DNA of 36,432 nt from assembly GCA_015058205.1 (NCBI GenBank), contig SVCS01000011.1:1-36432 (forward strand). The letters run 5' to 3'. Source of the stretch: Clostridiales bacterium (GTDB taxonomy: Bacteria > Bacillota > Clostridia > Peptostreptococcales > Anaerovoracaceae). Below are positions 1-36,432 of this stretch, piece after piece (position 1 is the first letter of the stretch; each line of letters starts with the position of its first letter). A model generated the notes under the pieces. That model was not told the DNA's origin and made no database searches. It saw only the letters and a program-made list of their open reading frames with translations. A program made the position numbers and the translations under genes.

Positions 1-23
1 CCCCCTATGCTCCACCATTGAAG

Positions 24-55
24 AACGGAGACCAAAAGATCTCCGTTTTTCTTTT
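24..55 (+). terminator. Rho-independent terminator of an upstream gene
   Basis: A perfect 8-bp stem (AACGGAGA at 24-31, TCTCCGTT at 40-47) is followed by TTTC and TTTT. The U-tract lies on the plus strand, so it ends a plus-strand gene lying left of the window. Confidence 0.8.
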
Positions 56-80
56 ACTGTTTGAAGTGAAATGCTAAAAT
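53..80 (+). promoter_or_regulatory. Probable promoter of the ProX-type gene
   Basis: An extended -10 box TGC-TAAAAT (72-80) lies 16 bp after a weak -35 TTTACT (53-58). Predicted start is near 87, inside the left arm of the inverted repeat at 82-132, which would place that repeat where a repressor or activator could act. Called by eye only. Confidence 0.45.
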
Positions 81-81
81 A

Positions 82-132
82 GGTAAAAGTATCCAAAAGC
101 AAGTCGTTTTACTGAAAACGGATACTTTTACC
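82..132. repeat. Perfect 13-bp inverted repeat, operator-like
   Basis: GGTAAAAGTATCC (82-94) and its exact reverse complement GGATACTTTTACC (120-132) are separated by 25 bp. A smaller hairpin (CGTTTT 105-110, AAAACG 115-120) nests between them. The element sits just after the predicted -10 box and ends 5 bp before the ribosome binding site AAGGAG (138-143) of the gene at 151. It could be a two-site operator, or an RNA hairpin if transcription begins upstream of 82. The cognate regulator is unknown. Confidence 0.7.
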
Positions 133-150
133 ATTGCAAGGAGATGAAAC

Positions 151-690
151 ATGGAACTGATCGTAAAACAAGGAAGGCCGGACAATTTCACTGAGCGGCC
201 TGAAAAAGAACAGCGCGTCTATGAGTTTCTAGACGAGCTGGGGATCAACTATGTTTATCTGGATCATGAGGAGGAATTCTCAATGGGTGACGCGGCAGAA
301 GCCGATGAGGCTATTGGAGTGGTCGGCGCAAAGAATGTATTCCTCAGGGATAAAAAGCGTCGCAATTACTTTCTCATTCTGGTAAACGGAACGAAGCGAA
401 TCGATCTGAAACAGATTGGTGAACTGACCGGTATTAAAAAGCTGACGTTCTGTCATGAAGATGACTTGGAAGAAGTGCTCGGTCTGACGCCCGGCGCAGT
501 GACTCCTTTTGGTTTGCTGAACGATCCGGACGGCCGTGTGCAATTGATCATCGACGATTCTCTTCTGGACGAAGAGCTCTTTGCCATGCACCCTTGCGTC
601 AACACCGTTACCATTCGGATGTCCAATCAGGACTTTATGAATATTGTCATTCCGGCGATGGGCCACGAACCAATCTTTGCCGCATTATAA
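151..690 (+). CDS. ProX/YbaK-type prolyl-tRNA editing domain protein
   Basis: A 179-aa stand-alone relative of the editing (INS/YbaK) domain of prolyl-tRNA synthetase. The family hydrolyses mischarged tRNAs, typically Ala-tRNA(Pro), in the cytosol. The fold is recognisable from GAKNVFLRDKK at about residues 59-69, where K61 matches the conserved lysine of the superfamily, followed by the YFLILV strand, and from the C-terminal TPFGLLND...VQLIID segment typical of ProXp-ala/PrdX. Length is normal for the family. ATG at 151 is preceded by AAGGAG with 7-nt spacing. The gene is single and converges on glycerate kinase: the two stop codons sit back to back in TTATAA (685-690). Exact substrate (Ala, Cys or other) cannot be read from sequence. 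Confidence 0.88.
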   Translation: MELIVKQGRPDNFTERPEKEQRVYEFLDELGINYVYLDHEEEFSMGDAAEADEAIGVVGAKNVFLRDKKRRNYFLILVNGTKRIDLKQIGELTGIKKLTFCHEDDLEEVLGLTPGAVTPFGLLNDPDGRVQLIIDDSLLDEELFAMHPCVNTVTIRMSNQDFMNIVIPAMGHEPIFAAL

Positions 691-1788
691 CAAAACTTTT
701 CCCATCGTTTCGGCAAGATCACTTCGACATGTCCTTTTGATTTCTTCGAAGTCCTCTGTCTTTGCGGTTTCATAAATCGCTTTAATGCCAAGTTCCGGGA
801 CAGACTGCAAACCGGTGCGATTTCTGCCTGTGACAACTATGACGGGAACACCATGTTTGGAAGCATGCGTCGCAACACCGCAAACAGCCTTCCCACTGAA
901 GCTCTGCATGTCAAAGCTTCCTTCTCCTGTGAAAACACAGTCCGCATCTTTGAGATGCTCATCAAAGTGAACCATCTCCATGATGAACTCAATACCCGGT
1001 TTTAGTTCAGCATTCATAAAGGCTACCGCCCCCGCGCCCATGGCACCGGCCGCACCGCCGCCCGGAATCATTGAAACATCAATGCCAATTTCTTTCCTGA
1101 TGAATTCTGCAAGCCTTCTAAGATTGTCATCCAGAATCTTCACCTGCTGTTCATTTGCTCCCTTTTGCGGGGCGTATACGTATGCCGCGCCATCAGGTCC
1201 GTACATAACCTTGTTGGTATCACAGATACAGCAGATCCGGATACCTTCCAGTTTCTTGTCAAGCTCAGCGCGGTTTACCTTTGCAACTCGATCAAGGGTC
1301 CCGCCGACCGGCAGGAACGGTTTTCCGTCTGCGTCAAAGAACCGCATGCCCAAAGCGCAGAGCATTCCGCAGCCCGCATCGGAAGTGCAGCTTCCGCCAA
1401 GCCCGATGAGAACCGTCTTCGCACCGTTGTTGATGGCACGTCCAATCAACTGTCCGACCCCGTAAGTGGATGCTTCCACGGTGTCGCGCCTCCTGTTGCT
1501 GACCATGCCCGCAACTGCCGCCATTTCAATGACTGCCTCGTCACCGAAGCGGCCATAAAACCCTTCGATTTCACCGCCATATGCATCACGCACAGTGATA
1601 TTAACTTTTTCACCGGCTCTGGCTTTGAGGAAACAGTCAACGGTGCCTTCACCGCCGTCCGCAATCGGAATCGTGACGATTTCACAATCCGGATATCTGC
1701 GCGATATCGCGTCGGACATGATTTCGCAGGCCTCTACAGATGTCATCGTTCCCTTAAAGGAGTCGGGTATTACAATACATTTTTTCAT
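685..1788 (-). CDS. glxK: Glycerate kinase (GlxK/GarK type)
   Basis: A 367-aa protein matching the type I glycerate kinase family (GlxK/GarK), which phosphorylates D-glycerate with ATP to a phosphoglycerate and so feeds serine, glyoxylate or sugar-acid carbon into lower glycolysis. Family marks: the N-terminal IPDSFKGTMTS, the GLGGSCTSDAG glycine-rich stretch, CDTNKVMYGPDGA in the middle and GGGAAGAMGAG about two-thirds along. Full length. The ATG at 1788 lies 3 bp after the addB stop and has no clear Shine-Dalgarno, so translation probably depends on reinitiation after addB. The link to addB looks positional, not functional. The 2- or 3-phosphoglycerate product cannot be decided from sequence. 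Confidence 0.92.
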   Translation of the reverse strand: MKKCIVIPDSFKGTMTSVEACEIMSDAISRRYPDCEIVTIPIADGGEGTVDCFLKARAGEKVNITVRDAYGGEIEGFYGRFGDEAVIEMAAVAGMVSNRRRDTVEASTYGVGQLIGRAINNGAKTVLIGLGGSCTSDAGCGMLCALGMRFFDADGKPFLPVGGTLDRVAKVNRAELDKKLEGIRICCICDTNKVMYGPDGAAYVYAPQKGANEQQVKILDDNLRRLAEFIRKEIGIDVSMIPGGGAAGAMGAGAVAFMNAELKPGIEFIMEMVHFDEHLKDADCVFTGEGSFDMQSFSGKAVCGVATHASKHGVPVIVVTGRNRTGLQSVPELGIKAIYETAKTEDFEEIKRTCRSDLAETMGKVLL

Positions 1789-1791
1789 AAT

Positions 1792-4700
1792 CTATACTAA
1801 CTTATACCTGCAGTTTCGGAAGCTGGTGTCAAAGAGGCAGATGCTCTTATACGAACAGTAAGTACATGAAGTTTTCGTCCATCCTCCCGACGATGATTTC
1901 TCCTTCTTCGGTGCAATATCGATGCGGCCGGACTGGATATCCCGGCAGATACTTCTGACATTGTCCATCGTGATACTGCAAAGCTCATCAAACTCTTCCG
2001 GTGCCAAAAGCGCCCCACTCTTCGGCGTCTTCAGCTCACCAGATGCCAACTGCTGCAAAGGCAGTACTCTGCTCGTTTCCTTCGGTGCAATGGTTCCATC
2101 CATGGCCTTCAGAATCTGTTCGTCGCCGACCATGATGCCCTCCAGCCTGCAGGCCTTCGCGATCCTGTCGTCAATGTTGTCGCCCAGGTCTTTGTTCCCG
2201 GATGAAGAATCTGCATTGTCGTCCAGATCTTTGATCTTAAAGTAGAACACACCTGCCGGTTTCAGGCTCTCACCGCCATCACCGCCTGCAGATTCTGCTG
2301 CGTTCATGTAGACCATCAGCTGAAGCTTATACCCTTCCTTGATTTGATCCAGATTGATCTCATCGCTTCCCGTCTTATAGTCGATGACGCGAATCGCTTC
2401 GACGGGCTGCTCAGCGGTGTCTGCGGGCAGAACGTCCATCACATCCAGTCTGTCGATGATACCGGAGAGCACTGCTTTCCTGCCGCTTTCAAGTTCGATC
2501 TCGATTGGTTTAAGTCTGGAAGAGCCATAGCCGAACGGTTCCTCAAAATACATGCGCGTTACGTTGCTTTTGCGCACCTGCCCGATCATGGCCCATGCAA
2601 TATCTGAACAGGTACTGATAATCTGTTCCAGCTGCAGACGGGTTTCATTATCACTGAGGTACACACCTTCTCTATATTCTGTCGTTTCTTCTCTTATGAT
2701 TCTGTCTATCTGCTCTCTGCATTCATCTTCTGTTATCGTCATCCAAGGAGACTGCGTGTCTGTCACCGCATAGTGACCAGCTTCTGCCTCGGCTGCAAGC
2801 TGTGATGAGAGTTTCTGCAGTGCCATGTGGAATACATCACCTCTGGATTTTCCGGATGTTTCATAACTATCCGGCTCATCTGCTCTGAGGCCCTTCTCGA
2901 TAAAGTACCGGAACGGGCAGCTGCTGTACACTTCCAGCCTGCTGGCGCTGACGTTGATGGCGTTTCTGTCTCCGAAGTAAAGACTGTCCGCAAAATCTTC
3001 TTCCAGCTGTTCTGCTCTGTTGTCGAAGTCCAGTCCCTGCTGAATCTTCCTCACACTATCGGAATCTTCCGCACGATACCAGTTCATTGCAGCAAGCCAC
3101 GCGTCATCGATACGCCCGTTTTCGATGAATCCCTGCATGGCGTCTGCCATGTATGCGAGGGAGCCTTTGCGCGAAGCGATTTTCTCTGTGATTTCTTCCT
3201 TGCCCAAATCACCGAGTACCTGAACACCATCTAGATCTGCAAGGATCGAGAATACGCTCGAAGGAGTGATGCTTCTGCCATCCTGATCGGACATGCTGCA
3301 CATCACGATCAGCTTCTCAGACGGCAGTGAGAACATTCTGTATATCGCAAGCTGCTCCTCCTGTCTCCGCACATCGTCCTTCTTGGCGACGCTGTATTTG
3401 AGCTGTTCCAGCCGTTCCAGCTCCCGCTCTGTCAGAAGTCCGCTGTCACCGCCGCTCATAGGCAGAACACCTTCATTCGCCGCCGTAACAATGAGGACAG
3501 GGCACTTGCTGATTCTTGTTCTCTGCAATGTGCCAAGCAGTACGCTGTCTGTGCTTGTCGGCACAAGACCGATTTCCATCTCCCGCAGCCCTTCTGCCAG
3601 GATATCCTTCAGCTGCCTGTTGCTGATCGTATCTTCTCCGATGACTCTGATCACCTGTGTGAAGACGCCGCAAATCATATTCCAGCTCTGCGCCGCCTCC
3701 GCAGCCCCTTCTGTCAGTCCAAGTTCTTTCTGCTTGTCAATCAGCTCCTGAATTCTCTCCAGGATATTAAACTTTTCTTCCAGAAATCTTGTGATGCCGC
3801 GGATCTTTTCTTCTGCTGTATTCCTTCGTCCTATTTCATCACGCGCTTCTTCTACGACACTGACAATGTAGCTGCGCATTTCATTCAGACGACCCAGTTC
3901 CTCTTCGTAGCGAGCTCCGCCGAAGCTGCCCTTTCCAGCCCATGTAAATTCCTGCTTCCACTTGTTTCCACGGATTTTCGCTTCCGTCACATAGTTGCTC
4001 AGCAGTTCTTCATCTCTGCGGCTGAATCCCATCAGACCTGCGCTGACCATTTCCATGACAGCACCGCCGCCGAATCCATCGGAAATCATATCAAGGAACG
4101 ACAGCAAAAACCGAACAACAGGCTGATGCAGTACTTTCCGCTTTCTATCTGCAAAGGCAGGAATGCCCCACCGCTCAAAGGTCCGGAGCAAAACTGCGCC
4201 GCGCACATCCATGTCATTGCAAATGACTGCGATGTCTTTGTATCGATACCCTTCATCGCGGACAAGCTGCGTGATACATGCGGCTGCCCTGTCCGCTTCC
4301 GCATAGATGTTCGATGCCTTGATGAGCGTTATCTTTTCTGCCGGATCCTCGTTCCAAATGCTTTCTCTGCTCTCGCCATCGGCAGATTCCATGTTCCATT
4401 TCACACCTGCCGCGTCTGCCGCCTTTTGGAGGTTCTCAATGACCATGCCGGTCAGGCTGAAGAGTCCTTCACCGCCTCCTGTCGTCAGCATTCTGGCATC
4501 CTGCGGGGCAGCACCTGCTGCACCTATTGCGTGCGCACCGGTCGCACCTGCGGCAATATCCTCCCAAGTCATCACAACATTAACTTCACACGCTGCGGCG
4601 AGAAGTCGCTGTATGACTTCCATGTTGACTGGGGTGAACGTATCAAATCCTGTAATCCAAATGACAGATTTTCCAATCAGCTCGGACTCTTCCATCAGTT

Positions 4701-5247
4701 TGCCGTAGAATCGGATGTAATCTTCCGAATCCGTAAATCTGTCCAGAATAGACTCTTCATAGGCACTATAAATCTTATTGATATCTGAGAGCTTGAGCTG
4801 CAGGTAGCTGTCCGTTTCTCCTGCTGCCTGTTCAATATCGGACGCAGTCACTCCATACCGTTTCATCTCTGATATGAGCTGATTGGCGTTCGATACGAAG
4901 GTGCTTTTGCCCTTCATGGTTTTGTACACACGAAGTTCCCCATCATCCGCAAGTCTGTCTATCAGAACAGACAGCAGCATTTGGCGTCCGTATTTATCGA
5001 TCAGTTCCGGTTCTCTAATGCCGGCTTCACTGATTACTTTGTGCCCAAGGGCGGAAAAATCGGCTACCATAAGATCAAGCAGCGCACTGCGTCCATCCCT
5101 GTCTTTGAAGTGATCCAGCGCGTCACGTTCCATCTGAAGGGACGCCTGGTCAGGGACAATGATAATGGTCTGCTTGTCCGGATCAATACGGTCAAATATG
5201 AACTTTTCTTTATTGCAGGATTCACCTGCATAGTATATGTTCAGCAT
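1792..5247 (-). CDS. addB: AddB, ATP-dependent helicase/nuclease subunit B
   Basis: An 1151-aa protein of the AddB family, partner of AddA in the enzyme that resects DNA double-strand ends to Chi. The RecB-family nuclease domain is visible (VIDYKTG, D956 and K958). The four cysteines of the AddB iron-sulfur staple are all present: C777 in YSSCPFRYF, then C1128, C1131 and C1137 in CTYCSYKSIC, matching the known Cx2Cx5C spacing. The N-terminal Walker A site is degenerate: the segment is YAGESCNKEKF (residues 6-16), without GK[ST]. The start is placed at ATG 5247 because the family begins MLNIYY and a TATAAT box ends 6 nt upstream; a GTG at 5286 would add 13 residues that lie across the promoter. 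addA is not adjacent, which is unusual because addB and addA normally neighbour each other. Confidence 0.95.
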   Translation of the reverse strand: MLNIYYAGESCNKEKFIFDRIDPDKQTIIIVPDQASLQMERDALDHFKDRDGRSALLDLMVADFSALGHKVISEAGIREPELIDKYGRQMLLSVLIDRLADDGELRVYKTMKGKSTFVSNANQLISEMKRYGVTASDIEQAAGETDSYLQLKLSDINKIYSAYEESILDRFTDSEDYIRFYGKLMEESELIGKSVIWITGFDTFTPVNMEVIQRLLAAACEVNVVMTWEDIAAGATGAHAIGAAGAAPQDARMLTTGGGEGLFSLTGMVIENLQKAADAAGVKWNMESADGESRESIWNEDPAEKITLIKASNIYAEADRAAACITQLVRDEGYRYKDIAVICNDMDVRGAVLLRTFERWGIPAFADRKRKVLHQPVVRFLLSFLDMISDGFGGGAVMEMVSAGLMGFSRRDEELLSNYVTEAKIRGNKWKQEFTWAGKGSFGGARYEEELGRLNEMRSYIVSVVEEARDEIGRRNTAEEKIRGITRFLEEKFNILERIQELIDKQKELGLTEGAAEAAQSWNMICGVFTQVIRVIGEDTISNRQLKDILAEGLREMEIGLVPTSTDSVLLGTLQRTRISKCPVLIVTAANEGVLPMSGGDSGLLTERELERLEQLKYSVAKKDDVRRQEEQLAIYRMFSLPSEKLIVMCSMSDQDGRSITPSSVFSILADLDGVQVLGDLGKEEITEKIASRKGSLAYMADAMQGFIENGRIDDAWLAAMNWYRAEDSDSVRKIQQGLDFDNRAEQLEEDFADSLYFGDRNAINVSASRLEVYSSCPFRYFIEKGLRADEPDSYETSGKSRGDVFHMALQKLSSQLAAEAEAGHYAVTDTQSPWMTITEDECREQIDRIIREETTEYREGVYLSDNETRLQLEQIISTCSDIAWAMIGQVRKSNVTRMYFEEPFGYGSSRLKPIEIELESGRKAVLSGIIDRLDVMDVLPADTAEQPVEAIRVIDYKTGSDEINLDQIKEGYKLQLMVYMNAAESAGGDGGESLKPAGVFYFKIKDLDDNADSSSGNKDLGDNIDDRIAKACRLEGIMVGDEQILKAMDGTIAPKETSRVLPLQQLASGELKTPKSGALLAPEEFDELCSITMDNVRSICRDIQSGRIDIAPKKEKSSSGGWTKTSCTYCSYKSICLFDTSFRNCRYKLV

Positions 5248-5253
5248 AACTAA

Positions 5254-5282
5254 ATTATAACCCGCAGAAGATGCCCTCTCAA
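5254..5282 (-). promoter_or_regulatory. Strong sigma-A promoter of addB, predicted leaderless
   Basis: On the minus strand: TTGAGA (5277-5282), exactly 17 bp, then TATAAT (5254-5259). Expected start is about 7 nt after the -10, at 5247, which is the A of the addB ATG. There is no Shine-Dalgarno before that ATG. The -35/-10 region is also inside an 8-bp stem ACCCGCAG/CTGCGGGT that could close after the upstream transporter operon. Confidence 0.75.
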
Positions 5283-5337
5283 GCACGTCCTGCGGGTGAT
5301 TTCATTTTTGATTATTGTTTTTGCAGCCTTTGCACCG

Positions 5338-6324
5338 TCATCGGTCTTCTCGGAAGTACGGCAGTCCGAGACTTTCTGGCGGCTGATGCTCACGCTTACG
5401 TCTCATGCTGGTGATGATCAGTACGATGATCGTTACAACATACGGCAGCATCTTGTAGAGTTCCTTCGTGGCCATTCCTGCACCCGGGATAAACAGGTTC
5501 AGGATGTAAAGTCCGCCGAAGAGTATGGATCCGAAGATCGCAATGTTCGGTTTCCACAGAGTGAAGATTACGAGGGCGATAGCAAGCCATCCTCTGTCTC
5601 CGAAGGCGTCGTTCGACCATACGCCGTTAGCGTAGTCCATAACGTAGAACAGTCCGCCAAGTCCTGCAATCATGCAGCCGATGCAAATTGCGAAGTACTT
5701 ATACTTTGTAACATCGATACCGGCAGCATCCGCCGTCGCAGGATTTTCACCTACCGCACGAAGCTGCAGTCCGATGCGGGTCTTTGTCAGGATGAACGCT
5801 GTCACGATTGCAATGGCAACTGCCAGATATGTCATGAATCCGTACGAGAGGAAAATCTTTCCGAAGGCACCACAGTCGTTTGCAAACGGCAGTGCTTTTC
5901 TGAAGCACTTGCTGGTAGCTGAAAGTGCGATGGACGGAACAGAGGCTCCCGTCAGCTTCATGAGCGATCCGCCGAAGAAGTTTCCGAATCCGATTCCGAA
6001 TGTGGTCATCGCCAGACCTACTACGTTCTGATTCGCTCTCAGCGATACTGTCATGAATGCAAAGAGCAGTCCCATAATCAGTGAGCCTGCGAGGCATGCC
6101 AGGAATGGTATCAGTATCGCTATGATTGGAACGACCTGACCTCCGCAGCTCTGTTCATAAAGGAAGGAGCCGATGACGCCGCAGATCGCGCCGACATACA
6201 TGACACCTGGAATACCCAGGTTGAGGCTTCCTGCCTTCTCTGAAATTGTTTCGCCAGTACATCCGAAGAGGAGAGGCATTCCCTGCAGTATGGCTCTAGG
6301 AATAAAAGCAACTAGACTGAACAT
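5338..6324 (-). CDS. ABC importer permease (NupQ/BmpC type)
   Basis: A 328-aa polytopic membrane protein of the branched-chain/sugar-type permease family, the second permease of a BMP-linked nucleoside importer. Marks: GETISEKAGSLNLGIPGVMYVGA near the N-terminus, which is characteristic of NupQ-like permeases, and RAVGENPATADAAGID in the cytoplasmic coupling loop. Several hydrophobic segments of about 20 residues are evident. The ATG at 6324 has GGAGG just upstream and overlaps the preceding permease stop by one base (TAATG), so the two permeases are translationally coupled and probably form a heterodimer. Substrate is inferred from the purine riboswitch leading the operon. Confidence 0.9.
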   Translation of the reverse strand: MFSLVAFIPRAILQGMPLLFGCTGETISEKAGSLNLGIPGVMYVGAICGVIGSFLYEQSCGGQVVPIIAILIPFLACLAGSLIMGLLFAFMTVSLRANQNVVGLAMTTFGIGFGNFFGGSLMKLTGASVPSIALSATSKCFRKALPFANDCGAFGKIFLSYGFMTYLAVAIAIVTAFILTKTRIGLQLRAVGENPATADAAGIDVTKYKYFAICIGCMIAGLGGLFYVMDYANGVWSNDAFGDRGWLAIALVIFTLWKPNIAIFGSILFGGLYILNLFIPGAGMATKELYKMLPYVVTIIVLIITSMRRKREHQPPESLGLPYFREDR

Positions 6325-7436
6325 TATGCTTCCTCCTTTCCTGATGACTTTCTGAAGTGAAGTTTGTAATTTATGAAGAACTCAACTCCTATGATAAAGA
6401 AGATGATGATTCCTGTCAGGATATCTCCGAAAGCTTCATTCAGCCCGAAGGAAGTGGCGATTTCACTTGCGCCCTGTCCCATGAACACAATGAGCAAGCT
6501 GCACAGAATCATGACGATAACATTGAACTGTGCCAGCCAGGAAACCATGATGCCTGTGAATCCCATGCCTCCGGCGAGGGTCGTTGTAATGGTGTGGTCG
6601 GAACCGGATACGATCAGCCAGCCTGCGAATCCGCAAATGCCGCCGGAAAGGATCAGTGTACGGATGATAACCTTATCGACGCTGATACCTACGTAAGTGG
6701 CCGTCCTCTGGCTCTCACCTACGACTGAAATTTCATAGCCGTGTTTACTGTATTTCAGATAAACGTGCATGCCTATGGTGACAATCACAACGAAGCCGAC
6801 GACCAGCGCGTAGCTGTTGGATCCGAGATACGGCAGCCAGCCTGCTTGTGTCGCCTGATTGATGATGCCGACGTGACCGGAGCCCTTCGGCATCTCCCAT
6901 TTGATGATGAAGTAAGCGACCAGCTGAATTGCTACATAGTTCATCATCAGGGTGAACAGCGTCTCGTTCGTTCCCCACTTCGCCTTGAAGACGGCCGGGA
7001 TGAACGCCCAGATTCCGCCGACGACAATCGCCGCAAAGAACATTACCAGGAGCAGCAGTCCGCTCGGAAGCTTATCTCCCAGATAAATCATGCAAAAGGC
7101 TGTCGCCCACGCTCCCATGAGAACTTGTCCTTCACCGCCCAAGTTCCAGAACTTCATTCTGTAGGCCGGCGTCAGGGCAATGGAAATCAGCAGCAGGAGT
7201 GAAAGCTCTTTGAGCGTAACCCAAATTTTTCTGCTCGTTCCGAATGCGCCCATGAACATCGTTGAATAGATGTCGAATGGATTCATGTGAACCACCAGCA
7301 TGATGATGATTCCATCGACAACCAGTGCTGCTAAAATTGCAAGGGCTCTGTAAGACCAGCTATGCTTCCTGTCCAGATCCGCTCGTCTGGAGAGCTTGAC
7401 GAGGGGCTCTTTGATATGTTTATGCTTCTCTTTCAT
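6324..7436 (-). CDS. ABC importer permease (NupP/BmpB type)
   Basis: A 370-aa membrane permease, partner of the protein encoded just downstream. A basic N-terminus (MKEKHKHIKEP) is followed by hydrophobic helices and family segments including FWNLGGEGQVLMGAWA and ISVVGESQRTATYVGI, the coupling-helix region of NupP-like permeases. The start is set at ATG 7436, not further upstream, because GAGGAGGCAGGAA sits directly before it; the longer frame would intrude into the ATPase gene without support. It overlaps the ATPase gene by 17 bp, which implies coupled translation. Substrate is inferred to be purine nucleosides from the riboswitch and the BMP lipoprotein. Confidence 0.9.
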   Translation of the reverse strand: MKEKHKHIKEPLVKLSRRADLDRKHSWSYRALAILAALVVDGIIIMLVVHMNPFDIYSTMFMGAFGTSRKIWVTLKELSLLLLISIALTPAYRMKFWNLGGEGQVLMGAWATAFCMIYLGDKLPSGLLLLVMFFAAIVVGGIWAFIPAVFKAKWGTNETLFTLMMNYVAIQLVAYFIIKWEMPKGSGHVGIINQATQAGWLPYLGSNSYALVVGFVVIVTIGMHVYLKYSKHGYEISVVGESQRTATYVGISVDKVIIRTLILSGGICGFAGWLIVSGSDHTITTTLAGGMGFTGIMVSWLAQFNVIVMILCSLLIVFMGQGASEIATSFGLNEAFGDILTGIIIFFIIGVEFFINYKLHFRKSSGKEEA

Positions 7437-9036
7437 TTCCTGCCTCCTCATCTTCGTCATTTTCAAGAAGTTTCGCGACGTTGATCTTAGCAATGTGATC
7501 GCCGCTGTACTTGGTCATCATGACGCCAAGCTCTTCTTTCGTCGTCGTGCGCGCATCGACGATTCCGCTGACTTTGCCTTCGCACAGAACAAGAATCCTG
7601 TCGCAAAGTTCAACGAGAACGTCCAGGTCTTCTCCGACGTACACAACGCCGACGCCTTTCTGCTTCTCTTCAGAAAGGATGTTATAAATCGTATAAGAGG
7701 TATTGATGTCCAGGCCTCTGACTGCATAGGCCGTCATAAGAACTCTTGGTGCCAGGGAGATTTCTCTTCCGACCAGTACCTTCTGAACATTTCCTCCTGA
7801 AAGTTTTCTGACTGGTGTGTAGATGTTCGGCGTGGACACCTCAAGTCTGTCTTTGATTTCCTCAGCCAGTTCACGAGGTTCTTTTTCTCTTGTGAAAATG
7901 CCTCTGCCTTCGTTATAGGAACGCAGCAGCATATTTCCTACCATACCCATGTTTCCGACGAGGCCCATACCCAGTCTGTCTTCCGGAACAAAGGCAAGAG
8001 AAATACCCAGGTTCTTGATGTCGTTTACATCCTTGCCCAGGAGCTGTATCTCATCATTGTTGTCAATAGCCCGGTACATGATGCTGCTTCCCGGTTCCGC
8101 CTTCTGCAGTCCCGCGATGGCTTCCAGCAGTTCCTTCTGTCCGGCTCCTGCGATCCCGGCGATGCCGAGAATCTCACCCGCTCTGATGGTGAACGTGACA
8201 TCATCAAGGGCTTTGATTCCGTATTTATTTAAGCAAGTCAGATGCTCGATCCTGACGAGATCTTTCACATCTACAGGATCGGTTCTGTCTATGTTGAGTT
8301 CAACTTTTTTACCCACCATCATCTCAGTGAGGGAACTTTCTGTTGCATCCTTCGTTTCTATTTCACCGATGTACTCGCCTTTGCGCAGAACGGCAACTCG
8401 ATCGGACAGCTCCAGAACTTCCTGAAGCTTGTGCGTGATGATGACGATGGTTCTGCCGTGATCCTTCATGGCTCTGAGAACGAAGAACAGCTTCTCGGTT
8501 TCCTGCGGCGTGAGTACTGCCGTAGGCTCATCGAGAATGAGTATCTGCGCGCCTCTGTAAAGCACCTTGATGATCTCGACCGTCTGCTTCTCTGATACAG
8601 ACATTTCATATATCTTCTTGTTCAGATCGATTTCGAAACCGTATCTGTCTACCGTTTCCTGAATGTCTTTCAGTATGGCTTTCTTGTCCAGCCTCAACTT
8701 GCCCTGCATGCCGAGGATGATGTTCTCTGCCGCACTGAACACATCGACCAGCTTGAAGTGCTGATGAATCATTCCGATCTGATAATCAAAAGCATCCTGA
8801 GGGGATCTGATTACGGCTTCTTCACCGTTGACAAAAATCTGTCCACCATCAGGAGCATAAATACCTGCAAGCATGTTCATAAGGGTCGTCTTACCGCTTC
8901 CGTTTTCGCCCAGAAGTGAAAGGATCTCCCCTTTGTATATATCCATGCTTACATTGTTGTTCGCTTTGATCGCGCCGAATGTTTTGGTAACATTCCGCAG
9001 GGATATTGCTACTTCTCTGTTTTCAGGAGAGCTCAA
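7420..9036 (-). CDS. Double-domain ABC ATPase of nucleoside importer (NupO type)
   Basis: A 538-aa cytosolic ATPase with two fused nucleotide-binding domains, as in NupO and sugar ATPases such as RbsA; it energises the two permeases. Domain 1 has Walker A GENGSGKTT (43-51), a degenerate signature MSVSEKQ (145-151) and Walker B ILILDEP (165-171). Domain 2 has a degenerate Walker A (GIAGAGQKEL), a good LSGGNVQK signature and an altered Walker B region (LMTAYAVRGLDI where relatives have xQPTRGLDVG). So one composite site is probably competent and the other impaired, a common asymmetry in this family. The initiator is TTG at 9036: no ATG is available and AAAGGAGGAG sits at proper distance. Confidence 0.93.
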   Translation of the reverse strand: MSSPENREVAISLRNVTKTFGAIKANNNVSMDIYKGEILSLLGENGSGKTTLMNMLAGIYAPDGGQIFVNGEEAVIRSPQDAFDYQIGMIHQHFKLVDVFSAAENIILGMQGKLRLDKKAILKDIQETVDRYGFEIDLNKKIYEMSVSEKQTVEIIKVLYRGAQILILDEPTAVLTPQETEKLFFVLRAMKDHGRTIVIITHKLQEVLELSDRVAVLRKGEYIGEIETKDATESSLTEMMVGKKVELNIDRTDPVDVKDLVRIEHLTCLNKYGIKALDDVTFTIRAGEILGIAGIAGAGQKELLEAIAGLQKAEPGSSIMYRAIDNNDEIQLLGKDVNDIKNLGISLAFVPEDRLGMGLVGNMGMVGNMLLRSYNEGRGIFTREKEPRELAEEIKDRLEVSTPNIYTPVRKLSGGNVQKVLVGREISLAPRVLMTAYAVRGLDINTSYTIYNILSEEKQKGVGVVYVGEDLDVLVELCDRILVLCEGKVSGIVDARTTTKEELGVMMTKYSGDHIAKINVAKLLENDEDEEAGNEREA

Positions 9037-9068
9037 TGGCGCTCCTCCTTTCTGTTGTGTCTATATAA

Positions 9069-9105
9069 GAAAATCAGGAAAACCCCGGAGGTTCCGGGGC
9101 TTTCC
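9069..9105 (-). terminator. Intercistronic hairpin between binding protein and ATPase
   Basis: A 12-bp stem with one G-U (9077-9088 with 9094-9105, 5-nt loop), GC-rich core CCCCGG/CCGGGG, is followed on the minus strand by TTTTCCTGATTTTCTT. Probably a partial terminator or 3' stabiliser that makes the lipoprotein transcript more abundant than the ATPase and permeases. Confidence 0.65.
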
Positions 9106-9122
9106 CATAGTATATTGCTTGA

Positions 9123-10334
9123 TTAGAATTTCGTATCGAGGAGCTCGATGCCGTCGATCTGAAGATCGAAGTAAGGAGCGGAACGGAACTTGGATTCCAT
9201 GAATGCGCCGTCTTCGATAACATTCGTGTCGCCCTTGAAGTCAGGATCAGTATCTACGTCAGCGTTGTACTCTGTAACTTCCTTGCCATCAACTGTGAAT
9301 GTGGAAGTGTCGAATACCTGCAGTGATCCGTCGATCAGCTTAGCCTTTGCTTCTTCGATTGCTTCTGCAGTTCCTTCTGCAGCAACGTTTTCGTTGATCT
9401 CAGTGAGCTGTACGGAACCTGTCTCGAGGTCACCAGTCCAGTCAGCTTCGATTGCTTCGCCGTTCTGAGCAGCCTGGATTGCATATTCATAGTAAGGTAC
9501 CCAGTCAATTCTGGATGAAACGATGAATGTCTCAGGGCAGGACTCGATTGTGCTGCCGTTGTATGATACGTCAGGAACACCTGCGTTTTCACATGCTGTT
9601 GGAGCTCCCATGGAGTCAGCGTGCTGTGAAAGCAGTACGCAGCCGCCGTCGATCAGCTTAGTTGCACCCTCTTTTTCAAGAGTCTCGTCATACCATGAAC
9701 CTGTGAATGTTACGTCCATTGTAGCGGATTCGCAAACGGAACGTGCACCCAGGAAGAAGGAAGTGTAGCCTGAAACTACTTCTGCGTAAGTGAATGCACC
9801 TACATAACCGATCTTAGCCTGGTCAGCAGTAATGTCGCCGTTCTCGATCATCTCATTCAGCTTCATTCCTGCTGCGATACCAGCGAGGTAACGACCCTGA
9901 TAGATGGAAGCGAATGCATTGTGATAGTTGTCAAGGCCTTCCGTGTGAGCCTTTGTTCCTGTTGAGTGGCAGAACTGCACTTCAGGGAATTCCTTTGCCG
10001 CCTGAATCATGTAGTCTTCGTGACCGAATGAGTCAGCAAAGATGATGCCGCAACCGGAGTCAACCAGTTCAGCAGCTGCATCATAGCACTCCTGTCCTTC
10101 CGGAACGTTTGTCTTGATGATTGCTTCAACTCCCAGTTCTTCACATGCTGCGTTAGCTGCATCGATGAAGTTCTTGTCATAAGTTGAGTTTTCATCATGC
10201 AGGCAGATGAATCCAGCCTTGAATGCTGCATCGCCTGAGCCTTCTTCACTGTCTGATCCGCCGCATCCTGTGAAAGTCAGGGTGAATGCAAACACCATAG
10301 TGAGGGCAAGAACCAGTGATAATACTTTCTTCAT
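9123..10334 (-). CDS. BMP-family nucleoside-binding lipoprotein
   Basis: A 403-aa extracellular substrate-binding lipoprotein of the BMP/PnrA family, which binds purine (and some pyrimidine) nucleosides for ABC import. The start is ATG 10334, directly after GAGGAGGAGAAA; it gives MKKVLSLVLALTMVFAF, a clear signal peptide, ending in lipobox FTGC with the lipidated Cys at residue 24 and an acidic Gly/Ser linker behind it. Family features include the periplasmic-binding fold with DAANAACEELGVEAI, GCGIIFADSFGHED and KIGYVGAFTYAEV. It is the first gene after a purine riboswitch and terminator, and is separated from the ATPase gene by an 86-bp gap with a hairpin. Guanosine or inosine is the most likely ligand, inferred from the riboswitch. 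Confidence 0.93.
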   Translation of the reverse strand: MKKVLSLVLALTMVFAFTLTFTGCGGSDSEEGSGDAAFKAGFICLHDENSTYDKNFIDAANAACEELGVEAIIKTNVPEGQECYDAAAELVDSGCGIIFADSFGHEDYMIQAAKEFPEVQFCHSTGTKAHTEGLDNYHNAFASIYQGRYLAGIAAGMKLNEMIENGDITADQAKIGYVGAFTYAEVVSGYTSFFLGARSVCESATMDVTFTGSWYDETLEKEGATKLIDGGCVLLSQHADSMGAPTACENAGVPDVSYNGSTIESCPETFIVSSRIDWVPYYEYAIQAAQNGEAIEADWTGDLETGSVQLTEINENVAAEGTAEAIEEAKAKLIDGSLQVFDTSTFTVDGKEVTEYNADVDTDPDFKGDTNVIEDGAFMESKFRSAPYFDLQIDGIELLDTKF

Positions 10335-10368
10335 TTTCTCCTCCTCGTAAAATGAATAAACCTTTGAG

Positions 10369-10397
10369 AAACAACAAAGACAGGTACAAGACCTGTC
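10369..10397 (-). terminator. Riboswitch-controlled terminator
   Basis: A perfect 7-bp stem GACAGGT/ACCTGTC (10391-10397 with 10379-10385), 5-nt loop, is followed by TTTGTTGTTT on the minus strand. It lies 19 nt after the riboswitch aptamer and before the lipoprotein gene, the classic position for ligand-dependent premature termination. Confidence 0.75.
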
Positions 10398-10416
10398 CGC
10401 CAACTTCTACGTACTC

Positions 10417-10482
10417 CCAATAGTCGTAACTCAGGCGTTACGGTAGAGACGCACTACACCATTTCTTCGTGCTTATATTGGC
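10417..10482 (-). promoter_or_regulatory. Purine riboswitch aptamer, guanine class
   Basis: On the minus strand: P1 CCAATA/TATTGG (10476-10481 with 10417-10422); J1/2 ending AUAUAA; an irregular P2 (GCAC/GUGC core); L2 GAAAUGG (consensus GAUAUGG); J2/3 GUCUCUACC; a perfect 6-bp P3 with loop GCCUGA; J3/1 GACUA. The ligand-contacting positions known from xpt (U22, U47, U51, C74) are all kept, and C at 10423 specifies guanine/hypoxanthine, not adenine. L2 GG and L3 CC can still kiss. L2 has one substitution and L3 is one base short, so the loop-loop pairing is a variant. It controls the BMP importer operon. Confidence 0.85.
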
Positions 10483-10601
10483 AAATATTGAGTTGGTATG
10501 GATTGTGGAATGCTGTTTGCCCGTACACAACATATTGTGCTTTTTGCGCAATTTCCTATGATGTGATTACAGCTGTTCTGCAGTCCCTTTACCACAGTTT
10601 G

Positions 10602-10630
10602 AGTGTACCAATTCAGGGGTTCAGTGTCAA
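10602..10630 (-). promoter_or_regulatory. Promoter of the purine importer operon
   Basis: Consensus -35 TTGACA (10625-10630), 17-bp spacer, -10 TACACT (10602-10607) on the minus strand. Predicted start near 10595 gives a leader of about 260 nt that contains the riboswitch and terminator. About 110 nt of leader precede the aptamer; nothing else is recognised there. Confidence 0.6.
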
Positions 10631-10699
10631 TGAATTTTACCTCCGGAAGAGCTCATTTTATGTTCATTTTATGCATATTTTTAAATACATTGCCAATGC

Positions 10700-10748
10700 T
10701 TTCCAAATCGTTACAACACTTTCCAAATCATGCAAATCATTTCCAAAA
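10700..10748. repeat. Three TTTCCAAA repeats at exact 20-bp spacing
   Basis: TTTCCAAAT at 10700-10708 and 10720-10728 and TTTCCAAAA at 10740-10748 have identical phase (20 bp, about two helical turns). A weaker relative, TTGCCAAT, lies at 10690-10697. They sit between two divergent promoters (-35 boxes at 10625-10630 minus and 10777-10782 plus), so they may be a binding array for a shared regulator. The rest of the 535-bp gap (10335-10869) holds the leader described separately. Confidence 0.6.
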
Positions 10749-10776
10749 TAGGGGTAATTTACAACGGCCGGCATCC

Positions 10777-10805
10777 TTGCAAGTTACGCGCTGCAGGGGT
10801 AAAAT
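10777..10805 (+). promoter_or_regulatory. Promoter of the phosphoribosyltransferase gene
   Basis: TTGCAA (10777-10782), 17 bp, TAAAAT (10800-10805). Expected start near 10812, giving a leader of about 58 nt with GGAGG (10859-10863) before the ATG. Confidence 0.65.
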
Positions 10806-10869
10806 GAGTCATGTATTAGTGCTTTTGTATGAAGCTGGGTTTTGATGCTTTTGCATATGGAGGTCAATG

Positions 10870-11424
10870 ATGAATTACGAAGTAGATATCGCCGGATACA
10901 AGAAAACTCTCAAACTGTTCAAGGTCTCTGACGACCTGCAGATCGCAGCGTTCATTCTCTACGGAGATGTGGCAGTTACGCAGCATGCCGCCAGGGAACT
11001 GCTCGCACGCGCTCCGCAGTTCGATATTATGCTGACATCAGCATCGAAGAGTATTCCGCTCATCTATGAGATGGCCCGCCAGTCGGGAATGAATGATTAT
11101 ATCGTCGCATTAAAATCCCAGAAGGTTTACATGGGCGAACCGCTCAGCGCTGACGTCAATTCCATTACAACCTTCCAGCGTCAGAAAATATATATCGGTG
11201 AAGATGATGTTGAGAAGATGCGCGGCAAACGCGTGCTGATCGTAGATGATGTCATCAGCACCGGCCAGTCTCTCGCTGCACTGGAGAAGCTTGCAGAAGG
11301 CGCCGGCGGAGAAATCGTCGGCAAGATGGCTGTCCTCGCAGAGGGCGATGCTTATGACAGAACGGACATCACCGTTCTCGGCAAACTGCCGCTGTTCGAT
11401 GGAGAAGGCAATATCCTTAGATGA
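10870..11424 (+). CDS. Purine-type phosphoribosyltransferase (Apt-like)
   Basis: A 184-aa type I phosphoribosyltransferase. The PRPP-binding loop is unmistakable: VLIVDDVISTGQS (about residues 121-133). Its layout (N-terminal hood, central Rossmann-like PRT fold, GGEIVGKMAVLAEG strand near the end) resembles adenine/xanthine phosphoribosyltransferases, which convert a free base plus PRPP into a nucleotide. ATG 10870 is chosen over 10867 because GGAGG is then 6 nt away. It runs divergently from the riboswitch-controlled purine importer, supporting a role in purine salvage. The base specificity (adenine, guanine, hypoxanthine or xanthine) cannot be read from sequence, so no symbol is given. Its end overlaps the convergent HAD gene by 8 bp. 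Confidence 0.8.
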   Translation: MNYEVDIAGYKKTLKLFKVSDDLQIAAFILYGDVAVTQHAARELLARAPQFDIMLTSASKSIPLIYEMARQSGMNDYIVALKSQKVYMGEPLSADVNSITTFQRQKIYIGEDDVEKMRGKRVLIVDDVISTGQSLAALEKLAEGAGGEIVGKMAVLAEGDAYDRTDITVLGKLPLFDGEGNILR

Positions 11425-12064
11425 TATCCAGTAATTCTTTCGGTGTTTGAATAATGAAATCAGGGGCTTCGCCAGGCGCGAAGTCCTCTTTTGTTTTTCC
11501 GGCAAGGGTCGCGCTCCAACCGACGAGGACTGAGGAGACGCCGGCGTTGCGGGCGCAGAGAATGTCCAAACGCGAATCTCCCACCATAATGGAGTTTTCA
11601 GATGATGAATCCAGTATGTCCAGTGTTTTCAGTACGATGTCGGGGGCAGGCTTACCGTTTTCGGCATCTTCCACTGCCACAACGGTATCGAAGTACTTCA
11701 TCAGATCGTACTTCTCCAGACCCTGGTGCAGCGTGTACCTGAGACGGGATGACGCGATGGCAGTTTTGTAGCCGCGGCTTTTCACTTCCTGCAGCATTTC
11801 TGTGATTCCCGGGAACAGCTTGATCATATCCAGAAATCTTTCTCTGTGCCAGTCGCGGTAGATTTTGACTGATTCATCAACGCTGACTTCCGGAAAGGAG
11901 TTCCCCATACTGTACTCCAGCGGTTCACCGAAGGTAGAGAGAATGTATTTCAAATCGCCTTCTTCGCCTCGCAGTGTTTTATATACATGCTGCCAGGAAC
12001 CGATGATGACATCATTCGTGTCCATAATAGTACCGTCAAAATCAAATATTACTGTATCGATCAT
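11417..12064 (-). CDS. HAD-family phosphatase (PpaX/Gph-like)
   Basis: A 215-aa HAD hydrolase with a complete active site: motif I DFDGT with nucleophile D8 and acid D10, motif II Ser in ASSR, motif III Lys in NGKPAPD, motif IV GDSRLD. An alpha-helical cap sits between motifs I and II. Closest in layout to pyrophosphatase PpaX and phosphoglycolate phosphatases, which hydrolyse small phosphate esters or pyrophosphate; the actual substrate is not readable. The start codon at 12064 follows GGAGGAGAAAAG. It has its own extended -10 promoter and is convergent with the phosphoribosyltransferase gene, so the two transcripts overlap at their ends. Confidence 0.85.
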   Translation of the reverse strand: MIDTVIFDFDGTIMDTNDVIIGSWQHVYKTLRGEEGDLKYILSTFGEPLEYSMGNSFPEVSVDESVKIYRDWHRERFLDMIKLFPGITEMLQEVKSRGYKTAIASSRLRYTLHQGLEKYDLMKYFDTVVAVEDAENGKPAPDIVLKTLDILDSSSENSIMVGDSRLDILCARNAGVSSVLVGWSATLAGKTKEDFAPGEAPDFIIQTPKELLDII

Positions 12065-12084
12065 TCTTTTCTCCTCCGTGCTTC

Positions 12085-12093
12085 ATTATAGCA
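12085..12093 (-). promoter_or_regulatory. Extended -10 promoter of the HAD gene
   Basis: Minus strand TGC-TATAAT (12085-12093), with no good -35 at 17 bp. Predicted leader is about 14 nt and contains the ribosome binding site. Confidence 0.6.
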
Positions 12094-12109
12094 CGAAATA
12101 TCTGCAACG

Positions 12110-12145
12110 AAAAACCCGGCGAAATAGGGTGCGCGCCGGGTTTTT
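12110..12145 (-). terminator. Terminator of the decarboxylase beta-subunit gene
   Basis: Stem AAAAACCCGGCG/CGCCGGGTTTTT (12134-12145 with 12110-12121), 12-nt loop. A U-run lies at the 3' side on either strand, so it could work in both directions; its place after the gene ending at 12180 makes minus the likely use. Confidence 0.85.
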
Positions 12146-12179
12146 CTAGTGTATAAAAATGATTTTAGAGATTTTCTCT

Positions 12180-13346
12180 TTAATATCCGCCGTACATACA
12201 GAGCATTACACCAGCTGCTACACCTGAGCCGATTACGCCTGCGACGTTAGGTCCCATAGCATGCATCAGCAGGAAGTTTGTAGGGTTCGCTTTCTGTCCC
12301 TGCACCTGTGATACACGGGCTGCCATTGGTACGGCTGATACACCTGCCGATCCAATGAGCGGATTGATTGGTGTCTTGGACACCACATTCATCAGTTTGG
12401 CGATCAGTACGCCGCCTGCAGTACCGAAGCAGAATGCCAGTACACCGAGGATAACGATCTTGATCGTTGCCCAGGTGATGAACGTCTCGCCTGTTGCGGA
12501 TGCGCCTACGCAGGTTCCGAGCAGGATAACGAGTACGTTGGACAGAGCATTCGAAGAAGTATCGGACAGACGTGCTGTTCTTCCGCTTTCCTTGAACAGG
12601 TTGCCCATCATCAGCATACCGATCAGTGGTGCTACGGAAGGAAGCAGCAGTGCGATTACGATCGTTACGGCAATCGGGAACAGAATCTTCTCACGCTGTG
12701 ATACGGTACGCAGCTGTTCCATCTTGAGCTGCCGTTCATGCTCTGTCGTAAGCGCCTTCATGATAGGCGGCTGTATAATAGGAACAAGAGCCATGTACGA
12801 ATAAGCAGCTACCGCGATAGGTCCTACCAGATGGTCTGCCAGTTTCGTTGTAAGGTATATAGCTGTAGGGCCGTCTGCTCCGCCGATGATACCGATGGAA
12901 CCGGCTTCCTGTGCTGTAAATCCGAGAGCGATCGCTGAGAAGAATGCGAAGAATATTCCCAGCTGAGCAGCTGCACCCATCAGCAGCGACTTAGGGTTCG
13001 CAATGAGTGGACCGAAGTCTGTCATCGCGCCTACGCCGAGGAATATCAGCGACGGCAATACAGGTTTCAGCATATAGAATATGGAGAATATACCTGCATC
13101 CGATAACTCATTGGAGTTGGTCACCCCTTGGTGAACTACGTCATTGATGAAGATTCCTGTCATCGGCAGGTTTGACAAAAGCATACCGAATGCGATCGGT
13201 ACCAGCAGCAGCGGTTCGAATCCGTGTCTGATTGCCAGATACAGGAAGAACAGTGCCGCAAGGATCATGATACCGTTCTGGTAACCGAAATTGGCGATAC
13301 CTGTCGACTCCCAGAACCTAAGTAATGTTTCGCCTATTGCGCCCAT
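12180..13346 (-). CDS. Na+-translocating decarboxylase, beta subunit (OadB/GcdB/MmdB)
   Basis: A 388-aa integral membrane protein, the subunit that couples decarboxylation of a carboxybiotin carrier to Na+ export in oxaloacetate, methylmalonyl-CoA or glutaconyl-CoA decarboxylases. The GGADGPTAIY motif (155-164) carries the conserved Asp (D158) involved in Na+/H+ handling, and the C-terminal helix has GPNVAGVIGSGVAAGVML with the conserved Gly/Ser. Length and about ten hydrophobic stretches fit the family. RBS AAAGGAGAGC precedes ATG 13346. No alpha (carboxyltransferase), gamma or biotin-carrier gene is adjacent; it has its own promoter and terminator, so it is monocistronic here. Which decarboxylase it serves is unknown. 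Confidence 0.93.
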   Translation of the reverse strand: MGAIGETLLRFWESTGIANFGYQNGIMILAALFFLYLAIRHGFEPLLLVPIAFGMLLSNLPMTGIFINDVVHQGVTNSNELSDAGIFSIFYMLKPVLPSLIFLGVGAMTDFGPLIANPKSLLMGAAAQLGIFFAFFSAIALGFTAQEAGSIGIIGGADGPTAIYLTTKLADHLVGPIAVAAYSYMALVPIIQPPIMKALTTEHERQLKMEQLRTVSQREKILFPIAVTIVIALLLPSVAPLIGMLMMGNLFKESGRTARLSDTSSNALSNVLVILLGTCVGASATGETFITWATIKIVILGVLAFCFGTAGGVLIAKLMNVVSKTPINPLIGSAGVSAVPMAARVSQVQGQKANPTNFLLMHAMGPNVAGVIGSGVAAGVMLCMYGGY

Positions 13347-13433
13347 AAAATTGCTCTCCTTTGTTTATGCTAATGATGTGTGTCACTTTCAAATGCAACA
13401 CGACAAAGCGATGCTATCCGCATCACCGATAAA

Positions 13434-13462
13434 ATATTATCACACTGCCCATTTTGATACAA
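13434..13462 (-). promoter_or_regulatory. Promoter of the decarboxylase beta-subunit gene
   Basis: Minus strand TTGTAT (13457-13462), 17 bp, TAATAT (13434-13439) with an upstream TGA giving an extended -10. The leader is about 80 nt. The remaining gap to 13553 shows no further feature beyond a GTGCGT/ACGCAC pair after the chloride-channel stop. Confidence 0.6.
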
Positions 13463-13553
13463 GTTGTATTTTCCCCTTTGCCGGTGAAATACTGTATACA
13501 AATCGTGCGTCAGGCTTGCCCCTCGTTTCTTCAGAACAAGCTCAAGAACGCAC

Positions 13554-14783
13554 TCAGAACAACTGCGGTTTGAGAATCTGTTTTTCGGCGCGCTGTTCGC
13601 TGTAGATGCCTCCCGTTCCTGACAGGAAATGAGCCATACAGGCGGTGATGAAAAAATACAGCGCCATCTCAGGACTCAAACTGATGGCCTCAAGTCCATA
13701 GAGGAATATGGCAATCGGACAGTTGGTCACAGAAGCCAGCGCTCCGACGATTCCGAGCGCTGCTGCCAATGCCGGATCCAGGCTGATCAGATACCCTGCT
13801 GCGAAACAGCCTGTCGCACCGATGAATATGGTTGGTGCGATTTCTCCTCCCCGAATGCCGCATCCCAGAGTGAATGCTGTAAGCATCAGTTTCCAGAGAA
13901 ATGCCAACGTAGCGCTGTGTCCGTCCAATGCGGCATCAACATAGGAGAATCCGATACCGTTGCAGTTCGTATGCCCTAAAATCTGTGTGAGCGCAATGAC
14001 GAGAACCGTTCCGGTAATCACACGAAGATACTTATTATTCAGCGCTTCGAAACCTTTGACGGTGATTTCGCGCACGAAGCAATACAACCTTCCGATGAGC
14101 ATTGCCGCAAAGGCAACCACGAGTGCTTTCAAAACGACTGTGACACTGATACTCACCGTAATGAGGTCGTGAAAATCAACGTAATAGATGCCCACTGCGT
14201 GTGCGATTCCCCACGTGATAAATGAAGAAATGAGAGTCGGAACAATTAAGATCCACTTCTTATAGCTGAGAATCAGCACCTCAACGCCAAAGACTGCGCC
14301 TGCAACCGGCGCATTCAGAATCCCGCAGAATCCTGCCGCGATGCCGCAGGCAAGCAAAAGCTCCGGCGCCGGCGCGAATCTGCGCAGCAGAGCGAACTTC
14401 TTTCCGATCAGGACTGCCAGGCAGCCTCCGATCTGAAGCGCCGAACCGACTCGTCCGACGGATCCCCCTGCCAGATAGGCGAAACATGTACTGATGGCGA
14501 TCATCGGCGCCAGCCAGAAAGACACTGGCTTACCATCCTGCATGTACCGGTACAGGGCATTCATAGTCAGGTCATCTTCCTTCCTGAAGTCATCATACAG
14601 AAATACCACTGCAATGCCGGCGAGCGGCAGCAGGAAGATCAGCTTCTCATGGGTGTGAAACACGTTATCGCACATGGTGGTCAGCCAACTGAAAAAGACG
14701 GCGGCTCCGCCGCAGACAATTCCGCAGCAAACCCCCGTCAGAATATATGTGATGATTGTTTTTCCTCTTCCAGCAAGTTCCAC
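13554..14783 (-). CDS. CLC-family anion channel/transporter, fluoride-type features
   Basis: A 409-aa polytopic CLC protein. The helix-N motif reads RGGEIAPTIFIGAT (311-324), resembling the GGE-P form of CLC-F fluoride exporters and not GxFxP of chloride CLCs; TNCPIAIFLYGLE (353-365) also fits that group. The helix-F motif is GGSVGRVGSALQIG (106-119): V112 replaces the gating glutamate of GREGx (codon GTC at 14448-14450, minus). The GSGIP chloride motif is absent. The start codon is GTG with only a weak GGAAAG upstream. It lies 24 bp after prfB, so it is probably the last gene of the metK-secA-prfB operon. Transport of fluoride versus chloride is inference. No fluoride riboswitch precedes it. 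Confidence 0.85.
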   Translation of the reverse strand: MELAGRGKTIITYILTGVCCGIVCGGAAVFFSWLTTMCDNVFHTHEKLIFLLPLAGIAVVFLYDDFRKEDDLTMNALYRYMQDGKPVSFWLAPMIAISTCFAYLAGGSVGRVGSALQIGGCLAVLIGKKFALLRRFAPAPELLLACGIAAGFCGILNAPVAGAVFGVEVLILSYKKWILIVPTLISSFITWGIAHAVGIYYVDFHDLITVSISVTVVLKALVVAFAAMLIGRLYCFVREITVKGFEALNNKYLRVITGTVLVIALTQILGHTNCNGIGFSYVDAALDGHSATLAFLWKLMLTAFTLGCGIRGGEIAPTIFIGATGCFAAGYLISLDPALAAALGIVGALASVTNCPIAIFLYGLEAISLSPEMALYFFITACMAHFLSGTGGIYSEQRAEKQILKPQLF

Positions 14784-14807
14784 GTTTGTACTTCGCTTTC
14801 CGTGTTT

Positions 14808-15905
14808 CTATTTTGCTTTCAGTTTCTCGTTGATAAAGTAATCCAGTTCCCCATCCATCACAGCCTGTACGTTACCTACTTCGGCGCCTGTCCTGTGGTC
14901 TTTGACCATGGTGTAAGGCTGGAATACATAGGAACGAATCTGGCTGCCCCAGGTGATCTGGTTGTAGTCGCCCTTCAGCTCATCAAGAGATTCCTTCTCT
15001 TCTTTTTCCTTGAGTTCAATGAGCTTTGACATGAGCATCTTCATAGCGAACTCACGATTCTGTATCTGTGATCTTTCGTTCTGGCAGGTTACGACAATGT
15101 GCGTCGGCAGGTGTGTGATTCTGACAGCCGAATCCGTCATGTTGACATGCTGCCCGCCTGCGCCGCTCGATCGGTATGTATCGATACGCAGATCTTCCGG
15201 ATTGATTTCAACGGTTGTATCGTATTCGATTTCCGGCGTAACATCTAAAGACGCGAAAGAAGTGTGCCTGCGGGCTGAGGAATCAAATGGAGAAATGCGA
15301 ACCAATCTGTGTACGCCTTTCTCATTCTTCAGATAACCGTAGGCATAATCGCCTTCGACAAAAACAGTTGCGCTCTTGATGCCCGCTTCCGTATCGTCGT
15401 TCATGTCCATGATCTTCGCCTTGAATCCGCGTTTCTCACACCATCTCAGGTACATACGCAGAAGCATCTCAGCCCAATCCATCGCTTCTGTTCCGCCGCT
15501 TCCTGCGTGAATTGAAATGATGGCGTTGTTCTCATCGTATTTCTCGTTGAGCAGGGTCTTCAGCTTCAGATTCTCAAGATCTTCCACGAGAGCTGCCTTC
15601 TCCGCCTTTGCTTCCTCGGCTGTCTCAGCGTCGTCTGCTTCTTCTGCCATCTCGATCATAATCTTGAGGTCTTCCAGACGTCCGCTCAGGCCTTCGTATT
15701 CAGATACGCGATCTTCCAGAGACTTCTTCTCCTTCATGATCTTCTGCGCGCGGTTCTGGTCATCCCAGAATCCCTGCTCTGTCGTCTTCTTCTCAAGCTC
15801 TGCTGCTTTTGCACGAAGCTCCTCCGGGTGGAGCGCTTCCTCCGCCTCGTTGAGCATATGATCCAGTTCCGGTATTTCCTGCTTTAACTCATCCAGTAAA
15901 ATCAT
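14808..15905 (-). CDS. prfB: Peptide chain release factor 2
   Basis: A 365-aa class I release factor that recognises UGA and UAA and triggers peptidyl-tRNA hydrolysis. The codon-reading tripeptide SPF (in VRISPFDSSARR) and the catalytic GGQ (in GAGGQHVNMTDSAVR) are both present, and a coiled-coil N-terminal domain precedes them. The frame is open from ATG 15905: at the place where most prfB genes have an in-frame UGA and +1 shift (after about codon 24) the sequence reads GCG CTC CAC CCG. The gene therefore lacks the programmed frameshift autoregulation. RBS GGGAGA lies before the ATG. It sits 45 bp after secA, as in many Firmicutes. Confidence 0.97.
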   Translation of the reverse strand: MILLDELKQEIPELDHMLNEAEEALHPEELRAKAAELEKKTTEQGFWDDQNRAQKIMKEKKSLEDRVSEYEGLSGRLEDLKIMIEMAEEADDAETAEEAKAEKAALVEDLENLKLKTLLNEKYDENNAIISIHAGSGGTEAMDWAEMLLRMYLRWCEKRGFKAKIMDMNDDTEAGIKSATVFVEGDYAYGYLKNEKGVHRLVRISPFDSSARRHTSFASLDVTPEIEYDTTVEINPEDLRIDTYRSSGAGGQHVNMTDSAVRITHLPTHIVVTCQNERSQIQNREFAMKMLMSKLIELKEKEEKESLDELKGDYNQITWGSQIRSYVFQPYTMVKDHRTGAEVGNVQAVMDGELDYFINEKLKAK

Positions 15906-15932
15906 CTAAATCTCCCATGTGCTGCTACTGCA

Positions 15933-15954
15933 GTAATTGCGCTGCCGCAATTAC
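15933..15954 (-). other. Perfect 9-bp hairpin across the secA stop codon
   Basis: GTAATTGCG (15933-15941), tetraloop, CGCAATTAC (15946-15954), including the secA TAA. There is no U-tract on the minus side, so it is not an ordinary terminator; it may stabilise or process the mRNA between secA and prfB. Confidence 0.5.
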
Positions 15955-18770
15955 ACGTTTCTGCCGCAGCAGTGCTTGTATTTCTTTCCGCTTCCGCAAG
16001 GACACGGATCGTTACGACCGACCTTAGGTGTCTCACGGCGCACAGTCTCCTGCTTGCGTTCTCTCTTCGGAACAGCTGCCTGTGCAGGCGCGCTGCTCAT
16101 ATCGACATTGCCGCCGGCTGCCCTCTGACGAGCTGCCGCTTCACGCATTTCAGTGTCGTCGAACTCATCCTTGTGTTCCTGGCCGCTGCCGATGACGTCG
16201 CGACGTTCGCTGGAAGTTGTAACGGTTACGTTGTAACAGTATCTGACGAACTCTTCCTGAATAGCGGAAACCATGAGTTCGAACATTGCAAATCCTTCAT
16301 GGGCGTAAGCCGCTGCCGGATCCTGACCGCCCAATCCTCTCAGACCGATTCCGCTCTTGAGCTGATCCATGGCGTCGATGTGATCCATCCACTTGCTGTC
16401 TACGACACGGAGCAGGATCATACGCTCAACTTCACGCAGTCTGTCGACACCGATTTCTTCTTCCTTGGCATCGTACATATCGCTGAACTCACCATAGAGA
16501 CCATTCTTCAGGGATTCTTCATCCATGTCAGCCAAATCTTCCGCGTCGAATTTGAGCGGCTCGAACTTGCCAGTGATCTTGGCCAGTGACTCATTCATCG
16601 TATCGAAGTCCCACTCTTCCGGATACTTGGAAGCGATGACGATCGGATCGACTGCTTCGTCGATGAACTTGCGCACCATCATATCCAGGTCTTCACGCAG
16701 GTCTTCGCCGAAGAGCACCTTCTTACGCTCTCCGTAGATGATCTCACGCTGCTTGTTCATGACATTGTCGTACTGGAGGACGTACTTTCTGATTCCGAAG
16801 TTTCTGCCCTCGACTTTCTTCTGTGCGTTCTCGATCTGCTTCGAAACCATGCCGGATTCAATTGCCTCGTCTTCTTCGACGCCAAGCTTTCTGACGATGT
16901 TCTGCATTCTCTCCCCACCGAAGAGTCTCATGAGTTCGTCTTCCATTGAGACGCAGAACTGGGTCACACCAGGGTCTCCCTGACGACCGGAACGACCTCT
17001 CAGCTGGTTGTCGATACGTCTTGATTCATGACGCTCTGTACCGATAATGCAAAGGCCTCCCAGCTCGCGTACTCTCTCCTGTTCCGGTGCGCGCTCGGCT
17101 TTGTACTTCTCGAGCAGCTGCTGGAATGTTTCTCTCGCTTCGAGAAGATCCGGGTCGTCGCTCTGTACGAAGCTTGTTGCAAAAGCAATCTGCTCTTCGT
17201 CGTACTCCAGTTCCTCCATCTTTTTGCGGGCCTGGAACTCAGGGTTGCCGCCCAGGATGATGTCGGTACCACGGCCGGCCATGTTGGTCGCGATCGTGAT
17301 CGCGCCTTCACGACCTGCTTCCGCAACGATCTGCGCTTCCTTCTCATGATGCTTCGCGTTCAGGACATTGAAGTCCTTCACACCGCGCTTTCTCAGTGCG
17401 TCCGCGATGATCTCGGATTTTTCTATGGATATTGTACCGACGAGCACTGGCTGGCCTTTCTCATGGGCCTCGATGACTCTGTCGATAATGGCTTTGTACT
17501 TGCCCTGTTCCGTGGCATATACTGCGTCAGCCAGGTCCTGTCTGACAACCGGCTTGTTCGTCGGAATCACGACGACGTCCATGTTGTAGATGTCCGTGAA
17601 CTCTGCTTCTTCTGTCTTCGCAGTACCTGTCATACCTGCGAGCTTCTGATACATTCTGAAGTAGTTCTGCAGAGTGATCGTCGCCAATGTTTTGCTCTCG
17701 GATCTGACGAGAACATTTTCCTTGGCTTCGATGGCCTGGTGGAGTCCGTCGCTGTAGCGACGTCCGAACATCATACGTCCTGTAAATTCATCGACGATGA
17801 TGATCTCGCCGTCGCGGACAACGTAGTCGACATCACGCTTCATCATGTTGCGCGCTTTCAGCGCCTGCATGACGTGATGGTTGATTTCCATGTTCTCCGG
17901 ATCGGAGAAGTTCTCAATGTCGAAGTAGTCTTCGCACTTCTGGACACCTTCTTCGGTCAGGGAAATCTGATTGTCCTTTTCCTCTACGACGAAATCTCCG
18001 GTCTCGACTTTGGTATCTTTGTCCCTGGTCCCCTTGACGAGGGTCTTCACGAAGCTGTCCGCTCTGCGGTACATGTCCGTGGACTTGTCGCCGCGTCCTG
18101 AAATGATCAGCGGTGTTCTGGCTTCGTCGATCAGGATGGAGTCGACCTCGTCGACGATGGCGTAGTTGAGTTCACGCTGCATCATCTGCTCCTTGTAGGT
18201 GACCATGTTATCCCTGAGGTAGTCGAAGCCGTACTCGTTGTTTGTTCCGTATGTGATATCAGCCTGATAGGCCGCTCTTCTTTCTTCTTCCGTGATTCCG
18301 TGGATGACGCATCCTACTGTGAGCCCGAGGAATGTGTAGAGCTTGCCCATCCACTCCATGTCACGCTTAGCCAGGTAGTCATTGACTGTGACAACGTGAA
18401 CGCCTTTGCCTTCCAGCGCGTTCAGGTAAGCCGGCAAGGTCGCTACCAAAGTCTTACCTTCACCAGTCTTCATCTCAGAAATTCTGCCCTGATGGAGAAC
18501 GATTCCGCCGATGACCTGCACATAGAAGTGTTTCATACCCAGACTTCTCCAGGCGCCCTCACGGCATACCGCAAAAGCTTCCGGAAGAATGTCGTCAAGT
18601 GTTTCTCCCCCTGCTATCCTCTCCTTGAATTCAGCAGTCTTGGCTCTGAGTTCCTCGTCTGAGAGAGCTTCCATCTCAGCCTCATGCGCCATGACCTTGT
18701 CTGCAATTTTTGATACTTTCTTGACTTCCTTCTCATTCAGGTCGCCAAAGACTTTCTCCATAAAACCCAT
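15951..18770 (-). CDS. secA: Preprotein translocase ATPase SecA
   Basis: A 939-aa SecA, the motor that pushes unfolded preproteins through SecYEG. N-terminal GFMEKVFGD, Walker [10 protein letters not shown] near residue 103, DEAD-like box [16 protein letters not shown], helicase motif GRGTDI, and the Q-R-x-G-R-x-G-R motif ([14 protein letters not shown]) are all present. The C-terminus has the zinc/SecB-type tail [13 protein letters not shown] with four metal-ligand positions. Length is slightly above average owing to an insert with Glu/Arg-rich helices. The ATG at 18770 overlaps the stop of the CNNM gene by one base (TAATG). Essential housekeeping gene, in the metK-to-clc operon. Confidence 0.98.
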
Positions 18771-20053
18771 TACTTATCCTCTGTCCTTTCTGCTTCATCC
18801 TCTTCTTCAATGACGTCTTCGCAGACGAGATTGATCTCTATCGATTTCCTTGCGTCAGCTTTTGTGACTCTGACTTTCAGTTTCTTTTTGTCTATCTCTG
18901 TTTCAAATTTATCGTCCTTCTTCGGGAGGTGATCCAGCATCATGGCGACCCACCCGTTCACGGTGTTGACTTCCGGAATGTCTTCGTCGATATCAAAATA
19001 ATCGAATACCTTCGCAAGGTTGGCGCTGCTGCGCACCCGATAGCTTCCGTTCTGCAAAGGCATGATTTCCTTGTTTGCAATGACGTCGTACTCGTCATAG
19101 ATCTCGCCGACAAGCTCTTCAATGATGTCTTCCATGGTGACGAGCCCTGATGTGCCGCCATACTCATCGATGACGATGGCCATATGGGTCTTGAGCTGCT
19201 GCATCTTGCGCAGCAGATCGAAGATCTTCATAGTTTCCGCAACGAATACAACAGGGGAAACGTAATCCACGATGTGTTTATCCGTTCCGACAACGTGGTA
19301 GTGGAAATCCTTCTGGTTGATGACCCCGATGATCTTGTCGATTTCCTCTTCGTAAACAGGAACTCTGGAGAATCCCGTCTCTTCAAAGATCTTCGCTAGT
19401 TCCTCCTCGCTGCACTCCGTATCGATGGCGACCATCTCAGGTCTCGGCGTCATGACCTCTTCCGCCGTCAATTCGTCGAACTCGATGGCGTTCTGAATCA
19501 GCTCGCTTCTCTGTTCATCGATGCCGCCGCCTGTCTCTGCTTCTTCTACCATGGTCAGAATCTCATCATCCGTAATCGCTTCATCACCGTTGAGTCTGAA
19601 CATCCTCGTGATGAACTTCTTCCATCCTGTGAAGATGAAGTTAATCGGCGTGAGGATTATCATGAAAAAGCTGATTAACGGCGCTGAGAATTTCGCAAAA
19701 GCTTCCGGCCGCTCCTTGGCGATGTTCTTCGGTGTGATCTCGCCGAAGATGAGTACGACAACAGTGATCACGATGGTCGAGACCGCAGCTCCGTTATGGG
19801 CCATCAGTCCGACGAACAGCACAGTGGCAATGGCTGTCATCGTGATATTCACAACGTTGTTTCCGATGAGGATGGTCGTCAGCAGCTTATCGTACTTCTC
19901 CGCCAGATCGAGAACTTTCTGCGCTTTGTCATCGCCGTCGCCTGCCTGTGTCTTAAGCTTAATCTTGTTGATGGACGTGAAGGCGGTCTCTGTCGCAGAG
20001 AAGTATGCCGAGAACAATATTAAAATTACAATCGCAATAATCTGTCCCGTCAT
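18770..20053 (-). CDS. CNNM/CorC-type divalent-cation transport protein
   Basis: A 427-aa membrane protein of the HlyC/CorC (CNNM) family, linked to Mg2+ or Co2+ efflux. Three or four N-terminal hydrophobic helices (with [12 protein letters not shown] and [13 protein letters not shown], both family hallmarks) form the CNNM domain. A CBS-pair follows ([33 protein letters not shown]), then a C-terminal CorC_HlyC ligand domain ([11 protein letters not shown]). The acidic tail [12 protein letters not shown] is typical. The ATG at 20053 is 6 bp after the aspartokinase stop and has only AAAGAAA upstream, so it probably relies on translational coupling. The ion is inferred from the family, not shown. 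Confidence 0.9.
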
Positions 20054-20059
20054 TTTCTT

Positions 20060-21376
20060 TTATTCAACAAAGGCTTTGTATATTGCCTTGATTGCCGTTT
20101 CGAAATCTTTCTCTTCCACGCCGACGATGATGTTCATTTCAGAGGATCCCTGGTCGATCATTCTGATGTTGACGCCTGCCTCAGCGAGAGCGGTAAACAG
20201 TCTGGCGGATGTACCCTTGCGGGCTGACATGCCTGCGCCTACTGTCGCAATGAGGGCCATATCTTCAACAACTTCAATGCTGTCCGGCTTCAGCTGGTAC
20301 TTGCATTCTTCGACGATCTCATCTTGTTTCCCGTTCAGAACTTTGTTGTCGATGACGACGGACATGGTATCGATTCCTGTCGGAAGATGCTCGATGGTCA
20401 TGTCGTGGTCTTCGATGATGCCGGCCAGTCTTCTGATGAATCCCTTTTCATTGGCCAGGTGGTTCTTGTAGATTGCGATGACAGTGAAGTTCTTCCTGCC
20501 TGCGATACCTGATATGATCTGATTCTCATGGACCTCAAGGTCAGCGGTGATCATCGTTCCCGGATCCTGCGGTCTGTTCGTATTGCGGATGTTGATCGGA
20601 ATACCTGCGACCTTTGCCGGGAAGATGGCGTCTTCATGAAGTACGGATGCGCCCATGTAGGACAGCTCTCTGAGTTCCATATAAGAGATCTTCTCGATCG
20701 GTTTCGGATTCTTCACGATGCGCGGATCCGCCATGAGGAATCCTGATACGTCGGTCCAGTTTTCATAGACTTCAGCGCCGACGCCTCTGGCAACCAGTGC
20801 ACCTGTGATATCAGAACCGCCGCGCGAGAACGTTTTGATTGCGCCGTCCTCCAGCTTCTCTCCGTAGAAACCAGGGATGACTGCGCTCTCATGGTTCTGA
20901 AGGGTCTTGCCAATCAGATCGTTCGTCAGATCCTCCATGAGTTTTCCCTTCTCGTTGAACTTGATGATTTCCTTGGCGTCTACAAAGTCGAAGCCCAGAT
21001 ACGCTGCGATGATCTTTGCATTCAGGTATTCACCGCGGCTTGCGATATAATCTACGCTGGCGCCTTCCTCAATATCTTTTTTGATGGTTCTCAGTTCCGC
21101 TTTGATGTTCACATCGACGCCGAGATCCGCTTCCACTGCCATGAATCTGTCGTAGATGACCTGGAAAATCTGCTCGTACGGAATCTTGTGCTCGATGTGC
21201 GTCTTGCACAGGTAAAGCAGGTCCGTGACTTTACTGTCATCTGCATATCTCTTGCCCGGTGCGGATACGACAACGTATTTGATAGACTCGTCAGCGCTGA
21301 CGATGTCTCTCAGTTTTCTGATCTGTATTGCGTCGGCGACAGATGAGCCGCCGAACTTTGCAACCTTAATTCCCAT
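20060..21376 (-). CDS. Aspartate kinase
   Basis: A 438-aa monofunctional aspartokinase: ATP plus L-aspartate to 4-phospho-aspartate, the first step to lysine, threonine, methionine and diaminopimelate. N-terminal KFGGSSV (7-13) is the nucleotide-binding signature, FSRGGSDITGALVARG the aspartate/ATP site, and tandem ACT domains occupy the C-terminal third (IAIYKNHLANEKGF; ATVGAGMSARKGTSARLF; GVNIRMIDQGSSEMNI), the usual site of amino-acid feedback. It lies immediately after metK, coupling aspartate-family synthesis to methionine use. Which end product inhibits it cannot be read. The AAGGAG lies about 13 nt before the ATG, longer than usual. Confidence 0.95.
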   Translation of the reverse strand: MGIKVAKFGGSSVADAIQIRKLRDIVSADESIKYVVVSAPGKRYADDSKVTDLLYLCKTHIEHKIPYEQIFQVIYDRFMAVEADLGVDVNIKAELRTIKKDIEEGASVDYIASRGEYLNAKIIAAYLGFDFVDAKEIIKFNEKGKLMEDLTNDLIGKTLQNHESAVIPGFYGEKLEDGAIKTFSRGGSDITGALVARGVGAEVYENWTDVSGFLMADPRIVKNPKPIEKISYMELRELSYMGASVLHEDAIFPAKVAGIPINIRNTNRPQDPGTMITADLEVHENQIISGIAGRKNFTVIAIYKNHLANEKGFIRRLAGIIEDHDMTIEHLPTGIDTMSVVIDNKVLNGKQDEIVEECKYQLKPDSIEVVEDMALIATVGAGMSARKGTSARLFTALAEAGVNIRMIDQGSSEMNIIVGVEEKDFETAIKAIYKAFVE

Positions 21377-21395
21377 TGTGTTTCTGATTACTCCT

Positions 21396-22589
21396 TTATT
21401 TCATGTGTTTGATGATTGTTCCCACCATTCTGTCTGCAATCTCCTGCTTGAGTTCAGCAACCTTATCCAGTCTTTCCCAAGGAAGGTCGATATCTGTTCT
21501 GCCGAAGTGTCCGTATGCAGCTACCTGTCTGTAAATCGGTCTTCTCAAATCCAGGTCACGAATTATGGCAGCTGGTCTCAGATCGAAGTGCTTAACGACG
21601 ATGTCCGCAAGATCTGCATCCGGGAAGATGCCCGTTCCGAAGGAATCCACCATGATGGATACTGGTTTCGCGATGCCGATGGCATAGGCGACCTGTACTT
21701 CGCACTTTGTCGCAAGACCTGCTGCGACCATGTTCTTGGCAACCCATCTTGCCGCGTATGTGGCGCTTCTGTCGACCTTTGTAGGGTCTTTGCCGCTGAA
21801 TGCGCCGCCGCCGTGATGTGCGTATCCGCCGTAAGTGTCGACGATGATTTTGCGTCCGGTCAGTCCTGAGTCACCCTGCGGTCCGCCGATGACGAACTTA
21901 CCTGTCGGATTGACAAAGTACTTTGTGTCGTTGTCCAGCAGCTCTGCTGGAATGATTGGCTTAATGACGTGCTCGATCAGGTCAGCTTTGATCTGTTCCT
22001 GCGTGGCGTTCGGGTTGTGCTGTGTGGAGATGAGGACGGTGTCGACTCTCTTGACCTGGTCATCGTCGTATTCCACGGTAACCTGCGTCTTGCCGTCCGG
22101 TCTCAGATAATCCAGCGTACCGTTCTTTCTAACTTCCGTCAGTCTTCTCGCCAGCTTATGTGCCAGGGAAATCGGCATCGGCATGAGCTCCGGTGTCTCG
22201 TTGCAGGCAAAGCCAAACATGAGGCCCTGATCTCCTGCACCGATGTCATGCTCTGCATTCGTGCTCTCATTGACGCCGAGGGCGATGTCCGGTGACTGCT
22301 CATCGATCGATGTCATGATCGCGCATGAGTATCCATCAAAGCCGTACTTCGCTCTGTCGTATCCTATATCGACGATCACCTGTCTGGCGATCTTAGGTAT
22401 ATCTACGTAACACTCTGTCGTGATCTCCCCCATGATCATGGCATATCCTGTGTTGACCGTGGTTTCTGCTGCAACTCTTCCCTGTGGATCCTTTTCCAGA
22501 ATTGCGTCTACAATCGCATCGGAAATCTGATCGCAGATCTTATCCGGATGTCCTTCTGTTACAGATTCTGATGTAAATAATCTCTTCAT
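21396..22589 (-). CDS. metK: S-adenosylmethionine synthetase
   Basis: A 397-aa methionine adenosyltransferase: ATP plus methionine to SAM. Signatures: [14 protein letters not shown] at the N-terminus, [12 protein letters not shown] in the middle and the P-loop-like [19 protein letters not shown] region (here [16 protein letters not shown]). Length is standard. RBS AAAGGAGACAG precedes ATG 22589. The promoter is an extended -10 and the leader only about 30 nt, so no SAM riboswitch is present, unlike many Firmicute metK genes. First gene of the cluster running through aspartokinase to the CLC gene. Confidence 0.98.
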
Positions 22590-22626
22590 TTCTGTCTCCT
22601 TTTTCTATTCAAACGCATACACAGTT

Positions 22627-22662
22627 ATTATAGCACAAAAGCAACAGTAATTGTGTTATACT
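22627..22662. promoter_or_regulatory. Back-to-back promoters of metK and the unknown gene
   Basis: Two extended -10 boxes face opposite ways 24 bp apart: minus TGC-TATAAT (22627-22635) for metK, plus TGT-TATACT (22654-22662) for the gene at 22669. Their polymerase footprints overlap, so the two starts probably compete. Neither has a good -35. Confidence 0.65.
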
Positions 22663-22668
22663 TCTAAT

Positions 22669-23856
22669 ATGTCAAATACAGATTCCAGCACATCAAAACC
22701 GACATTCACCCTCATAGAAGGAGGTCTGAACTGCAGCATACCGCAGGCGCATAAACGCTTTGTTTCCGCCTATGTCACCAACACCCGTCTCATGGGTGTG
22801 CTTGCTGTGTACGCCCACTGGGCGGTAAAGGACGGCGGGGATATCCACCAGTTCTTCTACATCGACTGTGAAGAGACCGGACTGGAAACGTGCACTGTCT
22901 ACCGGGGCGACTGGAATCAGGAGATGCAGATGGCCGAGCAGGCCCTCGTCGGAGGCCTTGGCGCACAGAAGCTGCCGCTTACTGCGAAGACATTCCGCTG
23001 GCTCATGGGCTACTGGAGACATTTCAATCGCAAACACAACATTCCGCTTCCGCCGAACAAGGACAACTACGAGTTCATCTTCCAAAAGCCTGTGAAGCTC
23101 ACACGGGAAGAAAAAGCCGACCTGATGCGCCGCATCTGCGGTGAGATTACGACGGATTACCAGGTCGTGAACTACTTCCTCATGAGGTGCTTCGGCCGCG
23201 ATTATGTCGGCGCTGCCTATCTGGCGCAGGAAGATGTCCCTCTCGACACCTTCGATAGCTACCGCAAGGCTACCTTCTGCAAAAACATCATCGACCGCGT
23301 TAAGCCTCACGTATACCTCAGCGAATCCCTGATCGAAATGGGCGGAAAGTACGAAACGATTATCACAAAAACCACCGTCAGAAATCTGCAGGTGGTTGAT
23401 TTTGAACACTGTTCTACGACTCCTGTGACAGAAACAGAGGCCGCGCTCATGCTGCGAAAAAGCGAATTCGCCACCGTCTATGAAGTACTCATGGACGACG
23501 AGGACATCCAGGACAATTTAGGCGAGTTCGTTCTCAACACGAACACTGTCATGACGCTCCAGCCCAACGGACGTCTGCTCATGGCGTACAAACCGACGAA
23601 CGATCATGTGAACGAGCGCGTATTCATGCTGAGCAATGACGTTAAGGGCGTCTACTTTCTGACCAAAAACAAAGAGCTCATCGTCGTCGCCTACAATCAG
23701 CCTGACATTGTGGAGATGGAGATTGGTCTTGCCGCAAGTCCGCTCAGGAAATATCTCGTCATGACAGGCCAGTATGAACTGCTGGATCCTGTTCTCTTCG
23801 AGTTCATAAAAAGCGATTGCCCGGACTTCCGATCGTTTATCAGTCCGATGGAGTAA
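22669..23856 (+). CDS. Protein of unknown function, probably leaderless mRNA
   Basis: A 395-aa predicted cytosolic protein that I do not recognise. No signal peptide, no membrane helix, no nucleotide-binding or metal-binding motif was seen. It holds about nine scattered cysteines and has mixed alpha/beta character with a C-terminal part (VMTLQPNGRLLMAYKP; KGVYFLTKNKELIVVAYNQ) suggestive of beta strands. The start is ATG 22669: it lies 6 nt after TATACT and has no Shine-Dalgarno, so translation probably starts at the mRNA's first base. An upstream TTG (22651) would lie inside the promoter. Codon use matches its neighbours. It is divergent from metK, convergent with purL and transcribed alone. 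Confidence 0.85.
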   Translation: MSNTDSSTSKPTFTLIEGGLNCSIPQAHKRFVSAYVTNTRLMGVLAVYAHWAVKDGGDIHQFFYIDCEETGLETCTVYRGDWNQEMQMAEQALVGGLGAQKLPLTAKTFRWLMGYWRHFNRKHNIPLPPNKDNYEFIFQKPVKLTREEKADLMRRICGEITTDYQVVNYFLMRCFGRDYVGAAYLAQEDVPLDTFDSYRKATFCKNIIDRVKPHVYLSESLIEMGGKYETIITKTTVRNLQVVDFEHCSTTPVTETEAALMLRKSEFATVYEVLMDDEDIQDNLGEFVLNTNTVMTLQPNGRLLMAYKPTNDHVNERVFMLSNDVKGVYFLTKNKELIVVAYNQPDIVEMEIGLAASPLRKYLVMTGQYELLDPVLFEFIKSDCPDFRSFISPME

Positions 23857-23875
23857 TCCGGGCATTTTGTTCTGC
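23819..23875 (+). terminator. Possible terminator spanning the end of the unknown gene
   Basis: GCCCGGA (23819-23825) pairs with TCCGGGC (23857-23863) around the stop codon, with an inner CGGAC/GTCCG alternative, followed by ATTTTGTTCTGCTTT. Long loop and a broken U-tract make this a moderate call. Confidence 0.4.
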
Positions 23876-23884
23876 TTTATCTAT

Positions 23885-23939
23885 TGGTTCAAATCCACTG
23901 GTTCAAATCTACTGACTCAAATCCGCTGCTTCGAGTCAC
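23885..23939. repeat. Four degenerate 14-bp tandem repeats
   Basis: TGGTTCAAATCCAC, TGGTTCAAATCTAC, TGACTCAAATCCGC and TGCTTCGAGTCAC follow each other without gaps between the unknown gene and purL. The core GGTTCAAATCC matches the T-arm consensus of tRNAs, but no other tRNA part is present. Confidence 0.75.
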
Positions 23940-23942
23940 TTT

Positions 23943-26900
23943 TTATTTGAAATACTTCACAGCAGATTCGAACATCTTCATGTCGTATCTTCCTGGTACA
24001 TTCTTGTAGAGTCCGTATCCTGTTCTCTCCGCGTGCCCCATCTTACCAAAGATGCGTCCGTCAGGAGACGTCATTCCCTCCACAGCGTAAACCGATCCGT
24101 TCGGATTGAATCTGATGTCATCGGACGGCTTATCGTCAAAGTCTACGTACTGGGTCGCGATCTGACCGTTGGTTGCCAGCTCTCTCAGGAGCTTTTCGTC
24201 CGCCAGGATTCTTCCTTCTCCGTGTGATACAGGCACTGTGTAGACATCTCCGACCTGCGTCGCCGCGAGCCAAGGTGACTTGTTGGATGCCACTCTGATT
24301 CTGACGAGGCGCGACTGGTGACGTCCGATTTCATTGAGCGTCAGAGTCGGACAGTTCTCGTCCGTATCCATAATCTTGCCGTATGGCACGAGTCCCAGCT
24401 TGATGAGAGCCTGGAATCCATTACAGATTCCGCACATGAGTCCGCCGCGGTTGTCCAGCATATCGGTGACTGCTTCTCTGACGGCTGGGTTTCTGAAGAA
24501 TGCTGTGATGAACTTCCCTGATCCGTCCGGTTCGTCCCCGCCGGAGAATCCGCCAGGAATAAATACCATCTGTGACTCTGCCAGGGCTGCCGCGAAGTCT
24601 TCTACAGACTTGCTGATCGCCTCTGCTGTCATGTTCCGGATGACCATGATCTGCGGCTCTGCGCCGGCGGCTGCCATAGCTCTTGCCGAATCATACTCGC
24701 AGTTCGTGCCAGGGAACGCAGGAATGAGAACCTTCGGTTTTCCCGTCAGGATTGCCGGTGCCTTTGCAACAGCTTCCGCGCCGGCTGCCGGACCATTGTA
24801 ATCCAGATCAGGGATGTCCTGATGTTTCGTTTCTATGTTGCAAGGATAAATCGGCTCAAGAACGTCCTCGTAGATTTTCAGAAGCTCGTTCAGCGCTACT
24901 GATTCACCGCCGAGGGTGATGGCACCGTCATCCGTCGTCTCACCAAGCAGACTGCAGTTCACACCTTCCAGACCATTGCAGCCACAGACATCTGCCGCAA
25001 CTTCCAAAATGAAGGAACCGTAGTTATATCCGAAGAGCTCCTGCAGACCTGCCGCATCAGCAAAAGCTTCATCGAACCGGAATCCGACCATGTTTCCGAA
25101 GCACATCTTCATGACTGCTTCTGCAATGCCGCCGTGACCCGGAACATAAGCGGAATAGATTCTGCCGTCCTCGCCCAGATTCTTTACGACTTCAAATATC
25201 TTCTTGAGGGAAGCGATCTCCGGAAGCCCGTCACTGTTCTGTTCAGGCTTGAGGAAGATGACCTTGTGGCCTTTGCCCTCGAATTCATTTGTCATAATGT
25301 CATTGACGCCGGCTGTCGTTACCGCGAAGGAAACGAGCGTCGGAGGAACATCGATATCCTCGAAGGATCCGCTCATGGAGTCCTTGCCGCCAATTGCCGC
25401 TGCTTCCAGTCCCATCTGGGCTTCGAAAGCACCCAGGAGCGCTGCCAGAGGTTTGCCCCATCTTGCAGGGTCCTTGCCCAGCTTCTCAAAGAATTCCTGG
25501 AAGCTCAGGTAGATGGCTTCACGACCGCCGCCTGCTGCGATGAGTTTCGCGTAGGAATCAACGACCGCCAGGTACGCACCGTGGTATGGGCTCTTTTCAG
25601 AAATGAACGGGTCATATCCCCACGCCATGATCGAGCAGGTATCTGATACTGCATTCTCCACGGAAATCTTCTGCACCATGGACTGGGCAGGTGTCATCTG
25701 ATACTTGCCGCCGAACGGCATGATTACCGTGCCTGCTCCGATTGTGGAGTCGAACTTCTCAGAGAGACCCTTCTGTGAGCAGACGTTGATGTCTGCAGCC
25801 AATGCCTTCAGACAACCTGTAAAGGATGCTGCCTGTCCATCAGCCGCTGCTGGCAGTTCTTTCTCGAGCGCATCCTTTGATGCTGTTGCCGCTTTGATTT
25901 CTATATGTTTTTCCGCGCCATTTGAGTCGAGGAATTCTCTTGAAATGTCGACGATGACATTGCCCTTCCAATGCATCACAAGGCGAGGTTCTTCTGTGAC
26001 CGTCGCGACAACCGTTGCTTCCAGATTCTCCGCATCTGCAATCTCAAAGAATCTGTCTTTATCCGCTGCTGCGATGACGACAGCCATTCTCTCCTGTGAT
26101 TCACTGATGGCCAGTTCTGTTCCGTCGAGACCTTCGTATTTCTTCGGAACGACATCCAGGTTGATGTCCAGTCCGTCAGCCAGCTCGCCGATGGCAACAG
26201 AAACGCCGCCTGCACCGAAGTCGTTGCATCTCTTGATCATGCGGGATGCTTCGCCGTTTCGGAACAGTCTCTGGAGCTTTCTCTCTTCCGGGGCGTTCCC
26301 CTTCTGGACTTCTGCACCGCAGCTTTCCAGTGAGCTTACATCGTGGGACTTGGAGGAACCAGTCGCGCCGCCGCAGCCGTCCCTTCCTGTTCTTCCGCCA
26401 AGGAGAATGATGATGTCTCCAGGAGCCGGTCTTTCACGGACAACATTGGCAGCAGGTGCTGCACCGATGACTGCACCCAGTTCCATTCTCTTCGCAACGT
26501 ATCCGTCGTGATAGAGTTCCTGAACCAGCCCGGTTGAAACGCCGATCTGGTTTCCATAGGAGGAATATCCGTCCGCTGCTGAAGTGACGATTTTTCTCTG
26601 GGGCAGTTTTCCCTTCATCGTCTGATCAAGAGGCTTTCTCGGATCTGCTGCGCCGGTGATTCTCATGGCCGTGTATACGTAAGCACGTCCCGAGAGCGGG
26701 TCCCTGATGGCGCCGCCGATGCAGGTGGCCGCTCCGCCGAACGGTTCGATTTCCGTCGGGTGGTTGTGTGTCTCGTTTTTGAAGAGCAGGAGCCAGTCTT
26801 CCTGCTGACCGTCGATGGTGACTTTGACCTTGACGGTACATGCATTGATCTCTTCTGACTCATCGAGACCTTCCATCTTTCCGGCAGCTTTTAATGCCTT

Positions 26901-27731
26901 TGCGGCAATGGTACCCAGATCCATAAGGGTCACCGGCTTGGTTCTGCCGAGATCCTCGCGGGTCTTCATGTAGTCGCCGTAAGCTGCCTTCAGGGTCTCA
27001 TCTTCAAATTCGATCTTGTCGATGACTGTATTGAATGTTGTATGTCTGCAGTGATCGGACCAATAGGTGTCGATCATCTTGATTTCTGTAATCGTCGGAA
27101 CTCTTCCTTCGCTTCTGAAGTAGTCCTGGCAGACTTTGATGTCTCCCTCGTCCATGGCCAGTCCTCTGTCGGCGATGAACTGCTTCAGCGCTTCCGCATC
27201 CATGTCGTTGAACCCTTCGATGGATTCCACTGTCTGCGGCAATTCGTATTCTACTTTAAGGGTTTCCGGCATATCCAGGGACGCCTGTCTCATCTCAACA
27301 GGGTTGATGACATAGCTGATGATTGCCTGCAGTTCTTCCTTGGAAACTTTGCCCTCAATCAGATAAACCTTGGCACACGCCACGAGAGGACGCTCCTGCT
27401 GGGAAATGATCTGGATGCACTGGGCTGCAGAATCTGCTCTCTGGTCGTACTGACCCGGCAGGGCTTCTACCGCAAAGACCGCGTCGCCCATTTCAGCAAA
27501 TGTGGCTTCGTCGCCTTTCCATCTGTAGACATCATCTACCTGCGGTTCGGAGAACACGCTTCCGATGCATTCTTCAAAGAGTTCCTCAGAGATTCCTTCT
27601 ACATCGTATCTGTTGAAGATCCTGATTTTCTCTACTGAACTGATGCCGAGAAATGTTTTGATCTCAGAAAGCAGCGCCTTCGCTTCATTCGCAACCGCCT
27701 CTCTCTTCTCGACGAATACTCTGTAAACCAT
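23943..27731 (-). CDS. purL: Phosphoribosylformylglycinamidine synthase (single-chain)
   Basis: A 1262-aa fused FGAM synthase: FGAR plus glutamine plus ATP to FGAM. It contains an N-terminal PurS-like part, two AIR-synthase-like halves (THNHPTEIEPFGGAATCIGG; YDPFISEKSPYHGAYLAV; GGKDSMSGSFED), and a C-terminal class I glutaminase with nucleophile C1103 in CGICNGFQ, the PGGFSGGDE strand and catalytic His in SHGEGR. The glutaminase is intact, in contrast to the purF product in this operon. Single-chain PurL of this type is known from Clostridia and streptococci. The GGGAGGAAG ribosome binding site lies over the purD stop, one base upstream. Last gene of the operon. Confidence 0.97.
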   Translation of the reverse strand: MVYRVFVEKREAVANEAKALLSEIKTFLGISSVEKIRIFNRYDVEGISEELFEECIGSVFSEPQVDDVYRWKGDEATFAEMGDAVFAVEALPGQYDQRADSAAQCIQIISQQERPLVACAKVYLIEGKVSKEELQAIISYVINPVEMRQASLDMPETLKVEYELPQTVESIEGFNDMDAEALKQFIADRGLAMDEGDIKVCQDYFRSEGRVPTITEIKMIDTYWSDHCRHTTFNTVIDKIEFEDETLKAAYGDYMKTREDLGRTKPVTLMDLGTIAAKALKAAGKMEGLDESEEINACTVKVKVTIDGQQEDWLLLFKNETHNHPTEIEPFGGAATCIGGAIRDPLSGRAYVYTAMRITGAADPRKPLDQTMKGKLPQRKIVTSAADGYSSYGNQIGVSTGLVQELYHDGYVAKRMELGAVIGAAPAANVVRERPAPGDIIILLGGRTGRDGCGGATGSSKSHDVSSLESCGAEVQKGNAPEERKLQRLFRNGEASRMIKRCNDFGAGGVSVAIGELADGLDINLDVVPKKYEGLDGTELAISESQERMAVVIAAADKDRFFEIADAENLEATVVATVTEEPRLVMHWKGNVIVDISREFLDSNGAEKHIEIKAATASKDALEKELPAAADGQAASFTGCLKALAADINVCSQKGLSEKFDSTIGAGTVIMPFGGKYQMTPAQSMVQKISVENAVSDTCSIMAWGYDPFISEKSPYHGAYLAVVDSYAKLIAAGGGREAIYLSFQEFFEKLGKDPARWGKPLAALLGAFEAQMGLEAAAIGGKDSMSGSFEDIDVPPTLVSFAVTTAGVNDIMTNEFEGKGHKVIFLKPEQNSDGLPEIASLKKIFEVVKNLGEDGRIYSAYVPGHGGIAEAVMKMCFGNMVGFRFDEAFADAAGLQELFGYNYGSFILEVAADVCGCNGLEGVNCSLLGETTDDGAITLGGESVALNELLKIYEDVLEPIYPCNIETKHQDIPDLDYNGPAAGAEAVAKAPAILTGKPKVLIPAFPGTNCEYDSARAMAAAGAEPQIMVIRNMTAEAISKSVEDFAAALAESQMVFIPGGFSGGDEPDGSGKFITAFFRNPAVREAVTDMLDNRGGLMCGICNGFQALIKLGLVPYGKIMDTDENCPTLTLNEIGRHQSRLVRIRVASNKSPWLAATQVGDVYTVPVSHGEGRILADEKLLRELATNGQIATQYVDFDDKPSDDIRFNPNGSVYAVEGMTSPDGRIFGKMGHAERTGYGLYKNVPGRYDMKMFESAVKYFK

Positions 27732-27732
27732 T

Positions 27733-29004
27733 TTACTTCCTCCCTGCTTTCAGTGCTCTGGCTCCGATGTCTTTTCTGTAATATGCGTTTTCAAAGTGTA
27801 TCTTCGCAGCATTTTCATACGCTGTATCGATGGCTTCCTGCAGTGTTGGCGCTACGCTTGTAACACCCAGTACTCTGCCGCCCGAGGTGAGGAGTCTGCC
27901 ATCCTCGAGTTTCGCGCCTGCGACGAACACCTCTGTATTTCCTGTAAGCTCATCCATTGTGATCTCGCAGCCCTTCTTGTACTCCAGTGGATATCCGCCG
28001 GACGCCACGACAACACAGCAAGCGTTATCCTCTGAGAATTTAACCTCTGTATCGGCCAGTTTCTCGTCTGTCACCGCTTCCATCACCGTCAGCAGATCGC
28101 TCTCAAGCAAAGGCAATACAACCTGCGCTTCCGGATCCCCGAATCGGCAGTTGTACTCGATTACCTTCGGTCCGTCTTCTGTAATCATGAGCCCGAAGTA
28201 GAGGCAGCCTTTGAACGGTCTTCCTTCTGCATTCATGGCTTTGATGGTCGGCAGGAAGATTTCCTCCATGCAGCGCGCTGCAACGTCTTCTGTATAGTAA
28301 GGGTTCGGTGCAACCGTGCCCATGCCTCCTGTATTGAGTCCCTTGTCTCCGTCTAGGGCTCTCTTGTGATCCTGGGAGGAGATCATCGGGACGACGGTAT
28401 GCCCGTCTGTAAAGGAGAGGACGGATACTTCCGGACCGGTCAGAAACTCTTCTATGACGACCCTCGATCCGCTCTCACCAAATTTCTTCTCTTCCATCAT
28501 GCTGCGGACTGCTTCCTTGGCGTCTTCTCTTGTCTCGGCGATGATGACGCCTTTGCCCAGAGCGAGTCCATCCGCTTTGACGACTGCCGGTACAGGCGCA
28601 TCGTCCAGATAGGCGAGGGCTTTCTCCATGTCTTCAAAGACTTCATATGCAGCAGTCGGAATGCCGTACTTCTTCATGAGGTCTTTGGAAAAGACTTTGC
28701 TGGCTTCGATGACTGCCGCCTTCTTGTCGGGGCCGAAGCATCTGATGCCTTCTGCCTCCAGAACATCCACCGCTCCCATGGCGAGAGGATCATCCGGCGC
28801 AACCACTGCGTAATCGATTCCTTCGGACACAGCAAATTCTCTGATGCCTTCCAGGTCCTTGGCCCCGACGTTTACACACGTTGCATCCGCTGCAATACCA
28901 CCATTGCCCGGGAGTGCGTAGATGACTTCCACCTTCGGGCTTTTCGCCAATCCTTTGATGATTGCATGCTCGCGGCCACCGCCGCCTACTACCATTACTT
29001 TCAT
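27733..29004 (-). CDS. purD: Phosphoribosylamine-glycine ligase (GAR synthetase)
   Basis: A 423-aa ATP-grasp enzyme: phosphoribosylamine plus glycine plus ATP to GAR, the second step of purine synthesis. N-terminal VVGGGGREHAI (4-14) is diagnostic, followed by the ATP-grasp core (PAVVKADGLALGKGV; VVIEEFLTGPEVSVLSF) and metal/ATP ligands in YNCRFGDPEAQVVLP. Length is normal. RBS AAGGAG precedes ATG 29004. It follows the AICAR transformylase gene by 32 bp, a gap that holds a duplicated copy of that gene's end. Confidence 0.98.
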   Translation of the reverse strand: MKVMVVGGGGREHAIIKGLAKSPKVEVIYALPGNGGIAADATCVNVGAKDLEGIREFAVSEGIDYAVVAPDDPLAMGAVDVLEAEGIRCFGPDKKAAVIEASKVFSKDLMKKYGIPTAAYEVFEDMEKALAYLDDAPVPAVVKADGLALGKGVIIAETREDAKEAVRSMMEEKKFGESGSRVVIEEFLTGPEVSVLSFTDGHTVVPMISSQDHKRALDGDKGLNTGGMGTVAPNPYYTEDVAARCMEEIFLPTIKAMNAEGRPFKGCLYFGLMITEDGPKVIEYNCRFGDPEAQVVLPLLESDLLTVMEAVTDEKLADTEVKFSEDNACCVVVASGGYPLEYKKGCEITMDELTGNTEVFVAGAKLEDGRLLTSGGRVLGVTSVAPTLQEAIDTAYENAAKIHFENAYYRKDIGARALKAGRK

Positions 29005-29022
29005 TGCTTTTGCTCCTTAATG

Positions 29023-29060
29023 GGAAGAGTCTCACCTTAGTGGTGGAAGAGTCTCACCTT
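29023..29060 (-). repeat. 16-bp direct repeat duplicating the end of the AICARFT gene
   Basis: GGAAGAGTCTCACCTT occurs at 29023-29038 and again at 29045-29060, period 22 bp. The right-hand copy encodes the KVRLF segment just before the stop of the formyltransferase; the left-hand copy starts at the stop codon and runs into the spacer. Looks like a slipped tandem duplication. Confidence 0.8.
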
Positions 29061-30221
29061 GTTGAAAATCATTACCATGTTGTATTTATCCGCTGCTGCG
29101 ATGACTTCATCATCTCTGACGGATCCGCCTGCTTCAACGACGTAGGATACGCCGCTTGCTTTCGCTCTCTCAATGCTGTCGCCGAATGGGAAGAACGCAT
29201 CGGAGGCCAGTACCCCGCCGCTCTGAGCGTCAAGATATGCTCTCTTCTCTTCTGCGGTCAGCCTCTCCGGCTGGCGGCTGAAATACTTCTGCCAGTTTCC
29301 TTCCGCGCAGACATCTTCTTCGTACTCATTGATATAACCATCGATGGCGTTGTCTCTGACTGCTCTCGGAAGTTTCTCCTTGAACGGCAGATTCAGAACC
29401 TTGTCGTGCATCCTCAGATACCAGGTATCCGCCTTGCTGCCTGCCAGTCTGGTACAGTGGATCCTGGACTGCTGTCCGGCGCCGATTCCGATGCACTGGC
29501 CATCCTTGGCGAAGCAGACGGAATTGGACTGGGTGTACTTGAGCGCGATCATCGCAATGATCAGATCGTCTTTCACACTCTCAGGCAGCTCTTTGTTCTC
29601 CGTTACAATGTTCTCTAAAAGATCTCTGCCGATTTTTATATCATTATGTGTCTGCTCGAAATTGATGCCGAAGACCTGACGGGTTTCCTGCCCCTCAGCA
29701 CTGTAGTCCGGATCGATTTCGATCACATTGTAGTTTCCGTTTTTCTTTTTACTGAGCATCTCAAGTGCTTTTTCTGTGAAGCCCGGGGCGATGACGCCGT
29801 CGGACACTTCGCGCTTGATGATGCGCGCTGTTGCTTCATCGCACACATCTGAAAGAGCGATGAAATCTCCGAAGGAACAGAGTCTGTCCGTTCCTCTGGC
29901 TCTGGCGTAAGCGCAGGCGATCGGTGAGTCGTCCAAGCCTTTGATATCTTCGACGAAGTATGCTTTTTTCATCTTCTCGCTCAGCGGTCTTCCGATGGCT
30001 GCCGATGTCGGGCTGACATGTTTGAATGATGTCGCCGCAGGCATGCCGGTTGCTTCTTTCAGTTCCTTAACCAGCTGCCATGCATTGAACGCATCGAGGA
30101 AATTGATGTATCCCGGCCTGCCGTTGCGTATTTTGATCGGCAGATCTGTGCCGTCAGCCATGTAGATTCTTGCTTCACTCTGATTCGGATTGCATCCGTA
30201 CTTAAGCTTCAGTTCGTTCAT
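29037..30221 (-). CDS. purH: AICAR formyltransferase (PurH C-terminal domain alone)
   Basis: A 394-aa protein with only the transformylase half of PurH: AICAR plus 10-formyl-THF to FAICAR. The catalytic pair Lys-His is in SFKHVSPTSAAIG (about residues 66-78), YTQSNSVCFAKDGQCIGIGAGQQSR is the conserved folate/AICAR site, and DAFFPFGDSIE is a further family block. No MGS-like IMP cyclohydrolase domain is attached; the ring-closing activity is in the next gene upstream, a PurO-type cyclohydrolase. The C-terminus (KVRLFHH) resembles the RHFRH end of full PurH. AAAGG before ATG 30221, with 8 bp to the upstream stop. This split arrangement occurs in other Clostridia. Confidence 0.95.
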   Translation of the reverse strand: MNELKLKYGCNPNQSEARIYMADGTDLPIKIRNGRPGYINFLDAFNAWQLVKELKEATGMPAATSFKHVSPTSAAIGRPLSEKMKKAYFVEDIKGLDDSPIACAYARARGTDRLCSFGDFIALSDVCDEATARIIKREVSDGVIAPGFTEKALEMLSKKKNGNYNVIEIDPDYSAEGQETRQVFGINFEQTHNDIKIGRDLLENIVTENKELPESVKDDLIIAMIALKYTQSNSVCFAKDGQCIGIGAGQQSRIHCTRLAGSKADTWYLRMHDKVLNLPFKEKLPRAVRDNAIDGYINEYEEDVCAEGNWQKYFSRQPERLTAEEKRAYLDAQSGGVLASDAFFPFGDSIERAKASGVSYVVEAGGSVRDDEVIAAADKYNMVMIFNKVRLFHH

Positions 30222-30229
30222 TTCGCCGC

Positions 30230-30943
30230 TTACCTTTCGTTTCTGTTTATGAGTCTTTCTTCGTATGTACCCTCGCCCAGATTGGTATATCTGACGTAGA
30301 GGGATATTCTGTTGTCTTCATCGAGGGCATTCCAGATTTCATCGGTGAACGCATCGATATCATCTGGTATCGCAACTCTCTCCGGTTCACCCTGGAACGT
30401 CGGAAGGGGAGATCCATCCTGCACATAGGTGTGGAGGAAGTGTCCCAATCCCGGAAGTGCTGAATAGGAGAAGGTGAAGCGGTTGCATGCTGTCCCTTCT
30501 GCATCGGCGCTCTTCAAAATGCTCATATTGTAATCACCGCTGGCCAGATCTGTAATACTGCTGATTCTCGGCGTCAGATTCGGCGCATCCGGCTCAAACT
30601 GTCTGCTCTCCAATGCCTTTGAAAAGGACAGTCCATTGTCCAGTCCTTCATAAATCGTATCTGTCTGGTCACCGTTTGTGACAATCAGACTGTCGCCGTA
30701 TTCTCTGATAGCAGCATAAATGATGAGGCTTGGGTCTTCGACTTTCGATGCATCAAATGGTTCTGTGAACACCTCTTCATCACGTATCGTAAATACACGA
30801 TTTCTGCTGTTCGCGCTTCTTCCCATGATGAAATAGGCTGTGGCAGCTTTGCCGGAAGGCGTCATGCCTGTGACGATTCCGCGTCCCACATAGGAATTGC
30901 CTTTCACTCTGTCTGTGAATGTGTCGATCTTATATACATCCAT
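30230..30943 (-). CDS. purO: IMP cyclohydrolase, PurO type
   Basis: A 237-aa protein matching the archaeal-type IMP cyclohydrolase family (PurO), which closes FAICAR to IMP. Visible family traits: YVGRGIVTG near the N-terminus, AYFIMGRSANSRNRVF, PSLIIYAAIRE and NGDQTDTIYEGL. It replaces the missing cyclohydrolase half of the neighbouring PurH. The start is ATG 30943 with AAAGGAAC upstream; a GTG at 30979 would add 12 residues unlike the family. The 52-bp gap to purN holds an imperfect repeat (AAAGGATGACGCAGA and AAAGGGTGACACAGA). Confidence in the family is good; activity is inferred from operon position. Confidence 0.88.
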   Translation of the reverse strand: MDVYKIDTFTDRVKGNSYVGRGIVTGMTPSGKAATAYFIMGRSANSRNRVFTIRDEEVFTEPFDASKVEDPSLIIYAAIREYGDSLIVTNGDQTDTIYEGLDNGLSFSKALESRQFEPDAPNLTPRISSITDLASGDYNMSILKSADAEGTACNRFTFSYSALPGLGHFLHTYVQDGSPLPTFQGEPERVAIPDDIDAFTDEIWNALDEDNRISLYVRYTNLGEGTYEERLINRNER

Positions 30944-30995
30944 CTGTTCAGTTCCTTTCTGTGTCACCCTTTGTTTCACGCCTCTGCGTCATCCT

Positions 30996-31604
30996 TTATT
31001 TCCCGCCGATGATCTCAGCGCATATCTTCTCTGCCGCTGCAGGCAGTATGATCCATTCCGCTTCTTCCATAACGCGTTTCTGAAGTACTTCCGGTGTATC
31101 GCCTTCTTTGACTTCGACGGCCTTCTGCATGATGATCTCGCCGCCGTCAGGAATCTCGTTCACATAGTGGACGGTTGCTCCTGTCACTTTAACGCCTTTG
31201 GCGAGGGCTGCCTCATGGACGAGGAGTCCGTAGAACCCTTTGCCGCAAAAAGATGGAATCAGGGATGGATGGATATTGATGATCTTATGGTCATAATGTC
31301 TGGTGAAGTCCTCGCTGAGGATGCTCATGAACCCGGCCATGATAATCAAATCGATGTCCCTGCTGTCGAGTTCCTCAATAAGCTTCTTCTCGAACCCTTC
31401 CTGTCCGCCGCAGCTTTTTCTCGTAATCGCCAGAGCTTCAATGCCTGCGTTTGCTGCTCTTTGCAGTGCAAAAGCATCCTTCTTATTGGATATGACGAGG
31501 CAGATGCTTCCGCTCTTCAGTTTGCCGCTTTTCTCTGCGTCAATAAGAGCCTGAAGGTTTGTTCCCCCGCCTGATACGAGAACCGCGATTCTTGCCTTTG
31601 CCAT
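30996..31604 (-). CDS. purN: Phosphoribosylglycinamide formyltransferase
   Basis: A 202-aa GAR transformylase: GAR plus 10-formyl-THF to FGAR. N-terminal VSGGGTNLQALID is the phosphoribosyl site; catalytic Asn and His are in IINIHPSLIPSF and Asp in IPDGGEII. KGFYGLLVHEAALAKGVKVTGATVH is the usual folate-binding block. Normal length. Strong RBS (AGGAGGCGCT) before ATG 31604. Uses folate, so its one-carbon supply could come through the fchA product of the same operon. Confidence 0.97.
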   Translation of the reverse strand: MAKARIAVLVSGGGTNLQALIDAEKSGKLKSGSICLVISNKKDAFALQRAANAGIEALAITRKSCGGQEGFEKKLIEELDSRDIDLIIMAGFMSILSEDFTRHYDHKIINIHPSLIPSFCGKGFYGLLVHEAALAKGVKVTGATVHYVNEIPDGGEIIMQKAVEVKEGDTPEVLQKRVMEEAEWIILPAAAEKICAEIIGGK

Positions 31605-31612
31605 AGCGCCTC

Positions 31613-32653
31613 CTAAATCAGTTCGATTTTGCTTTCGCCCTTTACGATTTCACCGATGATGTACGGATCTTCTCCGGCGTCCCTAAGAATCTGCAGCGCT
31701 TTCTCCGCATCCTCGTTTCGAACGACGATGCTCATGCCGACTCCCATGTTGAAGGTGTTGAACATATCACGTTCTGTGATGCCGCCTGTCTTCGCAATGA
31801 GGTCAAAAATCGGAAGCACTTTCACAGAAGCCTTGTCGATCTTCGCGCAAAGGCCATCCGGAATGCTTCTAGGAATATTCTCATAGAAACCACCGCCGGT
31901 GATATGCGAGATTCCTTTCACCTGCACTGCTTCTATTAGTTTCAGTACTGGCTTCACATAGATTCTGGTCGGGGTCAGGAGTGTTTCCCCAATGGACTTC
32001 CCGCCCAGCTCAGGAACCGGTGACTTGATATCGGCGTTCTCCACGTCAAATACTTTTCTGACAAGAGAGAACCCGTTTGAATGCACTCCGCTTGAAGGCA
32101 GCGCAATTACAACGTCTCCCTCTTCCATGGTTTCGTTATCTATGATCTTGTCCTTGTCGACAACGCCAGTGACATAGCCGGCAAGGTCATACTCGTCTTC
32201 CGGATAGAATCCCGGCATCTCTGCTGTTTCTCCACCGATTAGCGCTGCGCCCGACTGTATGCATCCGTCGCAGACGCCCTTGACGATCGCCTCCATTCTC
32301 TCCGGCACATTCTTGCCGCAGGCGATATAGTCAAGGAAGAAAAGCGGTTTCGCGCCGCCGCAGATGATATCGTTGACACACATGGCAACGCAGTCGATGC
32401 CTACTGTATCATGCTTGTCCATGAGAAAGGCAAGCCTGAGTTTGGTGCCGACGCCATCCGTGCCGCTGACCAGAATTGGTTTCTTGATATTTGTAAGGTC
32501 GAGTTCAAACATGCCGCCGAATCCGCCGATGTCAGAGCATACGCCCTCTGTTCTGGTGGATGCGATATGTTTCTTCATCAGTTCCACAGCCCTGTATCCT
32601 GCTGTGATGTCTACTCCGGCTGCAGCATAAGCATCTGATCTTGAATTCTTCAT
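31613..32653 (-). CDS. purM: AIR synthetase (phosphoribosylaminoimidazole synthase)
   Basis: A 346-aa enzyme: FGAM plus ATP to AIR. Family blocks: [87 protein letters not shown] and [13 protein letters not shown]. Full length. The ATG at 32653 lies 3 bp after the purF stop, with GGAAAGGAA at the end of purF as ribosome binding site. Confidence 0.98.
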
Positions 32654-32656
32654 GTG

Positions 32657-34081
32657 CTATTCCTTTCCGTTCCAGCAGTATGTGCAAACACTGTCTTCAT
32701 CCAGTCCAATGGCTTCCAGAATGCCGTCAATGTTCTGATAGTCCAAAGAATCAAATCCGAGTTTTTCGCTGATGGCCTTACGGAGAGCTTTGCCCCTCTC
32801 CGTTCTGCCGTCGCTATACTCATCGATATACTTTTCACCTTCTTCTCCTTCGAGTTCAAGGATCGTCTTTCTTGCGATCAGATCACGTTCCGGAGTCTGT
32901 CTGGTGAAATTGAGGTATTTGCAGGAATACATAATCGGAGGACAGGCTGATCTCATGTGGACCTCTTTCGCTCCATGCTCATAGAGAAAGTCTACTGTTT
33001 CCCTGAGCTGCGTGCCTCTGACGATGCTGTCATCCACCAACAGCAGTTTCATATCTTTGATCAGCGGAGTAACAGGGACTTGTTTCATCTTCGCCACTCT
33101 GCTGCGTTCTTCATGTGACATCGGCATAAAGCTGCGCGGCCACGTCGGCGTATACTTGACGAACACACGGCCGTAGTCCTGACGGCATTCATTGGAGTAT
33201 CCAATGGCATGCGCAATACCTGAATCCGGAACGCCGCAGACATGATCTACCTGAGGAACGCCCCCGTGTTCCGCTTCATTTCTCGCCATAATATGCCCGT
33301 TGAGATTTCTCATTCTCTCAACATTGATTCCCTCATAGTCTGAATTCGGATATCCGAAATAGGTCCAGAGGAACGCACAGATGCACGTTTTCCCCGTCGC
33401 CGGCGAGAGAACTTTAATGTCCTTCGCTGTAACTTCCACAATCTCCCCGGCGCCCAGCTCATACTCTGTTGTGTAACCCAGCTTCTCATACGCGAAGGAC
33501 TCAAAGGAAATGCTATGGCCGTTCTCATCCTTGCCGATGAGCATCGGTGTTCTGCCAAATTTATCTCTGGCTGCGATGATCGTTCCGTCTTCCTTTAGAA
33601 TCATGATAGATGCGGAACCTTCAATCGCATCCTGCGCGAATTTGATTCCACTGACGAAATCACTTTTCTGGTCGATCATGGACGCCAGAATCTCCGCAGA
33701 GTTGATGCGGCCGCCGCTCATCTCTTCAAAGTGACCTCCGCTGAAGGCCAGATACTGTTTCACAAGCGTATCCTGATTGTTGATTCTTCCCACAAAAACG
33801 AGTGCATAGGTTCCCAGATTGGAACGAATGATCAAAGGCTGCGGGTCTGTATCACTAATCGTCCCGATTCCGGCAATGCCGTGCATCGAACCGATCGCAT
33901 TTTCAAATTTTGTTCTGAATGGTGAATTCTCTATGTTGTGGATTTCTCTTTTGAATCCCGTCTCCGGATCGTAGAGCGCCATTCCTCCCCTGCGTGTACC
34001 AAGGTGAGAATGATAATCCGTTCCATAAAAAACATCCATCGTGACGTCTCTCGTTGAGACTGCTCCGAAATATCCTCCCAT
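32657..34081 (-). CDS. purF: PurF homologue without the glutaminase nucleophile
   Basis: A 474-aa amidophosphoribosyltransferase homologue (PRPP to 5-phosphoribosylamine). The PRT domain is intact: PRPP loop LLLVDDSIVRGT (346-357). The Fe-S cysteines known from Bacillus PurF are kept (C233 or C235, C387, C466, C469). The N-terminal Ntn-hydrolase domain is present, but the mature enzyme would start GGYFGAVS and not CGIxG. The Arg of the RYST motif is gone (GIAGIGTISDTDPQP, 68-82), NGN is VGRIN (97-101), and SDTE is INSAE (126-130). So glutamine hydrolysis looks lost; ammonia-dependent synthesis is inferred. The start is firm: ATG 34081 overlaps the fchA stop (TGATG) and follows AGGAG. A longer upstream frame only shadows fchA. 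Confidence 0.92.
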   Translation of the reverse strand: MGGYFGAVSTRDVTMDVFYGTDYHSHLGTRRGGMALYDPETGFKREIHNIENSPFRTKFENAIGSMHGIAGIGTISDTDPQPLIIRSNLGTYALVFVGRINNQDTLVKQYLAFSGGHFEEMSGGRINSAEILASMIDQKSDFVSGIKFAQDAIEGSASIMILKEDGTIIAARDKFGRTPMLIGKDENGHSISFESFAYEKLGYTTEYELGAGEIVEVTAKDIKVLSPATGKTCICAFLWTYFGYPNSDYEGINVERMRNLNGHIMARNEAEHGGVPQVDHVCGVPDSGIAHAIGYSNECRQDYGRVFVKYTPTWPRSFMPMSHEERSRVAKMKQVPVTPLIKDMKLLLVDDSIVRGTQLRETVDFLYEHGAKEVHMRSACPPIMYSCKYLNFTRQTPERDLIARKTILELEGEEGEKYIDEYSDGRTERGKALRKAISEKLGFDSLDYQNIDGILEAIGLDEDSVCTYCWNGKE

Positions 34082-34740
34082 CAGATTGTTTCTCCTGTCT
34101 CTATTACTGTGTTGATTAATGTGTTTGTCGTATATCCGAATACTGCATCCGCCAAAGCGCCGTAGTAAATAATTCTCTGCGTGCACTCGCCATTGATTTT
34201 CATGGCCAGATCTCTGTCCTTCATCATATTTGTGTTGATGTAGATGTTGAAGCTGGCTGCCTGCATGGCCGCCTTGCACAGCACTGCGCTGGATGCGGAA
34301 TCTGCGATGACAACTTTGTTGCCTTTGATTGCAAATTCCTGGGCAAGCTCAATCGCCCTGCCGCATTTGATGATGATTTCCATCGGTACCTGACAGGCTG
34401 TATGAAGCGCCTCTTGCTTCATTTCATCAATTCTTGCCTTTTCTTCCGGATCCTTGGATTTCATTTTGTAGAGTTTTGCCAGCGGTTCGAAGTTGTCAAT
34501 ATCCTTCTGAACAAGCTTGACGAGATCTTCCTGAATCTTCGTGATCTCCGCGATGTTCTTTTCCATCTCTGCAGCAACGGCGATGTACTTTTTCTTACCG
34601 ACGGTAAGACGAGCCACCATAGCGCTGAGAGAGGCCCCAAGAGCACCTACCAGAGCGGCGACACTGCCGCCGCCCGGGATAGGCTCTTTGCTTGCTACTG
34701 ATTCTATAAACTCTTTGCATGTTTTATCGGTGTAAGCCAT
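34081..34740 (-). CDS. fchA: Methenyl-THF cyclohydrolase / formimino-THF cyclodeaminase family (FchA)
   Basis: A 219-aa protein of the FTCD_C/FchA family. Members either interconvert 5,10-methenyl-THF and 10-formyl-THF or deaminate 5-formimino-THF to methenyl-THF with release of ammonia. The hallmark PIPGGGSVAALVGALGASL lies near residues 21-39, and the all-helical remainder (SKDPEEKARIDEMKQEAL; ADSASSAVLCKAAMQAASFN) fits. ATG 34740 is preferred to 34743 because AGGAAG is then 5 nt away. It is translationally coupled to purF by TGATG. In a purine operon it can supply 10-formyl-THF for PurN and AICARFT. If it is a deaminase it could also supply NH3 next to a glutaminase-less PurF (inference). 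Confidence 0.88.
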   Translation of the reverse strand: MAYTDKTCKEFIESVASKEPIPGGGSVAALVGALGASLSAMVARLTVGKKKYIAVAAEMEKNIAEITKIQEDLVKLVQKDIDNFEPLAKLYKMKSKDPEEKARIDEMKQEALHTACQVPMEIIIKCGRAIELAQEFAIKGNKVVIADSASSAVLCKAAMQAASFNIYINTNMMKDRDLAMKINGECTQRIIYYGALADAVFGYTTNTLINTVIETGETI

Positions 34741-34790
34741 CATATCTTCCTTTCAGTCAGGGTCTGCTGCCCTTGTGTTTCAGTATCTTC

Positions 34791-35477
34791 TTATTCTGCA
34801 AAGAAGAGTTCTGAAAGCTTGAGTGGTTCAATGTATTCGCCGTCCTTGTAAACTCTCATGTTGCCGGATGCGATCTCATCGATCAGCATAACCTTGCCAT
34901 CCTTATCGTATCCGAATTCAAACTTGATGTCATAGAGCACGAGGCCCTTCTCAAGCATGTCGTCTGCGACGATCTGCGTGATTTCCTGTGTCATCTTCTT
35001 CAGATCTTCATACTGTTCGTCTGTCATGATTCCCAGAACGATCAGGCCATCCTTGGTAACGAGCGGATCTTCCTTCTCATCATTCTTGAATGTTGTTTCA
35101 ACATATGCAGGGAGATCTGCGCCTTCTTCGATGTATTCACCGTATCTTCTGTAGAAGGAACCAACTGCCTTATGTCTGCAGATGACTTCCAGTCCGTTGC
35201 CGAATACTGTTGCCGGCTTGACTTCCATTGTGGTGTTCTCCAGATCGGAGCTGATGAAGTGCGTTCTGATGCCGGCTGCATTGATTTTCTCAAAGTAGTA
35301 AGTTGTCATTCTCAGATTGACATCACCAACGCCTTCGATGGTAAGTCCTACTTCGTTCATGCCCGGATCGAACACGCCGTCCTTGCCTGTTACGTCATCC
35401 TTGAACTTGAGCAGATAATTGCCGTTGTCCAGTTCGAATACGTTCTTTGTCTTTCCTGTGTAAACTAATTTTTCCAT
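34791..35477 (-). CDS. purC: SAICAR synthetase
   Basis: A 228-aa enzyme: CAIR plus aspartate plus ATP to [17 protein letters not shown] near the N-terminus, LKFKDDVTG, the [12 protein letters not shown] block, and [16 protein letters not shown], with [12 protein letters not shown] near the C-terminus (metal/ATP site), are typical. Normal bacterial length. Excellent RBS (AGGAGGG) before ATG 35477. Separated from purE by 122 bp holding a structured RNA element. Confidence 0.97.
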
Positions 35478-35526
35478 GGGTTCCCTCCTATGTTTTATAA
35501 AAAATGAATTATTTAACGATGGTTGT

Positions 35527-35591
35527 GGGCCAGAGACAATACCTCAGACTTTTGTCTGCAAAAGCAAGGCAGCAGCCTTGTTCAACGGCCC
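35527..35591 (-). other. Three-way-junction-like RNA element between purE and purC
   Basis: An outer stem GGGCC (35527-35531)/GGCCC (35587-35591) encloses two perfect hairpins: CAGAC-TTTT-GTCTG (35545-35558) and CAAGGC-AGCA-GCCTTG (35565-35580). On the minus strand the second hairpin is followed by CTTTTG, a weak terminator signal. It does not match a riboswitch class I know. Likely an attenuator or processing site that sets purE against the rest of the operon. Confidence 0.5.
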
Positions 35592-35599
35592 GGGACATT

Positions 35600-36088
35600 T
35601 TATTCCGCCCCATTAAGCCGCGCGTCCTTTGCCAGGACCGCTTCAGCTGCTGCTTCTCTTTCTTTTTTTAACTTTTCAGCCAGTTCAGGATCGCTTACCG
35701 CGATGATCTGTGCTGCTAAAATGGCCGCGTTTGCCGCGCCGTCGATTGCTACTGTTGCTACCGGAATTCCTGACGGCATCTGAACTGTCGACAGAAGCGC
35801 GTCCAGTCCATCCAGGGTTGATGATTTTACCGGAACTCCGATGACCGGCAGGAGAGTGTTGGCTGCCAAAGCCCCCGCCAGATGGGCGGCTTTTCCTGCC
35901 AGTGCGATGATGGCCCCGAAGCCATTTTCCTCTGCATTGACTGCAAAATTCTTCGCCTGCTCCGGCGTTCTGTGCGCAGAGTATATGTGGACTTCGTAAG
36001 GGATTCCATATCCTTCAAGTCTCTCTATTGCCTTCTGTGCGATAGGCATATCGCTGTCTGAACCCATTACGATTCCGACCCTTCTCAT
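35600..36088 (-). CDS. purE: N5-CAIR mutase (PurE class I)
   Basis: A 162-aa PurE: rearranges N5-carboxyaminoimidazole ribonucleotide to CAIR. GIVMGSDSDMP at the N-terminus, SAHRTPEQ, ALAGKAAHLAGALAANT and GVPVKSSTLDGLDALLSTVQMPSGIPVATVAI are class I signatures. Class I enzymes normally need PurK; no purK is in the window. The start is ATG 36088, with AGGTGAGG upstream; a GTG at 36097 would overlap that site. First gene of the purine operon, with a leader of about 26 nt and no riboswitch or PurR-type box recognised. Confidence 0.95.
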   Translation of the reverse strand: MRRVGIVMGSDSDMPIAQKAIERLEGYGIPYEVHIYSAHRTPEQAKNFAVNAEENGFGAIIALAGKAAHLAGALAANTLLPVIGVPVKSSTLDGLDALLSTVQMPSGIPVATVAIDGAANAAILAAQIIAVSDPELAEKLKKEREAAAEAVLAKDARLNGAE

Positions 36089-36120
36089 GAGCCTCACCTG
36101 CCTTTCGTAAATACATCACG

Positions 36121-36129
36121 ATTATATCA
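36121..36129 (-). promoter_or_regulatory. Promoter of the purine operon
   Basis: Minus strand extended -10 TGA-TATAAT (36121-36129), predicted start near 36114. The -35 region is weak (AGATTA at 17 bp). An adjacent TATAAT on the plus strand (36142-36147) faces no gene. Confidence 0.55.
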
Positions 36130-36184
36130 TGAGACGGATAGTATAATCTATGTTTTTTTGATCGGATTTACTGTCTTTTTATGA

Positions 36185-36222
36185 CTGACACAAAAGGAGC
36201 CGCGGCATAACGCCGCAGCTCC
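36185..36222 (-). terminator. Terminator of the ribosomal-protein operon
   Basis: An 11-bp stem (36212-36222 with 36196-36206, loop 5 nt). The one non-Watson-Crick position is U-G on the minus strand but C-A on the plus, so it is built for minus-strand RNA. UUUUGUGU follows. A smaller CCCGC/GCGGG hairpin lies upstream at 36239-36252. Confidence 0.85.
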
Positions 36223-36267
36223 GGTTTGATTGCTTTTGCCCGCGAATGCGGGTGTCTGTCTGCCCGA

Positions 36268-36432
36268 CTATACGAGCTCGAGGAATACGACCTCAGCGTT
36301 GTCACCCTGACGAGGGCCAAGCTTGAGAATCCTTGTGTAGCCACCCTGACGGTCAGCGTACTTAGGAGCGATTTCCTCAAATAACTTTGTTACTACAGAT
36401 TCGTCATAGATGTAAGCCATAGCCTGTCTTCT
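36268..36432 (-). CDS. rplQ: Ribosomal protein L17, C-terminal part (runs off the window)
   Basis: The last 54 codons of L17, a 50S subunit protein, with stop TAG at 36268-36270. The sequence includes [20 protein letters not shown] and [20 protein letters not shown], the canonical C-terminus. The 5' part lies beyond 36432. In most bacteria rplQ is the last gene of the rpoA operon, which fits the strong terminator just after it. Confidence 0.95.

Follow-up and report, generated by a model that had tools for sequence, protein, structure and literature searches.

The window analysed here, a stretch of 36,432 nucleotides from the genome of a clostridial gut bacterium, encodes a PurF homologue that has lost its glutaminase active site. 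To judge from its sequence and that of its relatives, it is probably a natural PRPP aminase that forms 5-phosphoribosylamine by combining PRPP with free ammonia, carries an inert former glutaminase domain, and occurs in parallel with the loss of the glutaminase of carbamoyl-phosphate synthetase (CPS). We named the family of such Cys-less, glutaminase-dead PurF homologues PurF*. In the window's genome and in several further clostridial lineages, no other PurF was found.

Table 1. Purine operon of the window and key residues of its PurF* (positions in the window).
Feature	Position	Strand	Basis
purE	35600..36097	-	named by eye; gene order common to relatives
purC	34791..35477	-	named by eye; gene order common to relatives
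FTCD_C/FchA-like gene, overlaps the purF* start	34081..34743	-	profile matches; present in 4/80 relatives
PurF*	32657..34081	-	ORF, profile score, alignment, fold match
Gly2 codon, where canonical PurF has the catalytic Cys1	34076..34078	-	C in 25/25 canonical PurF; PurF* 128 G and 3 S of 131
Leu27, replaces Arg of QHRGQ	34001..34003	-	R in 25/25 canonical; L in 131/131 PurF*
Ser76-Asp77, replaces Arg-Tyr of RYxT; glutamine loop after it shortened	33851..33856	-	alignment; Arg-Tyr in 25/25 canonical
Phe96-Val97-Gly98-Arg99, replaces HNGN, Gly alone kept	33785..33796	-	alignment; His-Asn in 25/25 canonical
Cys235, Fe-S ligand by homology	33377..33379	-	alignment
KYTPTWPRSFMP, residues 309-320, altered (presumed) flexible loop of the PRPP site	33122..33157	-	alignment vs canonical
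PRPP-binding motif KLLLVDDSIVRGT, residues 345-357, DDSIVRGT intact	33011..33049	-	alignment
Cys387, Fe-S ligand by homology	32921..32923	-	alignment
Cys466 and Cys469, Fe-S ligands by homology	32675..32686	-	alignment
purM	31613..32653	-	above TIGR00878 cut-off
purN	30996..31604	-	named by eye; gene order common to relatives
PurO-type IMP cyclohydrolase	30230..30979	-	profile matches
Stand-alone AICAR formyltransferase	29037..30221	-	NF005492
purD	27733..29004	-	above TIGR00877 cut-off
purL, large form	23943..27731	-	named by eye; retains the glutaminase Cys string GICNGFQ, and SHGEG

The window protein has 474 residues and begins with MGGYFGAVST in the translation of its open reading frame. 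It scored 157.6 bits with the NCBIfam purF profile (TIGR01134), below the curated cut-off of 350, and matched the PDB chain of B. subtilis PurF (1ao0) at 4.7e-38. Its Gly3 aligns with Gly2 of the mature B. subtilis enzyme, and therefore Gly2 occupies the place of the catalytic Cys1. The original prediction, made from the sequence alone, held that this Cys was absent (Met being followed by Gly-Gly-Tyr), that the Arg of RYST, the Asn of NGN and the Asp of SDTE were replaced, and that the PRPP loop and four Fe-S cysteines were intact. Alignment with 25 canonical PurFs bore out each of these points. After RYxT, the canonical proteins have T, G and S columns, which are deleted in all the 131 PurF* that we aligned. 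The Asp of SDTE, found in 24 of the 25 canonical proteins, corresponds to Gly123 in the alignment, beside an insertion, or to Ser128 if one counts back from the Glu, and neither is an Asp. The PRPP motif (D350-T357), K309, R316, K333 and the cysteines C235, C387, C466 and C469 are kept at 90% or more in PurF* and canonical PurF alike. We take these four cysteines to be the Fe-S ligands, as in B. subtilis-type PurF, and residues 309-320 to be what is called the "flexible loop" of PurF.

The start of the gene is fixed, as had been claimed. The ATG of purF* is overlapped by the stop codon of the upstream gene (TGATG), and a GGAG lies 10 nt upstream. Among 80 relatives, an in-frame stop is found at most 15 codons upstream of the same start in 61 and at most 40 codons upstream in 74; locus L082, where the contig ended first, was left out of this count. 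Upstream strings resembling CGxx were found in only two of the 80 (L041 and L068), and neither looks like the N-terminus of a PurF. The Gly-Gly start common to the 80 relatives, the upstream stops and the TGATG overlap led us to reject a wrongly placed start that conceals the Cys.

Cys-less homologues had been expected in other Clostridia, and a scan of genome contigs confirmed at least 586 relatives. We kept the best 80 of them, and all of these, like the window protein, have Gly-Gly at positions 2-3. The set of 131 PurF* used for the alignment comprises the window protein, these best 80 relatives, 54 loci of the class sample described below and four named records, after removal of duplicate strings. 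Open reading frames of loci L109-L138 and L155-L178 were trimmed before alignment to the first xGG(F/Y/I/L/V/M)(F/L)(G/A) string, and distinctness was counted after trimming; a Cys start would escape this pattern and stay visible. None of the 131 distinct PurF* has a Cys at the nucleophile position. The three with a Ser there (L169, L171 and L173, with an MSG start) all come from genomes that have a canonical PurF. Members of the family from Bacteroides finegoldii, Parabacteroides distasonis, Phocaeicola massiliensis and Peptoclostridium acidaminophilum (46-51% identity) are labelled in the named records as plain amidophosphoribosyltransferase or hypothetical protein.

The former glutaminase domain carries new motifs that are near-invariant in the family (MGG-FG, DYHSHLGT and GIGxISD). 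In a tree of 91 rows, built with a quick method and subject to a long-branch warning, PurF* is split from the 25 canonical PurFs by a long, fully supported branch. The predicted structure of the window protein (mean pLDDT of 80.9) matches B. subtilis PurF 1ao0 with a TM of 0.80 (E of 2.4e-31), which places it in the PurF fold. The pLDDT falls below 50 in four segments (residues 310-318, 353-357, 386-395 and 468-474), and these overlap with the flexible loop, the PRPP motif and Fe-S cysteines. A pseudogene or a sequencing error was rejected by the conservation of the PurF* sequences, which indicates that PurF* is a conserved family rather than a decaying gene.

The operon of the window is ordered purE, purC, FTCD_C/FchA-like gene, purF*, purM, purN, PurO-type cyclohydrolase, AICAR formyltransferase, purD and purL. 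On the PurF* loci of the 80 relatives, some of which are short, we found purM in 75, purE in 69, and PurO, AICAR formyltransferase and purD in 59 each; FTCD_C was present in four. The PurO-type cyclohydrolase and the stand-alone AICAR formyltransferase (29037-30979, minus strand) stand in for a bifunctional PurH, and both are present on 57 of the 80 related loci. The product of the FTCD_C/FchA-like gene would be either a cyclohydrolase or a cyclodeaminase, and it scored 158.8 bits, below the FchA cut-off of 275. A cyclodeaminase can release NH3. We rejected the feeding of NH3 by this overlapping gene as a general mechanism, since the gene is there in only four of the 80 relatives, and it may be a simple folate cyclohydrolase.

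The gene pepT follows PurF* in P. acidaminophilum, and pepT-gcvT follows it in three Bacteroidota records (L104-L107), without pur gene neighbours. This synteny of PurF* and pepT spans phyla for no obvious reason. A universal link to pepT was rejected, as pepT was found in none of the 26 loci searched (L153-L178). Canonical purF and purF* are adjacent, in either order, in G135, G208 and G211 (L153, L154 and L155), and two of these three pairs are inside a pur operon. Elsewhere in the window, a purine riboswitch aptamer (RF00167, 41.1 bits; 10401-10500, minus strand) immediately precedes a Bmp/PnrA-type ABC transporter operon (5338-10403, minus strand), which is probably involved in the uptake of purine nucleosides.

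The protein had been described as the only PurF of the operon, and it is also the only one found in the genome (94% complete, 123 contigs). A search with the purF profile revealed no canonical PurF there and no second PurF match containing the phosphoribosyltransferase (PRT) domain. The other match was a GlmS-like protein of 638 residues (MCGIVGYV), in its glutaminase part only. The original prediction had named a canonical PurF elsewhere in the genome as the result that would speak against it, and the search of this 94%-complete assembly gave none. Of the 37 genomes in the window's genus, 33 gave a PurF*-type match with no score above the cut-off, two gave both kinds of match (G009 and G030) and two gave neither (G025 and G034); in this count PurF* was recognised only by a sub-cut-off purF score over the PRT part.

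We extended the search to a class sample of 293 clostridial genomes, that of the window among them and the others at least 95% complete; most are draft assemblies. The purF profile scored over its cut-off in 231 genomes of the sample, and a PurF* profile found PurF* in 83. The two families are separated by a clear gap in scores with the PurF* profile, at least 498 bits for PurF* (contig-edge fragments aside) and at most 240 bits for canonical PurF. After a re-check of 24 genomes and that of the window, 24 of the 83 genomes had no canonical PurF (sole-PurF* genomes) and 59 had both. G183 is not among the former: it has a canonical purF, whose single open frame was matched in two separate parts. 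We left G270 out of the PurF* count (an N-terminal fragment of 238 bits at a contig edge) and counted G282, whose PurF* consists of two contig-edge fragments. The sole-PurF* genomes retain other genes of the pathway: PurM is over the cut-off in 23 of the 24 (weak in G341) and PurD in 23 (not in G241). In those where PurF* is encoded elsewhere, purE (purC in G218) is contiguous to purM, and purF is absent between them in all of the 12 regions examined. In G247, assembled as a single contig, PurF* is placed between purC and purM.

Most sole-PurF* genomes have also lost the CPS glutaminase. The window's genome encodes a CarB (1448.9 bits) and has no match for CarA at 1e-10. The lone carB is part of a cluster (L234 366-12581, contig C22) with genes for an arginine deiminase, an ornithine carbamoyltransferase, an amino-acid-kinase family protein, an argininosuccinate synthase (ArgG) and two ArgH-type lyases. 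The amino-acid-kinase family gene is a carbamate kinase by eye, and the cluster looks like an ammonia-fed arginine route. CarB is present in 21 of the 24 sole-PurF* genomes (not in G138, G247 and G341). Among these 21, CarA is absent in 10, including that of the window, broken in eight and intact in three. The broken CarAs (G073, G102, G109, G151, G169, G218, G274 and G332) have a Gly or Ala instead of the Cys, the His of HPE is replaced too, and all eight adjoin carB. The intact ones are in G213, G241 and G282. Each of these belongs to a genus with sampled members that have a canonical PurF, and an assembly gap is therefore possible there (genus g116, discussed below, has such a member too). 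CarA or its active site is lost in 18 of the 21 sole-PurF* genomes with CarB, with cases in 10 family labels.

The catalytic Cys is present in all of the 39 control CarAs (20 from canonical-only and 19 from two-PurF genomes), identified by a script pattern in 38 and by eye in the other one (G285, AICLGHQ). These controls are best-scoring rows only and do not include the low-scoring CarAs of G085, G134, G159, G315, G270 and G329. Four further CarAs from two-PurF genomes (G209, G239, G331 and G086) have the Cys. CarA is absent in 16 of the 151 CarB-bearing genomes without PurF* and in none of the 59 genomes with both PurFs. The difference between 18 of 21 and 18 of 210 gave a p of 3e-14 in a Fisher test, which ignores phylogeny and counts unseen CarAs as intact. 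The loss of CarA is not limited to sole-PurF* genomes: G093 and G236, from the window's family (f1), have a canonical PurF and CarB, and CarA is absent. We also observed a broken CarA active site in G122 (L186) and G178 (L192), which have no PurF match at 1e-36. The coupling of PurF* and CarA may fail outside the class in Bacteroides ihuae, by difference the sole one of 14 control genomes without a canonical PurF over the cut-off, which has a CarA over the cut-off, known from its profile score alone. A test for more CarB than CarA copies was associated with PurF* (49/80 vs 35/151), and we set it aside, as it counts second CarBs of unspecified role. In the window's genome the Cys is retained in both GlmS and PurL, and therefore the loss of glutaminases is selective and glutamine is still used elsewhere.

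The two changes are found side by side in genus g116. A carB without carA is directly upstream of purF* in G177 and G209. The latter genome, in one contig, has purF-carA-carB at 0.86 Mb and a lone carB-purF* at 2.56 Mb. Its congeners G177, G254 and G293 have one CarB, no CarA over the cut-off and no canonical PurF; CarB is adjacent to purF* in G177, 1.4 kb off in G293 and on a separate contig in G254.

The reading of PurF* as an ammonia-dependent PRPP amidotransferase, put forward in the original prediction, is supported by these sequence comparisons, from which we infer the use of ammonia itself. The chemistry would take place in the PRT domain, which holds the PRPP motif and the Fe-S cluster. 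The former glutaminase domain would be retained as a structural or regulatory body, a role suggested by its near-invariant new motifs. PurF* keeps what the ammonia half-reaction needs and has lost what the hydrolysis of glutamine needs, and therefore ammonia is the simplest reading of the donor, all the more because the same change is seen in CPS. Both enzymes would draw on environmental or intracellular NH3, and an ammonia-rich habitat may be the selective cause. Varel and Bryant reportedly described an ammonia preference of Bacteroides in 1974. One study states that E. coli PurF retains the ammonia-dependent amination of PRPP when its Cys1 is replaced (PMC3261824). What counts against an aminase is that 59 of the 83 PurF* genomes also have a canonical PurF, and PurF* may have another role there, or that of a partner. 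Also adverse are the adjacent pairs of canonical purF and purF*, the loci with pepT in place of pur genes, the three sole-PurF* genomes with an intact CarA, the CarA losses in genomes without PurF*, the case of B. ihuae, the draft state of most assemblies, and the flexible loop, which departs from the canonical one and is, like parts of the PRPP and Fe-S sites, poorly modelled. It is somewhat likely that several lineages of Clostridia repeatedly adopted ammonia in place of glutamine as the nitrogen donor at the first steps of purine and pyrimidine synthesis, with PurF replaced by PurF* and with CarA, or its active site, lost, while GlmS and PurL were kept on glutamine in the window's genome. 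The carB-purF* pair of g116 would then be the ammonia version of purF-carA-carB.

Other explanations of these data were considered. PurF* might use nitrogen derived from glutamine by a separate glutaminase subunit docked on the inert domain. The strong conservation of this domain is what one would expect of a docking face, and the adjacent pairs of canonical PurF and PurF* in G135, G208 and G211 would suit such a partnership. However, the sole-PurF* genomes have no canonical partner, we found no orphan glutaminase gene in the operon of the window (the operon only, partly by eye), and the concurrent disappearance of CarA, or of a working CarA active site, points to ammonia, which makes docking unlikely. 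We regard as quite improbable that PurF* is regulatory and does not act as an aminase in the cell, in which case PRA would arise from ribose-5-phosphate and ammonia without an enzyme, or from a TrpD-like side reaction. Both routes to PRA are described for Salmonella purF mutants (PMC3485032). Yet across a deep divergence the PRPP and Fe-S residues hardly vary, which is unexpected for a non-catalytic relic, and purM is on the same locus in 75 of the 80 relatives.

This linkage to purM, together with the PurM and PurD found in 23 of the 24 sole-PurF* genomes each, also speaks against the transfer to PRPP of an amine other than NH3, or a side pathway, in which PurF* would not serve purines where both enzymes are present. 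The canonical PurF in 59 of the 83 carriers, the pepT and carB neighbours of some lineages and the altered flexible loop would fit such a role, to which we give very little credence. Least probable of all is that canonical purF is merely missing from incomplete MAG assemblies. The window's genome is 94% complete and in 123 contigs, two of the 37 genomes of its genus have a canonical PurF, and so do congeners of G213, G241, G282, G177, G254 and G293; but in 33 of the 37 the profile gave a PurF*-type match and nothing above the cut-off, all 12 regions examined run unbroken from purE to purM and include no purF, and G247 is one contig.

PurF and CPS are textbook examples of glutamine amidotransferases that pass ammonia through a tunnel. 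If PurF* is an ammonia-dependent PRPP aminase, glutamine would be dispensable as the donor at these two steps when ammonia is abundant, and in bacteria of the gut and rumen the synthesis of nucleotides would depend directly on the level of ammonia. PurF* resembles canonical PurF (TIGR01134, EC 2.4.2.14; B. subtilis 1ao0/1gph and E. coli 1ecf) in its fold, PRPP motif, four cysteines and place in the pur operon. It differs by the loss of Cys1, of the glutamine-site Arg, Asn and Asp and of the glutamine loop, by an altered flexible loop, and by a score below the family cut-off.

The closest description in print is that of PurF' in Crenarchaeota, a Cys-less PurF homologue linked to purine genes, which was proposed in 2011 to be an ammonia-dependent PRPP aminotransferase, a proposal its authors left untested (PMC3261824). 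According to the same study, PurF' accompanies a Cys-bearing PurF in the Crenarchaeota studied, and many have Ala or Val at the Cys position (PMC3261824). By these descriptions, PurF* is like PurF' in its lack of the catalytic Cys and its linkage to purine genes. In contrast, PurF* has a Gly (a Ser in three cases), and in 24 of the 293 genomes, including that of the window (94% complete), no PurF accompanies it. A search of open-licence papers revealed neither a Cys-less PurF described from bacteria nor any link between such a protein and the loss of CarA. As far as this literature shows, the bacterial family, its use as sole PurF and the accompanying loss of the CPS glutaminase are new, whereas the ammonia proposal was already in print for the archaeal PurF'. 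The mammalian CPS I is ammonia-dependent, has lost its glutaminase triad and keeps a dead glutaminase domain. PurF* would follow the same principle of an ammonia-using enzyme that keeps a dead glutaminase domain, although the enzyme and the class of glutaminase differ, and the broken CarAs would be, by analogy, the bacterial counterpart of the dead glutaminase of CPS I.
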